Translations under genes and position numbers: made by a program | Shown here: positions 1 through 64,000 of the stretch, one piece after another | Position numbering within the stretch: position 1 is the stretch's first letter | How the letters are laid out: each line of letters begins with the position of its first letter | Assembly (NCBI RefSeq): GCF_036373705.1 | Contig: NC_089863.1 | Location: forward strand, 34,804,227-34,868,226 | Length of the DNA stretch: 64,000 nucleotides | DNA from: Amia ocellicauda | Lineage: Eukaryota > Chordata > Actinopteri > Amiiformes > Amiidae | Direction of reading: 5' to 3' | The notes under the pieces: generated by a model | The model's input: only the letters and a program-made list of their open reading frames with translations | What the model was told of the DNA's origin: nothing | Database searches by the model: none

Positions 1-880
1 GGGGGGAAACATAGTGAACCCTTTGCTGAGATCAACACACTGACACACAGGACTTTGTCCCATTCCATTTGTGTGTTCAATATAACATGGTTTCTCCTGC
101 AACGCGGTGAGAGATTTTAACGCCTGAGGAGCACGTTATATCGGGGTAGAGCTGTAATAAATAAAAGCCGAAACTTGTACACATCCCGTTTCTCTTCCTG
201 TCTCAGTCCTGATGCCCAGACACACTCCTACGTGCCTGCAGTCAATACAGCCTAATTGCAGAAGATCTAAATGCGCACAAAAGATGGCAACACATTTTAG
301 CATTCCTATCAGACTAGTTCTATCCACTCTAGTTAGCTAGTAACCGAAGCGAATGCTCGTGTTAGGCCTACATCTTACAGAAGCGCTAGTTATGCTTTTT
401 TTATAGAACAGTGTACAGCCTACAGTATTATAGATTTTAATACATTTTACATTTAATACACAAACCGTTGTGTGTTTTAGCGGAGACCCAGCAAATGTTG
501 AGGCTGCGAGACTACTACAGCAAGGCCAATATAATCTGCCCATGTTGGAAAAAACTAAAATTATTCTTCTTCTACAATGGCAATGCTTGCAATATCACCA
601 GTTTCAATCATGATTGCAAACTGAAGCTAACAATCTATCTGTACAGTTGTGAACTGTGTAATGACACAACGAACTTCCTGTACAATCTCAGCTACAGAAC
701 AATTGTGTATAAGTTTTGGCTTTTATTTATTACAGCTCTATAACGCGCTCCTCAGGAGCCAAAAACTCTCAACGCGTTGCAAGAGAAACCGCATTATATC
801 GAACACACAAATGGAATGGGACAAAGTCCTGTGTGTCAGTGTGATGATCTCAGCAAAGGGTTCACTATGTTTCCCCCCAG

Positions 881-960
881 CTGTACGAACCTCTGCCCAA
901 AGCAAAGCTGCCCCCCACGCTGCCCCTGCCAGAACGAGGGGCGCTGCCAGGGCCTGGACG
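881..960 (+). pseudogene. EGF-like exon in opposite orientation, copy 1
   Basis: An 80-nt exon-like segment with acceptor CCCCCCAG (ends 880) and donor GTAAGTG at 961. It encodes CTNLCPKQSCPPRCPCQ and then NEGRCQGLDG, with EGF-type cysteine spacing. It is the right arm of a long inverted repeat. Compared with the left arm (complete only in copy 2, 49392-49497) it lacks 26 bp, which removes the ICACLPGW part and shifts the frame, so it is probably non-functional. Confidence 0.5.
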
Positions 961-1044
961 GTAAGTGTGTAGGAAGACCAAGGATTGCAACTCAAAATGC
1001 AAAATCTCAAAACTTAAAGTTAAAATCCAGCCGAATGAGATAAG

Positions 1045-1226
1045 AATGAGCATCTTAATAACGACCCGAGTCGCCGCACATACTCGCCGGTCGCCGCAGC
1101 CGTAGGTGCCCAGGGGGCAGGGGTCCTAGCAGCGGGAGTCACTGTAGCCGGGCAGGGAGCGGTAGGCTCCGGTCAGGGGGTTGCACTGACCTCCGTTCTC
1201 ACACTGGAAGGCCCGGCCATCACAGG
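1045..1226 (-). pseudogene. EGF-like exon remnant (MEGF/PEAR-type), copy 1
   Basis: On the minus strand a splice acceptor (CTTGCAG) at 1227-1233 is followed by a cysteine-rich frame with CDGRAFQCENGGQCN, PLTGAYRSLPGY and, after an in-frame TAG, DPCPLGTYGCG. Spacing and wording resemble the tandem EGF/laminin-type modules of multiple-EGF scavenger-like proteins such as the MEGF10/PEAR1 group. Two expected cysteines are replaced, a stop codon interrupts the module, and I find no flanking EGF exons in frame. It lies about 360 bp past the MROH stop codon on the same strand and is probably a dead fragment of a neighbouring or captured gene. Confidence 0.55.
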
Positions 1227-1585
1227 CTGCAAGACAGCAACGGCGATACAGGGTTACACTGACCACACGACTGCTGGCCTGGAGGGTCATTTGTGCCGAC
1301 ATTTAAAAAATAAAAACTTATATAAATAAATAAATAGCCCCCGCATATAAATTCAGTCCCAGCAGACATGGCATGGTTAGACACTCGGGTGTGAATTGTA
1401 GGAACTGAAGGAGGGCAGAGATGAGATTTGAAGGCAGCAGTTGCCCAGGGAGTGAGAGTGAGGGCAGAGAGAGGGGACGGGGGCAAGAGAGGTCCGTGGT
1501 GTGTCAGAGGACATGATGAGATACAGCGGCCTGATTCGGTTACCCTGTGTAGCTCCTGAGGGGGTGACCATCTCCTCCCTTCTTC

Positions 1586-4500
1586 TCATGGCCAGCAGCA
1601 GAAGAGCCTCTTCCACAAGGGCTCCTTCGCTGGCCTCTGTCGCTGGGAGGCAGTGCAGCACTCCAGGGCCCGAGAGGCACAGCTCCTGACCTGTGCGTCA
1701 CTCTCCTCCTGCAGGGCCTGCGTCAGAGCTGGAGACACAGGGAGAGGACAGGCTGAACACACAGCTCTGGTGTGTCTGAGTGACAAGAGAGGGCACAGCA
1801 ACAGGCCGACGCACTCTGTTCCAGCCCAGCAGCAAAGACTGGCTCTTTACACACAGCCAGGACCAGAGCAGCAGTGACATGGTAACACACTGACGCACTC
1901 AAGGGCTGCAATACCTCCGACGCTCTGATCCACCCATCGACGACTGAGGAGGGACTGTGGGATGTTTTTAATCAGGGACTCTGTGGGTCAGAGAAAGCAA
2001 CACTGAGTCACAATTCAGCACAGATCTCAGCTACAATGTGCCTATGAGCTCCATCACGGGCCCATATCCTGCCCAGCTGTGTCTCATCTCCTCACCTGTA
2101 AAGACGGCGGCACTGGCTCTGACTTCAGGAAAGCGGCTGCTCAGGCAGTACAGGGCGCAGCTGAAGGACCAGTCCAGGGCCTCAGGGAAATCAGACGCCT
2201 AGAGAAGACAGGGATCAGATTCGGGGACTCTCAGCAGACCTGTAACTCAAGAGCCACAAACATGCAGCATCTCTCTGTCCTTAATACGCAACAGAATGGC
2301 CATACTGTCCTTACCCAGAATGCAAGGTCGTCCAGGAAGGCGCGAAAGTCCAAAACCCCTTCCTCCTGGTTCTTTGAGATGAGCCTCCTGATGGTGCTCA
2401 GTTCTGGCGCTGACCCACTGTTGTTCAAGGTCAGGAGGCAGGCCTACACACGAGACACAAGCTGATCCTCAACACTCTGCACTGATGCCTTGACACAGCG
2501 GCACGATCTGAACGGAACATCTCAAATTTTACGTTTTTGGTCACTACCCAACGTTTAAAATGTTATGCCCCAGTGGCCTCTGATCTGCCCTTACCTGGGT
2601 CACCTCATTGCTGGGGTCTCGGAAGTGCAGCGCCAGGCACACCAGCGCCCCCTGTAGCTCCCATTTGATGTGGGCCGTCACTGCCTGGCATCGGCACAGC
2701 TCACCCAGCACGTTGGCGCCCACACAGCGCAGCTCCGCGTCGTCCTGGAAACAAGCAGGGGGGGGGGGTCAGGCACAGAGTGGTGACAGCACAGCCAGTG
2801 ACACACTGAGCACAACAGCCTGCAGGCCAGACACCGAAGCCTAAAACAGCAACTCACTCTTTCCCAGAGCACAGTGACCCTGTGCAGGACGTCTGCAGCG
2901 ACATCCCGGGCGACGCCGTCCCTTCTCAAGTGGGGCAGGACCTGTGAGAGGGAGGACAGAGCTCCCAGGACCGCCTGCCTGTCGGTCACGTCTGTATCCT
3001 GCAGGGCCGAGCAGATGATGGCCAGCAGTTCCCGGCTGTGTTCTTCCACCTGCATAGAGACACCCAAAGCACCCTGTCAGCACGTATACCCCCAAAGTGA
3101 AGAATTGAAACATCGCCATGTCCGGTGGCAGGCGGTCCTGCATTGCACACTGTCCTTACCTGGGCGGCAGTGGCTCTCCCCAGGCCTTGGTATAGCTGCA
3201 GTCTCACAAGCACAGAGGAGTCCTGGGCTTGGCGCTTCAGGGTCTTCACAAGCACGGCCTTCAACTGCTTCTCTGAGCCGCACAGCAGCTGCAAGACAGG
3301 AGAGACAGTGAGAGCAGCTCCCCGGCAACGCACAAGCTGGGAGAGCGAGGCGCCGTTAGAGCTGCACACAGAGACACACTCACCTCAGAGAAGAAAGCCG
3401 TCGCCGTGACTCTGTGCTGCTCCCGGTCAGAGCTCAGGAAAGGGACAAGGACCTTCACGATGCCTGGGAGCTGCAGGCCACCGTGCTGAGCCATGGCCCT
3501 GGAGGACAAAGGGACAGCTAGTGAGCAGACAATAAATATGAATATGTTCCTGTCAGTGCAGTCTGTGATGAATAGAGAGACCCGTACCTGGCCAGGAGAC
3601 GGACCCCCTCGGTGTGGCTCTTGGAGCTCCACAGCAAAGCCCAGGCCGCCTCCTGCTCCAGTTGCTCCATCACTGTCCCCAACTGGGCCTGGAGAAGTAG
3701 GGCCCGCACAGCCAGCATGGTTTCTCCGAGGATCTCACTGTGGCCCATCTGCAGAAGGAGGGCCCCAAATGGTTGGGGGGCGGCTAGCAGCTCCTGCACA
3801 GCACAGGTCACCTGACACAGGGAGAGACACACAGGGTCACACTCAGAGAGAAGGCACCCAATTTACAGCACTATATCTTTGAAAGCGTCACAGAGAGATG
3901 TACTCACAGTCAGGGTTTCGTGCCCAGCGGGCGAGGTGCTCATGAGTTTTCTCATGAGGAACGCCAGCAGCCTGCGGGACAACTTGCCCTCAGCACCCAA
4001 GGCCCTCCACAGCGCACAGATGGAGCTGGGGGAGACAGAGACCCAGTGAGACAGACACACAGGAGCTACTCGCTGTGACACACGAGCCGATCAACACTGC
4101 GGCCAGCCACTGTGAAAGACAGACCCTTGTGTGTGGCTTACCTGTCCAGCGGCAGGGCTCGGCTTAGCAGCATCACGGCGAGCACCTCCGGGCGCCCAGA
4201 CACGAGGCGGACGACCACTCTCAGCTGCCGGTTAGTCAGGTGGAGCAGGCAGGGCTGCAGTGATTCCAGGATCTCAGAGACCTGGAGGACAGATGAGACA
4301 GGCGCTCAGTGTGCCGCCCAGCGTAGCGAGAGGAAACACGGCGAGAGACTCCAAACTGACCCTTACCTGCCTTGTCAGCTCAGCTCGACGGGCCTCCAGG
4401 ACACGAAAGCAGACGGAGCTACAGTCCTGGGGGAAGGAGGGCTGGCCTGGAATGGACTGGGTGTTCCCTGTAATCAAATTTGAGGTTTGGTAGGGAAAGG

Positions 4501-6187
4501 ACAGGACAAATTAATCGATCACAGAGATCAGTAGAAACAATACAGTTACAGGCTGAGAGTGTGTGTGTTTCGAAGTGTTGCTGATGACAGCAGCAGGTCA
4601 GACAGCACTGAGAGCACAGTAGCGCAGTGGGACAGGACGGGGGGACAGGACGGTACCTGCAGCGATGAGGAGGTGGGCAAGAATCAGCCCGGACGCAGCC
4701 CGGCTCGGCTCACTGACGCTTGTCATCTGCTGAATAATGAATCTGGCGACCATCTTTGGGAAGGCGGTGGCTGTGGGAATAAGGCAGGCAGCACAGAGCA
4801 GTGAGGTCACGACACAGGCCAGCGGATCAGAACCAGGACCCTCTCCTGAGTGAAAGAAGAGAGACGTACCGAGGAGTGGAATGGGGCTCAGGAACACGCT
4901 GTGCTCGTCCGTGGGCAGCTGGCTCTCCCGACGGGCGCGCATCTGAAGGAGACGGGCGCGGACCTGAAGGAGAAAGATGTGGTCACTGCAAACCCAGGGG
5001 GAGGCGTCGCTCCACTGCACAGAGTCGGCACAACAGAGCAGGGTCTGACCTACCTCCTGGTGCAAGCTCCTCAGCAGGACGTCCACAGAGGAGCGGATTA
5101 TATTACGGTCCGAGCCCAAGGCCGCCAGGACGATGTAGCGCGCATTCTACAATAAAGAAACACAAACTGCACTGTGGGCTGGGTTCACAGACCCCAATCA
5201 GCATGACTCAAGGGCTCCTCAGCATATGTTTGCGAATCTGGCTACGAGCTTTTAACTTCTAAGACAAAGTATCAACCTAAAAACTGTATAAGAAACTAAA
5301 CCAAACCCTTATCCTGATGTTAAACATAAAACCAAGCCTTTAATCTGGAGCCGGTCTGATCTATCCCACCCCTGCTACCCCAGTCAGCAGAGAAAGCCCT
5401 ACCTGGACCAGGACTTCACCATTCGAGCTGCGTTTGTACAGCGCCACTGTGGTGTTGATCAGCCCGCTCAGTCTGGCCCCGAGATTCGCAGGGCACAGCA
5501 GGGGTGTCAGGGCAGCCATGGCAGCCACTACTGCCTCATGCACCTTCAGGATGGACACAGAGACCGGTCAGTGTGGGCAACGCCAAGAGGGCAAAAGAGC
5601 AACAATTCAGAACAAGGGGGAGAGATGGTAGTACGTTAGGATTATCAGTATACAGGGTGTACAGTGATTTATACTGTGGCAATCCTCTCCCTGTAGATAA
5701 CTCACCCTCCCCAACACATTGTGCCTCAGAACCAGCTGGCAGAGGATCACTGGGCCATAAATCCTGACTGGCCATGTGTGGAGCTGGATGGTTTACCAGT
5801 CCATGATTGACAATCACATTTCCCAGCGGCCCATACCTGCAGGTTCAAGACTTCCACTATGTACCACCTCTGCAAAGTTGAGTATGCAGTGCCCATGACT
5901 GGAGAGAAGTCCTGCTTCCTCAGGGTGGGGTCAGCGCTCCCTCTGGGGCCAGAAATGAACTCCTGAATGCTCTCAGAGAAGTTTGTGAGCACTGGGAAAT
6001 GATAAACAGACACCGGGGTCACCCTCCATGCGACACACACGCTTCACTGATATCTGTCCTTCCAGGAGTCAGCTGCAACCTTCACTCACCTGAGCATAGC
6101 ACCATCCTGACCTCTGACTCGGTGGCCCTGATGAGCACAGGATTCAGCCCCTGGATAATGTCCCTGAGACGAGGCACCATTCCGGAC

Positions 6188-6224
<37 letters not shown>

Positions 6225-7445
6225 CAGGTGGTTACGGGTCTTCAAAAAACAGGTCAGTTCCCTGTTGTAAGAACAGTGGCTTCAGGAATCGAAGCAGCAG
6301 GCAGACTCACCATTTGCTCATGACAGACGTCCCAAAAAGGTCAGCCATATGGGGTCTGGTTGCACATCTATCCTGTACAAAATTTCCAGAGCTGCCAAGA
6401 TCTCCTGGAGAAAACGGGATCCTAGGGCCAGCAGGATGTCACTGGTTGCTTGCTGTGTGTCAGGAGGCACGTTCTGGGTCAGAGGAATCATTATACAAAA
6501 AAACAGCAAGGTCTTTGTCTAATGTGCATGTTTCAGAGCACCTCACAGGAGGGAGTGACTCACCGGATCCCTGCCCATCATTCCAGCTGCCATAGTGATG
6601 ACCTTCCCGGCTGTGGAGGGGCTTATGGCCTCAATCTGGCTTGTCAGCAGCTTTCCCATGGCCTGCAGGAAGGGGGTCTCATGGTGCACCTGAGCAAAGG
6701 AACACAGGAGAAGGAGCTCAAGAGCGGTGTGACACAGAGCACCCAACACTGAGCCCTGCATCACTCCGAAGAACCATTACAATACAAAAAGGCCTCGCGA
6801 GGATCAATGTCTCTCTTCTCTGCATGATTGACAGCGTTACAGCCTTGAACCCTCTGTGCACAACGACACTGAGAGGTGTATGGATTGCCAAAAACTCAGC
6901 CACACAATGTACACACTTTATAAGCTGCCAAATCAACTCCAGAAAACATAAAAAACTCAGAAGGCATGATTCCTACTGACAGACAAGTCCCAAGTCTCAC
7001 CCAGTGGTCCCTCTGCAAGTAACCGACACACCACAAACAGAAGTCGTCTGGGTGGGCCACGTCGGAGAAAGCCACTATCTTCTCCTGCAGCTCTTGCTCG
7101 GGGGCCTCTGCGTCAAGGGCACGCTGGAGAGCAAACATCTTCACTGAGGAGACAATACCAAGAAATAAATATGGTCAAGATCAAGTCCAGCACATACTTA
7201 TAGAACAGCAGCAACACGTGGACGATCAGACATTCTGCTGTCTGTCACTGGAGTCTTCAATTAAGCGCAGACCTCATGTCTGTAATTCCTCTGTAGGATA
7301 CTCCGAAAATACATGTGCAGATGAAATCCAAATATCAGATATTTAAAGGAAGAGCTCCAAACTGAGGATTGTATTTCTTGTTACTAGTCAATAAAAAGGA
7401 CTCAAAACAAATAGGCAACTCACCTAAGGCCTCAAAACCATCCAT
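1586..7445 (-). CDS. Maestro heat-like repeat (MROH) family gene, copy 1, with an in-frame TGA
   Basis: I could chain 21 exons on the minus strand, all with AG/GT borders and consistent phase: 7424-7445, 7001-7143, 6564-6689, 6311-6473, 6090-6188, 5837-5991, 5403-5543, 5054-5146, 4870-4963, 4657-4770, 4367-4467, 4142-4281, 3908-4025, 3588-3811, 3384-3498, 3160-3288, 2858-3049, 2595-2744, 2315-2443, 2096-2198, 1586-1728. They give 897 residues, starting MDGFEAL and ending RLFCCWP. The product is alpha-helical and leucine-rich, as expected of HEAT-repeat solenoids. Segments such as SGMVPRLRDIIQGL and NFSESIQEF resemble MROH N-terminal repeats; this is family recall, not a search. One in-frame TGA (6318-6320, codon 149) interrupts exon 4 just before its donor. 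The protein is shorter than MROH1/2 (about 1600 aa). The molecular role of the family is poorly known. It could be a recently inactivated gene, a nonsense allele or a base error. Confidence 0.8.
6192..6223. repeat. (CA)n microsatellite in MROH intron 4, copy 1
   Basis: CA dinucleotide run directly upstream of the exon 5 acceptor. The copy 2 run at 55691-55720 is one unit shorter. Confidence 0.9.
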
Positions 7446-7921
7446 CTTGGTGTGGTAATACTAAATTAAAACAGAAGAATTCTGGGTTATGTTTCATTTC
7501 ACTTTATTGATTGAATTATTTTGTGTGATTAAACATAGTATGCTGACCATTGGTGCATTAGAGTGAAAAAAATCAAGTCAAAGAATGATAAAGTGTAATT
7601 TATGGTTGTGAAGCAAAGATATGTCTGAGTCCAGATCTGCCCGACTTCATATATGCCTACAATAATCTTTAACAAATTAAAACAAAAGCCTTCTGTTAAT
7701 ACTTATATTTACATCAATTTCAACGTTTTATTGTTGTACTTTGTCAAATTAATTTACTAAAGCAATGTAAGCAACGGGGTATATTACTCATTCAAGAATT
7801 GTGTGTGTGTGTTGGAAAGGGGCATTTGGAGGTGTGATTGCCCCCCCCTGGAATCTGGACTTTGACTGTACCTTGACCAAGAAATTTGGACCCTGACACA
7901 AAATAACTGACTACCCCTGCA

Positions 7922-8499
7922 CTAAAATAAAAGTGTCTATTGTACACAATTTGAAATACGTTTTATATTAAATTTAACACTATTATCCAGTACAGCCTAA
8001 TGAGACTCGCATCTAAATAAGCAGATTCATAAAGTGCACGATGACCATTTCATCTGAACAGAAACGCATTTGCTAAGTCATAATCACACAACTGCTTTGG
8101 TCGGAATCCGTAATGAACTAAATCCACAGACGCTCCTTCGCGTCAGGTTGGCGCGTCTCTGTGACGTCATAGTTTGCTCGTTAGTGGTGACGCGTATGTC
8201 TCTCAGCGTCGCAGCAGGTCGAGAGACGGATAATAACAATATATCACAGCTTTTTCTAGATGAAAAAAAATTCTTAAATGTAAATATGGATTTTGTGAAA
8301 TGCCTGTCGAGTTCTTTCCCCACTAAAACACCAAGCATTAATCATCGAGCCAGCGGTCAAACAGCCAAGTATATCTCTGTCCCCGCAGTGCGATCCTGCA
8401 ACTTGGGCGCCATCTTGTGTACCCCGCGTCCAGCTGCAGGACACATGTCCCGCCACACTAGCGCACAGGGCCCGCAATCACCCGGAGAAGACAGCCAGC
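7922..8499 (-). promoter_or_regulatory. Probable promoter / 5' region of MROH copy 1
   Basis: This lies 0.5-1 kb upstream of the MROH start codon. The stretch 8090-8480 is richer in G+C and CpG than its surroundings. It contains a perfect CRE palindrome TGACGTCA at 8162-8169 and, read on the minus strand, CAAGATGGCG at 8408-8417. That motif matches YY1 sites typically found just downstream of TATA-less start sites, and its orientation fits minus-strand transcription. A TTTAATTTAG acceptor-like sequence just before the coding exon (about 7459) suggests a 5' UTR intron. No TATA box is evident. The whole segment is absent from copy 2. Motif matches are seen; promoter function is inferred. Confidence 0.45.
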
Positions 8500-8962
8500 T
8501 ATGGCAAGCCAGATTATCATTCAGAGATTTCTACGAATGACTTCCTATTCATTTAGACACGTCTCTAAATCATTCGCCATATCTTCAAATGACTTCCTGT
8601 ATTTTGCCTTAGATTATCACTTCCTGTTTCCTCATTCAGTTACATAGAAATAAATGTATTAGTTAACAGGAAGTGATAATCTTGGGCTACATACAGGAAG
8701 TGATTTGAAGATCTCGAAATGATTTAGAGATCTCCAAATAAATATGAAGTCATTTGCAGATATCGCTAAATCATTTAAAGATATCTGCAAATCATTTAGA
8801 GATATCTCTAAATGTACTTTTAAATGAGATATCTGCAATTATTTGAAAACATCTTGAAATATTTGCAGATATCTTTAAATGATTTAGAGATATCTTGAAA
8901 TATTTGCAGATATTTTTAAATTAATTAAAAAATATCTCTAAATTATAATTTGGCTCGCCATA
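8500..8962. mobile_element. AT-rich palindromic MITE built of ATATC motifs, copy 1
   Basis: Terminal inverted repeats match over about 28 bp: TATGGCAAGCC at 8500 and, reversed, TATGGCGAGCC ending at 8962. Inside, an ETS-like ACTTCCTG pair forms a hairpin (arms about 8583-8631 and 8668-8711). The rest is a series of ATTTAGAGATATCT-type palindromes in both orientations. There is no coding capacity. I cannot assign a superfamily and found no clear target duplication. Confidence 0.6.
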
Positions 8963-9579
8963 CCCATCTCCTTCGACAACACTGAGTTACTAGATATTAT
9001 GTCATTTACAAATAGGCAGATGGGAGATGAAAGAAGTTGTTGAATATATACACTGCATATTGTTTCGCTTTTTCAGAGGAGGAATGCAGCTTGCAGAACT
9101 TAGTTCAAAACTAACATGGGTGTTGGTATTCAGAACTCACCAGGACTTGGCCATCCTTAGTTTTTGGACCTTATAACAGGGATGTTTTGCACTTTTAGTT
9201 TTCCTTATTATGTTTTGAAGACAGGCTGTGGGGGTGATGTTCATTGCTGTAGTCACGCAGGCAGACGCACAACCTTTAGCAAAAGTATCAAAAGAAAACC
9301 AAAACAATGAACAAACCTTCAAAACTGTGCAAAACATGCAGGAAGAATCTCTCACAACCTCTCTCTGTCCCAGAGGTCTCCTACAAATCTTATATAGCCT
9401 GGCCTCAATAGAACCTCCCCCTGACTACACCATTCAACACTAAAACAAGGTCTCTATCAATACATAGTCCACATGTCCAATAATAACTATTAAATGAAAG
9501 ATAAAATACCCAGGAGGTCGTCTAAATACACATTCCTGAACAAGATCATTTTACCTTCATGAAACTCTGAATATATATG

Positions 9580-10449
9580 CCGATCAGCCATAGCATTATG
9601 ACCACCTGCCTAATATTGTGTAGGTCCCAAAACAGCCCTGACCCATCATGGCATGGACTCCACTAGACCTCTGAAGGTGTGCTCTGGTATCTGGTACCAA
9701 GACGTTAGCAGCAGATCCTTTAAGTCCTGTAAGTTTCGAGGTGGGGCCTCCATGGATCGGACTTGTTTGTCCAGCACGTCCCACAGATGCTAGATTGGAT
9801 TGACATCTATTCAAAGTCAACACCTTGAACTCGTGATTCATCAGAGCAGGCCACCTTCTTCCATTGCTCCGTGGTCCAGTTCTGATGCTCACGTGCCCAT
9901 TGTAGGCACTTTCGGCAGTGGACAGGGGTCAGCATGGGCACCCTGACTGGTCTGCGGCTACGCAGCCCCATACGCAACAACCTGCGATGCACTGTGTGTT
10001 CTGACACCTTTCTATCAGAACCAGCATTAAGTTTTCAAGCAATTTGAGCTACAGTAGCTCGTCTGTTGGATCGGACCACACGGGCCAGCCTTTGCTCCCC
10101 ACGTGCATCAATGAGCCTTGGCCGCCCATGACCCTGTCGCCAGTTCACTGCTTGTCCTTCCTTGGACCACTTTTGATAGGTACTGACCACTGCAGACTGG
10201 GAACACCCCACAAGAGCTGCATTTTTAGAGATGCTCTGACCCAGTCGTCTAGCCATCACAATTTGGCCCTTGTCAAAGTCGCTCAGATCCTTACGCTGGC
10301 CCATTTTTCCTGCTTCTAACACATCAACTTTGAGGACAAAATGTTCACTTGCTGTCTAATATATCCCACCCACTGACAGGTGCCATGATAACGAGATTAT
10401 CAGTGTTATTCTCTTCACCTGTCAGTGGTCATAATGCTATGGCTGATAG

Positions 10450-10452
<3 letters not shown>
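9580..10452 (-). mobile_element. Tc1-like element, internally deleted, copy 1
   Basis: Ends are inverted repeats around GATCAGCCATAGCATTATGACCAC (left) and its complement at 10418-10449. On the minus strand a transposase relic begins at about 10307 ([14 protein letters not shown]) with a helix-turn-helix region ([14 protein letters not shown]), a second HTH-like part and the first catalytic site (SDESR). It then jumps to the 3' side, so the second Asp and the Glu are missing. A frameshift or stop lies near 10030. The element is therefore non-autonomous. It is flanked on the right by a long TA run. Confidence 0.75.

Positions 10453-10516
<64 letters not shown>
10453..10516. repeat. (TA)n microsatellite, copy 1
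   Basis: 64 bp of TA directly beside the Tc1 relic. The equivalent in copy 2 (61171-61178) is only 8 bp, so the run expanded or contracted after duplication. Confidence 0.95.
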
Positions 10517-10519
<3 letters not shown>

Positions 10520-11865
10520 TCAATGTGGGCAGTTACTAGTACAGCACCTATTTTGTGGACATACCTTTATAAATCCCTGGAACAACACACCCCCTAAAGT
10601 GCACATTCCCCAGCATACATGTCATCATTTATTTAAACTCATCGATGAATATGTATATATGTAAATGTATGGTTTCAGCAATTATTAATTTCTATAGAAA
10701 CATGATGCATTTGTCAACTTTTTAAAATACATTTTATAATATTGTTTTTGTAAACCATGATTGTCAGTGCTTTTATGTGTTTTAGACACACACACACACA
10801 CACACAGGCACACACACATATACACACATACGTGTATTACTCAGGAAATCTGGTAACCCTAAAATGAACCCAGTGTTTTTGATGTATTATTTTTGTATCG
10901 TATTATTGAATATTTAAGGAAGAGCACATCCAGCACAGAAGACAGATAGAAAATAAGCGATAGAACAATTAGAAAGGTTTCGTTTTTCTAAATGAAACAA
11001 TGCATGCATATATATGTACAATAACTATAAATAAGGTTATAGATCATTTATAAGCAACCGGGCAAGGAGCGCTATGAAACGAGTTTCTGGTGAGTTATGA
11101 GTTATGTTTTTATGTTTCAAGAAATAAGCTAGAAACGAAATACGTTTGTATTATGTGTTCACTGTTGTAAAGCCAGCCAGAATGAACTGGACATCTTGTG
11201 AATTTGAGTTGTTAAAGCAGGCAGAACTGGTGAGGACATTGTTTATCTGATCGATGGTTTGTGTGAGTTTGCGTGTCTTTTCAAGGTAAAGAATCGTCCA
11301 TTGTGGTGATGCACCGTGCATGGGACACAAGCCGGCTAATACTGTAATATACACAGGCTGACAGACAGTCTAATACTACAGTCAAGAGCAGTCGTAGGAA
11401 AGAGAGAAAGGGCAATACGTTTCGATTACAGATCATTTGATTAACACACACGTGTATTTTATGTTGTGATCTGAAAGAGGGAGACGATGTGCAGTGTTTC
11501 ATTGGTTTGTTTTGCAAAGAGATGGATAGATGTGTAAAACAGTAATTTGAATCACTGTGGCAGTAACTTCACCCAGGGAAAACGTTTTAAAGTATAATTT
11601 AATCAAGGCTTTATTTCCAAGTAGCCTGCTGGCTTGATAGGCATGCTCTTATGCACATGGCACATCCCTGTATTCATGCTGGAGTTGTCCCATCTAGTGG
11701 GGACATTGGGAACTACCAGTCCTCCCTTTTAAGCTTTGAATTTACTCCAAACATCAACTGCAATAACCCAGGTAAAACATCATACCTTGTAACTGCCACC
11801 ACTTTGTTATATGTAACTTAATTAATGAACAACTTGTACTGTTACTGTAAAATACCCATAACTAA

Positions 11866-12780
11866 TACCATCCTTTAGATGTCAGCTGAAAGTTTTGAAA
11901 GTGACTTGGTACCCTTGTATCTCTTTGCGCCCCCATCTCAGTGCTGGTCCCCTCTTGTGGTTTTGAAACTGCGAGTCCCCTAGTCACCGGAGGAATGATC
12001 TCTGCTTGCGTGTCCTGCGCACTGGGGACAATGTCCTGAAGCGTGTCCTCTACTGGTGGTGGCACAGTGATGGAGGGTTTGTGACTCGGAAAGGACAAAT
12101 CCGCTGTCTGGCCATTTTCAGTGTCCACCGATCCCTGTAGTCTGGAGTGCAACTGGTCCACATGTCTCCTTACCACCCTTCAATCCCCCAGCCTGACTTT
12201 GTGGGACACAAGTCCCGCTGTAGTTTCAGTGAATGCAGGGATCCATTTTGGCTGAGATTCCTGGTTGTAACGAGCTCTTTAAAATACCTAAGTATGCTCT
12301 CAGCTCTGTTACATTGGCTGGTGTGGGTGCATTTTGGATTGCCTTTACCTTATCTTGTATGGGATGTAGTCCCGTTGCGTCCACCTTGTGCCCCAGAAAC
12401 ACCGCCTCACTGCCCATAAAGGTGCACTTTCTCCTCTTTAGCCAGAGTCCTGCGTTTTCCAGCCAGAGAAGTACATCTGTAAGGGTCTGCAGATGCTCCT
12501 GATCAGTTTGTCCCATCAGGAGGATGTCATCCAGAAAGATGGCCACATGTGAAATGCCTTGCAAGAGCCCCTCCATGGTTCTCCGAAATATTGCAGGCTT
12601 GAGGATATTCCAAAAGGTAAGACATTGTACGTGTACAGGCCCTTGTGTGTATGTACTGTCACACTCCTCATCCACAGCAATGCGATGATATGCGTGGCTC
12701 ATATCTAATTTGGTCAGTTTCTCTCCACCTGCTGTGATTGTCGCGTGACGAACCTTCGAAGGTTTGTAAAAACCTCAGCA
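11866..12780 (-). mobile_element. Ty3/gypsy retrotransposon relic (RT plus C-terminal tail), copy 1
   Basis: On the minus strand, reverse transcriptase motifs appear in order: KLTKLDMSHAY, FRRTMEGLLQGISHVAIF, the catalytic FLDDIL, FLGHKVDATGLHPI and LRAYLG. The frame then stops after MDPCIH and is followed at 12176 by VRRHVDQLHSRL, which resembles the extreme C-terminus of gypsy polyproteins. RNase H and most of the integrase are missing, so this is an internally deleted dead copy. The substitution pattern GPVHVQCLTFW for the usual palm segment also indicates decay. Confidence 0.7.
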
Positions 12781-13589
12781 GGTCTGGAGACGGGACCTTC
12801 GAAGACCCAGTTTCTCCTGGAAAACCCATCGCAGCTCCAGCGCACGCGCAGCACCACTACACCGTTTGGAACGGATGACCATTCATGAACTTTCATCCAG
12901 CGACGACAACGTCAGCCATCGCACCGCGGCTCTACCTCTCCACACACACTGGACGCTGTGCACTGAGCTGCTTTTGAACTGCAGGAGTGGTAGGACAAAA
13001 TGATTGAGACAAAGCATTTCATGTCTTTTTGTATTTTGTTATTGGAATTTACTGATTGCTAATTATTTCTTAAGAGGGAAATAACAAAGCAAAGTAAAAT
13101 ACCATTCAAGGAAAGTCATACCACTGGTATGTTTTTTATTCAGGGGGTTAGTATTGTACTGTGCCACAACTTGCACAACCAGTCTCCTAGCGCACCTAAG
13201 ATCCCTGGACCTGTTACACACAAATGTAGGGTTACAACAGCATAACACAAGCATACGTTGTCTCTTCATACAATTAATCTGCATTCATTTCATTTAGGCT
13301 TAAATATTTAATCTACCTTTTTCTTCTCCACGAAATTAAATAATTATTCATTTTTTGATATTAGAAATATAAAGTTAATTGTGCATATGAATTACATACA
13401 GATAGATATGTAGTCTTTATTTGTTGTGTGTTCTTGTTTATATATGGAGTATCACCTGTGCTCCCACCAAAATAACTGCGGGGCAGTCTTTTATTCTGAC
13501 TGTGTTTAGACATATTGATTCAGTTCTTGTCCTTCAGAATAGGCGTGAGTGTGTTCCTGGGTGGTAAAAGATCCCTTGCCAGTAACAAT

Positions 13590-13646
13590 AATAGTAACAA
13601 TCTCTGGCTCAAGAGGCTAGTGCCTTATCCATTAGTCCACTGGGGC
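13590..13646 (-). pseudogene. tRNA-Arg-like pseudogene fragment
   Basis: On the minus strand, GCCCCAGTGGACTAATGG and the following AAGGCACTAGC resemble tRNA-Arg(CCT) up to the variable region. The anticodon loop reads CTCTTGA instead of CTCCTAA, and the T-arm has been replaced by unrelated ATTATTG sequence. It has no B box and is not expected to be functional. Confidence 0.5.
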
Positions 13647-13671
13647 TCAGTCAGGTAGTTTCTGAACATGG

Positions 13672-13694
13672 AAAAAAAAAAAAAAAAAATTATA

Positions 13695-13730
<36 letters not shown>
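13672..13730. repeat. Poly-A and (TAA)n tract
   Basis: A18 run followed by TAA repeats. Confidence 0.9.
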
Positions 13731-13731
<1 letters not shown>

Positions 13732-14004
13732 AGCGCGCAACAGAATGGAAACAGTATAATGAAGTGAATAGTTACAGGAATTGTACCGTCAGCAGTAACA
13801 CAGGGTTGCAGGAGTCATTGCAAAGCCTGCAGTGTAAAGTGAACAAGGAGCCTGTCGTTGATTTCGCCTAGAGTTGTATTTGCAAAAGGGCTTTGAATCA
13901 ATTACCTTTGAATCGGAGCACAGTGCACTCTAGCTGCAAAATGGAGGCGCACACATGTGCAATACATGGGCTCCTTGTGCTTTCTGAACATATTCCTCAT
14001 AAAA

Positions 14005-14077
14005 TGCCAAAACCCAGGATTGAACCAGGGACCTTTAGATCTTCAGTCTAACGCTCTCCCAACTTAGCTATTTCAGC
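14005..14077 (-). tRNA. tRNA-Phe (GAA)
   Basis: A 73-nt cloverleaf on the minus strand. The acceptor GCTGAAA pairs with TTTTGGC through two G-U wobbles. The A box TAGCTAAGTTGG and B box GGTTCAATCC fit the pol III consensus. The anticodon loop CTGAAGA gives GAA (14042-14044), and the discriminator is A. A TTTT terminator follows immediately (14001-14004). The one visible fault is a D-stem mismatch (position 13 is A instead of C). It matches vertebrate tRNA-Phe closely. It stands alone here; a functional gene or a slightly decayed copy are both possible. Confidence 0.75.
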
Positions 14078-16956
14078 CAAATACAGCAACATTCATTGAG
14101 ATATCAACTGTTTTCCATGACGTCAGGAATGGCTCCATTTAAACATAGCCGCACAAGTCAGGATGGCTGAGTTATTGTTCAGAATTTTTGTATTAAATGT
14201 TACTAGGTGTTTGAGTATGCTCTGTGTATGTTCTGTCTTTTTCATGCTACTAGGGTGTTACTATTATTGGCCTTTCCTCTCTTTCTTTCCTCCCTCTATC
14301 TCCCTGTTTGAGTTTGTTTTTGTACACAGGGTACTCTGCTGATTAGGCTTTGTGTCTTACAGGACTTTCCAGTCTGCCATGTTTTTAATTTCTTTACTGA
14401 TGTTTGTATTTCTTGAGATAACTAGTTTTACTCGGCCGAACAACAACCGACTTGATTTCTTATTAGGATTTGACTATTGCATTACCATAGAAACTTAGTG
14501 TCCGATATCAGTTTTCTTATTCTGCAACTGTGATGTTATTGAGTGCTGTTATCAACTAACTGTTTGGAGGGACTGTCCTATGGCCTCTGTTGGGAGAGTC
14601 TGTTGGAAGGATTCCCCAATAACACTCTCCTGGATGTGTGAGGCCTCTTGATTATGGTTAATATGACATGTTGAATATTTGTATGGAACCTCCTCCCTTC
14701 TTTATCTCTGCTGATGCTACATTGCATTTCCATTCCACTGATGATCATTTATGATTTCTCCCCAAACCTTTCCAATGATTTAGGTTTAAACCCACAGGAG
14801 CAGTACACAATGGCTGTGTATTGCTTTGGAACTCCTAGCTACATGTTGTCATTTCCAGACAGCCTTTATGACTACAACAACTGACTGTTGCACTAAAGTG
14901 TCTTTCATGGCTTATTCGTGTTCCACTCTCTGAGGGCGACACACCCATTTCCGTCATGACAGCACTTTATCCACAGGATGCCAAGGAGGCTACATAGGTG
15001 TCTACTACACAAATGGTGCGTCTTGACTTAATTGCTCGCATACCGGTTCGGCCCACTGATGTGCCCTACAAGATACCGACAGCGTGTCTTCCAGTGACTG
15101 ACACACTGCACACTGATCAATGGAGGCCTGGGTGCTTACTGACCGCACCTTGGTGGCATGGGCCACTGGGCCATTAGTGACAAACATTACACCCATTGCC
15201 CTGGCTCACAGACCATTTGCTGACACATTACAGACTCTTCCGGATTCCTTGCTCAAAATCTGGATGGAAATATAGCATGGACAATACTAGGGTGCAGCTG
15301 GAATCTGCACAGGTCAAAGACCTCCAATTAGTTGGAGCACTGTTTTCATGTTCTTCTGCTCTTTTTCTTGCTGAGTTTCTGCTTTCTGTCAATGTTGTTA
15401 TTTCCAATGTCTTATTTTCTCTGCACCAAGAATCCAGACAGTTATACCAGACTGTCAGAAATACAGATATGGCCACACCCTATTATAACCCTTAAACACA
15501 CATTCTCCATTATATGATGGCCTTTAATCACCACCAATTAAGCACCTGCTTACACTTTGCCGACCATATCAGGTAACTGCGTACACATAGTCTTACTGAT
15601 ATACACCCTATGGCTACAGGGATAGAGATAGATGATACATAGAATGGGGTGTATTTTTGTTTTTCCACTCATTTCTTCCGCTGTACCTACAGGAGGGACT
15701 GAATAACTGCATTTCTTTCCCTTTGTGTCTGTGTAAACAAGGTCACAGTCTCACTGTCTCACTGTGCTCCAGTACTGTGCTATAGCTCAACCCTGATACC
15801 TAGAAGACCAGGGTCTGATAAGAAACAGGGCCCACATTTCTCTTTTTTTCTATGTATTTTATCTGCTTAGAAATGTTCAGTCCTGATCATTTATACAATC
15901 TCATTCTTAAACATGACCTATTTATCTAAATTGTGTATATATGGATTACCTTTAAATATGTGTATATCTTACTGTCTGTCTGTCTAAATGGAATGAGTAT
16001 TTTGTACTTTATTATTTTATTATGCTACACTTACTATGCTCTCTTGTAACCTTAATCTGTTTTGCAGTTTGGGGTGTACAGTATTTCACCCTATTCAAAC
16101 AAAACATTTATTCAGTTACAAAATCTTCAGATGACCATTCAAGTTGAAATCTTTTTAAAGAATATGTCAAGGTAAACACGTTTATACTTTTTTATCCACA
16201 GAGAGATATATGTTTGGCACTGGTATTCTTCTAGCACATGTACACCTAACAAAGAAACATAAAATGACATGATGATAATACATGATGTACATAGAACGTT
16301 AAGTGATATTACACTATGGTTTTGTGTAAAAACAATGAATGGTAATGTTAGCACGGGAGGGTTTTGTAGTAGGAGGGGATGCCTTTGTGTGATAGTTGTA
16401 GGAAAGAAACAAACTTTGAAGGCAATTATTTCTGTCTCTGTGAAGAGTAATATTTCAGGGCTATGTCCCCTGTATGTTTGGCTCCTGTAGGAGATTTCAG
16501 ACCAAAGCTGCTACACTGTCCTCTCACTCTTGAGCTGGAAACTGCTGCTCTGGCTGCTTCTCAAAGCTTTTCCAAATGCAGTAATCATTGTGGGTCTAAA
16601 CTTCATTGAGTGTCTACAGGCTAGAGATGTTCTTCATTCCTTCATGTGAATGAAACATTCACTTTATTATAGAGCAAATAAGATATCAAAGGTAATATTT
16701 GGTCATAAAGTCATGGCCTTACCAGGTAAACCATTAAATATTGTATTAACTAATTTAAAAAAGCAGTATTGTGGGTATCTAAAATGAAAAAATATATCCC
16801 ATTCTATGGAGTGTACCTATTTTCACTTGACTGAGATAGTTTAGTGCCTCTATGTATTTCACAGTAGGAAAGGTTCAATACTATTAATGATTAGAATAAA
16901 TGTACTAACAAATAGAGAACAACATTAAAGCTATAGACATTTTAAAACATTCATGA

Positions 16957-16958
<2 letters not shown>
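14078..16958. other. No gene recognised
   Basis: AT-rich sequence with only short chance frames. At 15680-15830 lies a segment that recurs in inverted form at 41976-42110. Nothing else is assignable. Confidence 0.5.
15690..15822 (+). repeat. Dispersed repeat, paired with 41976-42090
   Basis: Shares TGTGTAAACAAGGTCAC, GTACTGTGCTATAG and CAGGGTCTGATAAGAA with the reverse complement of 41976-42090, with several mismatches and one gap. Family unknown. Confidence 0.55.

Positions 16959-17024
<66 letters not shown>
16959..17024. repeat. (AT)n microsatellite
   Basis: Uninterrupted AT dinucleotides, 66 bp. Confidence 0.95.
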
Positions 17025-17028
<4 letters not shown>

Positions 17029-17538
17029 CAAAGTGACAATTGGGAACTATTAAAATATCTCAATAGCTTTAATGTAATTGTAAATATTGTCTACCAGTAG
17101 TTATGATACATACATTTTGTTTAAATGTCATAGATGAGCTGATGCCGTCAACATGATTTAGATTTGTTTTTCAAATTGTCAATTTTATTTGAAAGGGTCT
17201 TGGGAAAACCATTTCAATACGTAGTATTAAAGTACATTAACTTGTATCTCACATGTAAAATTAGAAAACTCTATACTTCATTAAAGACACCAATACCTTA
17301 AATTATTTTAAATTACTAGATTGTTAACGTAATAAAAACAAAGATTCAATCAACACATATCCATATTTCACATCTCTAAGAGTTTTTTTTCACATTTTAA
17401 TTGAATACTTAATACTTAAGTGTTTTTCTCTTTTTGGATCGAAATTATTAAGACCCTTTATAAAACTATGCAAAGTGAAATAATCCACAAATACATTACT
17501 AAATACACACACACACAGGCCTAAATATTTAAACCACA

Positions 17539-17551
17539 TAATAATAATATC

Positions 17552-17601
<50 letters not shown>
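17539..17601. repeat. (ATA)n microsatellite
   Basis: Trinucleotide AAT/ATA repeat, about 60 bp. Confidence 0.95.
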
Positions 17602-17883
17602 GAGAAAGACAAGAAACAACCCACCACACACAATACACTATTTAACATTTTTACATCCACCGCAGGTGACCAGTTGGGTAGTGTTATGGTTATTAGACAA
17701 AATAAATCAAACATTCTAAGAACATTCTATATGTGGACAAGGACTAGCATAAATCATATTAAAACAATTAAAGCATACAATTGCACATAATCTTACAAAC
17801 AATGTAAACGCATATAGATTTAAAATGGAGCCGGAGAACTTTGGAAAACTTTGGAGCGCATGATGAGTTTCCTTACCGTAATG

Positions 17884-18056
17884 CAGATCAGAAAAACCGG
17901 TCCTGGAGGGCCCCCTGCCCTGCTGGTTTTTGTTCCGACCGAGCTCTTAATGATATAATTGAGTCTTATTGTTAGTTCAATTAAGGAATCAATTAAGATC
18001 TCCGTTTGAACGAAAAACAGGAGGACAGTCCTCCGGGACCGGTTTGGGAACCCCTG
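17884..18056. mobile_element. hAT-type MITE, 173 bp
   Basis: Ends are CAG..AAACCGGTCCTGGAGG and, reversed, CAGGGGTTCCCAAACCGGTCCCGGAGG. It is flanked by 8-bp duplications CCGTAATG (17876-17883) and CCGTAGTG (18057-18064), which differ at one base. Short, non-coding and partly palindromic, as in hAT-derived MITEs common in fish. A related left end occurs at 40107. Confidence 0.75.
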
Positions 18057-18524
18057 CCGTAGTGCTCGTCTGACTAAAATGGTGTGTATACACGTTTAGC
18101 TCTTCCTAATATCTCTTAATTGCTATTTATTAGTGTGTCTTCAATCATGTAAAGCAGAAAGAATAAAATAGGCTCCATCGCTATTAGTGTTGTTTTCTGT
18201 TTGTGTTTTTAAAAGGAAACGCAACACTATTCCACAATCGCTCTGCTCCTCCCATAACAGGGGGTCGATGAACTTCCGACAATCGCCAGGTTTTTCAAAC
18301 AGCTCAGCAACACGTCCAGACGCACCAGTGGAAACCTTGGAAGAATTGCTGAGAAGTTAGTGACAGGAGAGCCAGAAAGATGAAGAGAATAGCACAGCAC
18401 ACAGAGACAGTACAGGCGACTATCCAGCAAGAAGTAAATGGTTCGGTCTAACGATCAAACAATTCCATTCCAGAACTCAATCAGAAAGTGACAACGTGAC
18501 GTCAATCAAACATATACGTTAAAT

Positions 18525-18736
18525 CAGTGATTCCCACCTGGGCCGTAGAGGTACTGCAGGTGGGCCGCAAACATATGTTTTTAAATGCTTTTAAAATAGG
18601 AATACAGTTTTTATAATAATTAGGCTTGTCTTGGTCCGTTGGGTCTCCACACCTGCGGAGGTTTTGAAGGTTTGCAACGAACTGGAAGCGGCGCACTAAC
18701 TGGAGATGATCCCGTGGTTAGTAAGCAGCTCCGTAC

Positions 18737-18797
<61 letters not shown>

Positions 18798-19415
18798 AAT
18801 AATAATAATATTATTTACTGAAGAATATATAATGTTGACACAAACTGTAGAAGGGAGTCTTTTTCTTTAGTTAACCAACTATTAAGATTACTGTGTTCCA
18901 GTGTCTTTCGTATTTACTACTTTCAGTATAGTTGTCTTTAATGTTACTGAACACCGGGGTTTATTCATCAAGGGTTTTACACCTTTTTAATACTGATTCG
19001 TTATTTCCGACACTATTTTCTCTATTGAATAAAATACAATTTAAAGATAACATGCATACGTCACCACACATACAGTTTATTAAGAGTAACGTGCTTTTAC
19101 TGGAAGGTTAACATGTTTCATGCAAGTTAAATCAATAGCCTACCTATATATAAACCGTGTGCTTGTAAAAATACATTAAAACACGATTACTGTTCGACAT
19201 AACACATTTTGAACTACAAGGGGATGTTTTATTTTGTTTATATGGATTAATTGTAAACAAATATATATAAAAAAGGATTTCATTCCATTTCTATACACTT
19301 ACTAGCTAATGTGACGTCATTGACAAATTATGGATGGATTTTGTGGGTAGTGGGGCTCAAAGATTTATGATGTTGATCAAGTGGGCCCTGGAATGGAAAA
19401 GGTTGGGAAGCCCTG
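18525..19415. mobile_element. hAT-type non-autonomous element, 891 bp
   Basis: The left end CAGTGATTCCCACCTGGG and the reversed right end CAGGGCTTCCCAACC are hAT-like termini. The 8-bp flanks CGTTAAAT (18517-18524) and CGTTACAT (19416-19423) match at 7 of 8 positions. The interior has a 78-bp TTA repeat (18737-18814) and no transposase. Confidence 0.75.
18737..18814. repeat. (TTA)n microsatellite inside hAT element
   Basis: ATT/TTA trinucleotide run ending in a short AAT inversion. Confidence 0.95.
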
Positions 19416-20359
19416 CGTTACATAATTAAAATATGTAAACACTGAATACAGTTCAAACACGTGTCAAACAAATATGTGAGACATACACACGACGACGTAT
19501 ATAGATCCCGTTACAGAACATACAGGCTACACATGATGGATGTCCACCTACTTTGAACAAATCCACAAACTGTTAATCATTATCCAGTTACGGCGCTGTC
19601 AGATTCATAAGGAAGTAGGAAGTTATTTTTTCAATCTCTGTGGCACATTATAAAAAGTAAAACTTAACCAAACCTGTTGTGTTTGCACATTTTCATCCTT
19701 GGAACAGTCTGCGGAAAACACTATTTAAAATATAAGTTCGTCTTGGTAAGTAAGCTACATGCCTATTCATGTCAAAAAAGTGAGACCCTTCTTTCATAAG
19801 AGGCGGAAGGGGACGAAATTGCGTTTAATGCGATCAGTAAATGGAGCTTCTGCTTTGTTGCTTTAAGGACATAATCGTTAGTGATTCAGCTCATTAAGAT
19901 GCAAATAAAACAGACGCACATCAACAATACCTGGAATTATGATTTTGTTAGCAGTGATTCCAGGTCAGATATAACTGATTACTTACTGGAACAAGTAATG
20001 TAGGTCTAAGTCACCACCTTACACTAATGATCTCAGTGTATATTGCTCTATATCAATCACAATATGTTTGTATACATGGGGGGGAATGACGGTTGATATA
20101 TTAAGCAACAAAGTAATAATCTCATGTATATTTGTAAGATAAATGCAGAAGTTTAGAATATCTCTGCCTGCCTTTAAAGCTGCAGTCTTTATTCCCAGCA
20201 AATATTGACATAACAACTTGTCTTTATTAAAGACAGATTCAATTAAATACAGATTGATGAATAAATAAAATACAACCAGACAATTCTAACTAACATCCTG
20301 TAGAATTTACATATTTTCCTAATTTCCTCTACATTTCTCAATCAAACATTTGTTTAAAT

Positions 20360-20571
20360 GTTTTTTTTTTTACCACTATTGAATATATTTCCATCCTTTC
20401 ATTAGAAATGTTGATTATTTTCTGTTTTGTATTTGTAATTAGAACACTTTGCAGATCATATTTTTCACTTTGACATTATGGACATTTTGTGTGTTGATCA
20501 GTGGCAAAAACGATGTAACACACTGAAATGTGGAAAAGTCCAAGGGGGGTGAATACTTTTGAGAGCCACTG
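20360..20571 (+). mobile_element. Tc1-like 3' end fragment
   Basis: The sequence ends GGGTGAATACTTTTGAGAGC CACTG followed by TA, the typical Tc1 right terminus. It is preceded by the usual 3' untranslated stretch (TTTGACATTATGGACATTTT). No transposase frame remains. Confidence 0.55.
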
Positions 20572-20685
20572 TATGCATCTGGATTGAAGGCTTCAGAGGA
20601 ACAGGGTTTGAGGTCACTGCTATATATAAATGTAAGTTGTCTAGTTTTATTTGAAATATATTTTGTTCCCTTGCGTCTCTTCTAG

Positions 20686-23466
20686 GCTGAGAAGATGACT
20701 TCCTCCATCACTACTGCCAATGGTCTGGTCATTGTCACCCAGGTTTTGCCACAGAGGCAAGACTCAGCTCCTTCTGTACCTGCTGTTTCCATAAACAATG
20801 AACAACCACAGTTCACACCTGGGAACAAGCTGCCTGCAATGGCCAGGAACTTCCTAAAACGAGAACCTAGACCTCTGGGGGTGAGTATGTTCTCAGTGTT
20901 GTTGTTGTTGTTGTTATTAATATCTATCTATCTGTCTGTCTGTCTGTCTATTTATTTTTCAGTCACATTTCTTCAAGGGTCTACTACTATGGGTTGCATT
21001 TCTTTGTTTTAAATGAGGAAATCAGCGTTTTATTGTTTACATTTTTGCTGGATTTCCTTTCCTTTTCATTGTGCTTTAAATTTGTAATCAACCTTCCTTT
21101 TTTAAACTTATAAACTTTAAAACTTTAAACTTGTAGCGTAAGGTACACTTATGCATTTAAATTAAAGAAGTGAATTTATAGTATCACCTTATCACGAATC
21201 CTGGAATCTTGTAGAACTAAATTTCTGTAATAATTGGACGCAGACACCAATTCCAAAGATATAAATTGTCAAATTTATTCAAAAACAAAGACTAAATGTA
21301 GCACTACACTAATTATACAAAAGGGAAAAACTAATTAAAATTCAACTCTAGATCAACAAATCAAAGACAAATCACTTCCATGACCAAATCAAAGACCATG
21401 GGATCGCATATGATAACGCACAAATCGTTAAACAAAAAAGGTTATAAACATATTGACTACAATACCGGTTAGTAAGACGAAGGTGAGTCTCATTAGTATT
21501 GTTAGTCAGACATTAAATCACTACGCAGGTTAGTATTTATGTCAGGTAACTTCTCGTTATATATACACTCACCTAAAGGATTATTAGGAACACCTGTTCA
21601 ATTTCTCATTAATGCAATTATCTAACCAACCAATCACATGGCAGTTGCTTCAATGCATTGAGGGGTGTGGTCCTGATCAAGACAATCTCCTGAACTCCAA
21701 ACTGAATGTCTGAATGGGAAAGAAAGGTGATTTAAGCAATTTTGAGCGTGGCATGGTTGTTGGTGCCAGACGGGCCGGTCTGAGTATTTCACAATCTGCT
21801 CAGTTACTGGGATTTTCACGCACAACCATTTCTAGGGTTTACAAAGAATGGTGTGAAAAGGGAAAAACATCCAGTATGCGGCAGTCCTGTGGGCGAAAAT
21901 GCCTTGTTGATGCTAGAGGTCAGAGGAGAATGGGCCGACTGATTCAAGCTGATAGCAGAGCAACTTTGACTGAAATAACCACTCGTTACAACCGAGGTAT
22001 GCAGCAAAGCATTTGTGAAGCCACAACACGTACAACCTTGAGGCGGATGGGCTACAACAGCAGAAGACCCCACCGGGTACCACTCATCTCCACTACAAAT
22101 AGGAAAAAGAGGCTACAATTTGCACAAGCTCACCAAAATTGGACAGTTGAAGACTGGAAAAATGTTGCCTGGTCTGATGAGTCTCGATTTCTGTTGAGAC
22201 ATTCAGATGGTAGAGTCAGAATTTGGCGTAAACAGAATGAGAACATGGATCCATCATGCCTTGTTACCACTGTGCAGGCTGGTGGTGGTGGTGTAATGGT
22301 GTGGGGGATGTTTTCTTGGCACACTTTAGGCCCCTTCGTGCCAATTGGGCATCGTTTAAATGCCACGGCCTACCTGAGCATTGTTTCTGACCATGTCCAT
22401 CCCTTTATGACCACCATGTACCCATCCTCTGATGGCTACTTCCAGCAGGATAATGCACCATGTCACAAAGGTCGAATCATTTCAAATTGGTTTCTTGAAC
22501 ATGACAATGAGTTCACTGTACTAAACTGGCCCCCACAGTCACCAGATCTCAACCCAATAGAGCATCTTTGGGATGTGGTGGAACGGGAGCTTCGTTCCCT
22601 GGATGTGCATCCCACAAATCTCCATCAACTGCAAGATGCTATCCTATCAATATGGGCCAACATTTCTAAAGAATGCTTTCAGCACCTTGTTGAATCAATG
22701 CCACGTAGAATTAAGGCAGTTCTGAAGGCGAAAAGGGGTCAAACACAGTATTAGTATGGTGTTCCTAATAATCCTTTAGGTGAGTGTATATCAGTCTCAT
22801 TTACGTTTAGGTGCCGAGAAAGATCCTATCATTACTTGTTACCACAGTTTCCCTTAACTGATTATTATTCAATGATTAAGGATAGGCAGGGCCACCTATA
22901 ATCTGGTGTCTATTAACTTGTGTCAATTTCAGACTAAACAGTTAAACAGGAATGAGAAGATATTTCTCGGCGTTGACTGATTTTATTTCTAAAATTCGGC
23001 TTCGGTTCGGCTTTGTCCAAGAACTTCCACTCAGTCGATGCTCCTGGAAGTTGCCAAACAGATTTTCCACTGGTTTGAAGGCTCCAAGGTTGTGCACAAA
23101 ATCTTTGTAAGCAGGGTTCCACCGTAGTTACTTGAAGACAAAGTCTTTGAGGAAAGCAGGGCCCTGTTCGTTCCAAGGGTCAAGTTTCTTAAGACTCAAA
23201 TAGCTATTTAAATGACTGACACTTTCGTATACAGTCGACTTAGTCAATTGTCCAGCTGTAAAACTCCACTGATCAGGTGGGGACAGGCGGTCAGCGCAGT
23301 CTGTAAAGTTCTTTATTTAATAAAGTCCTTTAAAAGAATTCTTCGTACGGCTCAATCTCCTTCTCCCAGTTTAACTCTTCTGTTGCCGGCAAAGACTTGG
23401 TTGGTTTCTGGTTCCGGTTCTGGCAACAGAGCTACAGGTTGAGCTGTGGCAGCGAGTTTCTGGTTC

Positions 23467-23502
<36 letters not shown>

Positions 23503-26500
23503 CCGTGCGCTGTTCTTTATAGTCTGTCAGATCAATAGGTGATTGGTTTTTGAGTTCTTGAGATTGGATTTCGGTTTCAGCCCTCAGTGTCGTATTGGAG
23601 GGGGCTTGATTTATGACTGATGTAAATCCATGCCATCTTTTGGAAATGCCGTTTGGCCCGGGTTCGTAGCTCTATGTCGGGATTTCGGCTCTCGTCCACT
23701 TCAAAGAGTTTTTATTACCCACAGGCCCCTTTCTCCAGACATCTCATAGCAGGATTCAACGTATTTGGCCTCTTCTCGGTGCCATCCTCCCCAAAACTGT
23801 CACTTTGATGCAAACCAGTTCCAAGCTGATGAGCTAAGGAAATCTGATAACTTTGTGGGGGAGAGGTCTTCTTTAGATCAGTGCTTCAGCTCAGAGCTAA
23901 AATGCTCTTCTCAAAATACACCCAACATAACACTACAAACTTATTTCAGTCTAATGATCAAAAAATGAAAGCCATAATTTAATTATTTGAGTCAGGCACT
24001 GACTTGTATATCAGGAATAGCAACTTAGCAATGTAATTCAATGACTCATTTATCGGGGCCTAAGGCCAGGCACGTGCACAGATAGACCCCAGGTGATGCT
24101 CAAGCACCTGCCCTTTTGGCCTCTGTCTAGATGATTGCCCTTTTTGCAAGACATTTTTTTTCTATTTCTTTTTCTAATGCTATATTTTAGTTTTTAAATT
24201 TGGCCCATGGCATCAATTCTCAATTATAAGCATGCTGTAATGCCTGACAACTGCATCTGAGCTCTAATTCTGTGAGACTGCATGATCCCCTGCCCATCCC
24301 TCTTCAACTTCCCTCGTCACAGCCACCACAGTTAACGCCCGCAAATCGAGCGCCCTGCGGAGCAGCATCCGCGTCTCCCTGACCTGCCTTAATTGGTAAC
24401 AGTTGGGTAACGATAGTGTTTGCCCCAAGCCTTGACATTGTTTGTCACTGTTGTGAAATTAAACCACTACTAAAACATGTCAATACAGCCAGCCTAACTT
24501 AGGCAATATCCCACCATTAAGCTTAACAACAAGCAAGCTAGTCTGGTGTAAAATAGCGTCGTCAATGAAAACGACTGAACTCTGATAGGTTAGTTCCTTT
24601 GTCAGGCAACTGAAACAAATAAATACGCATTACGTGGTTAATATTCTATGCAATTATATTTGGATATCAGAAACATTAGCCGACCTAGATAGATAGAAAT
24701 AGTGAATGCTAAAGACCATTGTCTCTGTGTGAATTGATAATTTTGTAGAAATCTGTTGAGTATATTTACACCGTGTAACTTTTTTTTTTTTTTTTGGTTC
24801 CTGGGTAGTAAGTGTTATTTCCTAATTGCTTATTCCTCAAAAGTATAGAAAATGGCTATTATTCCCCACAAACTTTGCTTTTGTGACCAGGATATTTTGA
24901 AATTGACCTATTTTCCAGAACATTCCAGATAGATTCAGTGCTGAGTAAACTTGGAGTAACTTCTAGAACTTTCTAGATAGAAATATAAATAGTAGTATAA
25001 ATGCAGGGGCCTTAAGCCCACCAGTTCAGTTTAGTTCCAGCTGCTTAAGTCGATACATATCTGCATTTTTCTGAGATGGCATCAAGAGGTGCAAGCATCC
25101 GGCAGACGCATTTTGCTATGTCTGCTGCCAATTTATCAAGAAAAGAGCAAGAAGTACTCAGTGGAAGCATCTGCTAAGATGTGTGAGGCATACAAGGCAT
25201 ATTTCAGTATACCTTTCTGGGATCAAGACAAACCCTGGGCACCTGATTTCATCTACAAGCACTGCAACAAACTCTGGAAGGTAAGATGGACAATTGGTGC
25301 TCGGAATTTTATGTTATAAAATTTGTAAAAATAATATAAAATTGAAAAAGTTTTTAATTTTAAAATGTTTACAAATTTCAATGTTATTGAAAAAATATAT
25401 CATATATGAAAAATGAGAATCTCTTGTAAATGTATTTACAAAATTTATTTTTGTAGGATGGTACAGAGGGGAAAGAGAGCCATGAAGTTTGCTATCCTAA
25501 GAATTTGGCGGGAACCCACTGACCACTCAAGCAACTGCTACTTCTGTGTGGTGGACCCTTCCAAATGTCGGACTGGCAAGAATGCACCTACTATCACGTA
25601 TCCTTCATCTATCGCCCCGGTGCCACAGTGCCATGAGCTCCACGTACCCACTCCTCCAGAGAGAGAGCAGCTGTCTTTAGAAGAGAGCAGCAAGTCAGAG
25701 AGCGAGGAACACGTTGTAGATCCAGATGACAATTTCAGAGGTGGAGCTGAGGAGAGGAACCCATACTACCCCAACCAAAAAGACCTCAACGACTTGATTA
25801 GAGATCTTGGTCTCACCAAGTCCAGTGCTGAGCTTTTGACATCTAGGCTCAAGCAGTGGAACTTGTTTGATGAAAGTGTGCAAGTCACAGATCAGAGGAA
25901 GCGTCACTAACCTTTTTCCAGCTTCTTCACCCGTCAAGATGGGCTCCGTTTCTGCCACAATGTGACCAGTCTGTTTGAGGCAATCGGAATCGCCTGTAAC
26001 CAGAATGAGTAACCGGTGCCTCTTCATTGACAGCTCATCCAGGAGCCTCAAAGCCGTGCTGCTCCATAATGGTAACAAGTACCTGTCTCTTCCCCTGGCT
26101 CACTCGGTGCACCTCAAAGAGGATTATGATGAGTATGGTTGGAAGGTCATAGGAGACTTCAAATTGGTGGTATTCCTGATGGGTCTCCAAGGCAGTTTTA
26201 CCAAGTTTCCCTGCTATCTTTGCCTTTGGGACAGCAGGGACACCAAGGCGCACTATCACAGGCAGGACTGGCCACCGCAGACCGAGTTCTCTGTGGGGAG
26301 GAACAACGTCAAGTGGGAGCCACTGGTGGACCCCCGGAAGGTGCTGCTGCCACCACTGCACATCAAATTGGGCCTTATGAAACAATCTGTCAGAGCTCTA
26401 GATAAGGAGTACCTTCAAGACTTCTCCCCTAAGCTGTCTGAGGCAAAGGTCAAAGCCGGTGTCTTCGTTGGACCACAGATAAAGAAGATCCTGGGGTGCA

Positions 26501-29500
26501 ATGAATTCCCCAAGAAGCTCAAGAAGTAAGGGGAAAGCGGCTTGGAACAGCTTTGTCACAGTGGTTCGGGGCTTCCTGGGCGATCACAAGGTCAAAAACT
26601 ATGTGGAGCTGGTTGAGACTCGGGTGAAGAACTTTGGCACAGTGGGCTGTAAGATGTCCCTCAAAGTCCATATCCTTGATGCTCATCTTGACAAATTCAG
26701 GGAAACATGGGAGCGTACTCGGAGGAGCAAGGCGAGCGCTTCCACCAGGATATACTGGACTTTGAACGCCGCTACCAAGGACAGTATATCGAGAACATGA
26801 TGGGAGACTACATTTGGGGGCTGATTCGTGAAAGTGATTTACAGTATAATCGTAAATCTCGAAATACTACTCACTTCTAAATCTTTTGTAGTCATTTTTG
26901 TATTACTTTAGTATAAATACATGTTAATTTGGATTCAGATGTTGTTTCTTCTGACTTTATGTAAACGAAAAGACACAAATTCGCCCGTTTTCTCAATGGA
27001 AATAGGTAGATTTCAAAATGTCACTGTCCTGGTCACAAAAGCAAAGCTTGTGTGGAATAATAGCCATTTTCTATACGTTGAGGCATAAGCAATTAGGAAA
27101 TAACACTTACTACCCAGGAACAAAAATTGTGTTAGTGGTATTAAACATCTGCATGAGTGTATGGGTATTGAAATAAAAAATATGTAAGTAAGTAAAAGAT
27201 GTGCTACTGTATGTAACTTTATTTTTTATAAATAATTATGAGAGGGGTGCCCTTTTTTCGCCCCCCAAAATGTCTGTGCACGGCAATGCCTAAGGCTGTT
27301 CTTGTAACTGAATTTCTTTGTTTTTCTATAGTTGTTATTGATCAGGTTATTTTAGTTTTTTGTGATGTTTAATCAGATGAAAGGTACAATTTCCTGTTAA
27401 TTATTTATAACACAGAAGTGTTGTATAAAGTCTATAGGCTTCTTTATGTAAGAGCTCTGATGCCATGTGAGAGAAAAAACCCCTCTGAATTTCAACTTAA
27501 TGATGATAGTGACATTAGATTTCTTCTACGGGACTGGGGAGTTGAAGAAGACCTACTTGAATCTTTCAATGCACTGATTAGCTGTACTCTGTCTATATAA
27601 CAAAATAATATTCATGCTGTCTTCATAGAAACTTCTGCATTTGTTCAACATAACCATTTTCTTTACCGCAATTGGCACACACTCTCTCTGGGTAATGTCT
27701 GTAAGTTATTGTTTCATTGAAGTACAGTCATCCCCTGTCGTCTCATCTTATGTCGTTCCGCACTTTCATCAGCAACATTGCCCTGAGCAGAGCTTCATTC
27801 TGCAGTAAGCGCTTGCATCGAAATCATCTCTGCTCTCTAATAACTGTTTTTTACGGTTCATTTAACTGTTTACTGTTAACTCCTGAATTGTCACGATGGT
27901 TTCAAATAGGGATGCTTCTGCTTCAACATCTGTCTCAACTTACGTTGCCGGTCTCTGGAACAATTACGACGTTACTTGGCAATTACTTTGGGATCGTTAT
28001 TGATTGTGAAAGCTTCCATCCAGATGGCATGTCGACTACAACCCTCAATGCAGCCATTCATTCCGATGCCATAATTTAAGTTTGTCTTGTGAATCAATAT
28101 GCAAAATTTAATTTGGACCTCTAATGCAGTATTGCTATCTTCATAAATGGTGAGCAAACCTGAGTTTTACACCCTGTGGATCAATTACATTTAGAATCTG
28201 TCTTATCGTATCCTGTGTCACAATAATAAACCCTCTTTGGATTGCACAGATGTAACCACCGATAACCCTGCATCTGTCCCGATTTCTCAATTGAATTATG
28301 TATAAACAACCTGATCCAGTCCGAATATTGTTTTCTCCTGTAAAGTTCAAGTTTTTGGCATGTACTCTCTTCAAAATTCTGTAACTTATAATAATAATAA
28401 TGATCATGTGCTAACATTGCCAATATCTCCTTATTAGTAAACACAAGTCTAAAGTAGAATCTTAAAGATCTGCTATTTGAGGCATTGTGTAGATTTTGAG
28501 GCATAATGCTTCTGTCTCATTTTTGCTTTTGTTCTAGCTCCATCATTGGAGTTTCAGTCAAAATCGAGTTTTTTTCCCCTCTCTCACATGACCCCAGGAG
28601 TCTTCCATTCTTCGTATACCAGAATCGATATTGAACACACTTCTCTGGGTGTGTAGAGGTTTCAGAAATTCTAAGCATACACCTGTGAAGAAGTAAGTTT
28701 ATTACAAAAAATGTATAAATATAGGTTAATCCAGAGCTCTCTTCTCGTATGAAGTTCAGAAAGTTTTTATATTTTGTTGTAATCCAATTTTACATGTAGT
28801 AATTATATAGGCATAATAATGAACATATGCCTGAGATTATTTCATACTGCTGTTGTTGTGTTTGATGTGTTGAAAACTGCTTATGTGGCACTGGTCAAAT
28901 TGGTATCAGACTTTACTGCTGGTCAGCATGCTTGTGATGGAGCAAGGCCCATCCCTTTGCAAAGATGTTGAAAAAAAAAAACCCAAAGGCTTACCTGGAG
29001 TGGGGTTGTGGAGCAGCCATCTTGGGAAAGTAGGGGGGAGGTTACAGAGGCCATCTTGACAGGGGATTTTATAAACCTGAATTGCCTTTGACTGTTGACA
29101 TGGGGAGGGGGTCAATATTGTTTGCAGTGTTATTCCCTTTGTTTATAGTTTTAGATTTAGGTTTGAATTGAATATCACATTTTATTATAAGTTTATTATT
29201 TTTATTTGAAACCTATTTTTGTAACATGTGTCTGGGGGTTATATGATAGGTCTTTTAGTGTCACTCCTATTTTTGAATGGTTGGATCTAGGGGGTGGGGC
29301 TAAGCAGCCAAAGTATAAAAGCTGGTTCAAGGGCCTTAGTAAGGGCCCTCATGGGCATTGTAGAGATTCACTTGTTTGTTTGTTTGTTTGTTTGTTTGTT
29401 TGTTATGTAGGCAATGTGTTGCAGTGACTACATTTTTTGAAGCCTTGCTGCCCTTGTGTGTCTGACTTTGGGACCACCACAATGCAACACAATCCTCCTA

Positions 29501-32500
29501 AAATCCATAATATCTCAGGTTATTCTATAAGTAGAAACCTATTCTGTGGAGCGAGATTATCATGTGCAGCTCATTCAACCAGATGTCACAGATTTCAAGG
29601 GACTGCAGTGTAGTCTACAGGCCTACACGGCAGTTCCTCGAATAAAATAATCATGTAACATAATAGCGTCAGTTCTTGGTGGTGAAATAAACCGATGGTT
29701 CTTTTGGAGAAATAGGGTGATGGGGCAATCAAATGAGTCGTTTTTAATGATTTTCGTGACTTTTCTGATTTTCTGGATCCAGCAAAGCAGCTCCACAGTT
29801 GGCACCCCTGTGACATCACGTCATATTTTTTGATCTCTGATTTCTGGTTCATAGAATGAGCTGGACATGATAATCTCACTCCACAGAATATGTTTCTATT
29901 AATAGAATAACCTGAATTATGGATCATTGGTGGAGTTCCCTTTTAAGGCAGCAGATGTTATCAAAGCCATTGTTTTAAGTCCTCAACCAAAAGCAAAACT
30001 CTTGACTTCCCAATTGATATACATGTTCCCGATGACTGGATTCATGATTTTAATTTATTGATTAATTGCCTGTAATATTATTGAGTAAACGGGATGCATG
30101 AGTAAAATGCCATGTTGGACAATTACATTATAAGTTCTGGATTTCTAATGACAGACAAGCTGTTATTGATTTTATTTATTTTTTGTTAAAATGCTTAATA
30201 AACCAGTTTGATTTATATATGTTCATTTTCTGGTTTTATGATGTGAAAATCCAACCACAAATGATAATGATTACATTTACATTATTTGTCATTTAGCAGA
30301 CACTCTTATCCAGGCAACTTACAGTTGTACCCATTTATACAGCTGGGAAATCTAAGTGAAGTACCTTGCTCAAGGGTACAACAGCACTGCCCAGGATTTG
30401 AACCCACAACCTTCCAGTTATGAGTCTAGAGCCACTGTTCCACAGTGCTGCCTGACATTACTTAAATACTTGGAGTATAATTCTAGTCCACAATATTGTT
30501 AGCCAATTGTTAGTGCTCTTATCCCATACAAGGTCAAAATGGTTTAGCACTGAACCAAAGTGCTAAATAGTGTGCTTTTAGCAAAGGAGTGGTGTAGTTA
30601 AAGCCTTGGTTTTATGTACATTATATCACACCTCGATTAGCTAATTCTGCATAATTACGTAATTGTTATCTCCTTTGCAGACTGTTCAGATTATGATTGG
30701 ATTGATACACCTGGCATTGGGATTAATTCTGATGCTCCCAGGGCCCACCTTGGTGCCACACATTTGGCTCCCTTTCTGTGCTGGTGCTTTGGTAAGTCAC
30801 ATGTGCACAACTGGCATCATTGAGCACAGATTCCTGATGGAGGGGCCAGGTTGATAAAAGGGGGCTGACTGGTAAACCTTTACCTTTTTAACAATACATG
30901 TTCTTTGTTTAAATGATGCAAGGAAGTAGCTCTGAATTCTTCAGTTGCCTTATATCATCATATATTTATACACATATTTACTTTGCACTCTCAAAGAAGG
31001 TAATTTAAATTGATGTTAAATACATCTGCTTCTGCCTGTTTTTGAATTTGTGTTAAAAAATGAAACCATTTCTTGTCCAGGGGAATAAAATAGCTTGATT
31101 ATTTGGAAATAGGGATTCTGCTAATGATTTATTGTGCTTGCTTTAAGACTTGTCAGAACTTTAAGTTTTCTGTTTTTGTTCCAGCTGGAGCTATCAATGT
31201 CTTAATTGACATGTAACATTTGCAGCTTGAAGGGAAATGGTACAATGCATTTAGTCAACCAATCTGACGAAATAATGGGAACATGGTTGGAACAAAACTC
31301 AGAAGACACTGCAGCATATTTTTGTTTTTAAGTCAAAGTTTGGAGTTTACTTAGAGTAATACTTTAAATATATTTTAATTTCCTAATATAAATGTAGTTT
31401 CCTGCAGATGCATGGCATACAAAGATGGAATTCATCCACTTATTTGAAAAACATTTTAAAATCTTGTCTGTTTCTCTGCAGTATATCCTCTCTGGATCTA
31501 TTGCAATTGGTGCTCACAAAAGAAACAACATTTATCTGGTAAGTGCGTAACATGTTTACATCGGCAGTTGACACAATAGAAACCTTACATCAAGGATGAT
31601 GGGGAGGGTGTGCATAAGGGAGCTCAGTGCAAAAGGGACACTGAGTGTAGTAACATTTTGGTTTAATTTATTATTATTTTCTTAGGTCTTTTATATGAGG
31701 AAACATAAAAACAAACAGCATGAGTGGAATGCTAATCAGATAGTTTTAGGGTTCTCAGGGTTATACCACAGCTAAACTAATGCAACAAGAAACACCATTC
31801 ATCTTTAAATAGGTAGTTTGAAACATTCTAAGGTAAAATGTGGATAATATTTCCTATGACTATTATACAGTAAGTTTAATAAGTCACAAACTAAGGGAAA
31901 TGTGTCCTTTCCTTTTTGTTTTTTCCTATTTCTGTTTTTAGGCGATTGCTCCATTTTAAAACATGAATGATTTATTTGCTGTAATTGATTTGAATGTGAT
32001 AATAGCTGCATTCCCCAGTATTTTTCACATGTAAAGAAGGTTGGATTCCGTGTTATGCAGATATGCGTTTTCAAAAGTCATCCCAATCTGCAGTGTCTTT
32101 TGAATAGGTAGATCTAAATAACAGGAAACACACGTTTCATGACATTAGTTATGTGTCAGTAATAATTATTACACACAACAGGATTTTAATGAGGAATTAC
32201 TCCACGATTATACTGTCTATTCCATTTAAAACTTACACATTTTCTATTCCAAACGTATATTTTGCTGGATGTAAGGTACATTGGGAATGTAAAACATTAA
32301 AAAATAAATAAGCCTCAAACAAATAGTGTGCATTGAGTAGGAACACATGGCCAGCATCAAGCATAGTCAAAGAAAAAAACATCTTCTTTTACCAGTCAAC
32401 ACATACAAATAAAAATGATATATTATAGACTTCTAACATTTTCCTTTAAAGAAATAAATACAGTATGTACATCAAAAATGTTCCCTCTTGTTGCTCACAA

Positions 32501-34301
32501 CGACCAGTCTAATCCTGATGAGGTTTAACTTTTATATGTAAAACATGGTGATGTGTATGAGGCAAAAATAACTGACCAGTAAAAAGCAACACGTCATGGG
32601 AATAGTATCACAAATTTCCAGGTCTGCTTTTCTGAAATCGAACTTTTCAGAAATCCATATTTACATTGCGTTGAAATGCTCATCCATAGAGGCAGCCTCT
32701 GTGTACAACTGTGTTCATAAGTATGTATGTACTGTACATATACAGCAGGGTGCTTATCAACTTAGTCACCCCTTTCAAACAACTGTGTAGTGGAATTTAC
32801 TGCAAAGAAATGCTATATTCTTGGGTTAGCCTGATGTTTTCCAAAAGTATGTAGTTCAGTGCATTTCCTGGATCAGACTGGCTTTTATTTTTGTTTTAAT
32901 TGTATTTCTTCCCAGATCAGAGGGACTGTAGCTATGAACATAATCAGCTGTATTGTGGCGGGACTTGAGATTTTCCTTCTGTTTCTTGAACTGGCACTGG
33001 GTGACTGCTTCAGCCCCAGGAGGACCTATGATGGATACGGAAGCTATAGTAGTAATTATAAGGTGTGTATCAATGTGTCACGCAGTCTGCACGTAAGTTA
33101 TGGTCACCAGCACAGTTCTACACCAAAAATATCCAACCTCTGGGGGATCCCTATTCAAGCAGAATTTACAGGTTACCCCTTAAATCACAATCTTGTAAGG
33201 TTTGGGAGTCTTCAGAACTAGAAAGTTCTTGACATTACATATAGCAAGCCTGCATATTATTAATATACAGCTCTGAAAAAAATTAAGAGACCACTTTACA
33301 TTGATTTCTGAACTTGGAATGGTCTCAATTTTTTCCAGAGCTGTATATCAATATAATATGTAAAAATGTATTTATTTATTTATTTATTTATTTTAATTAA
33401 TTTTTTTACAGGAGATGATTTGTGGGATCAAAGGGATTCTACTTGTGTTTTCTGCACTGCAGATCTGTGTGGCTGTTTCAGTCTTCGCCTTCGCCTGCAA
33501 GACTGTCATTTGCAATTCAGAGAACCAACCGGTACGACTATCACTGATCAGGGGTTGTATTTACATATCAGGACCAAACGGCACTGTACTCACTGGAGCA
33601 CTTTGGGATGGGATGTGATGGGGATTATAAATATTGCCTTTAGAGGCCCCAAGTGGCAATTCTGGTAAAGGTTGTGCCGGATCCAGCTGCTCTTGTACTG
33701 CTGGCTTTAGACAGGCGTTGGGTGTTCAGGTTGTTAGGATTTCCAGCATCATCAGATTCTCAGATTGTTACAATAGCTGGGCTGTGGGCATCTGGGTGTT
33801 GCATTGTGAGAAATAGTGGGAGTCGAGTGAATATTGAAGCTTTGATACCCTACAAGCTGGAGGACTCGTGAACGTCTCATTTCTCCTGAAGAAGCACAGA
33901 GATCATAGGAGTCGATTTCAGTACATGGTGATTCCAAATTAAGTTGAAAAAGGGAAAATTTGTTTGGAAAACTAAGACAGAACTATATACTGTGTGTTTG
34001 TGTATAGAAAGAAAGAGATTATTCGATTATTCGATTTTTAACAGGAGGCGTAAAATGCATTTAAAGGTGTGTTGATAAGGGTGAGGGTGTGGGGGAGTAA
34101 CAGGATGAGAAGTGACCACTGAGGTGAATGATCAATTCAAGTTTTTCTTCTCCCTTTTTCTTGTTTCAGCCTGTGTTTATTGTCCAGCAAATCGGAGGGC
34201 CTCGGAGACATCCTGAACGTGCCCAAGACTTCAGTGGGATTGACGTCCCTTTCCTGAACAGCGAAAGTGCATTCGACAGCCCCCCACCCTATTCTGCATA
34301 A
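20686..34301 (+). CDS. MS4A-family four-transmembrane protein (six coding exons)
   Basis: Exons: 20686-20880 (ATG at 20695, after an acceptor, so a 5' UTR exon lies upstream), 30681-30791, 31482-31538, 32916-33062, 33412-33531, 34170-34301. All introns are phase 0 with GT/AG borders. The protein is 250 aa with no stops. The cytosolic N-terminus (1-63) is followed by four hydrophobic segments at about 64-81, 90-109, 122-145 and 173-196. YILSGSIAIGA at 100-110 is the family's hallmark second-helix motif. The C-terminal tail ends SPPPYSA, giving a PPPY motif at 245-248 that could bind WW domains. MS4A proteins are plasma-membrane tetraspanners related to CD20 and act in receptor complexes or Ca2+ signalling; the exact orthologue is not assigned. 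Intron 1 is 9.8 kb and full of transposons. Poly(A) signals AATAAA occur after the stop, for example at 34959-34964. Confidence 0.9.
21562..22790 (+). mobile_element. Intact Tc1/mariner transposon (D-D-36-E)
   Basis: Terminal segments 21562-21594 and 22758-22790 are perfect 33-bp reverse complements: flanking TA, then CACTCACCTAAAGGATTATT and the rest. The TA duplication is at both ends. The element is about 1.2 kb and carries one uninterrupted transposase gene in the same orientation as the host MS4A gene, inside its intron 1. Perfect ends plus an open frame indicate recent insertion. It sits within an older LTR- or leader-like repeat (21190-23760). Confidence 0.93.
21714..22754 (+). CDS. 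Tc1/mariner transposase, 346 aa, full length
   Basis: Starts MGKKGDLSNFERG. N-terminal paired-type HTH (SISQSAQLLGFSRTTISRVY, about 24-43) and second HTH region (to about 120) precede the RNase-H-like catalytic core. Catalytic residues are D155 (AWSDESR), D246 (QQDNAPCH) and E283 (LNPIEHLWD). Thirty-six residues separate the last two, against 34 in classical Tc1/Sleeping Beauty. That spacing matches the DD36E group described as Incomer, from memory. The glycine-rich box GGGGVMVWG is at 190-198. No stop or frameshift is visible, so the enzyme could be active. It excises and reinserts DNA flanked by the 33-bp ends at TA sites. Confidence 0.92.
   Translation: MGKKGDLSNFERGMVVGARRAGLSISQSAQLLGFSRTTISRVYKEWCEKGKTSSMRQSCGRKCLVDARGQRRMGRLIQADSRATLTEITTRYNRGMQQSICEATTRTTLRRMGYNSRRPHRVPLISTTNRKKRLQFAQAHQNWTVEDWKNVAWSDESRFLLRHSDGRVRIWRKQNENMDPSCLVTTVQAGGGGVMVWGMFSWHTLGPFVPIGHRLNATAYLSIVSDHVHPFMTTMYPSSDGYFQQDNAPCHKGRIISNWFLEHDNEFTVLNWPPQSPDLNPIEHLWDVVERELRSLDVHPTNLHQLQDAILSIWANISKECFQHLVESMPRRIKAVLKAKRGQTQY
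23468..23502. repeat. (GA)n microsatellite
   Basis: AG dinucleotide run of 35 bp. Confidence 0.95.
24786..27126 (+). mobile_element. Transposon with about 125-bp inverted repeats and an orphan protein
   Basis: Left arm (from about 24791 to 24916) and right arm (26996 to 27126) are inverted repeats of roughly 88 percent identity by eye, beginning TTCCTGGGTAGTAAGTG. Between them lies a degenerate gene at 25075-26880. Arms this long with a single gene fit a DNA transposon, but I could not define a target duplication; a T-rich run on the left obscures that border. Superfamily unassigned. Confidence 0.6.
25075..26880 (+). pseudogene. Transposon-encoded orphan protein, broken by frameshifts
   Basis: Segments in order: KYSVEASAKMCEAYKAYF (25150s), a GTAAGA donor at 25281 with acceptor near 25456, then KRAMKFAILRIWREPTDHSS, NPYYPNQKDLNDLIRDLGLT, RLFIDSSSRSLKAVLLHNGN, IGDFKLVVFLMGLQG, FPCYLCLWDSRDTKAHYH, PPLHIKLGLMKQSVRALDK and, after another shift, MGDYIWGLIRESDLQYNRKS ending THF. 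I recall near-identical uncharacterised proteins scattered through fish, cnidarian and arthropod sequence sets, always repetitive. Conserved Asp residues (FIDSS, IGDF), a CxxC and HIKLG suggest an RNase-H-like nuclease core with zinc binding, but that is inference. At least three frameshifts make this copy dead. Confidence 0.55.
27418..27600 (+). other. Unassigned short open frame in MS4A intron 1
   Basis: 60 codons ending FLLRDWGVEEDLLESFNALI and a further short tail. Its composition is protein-like, but there is no recognisable domain, exon border or partner frame. It could be a fragment of another transposon protein. Confidence 0.15.
29372..29404. repeat. (GTTT)n microsatellite
   Basis: Tetranucleotide TTTG run of about 33 bp. 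Confidence 0.9.
29501..29928. mobile_element. MITE-like long inverted repeat, about 430 bp
   Basis: Left arm 29501-29580 and right arm 29850-29928 are reverse complements with mismatches. Shared stretches include ATATTCTGTGGAG and GAGATTATCATGT and, at the outer ends, ATCCATAAT. No coding capacity in the centre. Target duplication not identified. Confidence 0.6.
30268..30453 (-). mobile_element. tRNA-derived SINE
   Basis: On the minus strand the head starts GGCAGCACTGTGGAACAG and has a B box GGTTCAAATCC. The tail TGGATAAGAGTGTCTGCTAA is shared by many fish SINEs and their partner LINEs. The element ends in an AT-rich tract. It lies in MS4A intron 1, antisense to the gene. Confidence 0.75.
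33268..33343. mobile_element. 76-bp Tc1-type hairpin MITE in MS4A intron 4
   Basis: Inverted ends CAGCTCTGAAAAAAATTAAG and, reversed, CAGCTCTGGAAAAAATTGAG extend over about 26 bp, with TA on each side (33266-33267, 33344-33345). The ends match the left terminus of the Tc1-like element at 47334, which suggests that family mobilised it. Confidence 0.8.
33367..33395. repeat. (TTTA)n microsatellite upstream of MS4A exon 5
   Basis: TTTA run within 20 bp of the exon 5 polypyrimidine tract and acceptor. Confidence 0.85.
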
Positions 34302-34509
34302 CTTGGGACTGAAACACTCGGCACCAACCTTTACATTTGGGTAATGCCAGCTGACGTAAAGGAAACCACTACAGTTGCACCTGTGCCTACCTTTTCTAAT
34401 GATTTTCATGTTCATGTTTCTGTAATTTATTGCTCTTAGGGCTTGTTTTAGATGATTCTGAGAGAGAACGTGTCATGCTTTGTTTTTGTGGTACTATATG
34501 TTTGCTCAA

Positions 34510-34514
<5 letters not shown>

Positions 34515-34562
<48 letters not shown>

Positions 34563-34565
34563 ATA
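34515..34565. repeat. (TA)n(TG)n microsatellite in MS4A 3' UTR region
   Basis: TA dinucleotides changing into TG dinucleotides. A short (ATG)n run follows at about 34636-34658. Confidence 0.9.
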
Positions 34566-34994
34566 TAATATATACATCATGCATAACATGGGAAATACCT
34601 GAGGGAGGCCCTGATGCAGCACTGGATAGATAAGGGATGATGATGATGATGATGATGAAAATGATAGATGTAAATGTACATGTTATAATCAAATACCATT
34701 TAAAATAAATACTATTCCACTGATATACTTTTTCTGTTCATTTTAGACTATTCTAGCCACTTTTAGTCTTGTATTGGACACCCTTTATTCTGTAATAAAA
34801 AGTCAGGGGAAAGCTGAACTGAAAAACTGATACATTCTTTATACGTCGTTACTAGTGTAAAAAGGAACCTCAAATTGCAATCAAAGAGCACTGCTCTGGT
34901 CTAGTGACAGTAACTAATCTGTATGTACCTACTTTAAAACTGCACTTTTGAGAGTTACAATAAAGCTTATTTTTCTGTTACAAATTGAATTTTA

Positions 34995-36164
34995 CAGTGA
35001 GGGGGAAAAAAGTATTTGATCCCCTGCTGATTTTGTACGTTTGCCCACTGACAAAGAAATGATCAGTCTATAATTTTAATGGTAGGTGTATTTTAACAGT
35101 GAGAGACAGAATAACCACAAAAGAATCCAGAAAAACGCATTTCAAAAAAGTTATACATTGATTTGCAAGTTAATGAGGGAAATAAGTATTTGTAGTACTT
35201 GGTGGGAAAACCCTTGTTGGCAATCACAGAGGTCAGACGTTTCTTGTAGTTTGCCACCAGGTTTGCACACATCTCAGGAGGGATTTTGTCCCACTCCTCT
35301 TTGCAGATCCTCTCCATTAAGGTTTTGAGGCTGACGTTTGGCAGCTTGAACCTTCAGCTCCCTCCACAGATTTTCTATGGGATTAAGGTCTGGAGACTGG
35401 CTAGGCCACTCCAGGACCTTAATGTGCTTCTTCTTGAGCCACTCCTTTGTTGGCTTGGCTGTGTGTTTTGGGTCATTGTCATGCTGGAATACCCACGACC
35501 ACGACCCATTTTCAATGCCCTGGCTGAGGGAAGGAGGTTCTCCAAGATCCTCCCGTGTAGTTCTGGGCTGATTCCTCACCGTTCTCATGATCATTGAAAC
35601 TCCACGAGGTGAGATCTTGCATGGAGCTCCAGACCGAGGGAGACTGACAGTTATTTTGTGTTTCTTCCATTTGCGATTAATCGCACCAACTGTTGTCACC
35701 TTCTCACCAAGCTGCTTGGCGATGGTCTTGTAGCCCATTCCAGCCTTGTGTAGGTCTACAATCTTGTCCCTGACATCCTTGGACAGCTCTTTGGTCTTGG
35801 CCATGGTGGAGAGTTTGGAATCTGATTGATTGATTGCTTCTGTGGACAGGTGACTTTTATACAGGTAACGAGCTGACATTAGGAGCACTCCCTTTAAGAT
35901 CTAATCTCAGCTCATTACCTGTATAAAAGACACCTGGGAGCCAGAAATCTTGCTGATTGATAGGGGATCAAATACTTATTTCTCTCATTAACATGCAAAT
36001 CAATGTATAACTTTTTTTAAATGCGTTTTTCTGGATTTTTTTGTTGTTATTCTGTCTCTCACTGTTAAAATACACCTACCATTAAAATTATAGACTGATC
36101 ATTTCTTTGTCAGTGGGCAAACGTACAAAATCAGCAGGGGATCAAATACTTTTTTCCCTCACTG
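34995..36164 (-). mobile_element. Tc1-like element (DD34E type), internally deleted
   Basis: Inverted ends of about 200 bp start CAGTGAGGG and read toward GTATTTGATCCCCTGCTGAT. TA duplications lie at 34993-34994 and 36165-36166. Transposase relic on the minus strand: ATG at 35802-35804 ([10 protein letters not shown]), HTH part, then a jump over the first catalytic Asp to QHDNDPKH and [13 protein letters not shown]. Spacing of the last Asp and Glu is the classical 34. Stop at 35274-35276. Non-autonomous. It inserted 30 bp past the last MS4A poly(A) signal. Confidence 0.85.
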
Positions 36165-36179
36165 TACCTGTTTTCAACC

Positions 36180-37790
36180 TCAGCACCCGATAACAATAAC
36201 GATTGCTCTAGAAGATTCTTCATTGCCTTCTGCTTCCATTCCTCCAGCTGATTCTTCTCCTCGCAAAACCGCAGCTCCTGCTCTTCCTCCTGTCGATGAT
36301 GTACCTTGCCATTCCAGCTGACACGGCCTGTTGCCACAACGCAGCCTCGATTCCGGTTTTCCCTGCCTCCACCATCATATTCCCCGGCACTGCTCCATTT
36401 CTGCACCCCTCAGTGATTCGAAACCATCTCGTTCACCCATACACAAGCATTGTCCGTAACATTCCACCTGCGCCCAGCAATCCCCGCAGCTGCAGGACGC
36501 TCCCCTGTCGTGTCTGGGTGACATACCGCTCCTTGCTCCCTCCCGCAGCCCACACCTACCCCGCTTGCTTCTCTCGCTCCCTCTTCTGCCGCTTTCCCCC
36601 TTGTTCCTGTCCCCTCATCCCCCTCTGCGGATTCCATGCTTTCATTGTTCCTGTCCTCCCTCCTTGTCTCGGTCTTCCAAGTGCTGTCCGCCCTGCCTGC
36701 TCCACAGCTACCCCCACCCCGGGCTCGTCCTCCATGCCTGCATCCTTTTCCTCTATCCCCCTCCCGTCTCCAAGCTGCCTACTGTCCTGCTGCTCAGAGT
36801 GGGCCACGTCCCACCCTAGGCCCTGATTTACTTTTCTGTTGCCCCGGCCACTTCCGTGACCCTGGCTCAAGCCCCGCAGTGCTGGCGGCGGTCTCCACCC
36901 TCCCAAGCCCCGGGTGACCCTTTCCCTTTGCTTCTACTGCCGCACTTCTACCCTCCCCCCTCCAACTGCTATGCTGTATTCTCCTCCCCCGTTCCACTAT
37001 CCCTCAGCCAGCTACACATCCACGGCATGGCTGTTACTCTGACTAGCCTCCTCAGGTTTCAGCACCCAACGACATAATCACCAGGACTGTCGATTGTGGC
37101 CCCATTTTCGTCACTTTACGAAAATAAATAAATACATTATTATTATTATTTCATAAAAATATAATATAACCTGACCCCAGAGCTTCAAACTGCACACAAT
37201 ATCTATCTATCTTTTTCCACCTATCGCGACATCCACTACCTCGTCAAAGCCTGTGGCTGAGATGCGTGCCTGACAAAGGCTGACATTTCCAGTGCCTTCA
37301 GTCACTGCCCCCAACTCCTGACTCGTGGCACCTTTTCGGCTGGCAGCATCAATAAGATTTTCATCGCTCTCGTTGAGGCTCTGCGCTGGATTCCCTTTAC
37401 CAATCCCGCAAATCCCTTCTGTCTTGCACCTATTCTATGACTTCTCCTTGATCAATCCCCCCTCCCCCCTTACCCCTTGCTCCCTCACCCCTTTCATGTC
37501 CATCTCCTCTGCCCTTGGCATGCCCCTCAGCCACGAGATGACGACCGGACTGTCTACGCACCAGGATTTCTTGGGCATCGTCCTCGATTCCCCTTCCTTC
37601 CCCGAGAGAAAATCAATTGCGTTTTCCAATAATTGGCCAGATATCGCTCTTTCCTATCTCTTCTGCTCACTCTCGCATCCTCCATCCCTTCTCTCCATCA
37701 ACACATTGCCTTCACGGCCAATTGCATCACTGAACTCAACATGTGGCTACTTCGGTGTTGTAAAACTTCTGAATATATGTAATTGAAAAG
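36180..37790 (+). mobile_element. Degenerate retroelement, probably DIRS/Ngaro-like
   Basis: A pyrimidine-rich 5' part (36300-37080) has no clear protein. From about 37285 the plus strand gives LTKADISSAFSHCP, and further on SALGMPLSHEMTTGLSTHQ followed by DFLGIVLDS. This order and wording resemble the reverse transcriptase palm and thumb of tyrosine-recombinase (DIRS-type) elements. Frameshifts separate the blocks and no recombinase was found. Confidence 0.4.
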
Positions 37791-37980
37791 GCACTACACT
37801 AATGGTAACATTTGGAAGTAAATAAATATTTATTGCCATGTTTATTGTCTTTTTTTTAATAGCAAAGATGAGATCAAATGGAGCATTAGAGAGAAAAAAA
37901 GCATACTTTTAGTTATTAATTTTGGATCGGCATCATTGGCTGTGTAGAGGTGGACAGAGTAGTTATGAGTTCTCATCAAG

Positions 37981-38545
37981 TTAGAAGTCTATCCAGCCAA
38001 GTGACACAGTGGAGAAAGCAGGGTTATCCTGCAAATGTATGAGCGGATGAACTTCACAGGTATGCACCAGAATGTATGGCATTAACCAAGTACTAGCATG
38101 AAAAATTGTGTTGTAAGCAAGGTGTGTTCGTGAAAGAAGTGTGCCCCATACAAAACAAGTTTCATAAATGTTCTTGGCCAGTTGGTCATTGAGGGTACTG
38201 TTGCTTTTGGTGACCAACCCCGAACTTAGAGTTGCCTGATGAGATATTTGAAATGCAGTCCCTGACCAGTAAGTATGATGCACATCTTGAATACCATGTT
38301 CAGCAATGTTTCTTAATAGTTTGATGATCCAGAAGTGGATACATATTGGCATACTTCATGAAATAGTGCATCACAGCAACATATGTTTCTGCTGGTAGTG
38401 AGAGGAAGTTCATTAAAATCTGCAGCAGCAATTTGAAAAGGCTTTGTAACTGTGACAGTTTGCATTGTTTTTTTAAGATGAGGGACAGGTGCCATCCAAC
38501 CTTGACAGTCATGCTTGACACTGCTTTCAGAATTCCTCAAATGTT
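37981..38545 (-). mobile_element. Ty3/gypsy integrase relic
   Basis: On the minus strand, blocks resembling the gypsy integrase core follow each other across a frameshift near 38320: TKPFQIAAADFNELPLT, then FMKYANMYPLLD, NIAEHGIQDVHHT, then NSTLNDQLAKNIYETCFVWG, LAYNTIFHASTW and ILVHTCEVHPLIHL. The catalytic surroundings are eroded. It is a different fragment from the RT relics in the duplicated block. Confidence 0.6.
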
Positions 38546-38687
38546 CTTCAGTTTAATTCTTCAACTGTACTGACATGAAAGGTCAGTAATGGATACTGTT
38601 GGCATGAGTAAGGGTCTGGCAATATGGCAGCAGATACTAATGCAAAAAGTTAAACAAACACCTTATTATTAGATTCTACACATGCAT

Positions 38688-39347
38688 TATGACCACTGAA
38701 AGGTGAAGTGAATAACACTGATAATCTCGTTATAATGGCACCTGTCAGTGGGTGGGATATATTAGGCAGCAAGTGAACATTTTTTCCTCAAAGTAGATGT
38801 GTTAGAAGCAGGAAAAATGGGCCAGCGTAAGGATCCAAGTGACTTTGACAAGGGCCAAATTGTGATGGCTAGACGACTGGGTCAGAGCATCTCTAAAAAT
38901 GCAGCTCTTGTGGGGTGTTCCCAGTCTGCAGTGGTCAGTACCTATCAAAAGTGGTCCAAGGAAGAAAAAGCGGTGAACCGGCGACAGGGTCATGGGCGGC
39001 CAAGGCTCACTGATGCACGTCGGGAGCGAAGGCTGGCCCGTGTGGTCCGATCCAACAGACGAGCTACTGTAGCTCAAATTGCTGAAAAAGTTAATGCTGG
39101 TTCTGATAGAAAGGTGTCAGAACACACAGTGCATTGCAGTTTGTTGCGTATGAGGCTGCGTAGCCGCAGACCAGTCAGGGTGCCCATGCTGACCCCTGTC
39201 CACTGCTGAAAGAGCCGACAATGGGCACGTGAGCATCAGAACTGGACCACGGAGCAATGGAAGAAGGTGGCCTGGTCTGATGAATCACGAGTTCAAGGTG
39301 TTGATTTGGCCTCCAAATTCCCCAGATCTCAATCCAATCGAGCTTCA
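38688..39347 (+). mobile_element. Tc1-like element of the same family, 3'-truncated
   Basis: Plus-strand relative of the elements at 9580 and 60301. The left terminal repeat starts near 38688 (ATTATGACCACTGAAAGG) and the transposase relic runs from 38817 ([14 protein letters not shown]). A TGA occurs after PMLTPVHC (39207-39209), then the sequence continues through SDESR and ends abruptly near CCAATCGAGCTTC. The right terminal repeat is missing. Confidence 0.75.
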
Positions 39348-40106
39348 ATAATGTATGCCAACATATGTCCTATTACACAACTTGGCATACGGTAGTAATT
39401 TGGTGGTATTTAAAAAAAAAAAAAATTGGATTGGTGTAATCCATTGTGGGTCAGTATTGAGTCTATTTTTCATGATAAAGTATGTTTTTTAAAGGTCTTT
39501 TAAAGGTCTTATTTTTACCATCATGTTCTATTTACTGGAAACTTACATGTATTTGTGAAACCCTGCTGTATATCCTTGAAATGATCAATACAAACTGGAT
39601 TTTTTTCTTTGCTAATTTATAATCTCAGAAACAGTTTATAAACTTTAAAAGCAGATGCTTTTACAGTAAATGGGTTTGGTATTAAGTGTGGGTTTGTCAG
39701 TTTTGATTAGCAGGTGGGTCAGTTTGGATTTATTCCCCCGATTACTTTGATGTTTGTTTGTTTTTTACATATTCTGCCAGCGAAGACAGTGATGAGAGAG
39801 TTGCATGTTCAGGGAAGATCATTTATATCTGTAACCTTTTCTGAAAGCTCAGATATAATAATCCTAAGTATAACCTAAAGCAAAACATACTGTTGGTGTG
39901 GGCATTGGAGGAAAACTGGGAGTGGGCAGCATTTGTGGGGATTTTGGCATTTTTTGGATGGTGCAGATGTTCTGTTTTTTATTACGGGATCACAATCCAA
40001 CCATTATTAAAGCCAATTCCAGTGCTCTTTAGCACCCCAGCCTGTAGTTGGGATTGGTGGTATTGCAGCCAAAATCAGTAGGCAGAATTGGCAATACGCT
40101 CTGAAT

Positions 40107-40205
40107 CAGGGGTGTCAGACTCCAGTCCTGGGGGCTGCAGTGTCTGCTGGATTTTGTTCCAGACCAGCTTGGCTCCTTAATTGCTTCCATGAAACAATTA
40201 GGCGT
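40107..40205. mobile_element. hAT-type MITE, left-end fragment
   Basis: Begins CAGGGGTGTCAGACTCCAGT and continues TTTTGTTCCAGACCAGCTTG, related to the 173-bp element at 17884. The right end is not recognisable. Confidence 0.5.
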
Positions 40206-40912
40206 AACCAGACTCCTATATATAGCTTATAGCTGTAATTCTAAATAATGAAACATTTACCATATTGTATTATTTTTGCTCACAACAATACTTGACGTAA
40301 TTCAGTGCATAACCCCACAAGGCCGGCCTTTCAGAGAACATGTGTGGCATATTTTCAAACACATGCTTTATTTTTATTTTGGATTCATCTGGGATGCACA
40401 TCATTAGTATTAAGTTAAACCAAAATGGTCTGTTTTTTGTAGGAACATTTCCAGAGCCTTGACAGACCTCAGAGGTAGTACAGAGAGAAACACAGAGCAC
40501 CTCACTGTTCCACTAATGTTAAGTGTGATTCATTTTGTGAATTGTCAAATGTCTGTGCAAAGCTCAAATGGTCTTCATAAATATATTTAAAATGTTTTTG
40601 TTAGGACTTGCAAGATACGGAAGATGAATCAAAGGTGCAGAGACAGGCAGCTACACTCACAGTGGCTGAGGTGAGCGTTATCTAGTTTCATATTTTTTCT
40701 CTCCCCTCAACTGATCTGTCTTTCTGCACCCCCATCTCTCTTATTCATGTTTTTCACAATATGAGAGCAGAGTAAATCCTTGATATGATAGCTTTGATAT
40801 GATAGGAAGGTAAATAAGTGTCAGGAGGCAGTTACATAGGCAACCCTTTTGATAAACAGTCAATGCCACTGATATAGTAATACAGAGAATTCATATTAAA
40901 TATTAAATAAAA

Positions 40913-41020
40913 AGTTGTGGTTGCAAAAGTATTCAATCCCTTTGGTGTGGCAATCCTAAATGAATTCAACTGCACAAAATGACCTTAACAAGCCACACAA
41001 TTAGTGCAATGGCCTAAATA
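40913..41020. mobile_element. Tc1-like end fragment
   Basis: TTGCAAAAGTATTCAATCCC and TGACCTTAACAAGCCACACA are typical Tc1 terminal-region wording. No transposase. Confidence 0.45.
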
Positions 41021-41213
41021 CTTCTGCCAGCTTTCTACAATGTTTTATATTTCTTTACCATATTTCAGCTGTTAGCATCATGCTTTTCAGAGCTGTGCTG
41101 TGTGGTCCTCATGACCAAATAACTGCTGAGTTTCACATCCCTGTCCTGCAGCTGTAGTGGTCCTCCCAAGAGGTAAAGACACTTTCCTGAGGGCGGACTG
41201 TCTCTCCCCGCAG

Positions 41214-41712
41214 GTGCATCCGTGTGAACAGGTCTCAGTGGGACGACCCAGAGCTGCACCGGGCCTGTGAGGAGAGCAGGGTGCTGTACTGCGACCCAGG
41301 CTGCCATGGCCGCTCACTATGGGTCGACCCCGGAGAGGTGTGGTGCAGGTGAGTGTCTCTCTCTCCTTATTTCCCTTTCTTCCTTCTTGCTCTGGTCTTC
41401 TCTTGCGCTTGTTTTCAGCGCAGGGCATACACCCAGATTTCCATCCATCATGAACCATGCTGAACCTGCCATTTGTAACTGTCTGATTATTGCTCCAGGT
41501 ATGGTGAGGACAATGACGCTTTTAAAGTGGAGAGTTTCCCCAGCAGCGGCGATGCTGACAATAAAGAGGACATAACTAAAGAAGGGACAAGCACTGTGGG
41601 GAAGGTGACCTCACACTACCACTCAGGCTCCTCCTCAGACGAAGAGAGCGGCACCCGGGACGCCCAGCACGCCCCCCCCGCCACCCCATCAGCCCAGTGT
41701 ACCAGGCACTGA
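41214..41712 (+). CDS. BTG/Tob-family (anti-proliferative) gene, C-terminal two exons only
   Basis: Exon 41214-41348 encodes CIRVNRSQWDDPELHRACEE, then SRVLYCDPGCHGRSLWVDPG and EVWCR. Exon 41499-41712 continues YGEDNDAFKVESF and a Ser/Asp-rich tail ending CTRH-stop. The first block matches the second half of the BTG domain (CIRVN, WVDPGEV, CRYGE), which in BTG proteins binds the CCR4-NOT deadenylase. The splice phase is the canonical one. The upstream exon that should carry the N-terminal half of the domain is not visible within several kb. A short exon-like piece at 40604-40669 (acceptor and GTGAGC donor, 66 nt, open) does not resemble BTG. The leucine-glycine motif before LWVDP is altered. 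It may be a partial gene or pseudogene, or its first exon may lie far upstream. Confidence 0.65.
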
Positions 41713-41975
41713 GCCAGCGCTGTCACCTGTCCTCTGGATCTAGCGATAATATCGAGAGCACACACTTAAAGCAAGAAAAGTTGACAATTAACTACATGGA
41801 CAGATCTCCTCAGATAATTGTGAAAGTGTAATTGTCATTATTATTATTATTTAAGTATGTGTATGTCTGTATGTCTCAGGAAGACCCACATATGGTTAAA
41901 CCGGGGAGATTGTAAGGCATACATAATGTTTAATATAAGGGGGATTGTATGATGCATCAAGCCCAAACTGCTGGT

Positions 41976-42090
41976 GAAAACTGGTTCTTATCAGACCCTG
42001 TTCTTCTGGGTATCAGTGTGGAGCTGTATAGCGCAGTACCGTAGTGACCTCGTTTACACAGATACACAGGCAACGACATACAGTTCTTCA
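41976..42090 (-). repeat. Dispersed repeat, paired with 15690-15822
   Basis: Reverse-complement relative of 15690-15822. It begins 260 bp past the BTG-like stop codon. Confidence 0.55.
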
Positions 42091-42109
42091 CATGCATGGA
42101 GGTGAAAAC

Positions 42110-44560
42110 ACTATTTTAGGCTTAAAATACCATAATATGTTTAAGATGCTGGAAATGTGTACTGTATGTATGAAATATTAATAGGAATCAGTATTAATCA
42201 TAGAAAGCTGACCTGCTGTTAATCAGCTTGTTTACATGACTAAATGTTTGTATTTACACTATGATCTGATAGTTTTTATGTCTTGAACTTTAATTATTGC
42301 AGCACTTAAATAGATTTGCTTACTGGCCAAAAATAGTAATGCTTCTGTTTTTCTTTTGTTTCGTTATCTTAGAGAGGGAACATTACCAGGATAATGAAAT
42401 CTTGCATTCATAGTCTTTGTTGTTAACTGATTTCAATATTTAATGTATAAACATTTGATTTCCACTTGCTTGCATTATTAGTAGAAAACAGACACCCCAG
42501 TGAGGGGTTGGTAGAACAGTTAATGATGCACTTTCCTCATTTCTTACATTTTAAGAAAACATTAAAGGATTAAAAAAAAATCTTTAGAGCTACAGAAAAC
42601 ACAAAATTAGTTGAACCTTGTCAGGTTACCTTTGTTACTTCTTCATTGATGACCATTCAGGAGTCCAATTTTTAATCAAAGCAGCAAGTATTACACAATA
42701 ATAAAACTAAGCTTGTTTGAAATCATCGATACAAAAAGCACATACATTGGGGGGGGGGGTGCATATAATTGGCAGCTACTACATGCTTGTCAAATCACAT
42801 TTCATCAAAAATATCTTACATATTATCAAAGGAACAGGAAAGCAACATTGAATACACGTATTTAAAACAACACAGGTATTCCAGTTCCCCCGTATTCATT
42901 AGCCTAGTGCATTGCCACTGTTTAATGCAGTTGTAGTTTTGTCACTGACAGCAGATGGAGGAATTTATCACATACATAAATATTACAGGATGAGGACAAA
43001 ATTGTGCAAGCATTAAGTTAATAACTCAAAGGTGTTCCCCTTTGGGTCAGATGGCAACACAAGTGGAGGCTACGCACTACATTGCGGCCTAGTATCTAAT
43101 TTCCTGGGGATTACACGCACCTGCGGCTTAAAGCAATCAATTAGCAACAAACAAACGAGTTGGGGGTCAGCTGATCAGGAGGACCAATACAGAGCAGAGG
43201 AACCCAGTGTGAGAGAGGGAACATGTTTCCTTTGTGATCGACAGATGCTTCATAAATAATGCTCATTTTGCTCTGCTTGTGCAACTAATGCACATATTGT
43301 TAGGAAGTGAAATTAATACGCAGGATATCAATTTTGCTGACCTTATCCTTGTAGAATTTGTAATTTGTGTTCAGATCCTTTATGGAGGAAAAAATATGAC
43401 ATTCTGTCTTTAATGTTCCACTACATAGAATTAAGATTGATTGATTTCATTTGAATGAGGATTATAGATTCTCATTGTCCAAAATAAAAAGGGACATATT
43501 CCAAAAATGAACGAGCTAGGGAAGTGCTATTACTGCTGTTTTTTTTTAATTTGTAAATTGACAATAATCTGTGAGCAAAAATGGAACCTGCATATTTATA
43601 TCGTTTTTGGGGAAGAATATGTGCCTCACTTCATTCAGCTTCATATTCTGCAGCAGACTCCCATTAGCTGACTGGAGCGGCACTTGCTCTCAGGACTACA
43701 GAGGGATAAGGGGGTGGGTTCAAGGTGGGGGGAGGTTGGCAGTGGATGCAGGTGGCCACTATCTGTCCATAGTTTTTAGATTTGTCTGTATTGTGGTTTG
43801 TTTTATTGGCATGTTTGCTTAATAACTTAATTACAACAACAACAAAATATTGGTTAAAATTGCTGTTTAGTCTCTGTATAAACTTTTATATCCCTAATTT
43901 ATCATTGGCACCCATTGGCACTTAGCAAAGTATACAAACCAGACTTTGGGACTGCGTTCCAAAAAGGTTCGCCATCCCTGTTATAGGCACTCTCTGCCTC
44001 TGTCAAAGCCTCATCTTGTGCCATGTCTCCAGGCTTGTTTTTTTCTGTGGCAAAGTGGCCCCATCTCCTCCAGCTCTGCCTCCTCATCCTGTTCTTGTAT
44101 CTTATGATTTGCCCACTTAACAAATGTGTCTGTAGCTGCCTTAATCCTGTCAGAGACTTTTTCAATGGCTTTCAGTTTTTCCAGTGCAGCCACAACCATT
44201 TGCTTGTCTGCAGGTATTTGGACAGTGGACCCGATGACCCTCCTCCTCTTTCCTTGAATGTAGAATTGTGTGAAATTAACCCCCAGGGCAATCTCCCCAT
44301 CACTCCCCCTAATTTGTCCTCAAGTTTGAAAACATTTCTGAAATTAAATCCCTTTCAAAACTGCCACGAAGGAGAAAAGGGAAACCTCTACATTTAAAAC
44401 CTATACCTGGTTTGACTTGTGACTTGTTACAGGAAGAGAACCGACTTACTGGGAGGTATGTGGCTGTACATCTGTATCAGGGCGGTTTCTCACTGGGCAC
44501 AGAGCTGGCCAATTCACTTTGGACGACACTTGATGAAATGACCTACAAGCAATAAGGATT
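42110..44560. other. No gene recognised
   Basis: AT-rich sequence with short frames. The longest, at 43902-44199 on the minus strand, is Lys/Glu-rich and charged (LEKLKAIEKVSDRIKAATDT) and may be part of a transposon protein, but no motif is decisive. Confidence 0.4.
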
Positions 44561-44589
44561 ATGGTCATACAAACTGGGCAGACAGTCAT

Positions 44590-44690
44590 AAGAAAGATTA
44601 CAAACGGGAGGAGGCCATTCGACCCATCATGTTCATTTGATGTCCATTAATAACTGAGTGATCCAAGGCTCCTATCCAGTTTATTGTTGA
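44590..44690. repeat. Fragment of a fish dispersed repeat
   Basis: AAACGGGAGGAGGCCATTCG ACCCATC resembles a repeat commonly seen in basal ray-finned fish genomes (from memory). It is too short to classify. Confidence 0.35.
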
Positions 44691-46129
44691 TTTGATTTGA
44701 TAAAAGTCTGTTTTGAGATCGTAGGTTATTAAAGAATATTGGATCTAAATCAAAAGAGACCATGTGCACGTGTGTAGTTTGTAACTGAATATGCAAAGTG
44801 CTGGTGAATATCCAAATCGGTGATTAACTGACGCTGGTGATGGTCTGTATCCCGTGATGAAGTGTGCATGATGAAAAGACGTAGACCCCAGTAGTGTACA
44901 GTCTAGAGGTCAGAAAGCAGGCTATCAGAACAAGACAGGAGATCCAGGAATCGATTCTGTGGGAGAAAGCAGAAGGTCATAAACGCAGGGAGGCATAAAC
45001 AAGCCCAAAAAGGCTTGGGCTGTTGTTCAAGAGACTATGAAGACTGAGCACTGGAGATGGGACATGGAAGGGTTTAATTATTGGAGCTGATGAGCGGGGA
45101 GACAAGGAACAGGTGAAGTTAATTGGTCAATGAGGCAGGGATTGATTATTCAATAACCATGTGGCAACAAACAGGAGGCTAAGGAAGACACAGCAAAGCT
45201 GGAACAAGGGTGACCTCCAGCTTATTATCCAGATTTATTAATTGTATTAATGAATATGTACAATTTATTATCATCACTATAATAACATCAAGCTGTTTTT
45301 TTTTCGAACACAACACAAAGATGGCAGACCTACAGGTGTGATTGAATAAGATCAGTTTGTAAAAGCAAGTCTGGGCTCACTTTGGTTCCACAAGGTACAG
45401 ATGTTCATATTATATTACTCTGTATTATTAGGCTTTTTATTAGTAGTATGTAAGTTTAGCATAATAATCATTGTCTTGGGTTCATAAAACAATTAAAAGT
45501 ATTAAGGAATGTACAGTTGTGAACATATTACTATAAAAACTTAATCTATCAATAGGACAGTACTCATGGGTGCCAGTGTGAGAGAGTGCTGCATTCACAT
45601 TAAAGGAAGGTACAGATATATACTATCGAAGAAGTGTGTTAAGAACATTGTGAAACAACCAACTAAAAAAGGCTTGACATCCTGCTGAAAAGTACCTGCA
45701 TCTGCAGTCCTCATGTGTGCTTGTGTGAATGATGTAGCCTCTCATTTGAATTACTGATATGTGCCAGCAATATCTGACTATGTACAAGAAGTGGTGACAC
45801 TATACAGTGCGAGTGATTTCACTTCCGACTACATCCAGGACAAGTAGAGGTCAGTAGATTTGACCTTAATGCATTCCATGTTACATAATCAGGCCTCTCA
45901 GTGTTTGAACTGTTACTGTGCTTTGAATGCCATGTTTAAATGAACATGCAATTACCTGTTAGAGGAACTCCCTACATCTTGACAGCACTTAGCTTTTACC
46001 GTCCAGGATGTAGGACCTCACTTACTGTACTTGCCTGTTTAAATTGTAAATTGGAATTTGTAAAATGTATTATTTTGAATTGCTGTTTTAGTTGAATTGA
46101 ATTTGTAATGATTGATGCTTTTTACTTAA

Positions 46130-46215
46130 CTGCACTTTTGCACTTTGTTTTACACTTATGTTGTAAGTCGCCCTGGCTAAGGGCATCTGCCAAGAAATAC
46201 AAATAATAATAATAC
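46130..46215 (+). mobile_element. SINE/LINE 3' tail fragment
   Basis: TTGTAAGTCGCCCTGGCTAAG, followed by GGGCATCTGCCAAG and an AAT microsatellite, is the same tail type as in the SINE at 30268-30453. No head region. Confidence 0.6.
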
Positions 46216-46739
46216 CTCATGGTGGAATTGCTGCCAAGGTATGACAATCCACACGGGACAAAATGGCCTTTCCAAAATGTGCTGAATGGACTCTTGAGTC
46301 ATACAGAGGCATTGCGGACAGGTTTGATTCCAGCAAATCTCTAAGTTGCACCCGTCTACACTAATCCTGTACATTAGTATCTCATTACCTCTCATACAAG
46401 ATACACTGGCCAATAAGTGAAGCCATTCAAGACCATGACATTGGCTTTTGAAGGACTGGCTTCCCCGACACCCTTTGCACAGTAGACGGATGTCACATTC
46501 CAGTCTGTAGAGCACGACACATTAACAATGCACAGATATACTACAGCAGGAAACAGTTCTGTTCAATTCATCTCACTGCCTCCTGTGACCATACATGCCA
46601 ATTCACCCATCTTGGTAGCTGGAATGATGCCCAATAAATAAAACTGACAGACATTGTAACATTGTTGTTTTATTGATGGAACAAAGCATGCAAAATGAAA
46701 CATAACAATCCTCCCCAGCCAATAAACAGAACTAATATC

Positions 46740-47010
46740 ACTGCTTTTCCTCGATTCTTTCTAACAGTTCAATAATTCAGTCCTGATTTGCAGAGACAGC
46801 TTTCATTTCCTTCAGCAGTTCAGTTTCCCCGCGTTCTCTTCTCCTCTCCCTCTGCTCGGATTTCCGACAGCGATCTTCCCTCTCTTGCTGTCACCATTCA
46901 TTGGTTTCTGTGAGGGTCCTTTTTGCAGACTTGGTCTGCCTGTTCAGTCAGGAATGTCCCTGCTGTATCTCCACCAGGTGTCTTGGCTCTTCCTTGTTGT
47001 GGGATGTGTT
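46740..47010 (-). pseudogene. C-terminal relic of a SANT/Myb-like transposon-associated protein
   Basis: On the minus strand a charged frame reads QQEREDRCRKSEQRER, then ETELLKEMKAVSANQD followed by a stop. Such Arg/Glu-rich helical tails end many Myb/SANT-like proteins of Harbinger-type elements. No SANT domain is intact upstream, so the call is weak. Confidence 0.25.
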
Positions 47011-47333
47011 GGGGGGGGAGCTGATGTCTGCATGGCAGACACCGCTGATGCAGTGGTTGGGAAGAGACTGTTGAAGGGGCAGATTGTGGCACAGACAGGT
47101 TTGTTGCCACAGTGGTCTCTTATGAGGGTAAACCCCTTGTGTCTTGCAGAGCAGACTAGCCATTGAATGGGAGGAGAATAGGTTACACAACTGAAACTGT
47201 CTTTCGAGCTCGGCTGGAACAAAAACCAGCAGGAACTAAACCAGCAGTTGGTACTAAATTGAACATTTATCTGAACTGTCACCCCCAGGATCAGGAAACA
47301 GAGCAGATCTTACACAAAGACAGCCACAATATA

Positions 47334-48207
47334 CAGCTCTGGAAAAAATTAAGAGACCACTGACCATTTTTCTTAAATCAGCATCTCTACATGTATGGCA
47401 GCCATTCCATTCCAGTGTCTACTGAATGAGCTACTGATTAGGTGATCACCTGGACAATTATCTTATTTAACGAGGAATATAAAAAACACTGCTGTGGTCA
47501 TCATTATCCTCTTGCAATAGGACCAGCTGGATGGTAAAAACAGTGCTAATAGTACCTCAAAAGCAGTTGGAATAAAAAAATAACTATTGACCATGCCAAA
47601 AGAGTTGAAAAGGAAAGTTCTGAGTGAGGAAAACAAAGGTTCAATTCTGGCTTTACTGGCAGAGGGATACAGTGAGCATCGGGTGGCTTCCATCCTTACA
47701 ATTTCAAAGACGACGGTTCATAAGAACAAGGTCAAGCAGCAGACATTGAGGACAACAAAGCTACAGACCGGCAGAGGACGAAAACGACTCTCCACTGACC
47801 GGGATGACCACCAACTCATTCGAATGTCACTCGACAACCAAAGGATGACAGCAAGTGACCTACAATAAGAATGGCAAACGGCAGCTGGGGTGAAGTGCAC
47901 AGCGAGGATGGTTTGAAACAGGCTCCTACGGGCAGGGCTGAAGTCGTGCAAAGCTAGAAAAAAGCCCTTCATCAATGAGAAGCAAAGAGCCAGGCTGAGG
48001 TTTGCAAAAGACCATAAAGATTGGATAGTAGAGCACTGGAGTAAGGACATCTTCTCTGATGAGTCCAATTTCAGCATTGCCCAACATCTGGTCATCTAAT
48101 GGTTAGATGAAGACCTGGAGAGGCCTACAAGCCACATTGTCCCGCACCCACTGTGACATTTGGTGGAGGATCGGTGATGATTTGGGGGTGCTTCAGCAAG
48201 GCTGGAA
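47334..48207 (+). mobile_element. Tc1-like element, degenerate and 3'-truncated
   Basis: Left end after TA begins CAGCTCTGGAAAAAATTAAG AGACC. Transposase relic from ATG 47593: MPKELKRKVLSEENKG, HTH part, stop after RMTASDLQ, then KSCKARKKPFINEKQRARLR and FSDESNFSI (first catalytic site) with further stops. The sequence ends near 48207 without a right terminus. Same terminal family as the 76-bp MITE at 33268. Confidence 0.75.
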
Positions 48208-48209
48208 AT

Positions 48210-49350
48210 AACTAATTCTATCAAACAAATACAAATTAAATTGCCTTATGGTAACCCAGGTACAATTATTTTGACACAGGCTAAATTATAGTGTCCAGTA
48301 TTATAATTTGTTCACACTCAAGAGCTACAAATGTTAAACATTTCCTCAAACCCCAGGTTCATAACAGATCACTGAAGTGATCTCTTGCTTCTACTCTGGA
48401 GTCACTAAAACAGTAACGGTGGTGGAACCATCAGTAAGTTTTATTTCGTTGTGAGAATCCATCATGCGTTGGTGGTATACAAACTAACCACAACCTCAGC
48501 TATTTAAACCCTTGTTGCCTAATTGGAACGGTTTAATACAGATTGTGTAATGTAATGACATTGAATTGACACACAATGTATCACACATGGGGATTGCATT
48601 CCATAATAAACATCTGTCCTGAACTTGTTCCCTCATATTGTTTCCTTTAATGTGTTTATTCCATTCATTGTCTCATCGCCAGTCATTTAGGTCACAGCTT
48701 TATTATACATACACCTTTTCAGATGCTCTCTATGAACGCACACATGGGCTAAATGTGTTCGCCTGTACAGTCTGTGCAGAATGATCCCAGTGAACGCATG
48801 CTGCGTGTCGCCATTGGCCTCGTGGTGCAGCCCGATTGACCAATCACACAGGCACTGTGTTGCCTATCCTCTACGGGATCGCTGGAATTCTGCAGATCTG
48901 CACTGAACTGCAGGAATCTGCGCTACAGGGATGTGACCAATAATAGAATCAAAAAGTCGACTGATTCAGAATGCATTTGATTAGTTTCTTGTAATTTCTC
49001 CTAATTCGAGCCTGGCAGAATATAATTTATTGATCGATGGTTTTAATCATTTATTACTAGGTCTTATACATATTACATTTTCAAACTGCATGGGAAAAAA
49101 AAGTGAATGAGAAAAGAGAAGTAATTCTCAAGACGGCCCAGCAAAACTTCACAGTCAACGGTTATCAATATCGGGAAAAGTCCTGACTGTGATCGCCCAA
49201 AAGCTGGTTTCCAGGGAGATAAGGTCACATGCTGGAGTGCCGGCCCTGCACCTGGATTGCCAGACTTTCTCTTATCAGCTTAGAAAATGTTGAGCAAAGC
49301 AACACAACTTTACACAACATAGGAAGGGTTTGAACATTTTTTATTTATTA
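48210..49350. other. No gene recognised
   Basis: AT-rich with no coding signal. A CCAAT-type motif (GATTGACCAATCAC, about 48833-48846) is the only regulatory-looking feature, and nothing downstream supports a promoter. Confidence 0.35.
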
Positions 49351-49391
49351 AAAATGTTGAGTTGCGATCCTTGGTCTTCCTACACACCTAC

Positions 49392-49497
49392 CGTCCAGCC
49401 CGGCAGACAGGCACAGATGCCCAGGCCCTGGCAGCGCCCCTTGTTCTGGCAGGGGCAGCGTGGGGGGCAGCTTTGCTTTGGGCAGAAGTTCGTACAG
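49392..49497 (-). pseudogene. EGF-like exon, left arm of inverted repeat
   Basis: A 106-nt exon-like segment on the minus strand with an open EGF-type frame (CTNFCPKQSCPPRCPCQ, then NKGRCQGLGICACLPGWT) and a GTAGGTG donor. The expected acceptor AG is GG here (49498-49499), so normal splicing into it is unlikely. Its partner at 50380-50459 keeps the acceptor but has lost 26 bp. Only the outer part of this arm is missing in copy 1, cut by the window start. Confidence 0.5.
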
Positions 49498-50379
49498 CCG
49501 GGGGGAAACATAGTGAACCCTTTGCTGAGATCAACACACTGACACACAGGACTTTGTCCCATTCCATTTGTGTGTTCAATATAACATGGTTTCTCCTGCA
49601 ACGCGGTGAGAGATTTTAACGCCTGAGGAGCACGTTATATCGGGGTAGAGCTGTAATAAATAAAAGCCGAAACTTGTACACATCCCGTTTCTCTTCCTGT
49701 CTCAGTCCTGATGCCCAGACACACTCCTACGTGCCTGCAGTCAATACAGCCTAATTGCAGAAGATCTAAATGCGCACAAAAGATGGCAACACATTTTAGC
49801 ATTCCTATCAGACTAGTTCTATCCACTCTAGTTAGCTAGTAACCGAAGCGAATGCTCGTGTTAGGCCTACATCTTACAGAAGCGCTAGTTATGCTTTTTT
49901 TATAGAACAGTGTACAGCCTACAGTATTATAGATTTTAATACATTTTACATTTAATACACAAACCGTTGTGTGTTTTAGCGGAGACCCAGCAAATGTTGA
50001 GGCTGCGAGACTACTACAGCAAGGCCAATATAATCTGCCCATGTTGGAAAAAACTAAAATTATTCTTCTTCTACAATGGCAATGCTTGCAATATCACCAG
50101 TTTCAATCATGATTGCAAACTGAAGCTAACAATCTATCTGTACAGTTGTGAACTGTGTAATGACACAACGAACTTCCTGTACAATCTCAGCTACAGAACA
50201 ATTGTGTATAAGTTTTGGCTTTTATTTATTACAGCTCTATAACGCGCTCCTCAGGAGCCAAAAACTCTCAACGCGTTGCAAGAGAAACCGCATTATATCG
50301 AACACACAAATGGAATGGGACAAAGTCCTGTGTGTCAGTGTGATGATCTCAGCAAAGGGTTCACTATGTTTCCCCCCAG

Positions 50380-50459
50380 CTGTACGAACCTCTGCCCAAA
50401 GCAAAGCTGCCCCCCACGCTGCCCCTGCCAGAACGAGGGGCGCTGCCAGGGCCTGGACG
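50380..50459 (+). pseudogene. EGF-like exon, right arm of inverted repeat, copy 2
   Basis: Same as 881-960: intact acceptor and GTAAGTG donor, cysteine-rich EGF-like frame, 26-bp internal deletion relative to the inverted partner at 49392-49497. Confidence 0.5.
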
Positions 50460-50543
50460 GTAAGTGTGTAGGAAGACCAAGGATTGCAACTCAAAATGCA
50501 AAATCTCAAAACTTAAAGTTAAAATCCAGCCGAATGAGATAAG

Positions 50544-50725
50544 AATGAGCATCTTAATAACGACCCGAGTCGCCGCACATACTCGCCGGTCGCCGCAGCC
50601 GTAGGTGCCCAGGGGGCAGGGGTCCTAGCAGCGGGAGTCACTGTAGCCGGGCAGGGAGCGGTAGGCTCCGGTCAGGGGGTTGCACTGACCTCCGTTCTCA
50701 CACTGGAAGGCCCGGCCATCACAGG
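50544..50725 (-). pseudogene. EGF-like exon remnant, copy 2
   Basis: Identical to the copy at 1045-1226, including the acceptor, the in-frame TAG and the lost cysteines. The damage therefore predates the block duplication or was homogenised with it. Confidence 0.55.
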
Positions 50726-51084
50726 CTGCAAGACAGCAACGGCGATACAGGGTTACACTGACCACACGACTGCTGGCCTGGAGGGTCATTTGTGCCGACA
50801 TTTAAAAAATAAAAACTTATATAAATAAATAAATAGCCCCCGCATATAAATTCAGTCCCAGCAGACATGGCATGGTTAGACACTCGGGTGTGAATTGTAG
50901 GAACTGAAGGAGGGCAGAGATGAGATTTGAAGGCAGCAGTTGCCCAGGGAGTGAGAGTGAGGGCAGAGAGAGGGGACGGGGGCAAGAGAGGTCCGTGGTG
51001 TGTCAGAGGACATGATGAGATACAGCGGCCTGATTCGGTTACCCTGTGTAGCTCCTGAGGGGGTGACCATCTCCTCCCTTCTTC

Positions 51085-54000
51085 TCATGGCCAGCAGCAG
51101 AAGAGCCTCTTCCACAAGGGCTCCTTCGCTGGCCTCTGTCGCTGGGAGGCAGTGCAGCACTCCAGGGCCCGAGAGGCACAGCTCCTGACCTGTGCGTCAC
51201 TCTCCTCCTGCAGGGCCTGCGTCAGAGCTGGAGACACAGGGAGAGGACAGGCTGAACACACAGCTCTGGTGTGTCTGAGTGACAAGAGAGGGCACAGCAA
51301 CAGGCCGACGCACTCTGTTCCAGCCCAGCAGCAAAGACTGGCTCTTTACACACAGCCAGGACCAGAGCAGCAGTGACATGGTAACACACTGACGCACTCA
51401 AGGGCTGCAATACCTCCGACGCTCTGATCCACCCATCGACGACTGAGGAGGGACTGTGGGATGTTTTTAATCAGGGACTCTGTGGGTCAGAGAAAGCAAC
51501 ACTGAGTCACAATTCAGCACAGATCTCAGCTACAATGTGCCTATGAGCTCCATCACGGGCCCATATCCTGCCCAGCTGTGTCTCATCTCCTCACCTGTAA
51601 AGACGGCGGCACTGGCTCTGACTTCAGGAAAGCGGCTGCTCAGGCAGTACAGGGCGCAGCTGAAGGACCAGTCCAGGGCCTCAGGGAAATCAGACGCCTA
51701 GAGAAGACAGGGATCAGATTCGGGGACTCTCAGCAGACCTGTAACTCAAGAGCCACAAACATGCAGCATCTCTCTGTCCTTAATACGCAACAGAATGGCC
51801 ATACTGTCCTTACCCAGAATGCAAGGTCGTCCAGGAAGGCGCGAAAGTCCAAAACCCCTTCCTCCTGGTTCTTTGAGATGAGCCTCCTGATGGTGCTCAG
51901 TTCTGGCGCTGACCCACTGTTGTTCAAGGTCAGGAGGCAGGCCTACACACGAGACACAAGCTGATCCTCAACACTCTGCACTGATGCCTTGACACAGCGG
52001 CACGATCTGAACGGAACATCTCAAATTTTACGTTTTTGGTCACTACCCAACGTTTAAAATGTTATGCCCCAGTGGCCTCTGATCTGCCCTTACCTGGGTC
52101 ACCTCATTGCTGGGGTCTCGGAAGTGCAGCGCCAGGCACACCAGCGCCCCCTGTAGCTCCCATTTGATGTGGGCCGTCACTGCCTGGCATCGGCACAGCT
52201 CACCCAGCACGTTGGCGCCCACACAGCGCAGCTCCGCGTCGTCCTGGAAACAAGCAGGGGGGGGGGGTCAGGCACAGAGTGGTGACAGCACAGCCAGTGA
52301 CACACTGAGCACAACAGCCTGCAGGCCAGACACCGAAGCCTAAAACAGCAACTCACTCTTTCCCAGAGCACAGTGACCCTGTGCAGGACGTCTGCAGCGA
52401 CATCCCGGGCGACGCCGTCCCTTCTCAAGTGGGGCAGGACCTGTGAGAGGGAGGACAGAGCTCCCAGGACCGCCTGCCTGTCGGTCACGTCTGTATCCTG
52501 CAGGGCCGAGCAGATGATGGCCAGCAGTTCCCGGCTGTGTTCTTCCACCTGCATAGAGACACCCAAAGCACCCTGTCAGCACGTATACCCCCAAAGTGAA
52601 GAATTGAAACATCGCCATGTCCGGTGGCAGGCGGTCCTGCATTGCACACTGTCCTTACCTGGGCGGCAGTGGCTCTCCCCAGGCCTTGGTATAGCTGCAG
52701 TCTCACAAGCACAGAGGAGTCCTGGGCTTGGCGCTTCAGGGTCTTCACAAGCACGGCCTTCAACTGCTTCTCTGAGCCGCACAGCAGCTGCAAGACAGGA
52801 GAGACAGTGAGAGCAGCTCCCCGGCAACGCACAAGCTGGGAGAGCGAGGCGCCGTTAGAGCTGCACACAGAGACACACTCACCTCAGAGAAGAAAGCCGT
52901 CGCCGTGACTCTGTGCTGCTCCCGGTCAGAGCTCAGGAAAGGGACAAGGACCTTCACGATGCCTGGGAGCTGCAGGCCACCGTGCTGAGCCATGGCCCTG
53001 GAGGACAAAGGGACAGCTAGTGAGCAGACAATAAATATGAATATGTTCCTGTCAGTGCAGTCTGTGATGAATAGAGAGACCCGTACCTGGCCAGGAGACG
53101 GACCCCCTCGGTGTGGCTCTTGGAGCTCCACAGCAAAGCCCAGGCCGCCTCCTGCTCCAGTTGCTCCATCACTGTCCCCAACTGGGCCTGGAGAAGTAGG
53201 GCCCGCACAGCCAGCATGGTTTCTCCGAGGATCTCACTGTGGCCCATCTGCAGAAGGAGGGCCCCAAATGGTTGGGGGGCGGCTAGCAGCTCCTGCACAG
53301 CACAGGTCACCTGACACAGGGAGAGACACACAGGGTCACACTCAGAGAGAAGGCACCCAATTTACAGCACTATATCTTTGAAAGCGTCACAGAGAGATGT
53401 ACTCACAGTCAGGGTTTCGTGCCCAGCGGGCGAGGTGCTCATGAGTTTTCTCATGAGGAACGCCAGCAGCCTGCGGGACAACTTGCCCTCAGCACCCAAG
53501 GCCCTCCACAGCGCACAGATGGAGCTGGGGGAGACAGAGACCCAGTGAGACAGACACACAGGAGCTACTCGCTGTGACACACGAGCCGATCAACACTGCG
53601 GCCAGCCACTGTGAAAGACAGACCCTTGTGTGTGGCTTACCTGTCCAGCGGCAGGGCTCGGCTTAGCAGCATCACGGCGAGCACCTCCGGGCGCCCAGAC
53701 ACGAGGCGGACGACCACTCTCAGCTGCCGGTTAGTCAGGTGGAGCAGGCAGGGCTGCAGTGATTCCAGGATCTCAGAGACCTGGAGGACAGATGAGACAG
53801 GCGCTCAGTGTGCCGCCCAGCGTAGCGAGAGGAAACACGGCGAGAGACTCCAAACTGACCCTTACCTGCCTTGTCAGCTCAGCTCGACGGGCCTCCAGGA
53901 CACGAAAGCAGACGGAGCTACAGTCCTGGGGGAAGGAGGGCTGGCCTGGAATGGACTGGGTGTTCCCTGTAATCAAATTTGAGGTTTGGTAGGGAAAGGA

Positions 54001-55686
54001 CAGGACAAATTAATCGATCACAGAGATCAGTAGAAACAATACAGTTACAGGCTGAGAGTGTGTGTGTTTCGAAGTGTTGCTGATGACAGCAGCAGGTCAG
54101 ACAGCACTGAGAGCACAGTAGCGCAGTGGGACAGGACGGGGGGACAGGACGGTACCTGCAGCGATGAGGAGGTGGGCAAGAATCAGCCCGGACGCAGCCC
54201 GGCTCGGCTCACTGACGCTTGTCATCTGCTGAATAATGAATCTGGCGACCATCTTTGGGAAGGCGGTGGCTGTGGGAATAAGGCAGGCAGCACAGAGCAG
54301 TGAGGTCACGACACAGGCCAGCGGATCAGAACCAGGACCCTCTCCTGAGTGAAAGAAGAGAGACGTACCGAGGAGTGGAATGGGGCTCAGGAACACGCTG
54401 TGCTCGTCCGTGGGCAGCTGGCTCTCCCGACGGGCGCGCATCTGAAGGAGACGGGCGCGGACCTGAAGGAGAAAGATGTGGTCACTGCAAACCCAGGGGG
54501 AGGCGTCGCTCCACTGCACAGAGTCGGCACAACAGAGCAGGGTCTGACCTACCTCCTGGTGCAAGCTCCTCAGCAGGACGTCCACAGAGGAGCGGATTAT
54601 ATTACGGTCCGAGCCCAAGGCCGCCAGGACGATGTAGCGCGCATTCTACAATAAAGAAACACAAACTGCACTGTGGGCTGGGTTCACAGACCCCAATCAG
54701 CATGACTCAAGGGCTCCTCAGCATATGTTTGCGAATCTGGCTACGAGCTTTTAACTTCTAAGACAAAGTATCAACCTAAAAACTGTATAAGAAACTAAAC
54801 CAAACCCTTATCCTGATGTTAAACATAAAACCAAGCCTTTAATCTGGAGCCGGTCTGATCTATCCCACCCCTGCTACCCCAGTCAGCAGAGAAAGCCCTA
54901 CCTGGACCAGGACTTCACCATTCGAGCTGCGTTTGTACAGCGCCACTGTGGTGTTGATCAGCCCGCTCAGTCTGGCCCCGAGATTCGCAGGGCACAGCAG
55001 GGGCGTCAGGGCAGCCATGGCAGCCACTACTGCCTCATGCACCTTCAGGATGGACACAGAGACCGGTCAGTGTGGGCAACGCCAAGAGGGCAAAAGAGCA
55101 ACAATTCAGAACAAGGGGGAGAGATGGTAGTACGTTAGGATTATCAGTATACAGGGTGTACAGTGATTTATACTGTGGCAATCCTCTCCCTGTAGATAAC
55201 TCACCCTCCCCAACACATTGTGCCTCAGAACCAGCTGGCAGAGGATCACTGGGCCATAAATCCTGACTGGCCATGTGTGGAGCTGGATGGTTTACCAGTC
55301 CATGATTGACAATCACATTTCCCAGCGGCCCATACCTGCAGGTTCAAGACTTCCACTATGTACCACCTCTGCAAAGTTGAGTATGCAGTGCCCATGACTG
55401 GAGAGAAGTCCTACTTCCTCAGGGTGGGGTCAGCGCTCCCTCTGGGGCCAGAAATGAACTCCTGAATGCTCTCAGAGAAGTTTGTGAGCACTGGGAAATG
55501 ATAAACAGACACCGGGGTCACCCTCCATGCGACACACACGCTTCACTGATATCTGTCCTTCCAGGAGTCAGCTGCAACCTTCACTCACCTGAGCATAGCA
55601 CCATCCTGACCTCTGACTCGGTGGCCCTGATGAGCACAGGATTCAGCCCCTGGATAATGTCCCTGAGACGAGGCACCATTCCGGAC

Positions 55687-55721
<35 letters not shown>

Positions 55722-56922
55722 CAGGTGGTTACGGGTCTTCAAAAAACAGGTCAGTTCCCTGTTGTAAGAACAGTGGCTTCAGGAATCGAAGCAGCAGGCA
55801 GACTCACCATTTGCTCATGACAGACGTCCCAAAAAGGTCAGCCATATGGGGTCTGGTTGCACATCTATCCTGTACAAAATTTCCAGAGCTGCCAAGACCT
55901 CCTGGAGAAAACGGGATCCTAGGGCCAGCAGGATGTCACTGGTTGCTTGCTGTGTGTCAGGAGGCACGTTCTGGGTCAGAGGAATCATTATACAAAAAAA
56001 CAGCAAGGTCTTTGTCTAATGTGCATGTTTCAGAGCACCTCACAGGAGGGAGTGACTCACCGGATCCCTGTCCATCATTCCAGCTGCCATAGTGATGACC
56101 TGTGGAGGGGCTTATGGCCTCAATCTGGCTTGTCAGCAGCTTTCCCATGGCCTGCAGGATGGGGGTCTCATGGTGCACCTGAGCAAAGGAACACAGGAGA
56201 AAGAGCTCAAGAGCGGTGTGACACAGAGCACCCAACACTGAGCCCTGCATCACTCCAAAGAACCATTACAATACAAAAAGGCCTCACGAGGATCAATGTC
56301 TCTCTTCTCTGCATGATTTGACAGCGTTACAGCCTTGAACCCTCTGTGCACAACGACACTGAGAGGTGTATGGATTGCCAAAAACTCAGCCACACAATGT
56401 ACACACTTTATAAGCTGCCAAATCAACTGCAGAAAACATAAAAAACTCAGAAGGCATGATTCCTACTGACAGACAAGTCCCAAGTCTCACCCAGTGGTCC
56501 CTCTGCAAGTAACCGACACACCACAAACAGAAGTCGTCTGGGTGGGCCACGTCGGAGAAAGCCACTATCTTCTCCTGCAGCTCTTGCTCGGGGGCCTCTG
56601 CGTCAACGGCACGCTGGAGAGCAAACATCTTCACTGAGGAGACAATACCAAAACATAAATATGGTCAAGATCAAGTCCAGCACAGCAGCAACACGTGGAC
56701 GATCAGACATTCTGCTGTCTGTCACTGGAGTCTTCAATTAAGCGCAGACCTCATGTCTGTAATTCCTCTGTAGGATACTCCGGAAATACATGTGCAGATG
56801 AAATCCAAATATCAGATATTTAAAGGAAGAGCTCCAAACTGAGGATTGTATTTCTTGTTACTAGTCAATAAAAAGGACTCAAAACAAATAGGCAACTCAC
56901 CTAAGGCCTCAAAACCATCCAT
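51085..56922 (-). pseudogene. MROH family gene, copy 2, degenerate
   Basis: Same 21-exon structure as copy 1 (last exon 51085-51227, first exon 56901-56922). It shares the codon-149 TGA (55815-55817) and adds two lesions of its own. An 8-bp deletion at the 56100/56101 junction leaves exon 3 (56061-56178) at 118 nt instead of 126. A CAG to TAG change at 55411-55413 creates a stop in exon 6. The upstream region that in copy 1 carries promoter-like sequence is missing, replaced by a retroelement fragment from 57399. Missense changes also occur in exons 2, 3 and 4. Exons 7-21 look identical to copy 1. I call it a pseudogene because several independent lesions are confined to its 5' third. Confidence 0.85.
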
Positions 56923-57398
56923 CTTGGTGTGGTAATACTACATTAAAACAGAAGAATTCTGGGTTATGTTTCATTTCACTTTATTGATTGAATTATTTTG
57001 TGTGATTAAACATAGTATGCTGACCATTGGTGCATTAGAGTGAAAAAAATCAAGTCAAAGAATGATAAAGTGTAATTTATGGTTGTGAAGCAAAGATATG
57101 TCTGAGTCCAGATCTGCCCTACTTCATATATGCCTACAATAATCTTTAACAAATTAAAACAAAAGCCTTCTGTTAATACTTATATTTACATCAATTTCAA
57201 CGTTTTATTTTTGTACTTTGTCAAATTAATGTACTAAAGCAATGTAAGCAACGGGGTATATTACTCATTCAAGAATTGTGTGTGTGTGTTGGAAAGGGGC
57301 GTTTGGAGGTGTGATTGCCCCCCCCTGGAGTCTGGACCTTGACTATACCTTGACCAAGAAATTTGGACCCTGACACAAAATAATTGACTACCCCTGCA

Positions 57399-59319
57399 GG
57401 GAGCTGATCCATCAGGCCAGACCAGACGAGACGGGGAGGTGCCGGTTGACAGAGCTGCAGAGTCCTGGGTCCTTGGAGCGGTCCAGAGGCCGAGGCGAGT
57501 GGAGATTGGGACAGACCGGGAGCGACAGGGGACCTAGCCAGAGGAGTCGGCGGACTCCTCACGGAGTGGGTCCCACCCAGAAGCCCGGCCGACCATCTAC
57601 CCGGAGCCCGGCCTGACCAGGACTGCTCCCTGCTGACGTCACCAGCCAGGATCCAGGAGAGGCCTCGGATTCCAGGGACCGACCAGGCCGATCGGCAACG
57701 TCCCTGAGGGAGGCCTCCTGCAGCCAGGGCCCGGACTTCTCCCCGCAAGGCCCGCTCCCTGCAAGAGCCCCGGAGGTGGAAGCTGCTCCCCAGCCAGGTG
57801 GACTTGCCCCGACCTCCGGATTGAGAGCCTCTGGACCCTTCTCCCAGGTAGGAAAGCGCAGCATGGCCCAGCGAACCGCCGGTGTGAGGCGCCATAATGC
57901 GGTGCGCTTCAGCCGTGAGGCTGGAGCCGAGACCGCGGCCCTCACCCGGCTGGAGTTCAGCAGGTCTGTGCTGCAGAGGGGCCTGGGCTTTGCCCCTTCT
58001 GAGCTGAACTGTGTGGTTAAACTGCCTGGACCTAGGGACGTGTTTGAGGTGAGTTTTAAGAACCCTCAAGTGCTGGAGAGTTTTTGGAATTTGTATAGAG
58101 AAAAAAAAAGACAGTATGCCCCTGAGTGACTTTGTGGTCGATGCCCTGACAGATAGAGAGGTAAAAATAGTAACTATTCAGTTCTATAATGAAGCAGTGG
58201 CAGAGTACGACGTAGAGGTATGGCTGAGGAGACACTGCGAGATCCTGTCTGAAAGCAGGAGAGTTAATGATGAGGACGGGTTCTGGACCGGTGCTCGGCG
58301 GTGGCAGGTTGCGCCTGCAGGTGGAAGTGGCCGCCATCAGCGGAGTACGCCATCTGCCAAGCACCGTGGTATTAGGAGCAAATAGGGGGCTTGTCTTCTA
58401 CCATGGCATGCCCAAATTATGCAGGAACTGCGGGGCCCTGGGTCATTTAGCCGCAGCCTGCACTGTTGTTAAGTGCAAGGTCTGTGGCGGAGAACATCTG
58501 ACCAGGGCCTGCAAGCAGGAGAGGGCCTGCAACCTGTGCGGTGGGGGAGGGCATCTCTTTAGGAATTGCCCCTCCTCCTATGCAAATAGGGCGCGGGCCC
58601 TCGGGGGTGGTGGAGAGAGAGAGAATCAAGTGGAGGCTCCTCCAAAGGTGATACCCCAAGATGGGGGTAGAGAGGAAACAATCCTCAGGAGCCTCATAGG
58701 CTCCCTCTCTGACTCTGGGTCAGAAGTGGAGGCAGAGGGGGAGTGGACAGTGGTAGCGGGGAAGAGGAGGAGGGCAGAGAAGAGGAGCATGGGTAGGGGG
58801 GGTATGATGAATAAAAGGATCCATTCTGCAGATTCTCCCCCCCCTGCCAGCTCCTCCCCCGCTGCAGAGACCTCTCCCTCTAATTTTTACACGCCCCACT
58901 CTGACTCCGGAGAGGAGAGCAGTGGGCCTTCTCCACTGCCCCGAGTGGGCAGCCTGGTGGATGAGAGGCCCCCTAGAAACAACATTCCTCCTGCCCCACA
59001 ACTGAGACTCTCCCAGGGGAGGGGTCAGGTATGCCCTCCCGGCAGTAGTGGGAGAGCCGCAGGTCCTCAAGAGACGAGAGTCGGCGCCAGTGTCCTTTCC
59101 CATAAAGACATCAGGGACGTAATGGCAAGGTCACTGGCGCTGGGGGAGGAGGCCTGTGGCGGCAGACAGCCGGGAAGGCAGAGACCACCCCCTCCCCCAC
59201 CATTAGTCAAAAGAACAACTAGCGGGGTCTACACAGTTTTCTCCCCAGTTGTACATAAAGCCTCTGCCCTGCCATCTGCTCGTCGGGCCTCGGCCACAAA
59301 GGAACCAGGGAGAACCTCC
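57399..59319 (+). mobile_element. Tx1/L1-like non-LTR retrotransposon fragment (5' region and ORF1)
   Basis: GC-rich insert present only in copy 2, replacing 661 bp of copy 1 (7922-8582). It comprises a 5' leader (57399-57862) and an ORF1 relic (57863-59319). No ORF2, 3' UTR or poly(A) follows, and the sequence stops abruptly at the hairpin of the neighbouring MITE. Target-primed insertion normally leaves 5'-truncated, 3'-complete copies, so this 3'-less fragment more likely arrived by recombination, template switching or break repair. The family assignment rests on the zinc-knuckle ORF1 type and is from memory. Confidence 0.6.
57863..59319 (+). pseudogene. Zinc-knuckle ORF1 protein (Gag-like) of Tx1/L1-like element
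   Basis: Starts MAQRTAGVRRHNAV. Three zinc knuckles lie at about 58420-58575: CRNCGALGHLAAAC, CKVCGGEHLTRAC and CNLCGGGGHLFRNC; the middle one has one residue fewer. A serine/proline-rich acidic tail follows. The frame shifts twice: at an A9 run near 58101-58109, and near 58310 between the RRWQV stretch and the VEVAAISG stretch. Such proteins bind RNA as the nucleic-acid chaperone of the retroelement. Similar host proteins are sometimes annotated ZCCHC3-like. The end is not native; it runs into MITE sequence. The A9 slippage could be a sequencing error, but the second shift suggests decay. Confidence 0.65.
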
Positions 59320-59678
59320 CTTCAAATGACTTCCTGTATTTTGCCTTAGATTATCACTTCCTGTTTCCGCATTCAGTTTCATAGAAATAAATGGACTAGT
59401 TAACAGGAAGTGATAATCTTGTGCTACATACAGGAAGTGATTTGAAGATCTCGAAATGATTTAGAGATCTCCAAATAAATATGAAGTTATTTGCAGATAT
59501 CGCTAAATCATTTAAAGATATCTCCAAATCATTTAGAGATATCTGTAAATGTACTTTTAAATGAGATATCTGGATTTATTTGCAGATATCTTTAAATGAT
59601 TTAGAGATATCTTGAAATATTTAAAGATATTTTTAAATTAATTAAAGATATCTCTAAATTATAATTTGGCTCGCCATA
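59320..59678. mobile_element. AT-rich palindromic MITE, copy 2, left end lost
   Basis: Matches 8583-8962 but lacks the left terminal repeat and about 80 bp. The break falls exactly at the outer edge of the internal hairpin arm (CTTCAAATGACTTCC), where retroelement sequence begins. Confidence 0.6.
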
Positions 59679-60300
59679 CCCATCTCCTTCGACACGACTG
59701 ACTTTCTAGATATTATGTCATTTACAAATAGGCAGATGGGAGATGAAAGAAGTTGTTGAATATATACACTGCATTTTGTTTCACTTTTTCAGAGGAGGAA
59801 TGCTGCGCCCAGCTTGCAGAACTTAGTTCAAAACTAACATGGGTGTTGGTATTCAGAACTCACCAGGACTTGGCCATCCTTAGTTTTTGGACCTTATAAC
59901 AGGGATGTTTTGCACTTTTAGTTTTCCTTATTATGTTTTGAAGACAGGCTGTGGGGGTGATGTTCATTGCTGTAGTCACGCAGGCAGACGCACAACCTTT
60001 AGCAAAAGTATCAAAAGAAAATCAAAACAAAGAACAAACCTTCAAAACTGTGCAAAACATGCAGGAAGAATCTCTCACAACCTCTCTCTGTCCCAGAGGT
60101 CTCCTACAAATCTTATATAGCCTGGCCTCAATAGAACCTCCCCCTGACTACACCATTCAACACTAAAACAAGGTCTCTATCAATACATAGTCCACATGTC
60201 CAATAATAACTATTAAGTGAAAGATAAAATACCCAGGAGGTCGTCTAAATACACATTCCTGAACAAGATAATTTTACCTTCATGAAACTCTGAATATATA

Positions 60301-61170
60301 TGCCGATCAGCCATAAAATTATGACCACCTGCCTAATATTGTGTAGGTCCCAAAACAGCCCTGACCCATTGTGGCAGAGACTCCACTAGACCTCTGAAGG
60401 TGTGCTCTGGTATCTGGTACCAAGATGTTAGCAGCAGATCCTTTAAGTCCTGTAAGTTGCGAGGTGAGGCCTCCATGGATCAGACTTGTTTGTCCAGCAC
60501 ATCCCACAGATGCTCAATTGGATTGACATCTATTCAAAGTCAACACCTTGAACTCGTGATTCATCAGACCAGGCCACCTTCTTCCATTGCTCCGTGGTCC
60601 AGTTCTGATGCTCACGTGCCCATTGTAGGCACTTTCGGCAGTGGACAGGGGTTAGCATGGGCACCCTGACTCGTCTGCGGCTACGCAGCCTCATACGCAA
60701 CAAACTGCGATGCACTGTGTGTTCTGACACCTTTCTATCAGAACCAGCATTCACTTTTTCAGCAAGTTGAGCTACTGTAGCTCGTCTGTTGGATCGGACC
60801 ACACGGGCCAGCCTTCGCTCCCCACATGCATCAGTGAGCCTTGGCCGCCCATGACCCTGTCGCCGGTTCACCGCTTGTCCTGCCTTGGACCACTTTTGAT
60901 AGGTACTGACCACTGCAGACTGGGAACACCCCACAAGAGCTGCAGTTTTGGAGATGCTCTGACCCAGGCATCTAGCCATCACAATTTGGCCCTTGTCAAA
61001 GTCGCTCAGATCCTTACGCTGGACCATTTTTCCTGCTTCAACACATCAACTTTGAGGACAAAATGCTTGCTGTCTAATATATCCCACCCACTGACAGGTG
61101 CCATGATAACGAGATTATCAGTGTTATTCACTTCACCTGTCAGTGGTCATAATGCTATGGCTGATAGGTG
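60301..61170 (-). mobile_element. Tc1-like element, internally deleted, copy 2
   Basis: Duplicate of 9580-10452. The N-terminal part is open for 165 codons (60530-61027), so this copy preserves the frame better than copy 1, but it has the same deletion of the second catalytic Asp and the Glu. Confidence 0.75.
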
Positions 61171-62514
61171 TATATATACATTCAATGTGGGCAGTTACTA
61201 GTACAGCACCTATTTTGTGGACATACCTTTATAAATCCCTGGAATAACACACCCGCTAAAGTGCACATTCCCCAGCATACATGTCATCATTTATTTAAAC
61301 TCATCGATGAATATGTATATATGTAAATGTATTAATTTCTACAGAAACATGATGCATTTGTCAACTTTTTAAAATACATTTTATAATATTGTTTTTGTAA
61401 ACCATGATTGTCAGTGCTTTTATGTGTTTTAGACACACACACACGCACACACACACAGGCACACACACATATACAGACACACGTGTATTACTCAGGAAAT
61501 CTGGTAACCCTAAAATGAACCCAGTGTTTTTGATGTATTATTTTTTTATCGTATTATTGAATATTTAAGGAAGAGCACATCCAGCACAGAAGACAGATAG
61601 AAAATAAGCAATAGAACAATTAGAAAGATTTCTAAATGAAACAATGCATGCATATATATGTACAAAAACTATAAATAAGGTTATAGATCATTTATAAGCA
61701 ACCGGGCTAGGAGCGCTATGAAACGAGTTTCTGGTGAGTTATGAGTTATGTTTTTATGTTTCAAGAAATAAGCTAGAAACAAAATACGTTTGTATTATGT
61801 GTTCACTGTTGTAAAGCCAGCCAGAATGAACTGGACATCTTGTGAATTTGAGTTGTTAAAGCAGGCAGAACTGGTGAGGACATTGTTTATCTGATCGATG
61901 GTTTGTGTGAGTTTGCGTGTCTTTTCAAGGTAAAGAATCGTCCATTGTGGTGATGCACCGTGCATGGGACACAAGCCGGCTAATACTGTAATATACACAG
62001 GCTGACAGACAGTCTAATACTACAGTCAAGAGCAGTCGTCTGAAAGAGAGAAAGGGCAATATGTTTCGATTACAGATCATTTGATTAACACACACGTGTA
62101 TTTTATGTTGTGATCTGAAAGAGGGAGACGATGTGCAGTGTTTCATTGGTTTGTTTTGCAAAGAGGTGGATAGATGTGTAAAACAGTAATTTGAATCACT
62201 GTGGCAGTAACTTCACCCAGGGAAAACGTTTTAAAGTATAATTTAATCAAGGCTTTATTTCCAAGTAGCCTGCTGGCTTGATAGGCATGCTCTTATGCAC
62301 ATGGCACATCCCTGTATTCATGCTGGAGTTGTCCCATCTAGTGGGGACATTGGGAACTACCAGTCCTCCCTTTTAAGCTTTGAATTTACTCCAAACATCA
62401 ACTGCAATAGCCCAGGTAAAACATCATACCTTGTAACTGCCACCACTTTGTTATATGTAACTCAACTTAATTAATGAACAACTTGTACTGTTACTGTAAA
62501 ATACCCATAACTAA

Positions 62515-63430
62515 TACCATCCTTTAGATGTCAGCTGAAAGTCTTGTAAGTGACTTGGTACCCTTGTATCTATTTGCACCCCCGTCTCAGTGCTGGTCCC
62601 CTCTTGTGGTTTTGAAACTGACAGTCCCTTAGTCACCGGAGGAATGATCTCAGCCTGCGTGTCCTGCGCACTGGGGACAATGTCCTGAAGCGTGTCCTCT
62701 ACTGGTGGTGGCACAGTGATCGAGGGTTTGTGACTCGGAAAGGAAAAATCCGCTGTCTGGCCATTTTCAGTGTCCACCGATCCCTGTAGTCTGGAGTGCA
62801 ACTGGTCCACATGTCTCCTTACCACCCTTCAATCCCCCAGCCTGACTTTGTGGGACACAAGTCCCGCTGTAGTTTCAGTGAATGCAGGGATCCATTTTGG
62901 CTGAGATTCCTGGTTGTAACGAGCTCTTTAAAAGACCTAAGTATGCTCTCAGCCCTGTTACATTGGCTGGTGTGGGTGCATTTTGGATTGCCTTTACCTT
63001 ATCTTGTATTGGATGTAGTCCCGTTGCGTCCACCTTGTGCCCCAAAAACACCGCCTCACTGCCCATAAAGGTGCACTTTCTCTAGCCAGAGTCCTGCATT
63101 TTCCAGCCAGAGAAGTACGTCTGTAAGGGTCTGCAGATGCTCCTGATCAGTTTGTCCCATCAGGAGGATGTCATCCAGAAAGATGGCCACATGGGAAATG
63201 TCTTGCAAGAGCCCCTCCATGGTTCTTTGAAATATTGCAGGCTTGAGGATATTCCAAAAGGTAAGACATTGTACGTGTACAGGCCCTTGTGTGTATTTAC
63301 TGTCACACTCCTCGTCTACAGCAATGTGATGATATGCGTGACTCATATCTAATTTGGTCAGTTTCTCTCCACCTGCTGTGATTGTCGCATGACGAACCTT
63401 CGAAGGTTTGTAAAAACCTCAGCAGGTCTG
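62515..63430 (-). mobile_element. Ty3/gypsy retrotransposon relic, copy 2
   Basis: Duplicate of 11866-12780, with a small deletion near 63080 that breaks the RT frame between the NAGLWLE and MGSEAVFLGHK segments. The FLDDIL motif is kept. A 100-bp insertion lies just beyond it at 63455-63554. Confidence 0.7.
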
Positions 63431-64000
63431 GAGACGGGACCTTCGAAGACCCAGTGTTTAATATGTATAATTGAAAAGGAATAGGACACTGTTTAATTGT
63501 AATGGAAGTGAGAAGTAATACGGCATAGTAATCAGTATTCCTGTGTGCAGGTTGTTTCTCCTGGAAAACCCATCGCAGCTCCAGCGCACGCGCAGCACCA
63601 CTACACAGTTTGGAACGGATGACCATTCATGAACTTTCATCCAGCGAAGACAACGTCAGCCATCGCACCGCGGCTCCACCTCTCCACACACACTGGACGC
63701 TGTGCACTGAGCTGCTTTTGAACTGCAGGAGTGGTAGGACAAACTGATTGAGATAAAGCATTTCATGTCTTTTTGTTTTTTGTTATTGGAATTTACTGAT
63801 TGCTAATTATTTCTTAAGAGGGAAATAACAAAGCAAAGTAAAATACAATTCAAGGAAAGTCATACCACAGGTATGTTTTTTATTCAGGGGGTTAGTATTG
63901 TACTGTGCCACAACTTGCACAACCAGTCTCCTATCGCACCTAAGATCCCTGGACATGTTACACACTAATGTAGGGTTACAACAGCATAACAGAAGCATAC

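What the first reader, a model, noticed from the sequence alone, without database searches (positions are those of the whole stretch)
24786..27126. Transposon with an orphan, widely distributed protein of unknown class
About 125-bp inverted repeats enclose a gene for a protein with the landmarks FIDSSSRSLKAVLLHNGN, FPCYLCLWDSRD, HIKLG and GLIRESDLQYNRKS. I remember near-identical uncharacterised proteins across animals, always repetitive, but no accepted transposase class. The Asp, CxxC and His motifs hint at an RNase-H-like zinc-binding nuclease. The present copy is broken, but its structure (single intron, long TIRs) defines the element. This is the best candidate for a poorly described system here.
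Basis: partly seen in the sequence, partly recalled or inferred. Interest (0 to 1): 0.75.

Follow-up and report, generated by a model that had tools for sequence, protein, structure and literature searches.

The report
Broken copy of a Chapaev3 transposon
The stretch is a decayed copy of a cut-and-paste jumping gene; its ends, its three-base target mark and its enzyme's signature residues match the published Chapaev3 group, so it is an ordinary, already classified kind of element and not an orphan.

Summary
In detail: long inverted repeats enclose a broken two-exon gene with the quoted motifs. But the element is larger than stated. Copies from the same genome (30 loci) show that it starts with CAC and ends with GTG, at window 24769-27137 (2,369 bp), with TIRs of about 140 bp. 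Exact 3-bp target duplications, none longer, flank 7 of 9 testable copies of this family and 3 of 3 of a sister subfamily, mostly TWA inside A..T; the window copy has TTA/GTA, one mismatch. The protein has D, D, C(2)C, LH, H(4)H and E, and a cysteine-rich first exon. These are published hallmarks of Chapaev3 (CMC clade): CAC..GTG ends, TWA duplication between A and T, C(2)C/LH/H(4)H, and for Merrow/Garfield two exons and 2.3-2.45 kb (PMC4079192). So the 'orphan class' reading is refuted; the zinc-binding RNase-H-like nuclease reading is supported by inference only. Not shown: a direct sequence match to a named Chapaev3 (none held here), a fold (predictor off), an empty site. Low interest, high confidence in the class.

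The parts
24769..27137 (+). whole element, CAC...GTG, 2,369 bp
   Evidence: same termini in other copies
24769..24913 (+). left terminal inverted repeat (CACCGTGTAAC, poly-T, GGTTCCTGGGTAGTAAG...)
27000..27137 (-). right terminal inverted repeat; its outermost part is 4 bases shorter than in most copies
24766..24768 (.). left target-duplication position, TTA
27138..27140 (.). right target-duplication position, GTA (one mismatch to TTA in this copy)
25076..25280 (+). exon 1, cysteine-rich N-terminus (frame broken in this copy; open for 70 codons in L024)
25281..25456 (+). intron, GT..AG, 176 bp
   Evidence: read from sequence; the GGTAAG donor recurs in copies; no transcript seen
25457..26880 (+). 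exon 2, transposase core, several frame breaks
26029..26031 (+). first catalytic Asp (FIDSS)
   Evidence: 19 of 21 copies keep it
26155..26157 (+). second catalytic Asp (IGDFK)
   Evidence: 24 of 28
26212..26223 (+). C(2)C motif CYLC
   Evidence: Cys 26 of 28 and 27 of 27
26359..26361 (+). LH motif His (PPLHIKLG)
   Evidence: 25 of 28
26669..26686 (+). H(4)H motif HILDAH
   Evidence: His 22 of 24 and 23 of 25
26734..26736 (+). proposed catalytic Glu (SEEQGE)
   Evidence: 18 of 22, and 5 of 5 in the sister subfamily

Best explanation
A dead copy of a Chapaev3-group DNA transposon (CMC clade), of the two-exon Merrow/Garfield type. Likely mechanism: an intact relative makes a DDE transposase whose cysteine-rich N-terminus binds the TIRs; the RNase-H-like core, carrying a zinc-binding C(2)C/H(4)H insert, cuts at CAC/GTG, and the excised element joins a staggered cut at ATWAT, giving a 3-bp TWA duplication. 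Shown here: ends, TIRs, duplication, target preference, motif pattern, exon layout as read from sequence. Inferred from the family: catalysis, fold, zinc binding, TIR binding, cut-and-paste; any hairpin step as in RAG/Transib is only analogy.
For: TIR hit with the gene in 28 of 30 loci. CAC..GTG termini. Exact 3-bp direct repeat and none longer (lengths 1-8 tried) in 10 of 12 two-ended loci, 7 of 9 of this family and 3 of 3 of the sister subfamily; 8 of the 10 are TWA, 7 of those 8 within A..T. ATWA directly outside CAC at 17 of 26 distinct ends against 1.25% of positions in the same loci. C(2)C, LH, H(4)H and 53 / 193 residues between D, D and E in L004. Intron, and size near Merrow/Garfield: window 2,369, L028 2,388, L027 2,373 bp against 2,451 and 2,289 bp; the other two-ended copies of the family are shorter, 1,454-2,222 bp. 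A sister subfamily in the same genome has its own CAC-type ends and TAA/TTA duplications in L039-L041. Hallmarks of the group: PMC4079192 (sections 7 and 14 and passages), PMC12730594 (passages).
Against: No direct alignment to a named Chapaev3 transposase was possible. Profile-profile comparison with the genome's own Transposase_21 proteins found nothing significant; these are of EnSpm type, not Chapaev, and the profiles are shallow. L015, L027 and the window copy lack an exact duplication; L016 (ATA) and L018 (TTT) are not TWA. L007, L010 and L024 have TIR hits on both sides but a terminus that could not be recognised, and were not tested for a duplication. In the sister subfamily the first His of H(4)H is kept in only 2 of 5. 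No empty site was found in the one such search that was answered (L016). The RAG1 control search did not complete.
Confidence: 0.93

Rival explanations
1. An EnSpm/CACTA element proper (Transposase_21 type), which also has CAC ends and 3-bp duplications.
For: CACTA-like terminus and 3-bp duplication; C(2)C and H(3-4)H are shared by the whole CMCT clade (PMC12730594 passages).
Against: No Transposase_21 match for any of 45 family fragments at E up to 1, while a Transposase_21 protein of the same genome scores 39 bits; hhalign between the two E 0.45 and 0.72 (shallow profiles). TWA inside A..T is the published Chapaev3 pattern.
Confidence: 0.05
2. A transposon of a new superfamily that converged on Chapaev3-like ends and motifs.
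For: No Pfam match above cut-off and no PDB, viral-contig, phage or prokaryote-genome relative found.
Against: Ends, duplication and its context, three motifs, size and exon layout all agree with the published group; convergence in all of them is unlikely.
Confidence: 0.02
3. The inverted repeats belong to another, nested element and the gene is a host gene.
For: None found.
Against: The same repeats accompany the same gene at many unlinked places, several with their own target duplications.
Confidence: 0.001

Closest known systems
Merrow (Chapaev3 group; lampreys, sturgeon, paddlefish, catfish, tuna, dragonfly; PMC4079192)
   Same: Two exons, about 2.4 kb, TWA duplication between A and T and C(2)C/LH/H(4)H motifs as published for the group, CAC..GTG ends as published for Chapaev
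   Different: Length 2,451 bp with exon 1 of 78 aa, against about 2,370-2,390 bp and 70 codons from the ATG used here; sequence identity not testable here
Garfield (Chapaev3 group; insects, bracovirus; PMC4079192)
   Same: Same layout and motifs; 2,289 bp, 78 + 478 aa
   Different: Reported from insects and an insect virus in that paper; sequence not compared. The sister subfamily L039-L044 could equally be nearer to it
Transib / RAG1 (PMC4411706, passages)
   Same: C(2)C and H(3-4)H between second D and E (PMC12730594); Kapitonov and Koonin place Chapaev3 in one superfamily with Transib
   Different: Transib makes 5-bp duplications (recalled); RAG1 is not among the hits of the PDB profile search at E up to 10
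EnSpm/CACTA (Transposase_21)
   Same: CAC ends, 3-bp duplication, C(2)C
   Different: No Transposase_21 similarity

Membership tests
[quoted passage not shown]
   window 24769 and 27137
Chapaev3 | 3-bp target duplication | tested here: met
   exact and not longer in 7 of 9 two-ended loci of the family (10 of 12 with the sister subfamily); window copy one mismatch
Chapaev3 | duplication is TWA, between A and T | tested here: met
   8 of the 10 exact duplications TWA, 7 of 8 in A..T; 17 of 26 distinct ends ATWA|CAC against 1.25% background; the published description says always, here it is a majority
Chapaev3 | C(2)C, LH, H(4)H motifs | tested here: met
   one search counts; first His weak in the sister subfamily (2 of 5)
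Chapaev3 | DDE catalytic triad | tested here: met
   D 19/21, D 24/28, E 18/22 copies (L004 counted); assignment of the Glu is by position and conservation, activity untested
Chapaev3 (Merrow/Garfield type) | two exons, short first exon | tested here: met
   intron 25281-25456 read from sequence; exon 1 open for 70 codons in L024; no transcript seen
Chapaev3 | N-terminal complex zinc finger (Chapa domain) | tested here: inconclusive
   cysteine-rich exon 1; only sub-threshold LIM E 0.0014 and zf-AD E 0.0027 in L024, neither of these in L020; no Chapa model held
Chapaev3 | sequence or tree placement with named Chapaev3 transposases | not testable with these tools
   no Repbase, no eukaryote protein collection
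EnSpm/CACTA | Transposase_21 domain | tested here: not met
   with a positive control; hhalign
hAT | 8-bp (5-8) target duplication | tested here: not met
   3 bp
hAT | hAT-type transposase | tested here: inconclusive
   no hAT model among Pfam matches; hhalign with a hAT profile of the same genome E 0.44 and 0.52, but the profiles are shallow
Kolobok | TTAA duplication (recalled) | tested here: not met
   3 bp
P element | 8-bp duplication (recalled) | tested here: not met
   3 bp

The most novel reading that the evidence does not exclude
Probability: 0.3. Interest if true: 0.25.

Novelty: new member of a known kind. Interest (0 to 1): 0.12.

Why it matters
No Pfam model matched any of 45 fragments above its cut-off in the copy used here, so automatic annotation would miss them; a model would be useful.

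Tried and rejected
Pfam, PDB by sequence and profile (8, 45), viral contigs (11, 59, 84), prokaryote genomes (60) and phages (13) gave no relatives; weak hits (GM_CSF, interferon, GRAS, LIM, zf-AD) are below curated cut-offs or, in the PDB, not significant. Peptide searches in papers gave nothing. Profile-profile tests against Transposase_21 and hAT profiles made from the same genome were not significant and say little: the profiles are shallow (Neff about 2.1-2.7); also Transposase_21 against hAT found nothing. I first took it for plain EnSpm/CACTA and moved to Chapaev3 after reading PMC4079192. I first wondered whether the window was rDNA: no rRNA match. The empty-site search for L016 found only the two flanks of that copy. 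Literature searches; passages only were also seen of PMC1636069 and PMC3630058, which did not decide anything.

Rows dropped before counts: of 32 pattern hits two do not start with CAC, one at window 30447 is a chance hit outside the element, L001 and L002 repeat the window's own end and L015 repeats L014, leaving 26. In one search the 12 loci are those whose two termini I could recognise; some ends were placed by hand (L005, L015, L026, L027, L039-L041); L001 and L002 repeat the window; L007, L010 and L024 were left out for an unrecognisable terminus. In one search L001 and L002 were left out, L004 (the query) counts as a copy, and per locus the first aligned letter was taken.

Full report
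What is there. The two inverted repeats and the broken gene are real. The quoted landmarks lie in the open stretches 25966-26529 and 26692-26880; further pieces are 25035-25319, 25410-25910 and 26483-26800; together they use all three forward frames. The window copy cannot make the protein.

Copies. The window is G000:C20:34804227-34868226 of a 988-Mb genome in 385 contigs. The 187-aa piece gives 150 scored matches from 164 candidates on many contigs; these are pieces, some copies giving more than one, and the tool calls its counts lower bounds. Of the 30 best, fetched as loci, 28 carry a TIR hit. Three copies lie within about 100 kb on C20 (34.737, 34.782, 34.830 Mb; the last is the window's own): the window belongs to a duplicated region, in line with a 7.9-kb stretch that repeats in the window at 99.4%, so these are not independent insertions.

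Ends. Comparing termini shows that the shared sequence runs past the stated ends. One end reads CACTATGTAACACAATTTTTGTTCCTGGG, the other CACYGTGTAACA, a variable T-rich run, then GGTTCCTGGG. In the window the element is 24769-27137. Direct repeats next to CAC and GTG are exactly 3 bp and not longer in 10 of 12 loci with two recognisable termini: L005 TTA, L016 ATA, L018 TTT, L020 TTA, L026 TTA, L028 TAA, L029 TAA, and in the sister subfamily L039 TAA, L040 TAA, L041 TTA; L015 (TTA/CTA), L027 (TAA/TTA) and the window (TTA/GTA) fail by one base. In seven of the eight exact TWA cases an A precedes and a T follows; L039 has G on the right. Over single ends, 17 of 26 distinct ends have ATWA directly outside CAC, against 1.25% of positions in the same loci.

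Protein. L004 has an open frame of 452 codons, L026 one of 287 that runs to the C-terminus. Together with other fragments (A1, A2) they show FIDSS, GDFK/GDLK, CYLC, PPLHIKLG, VHILDAH and SEEQGE. Positions in L004 give 53 residues between the Asp residues and 193 between the second Asp and the Glu. Most copies keep these residues. A second subfamily of the same genome (L039-L044), 26-43% identical to the L004 query over the longest aligned stretch of each locus, mostly keeps the Asp residues (3 of 3 and 5 of 6), the CxxC (4 of 5 and 3 of 4) and the second His (4 of 5), keeps the LH His and the Glu (5 of 5 each), and has the first His of H(4)H in 2 of 5; L039-L041 have TIRs beginning CACTGGACAACA or a near form. 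Exon 1 holds FCYVCG..CEHC in L024; LIM and zf-AD models match it below their cut-offs.

Comparison with the literature. PMC4079192 (sections 7 and 14 and passages read) states for Chapaev transposases the motifs C(2)C, LH and H(4)H; for Chapaev3 elements a TWA duplication between A and T; for Merrow and Garfield two exons, 2,451 and 2,289 bp, 78 + 484 and 78 + 478 aa; and for Chapaev in general CAC/GTG termini. It reports Merrow in lampreys, sturgeon, paddlefish, catfish, tuna and a dragonfly. [quoted passage not shown] PMC4411706 (passages read) puts Chapaev3 with Transib and RAG1 and describes a Chapa zinc-finger domain in Chapaev3. The hallmarks that could be tested were met, apart from the Chapa domain, which is inconclusive; sequence and tree placement are not testable here.

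Results against. Pfam, PDB, viral, phage and prokaryote searches gave no relative. Profile-profile comparison with EnSpm-type proteins of the same genome is not significant; this fits a lineage apart from Transposase_21, as Chapaev3 is, but is weak because the profiles are shallow. No structure model was possible. No empty site was found in the one answered search. The genome-wide count of termini and the RAG1 control did not complete.

Mechanism. Cut-and-paste by a DDE transposase is inferred from the family. What the sequence shows directly is past mobility: the same element at many places, with 3-bp duplications at most of those that could be tested.

Verdict. A decayed Chapaev3 transposon. 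Known kind; whether it is Merrow itself or an unnamed family is open.

Noticed in passing
window 1-7921 and 49500-57398: 7.9-kb stretch repeated at 99.4%, with further repeated blocks to 13256/64000: the window spans a recent duplication, offset about 49.5 kb in the window; the two same-strand element copies on C20 are 48.3 kb apart.
   Followed up: partly
window 21714-22754 (+): Open 346-codon Tc1/mariner-like transposase frame (HTH_Tnp_Tc3_2, DDE_3).
   Followed up: partly
window 35274-35900 (-): Sleeping Beauty-like Tc1 transposase fragment (HTH_SB, DDE_3).
   Followed up: partly
window 58228-59349 (+): 373-codon frame with a CCHC zinc knuckle, gag/ORF1-like.
   Followed up: partly
window 14005-14077 (-): tRNA-like match, 55.5 bits.
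   Followed up: no
L039-L044: A second, diverged Chapaev3-like subfamily in the same genome, with CACTGGACAACA-type ends seen in L039-L041.
   Followed up: partly
G000 contig C10 and many small contigs: 115 Transposase_21 matches in the genome, many with identical scores and spaced roughly 100 kb apart on C10, as if carried in a large repeated unit.
   Followed up: no
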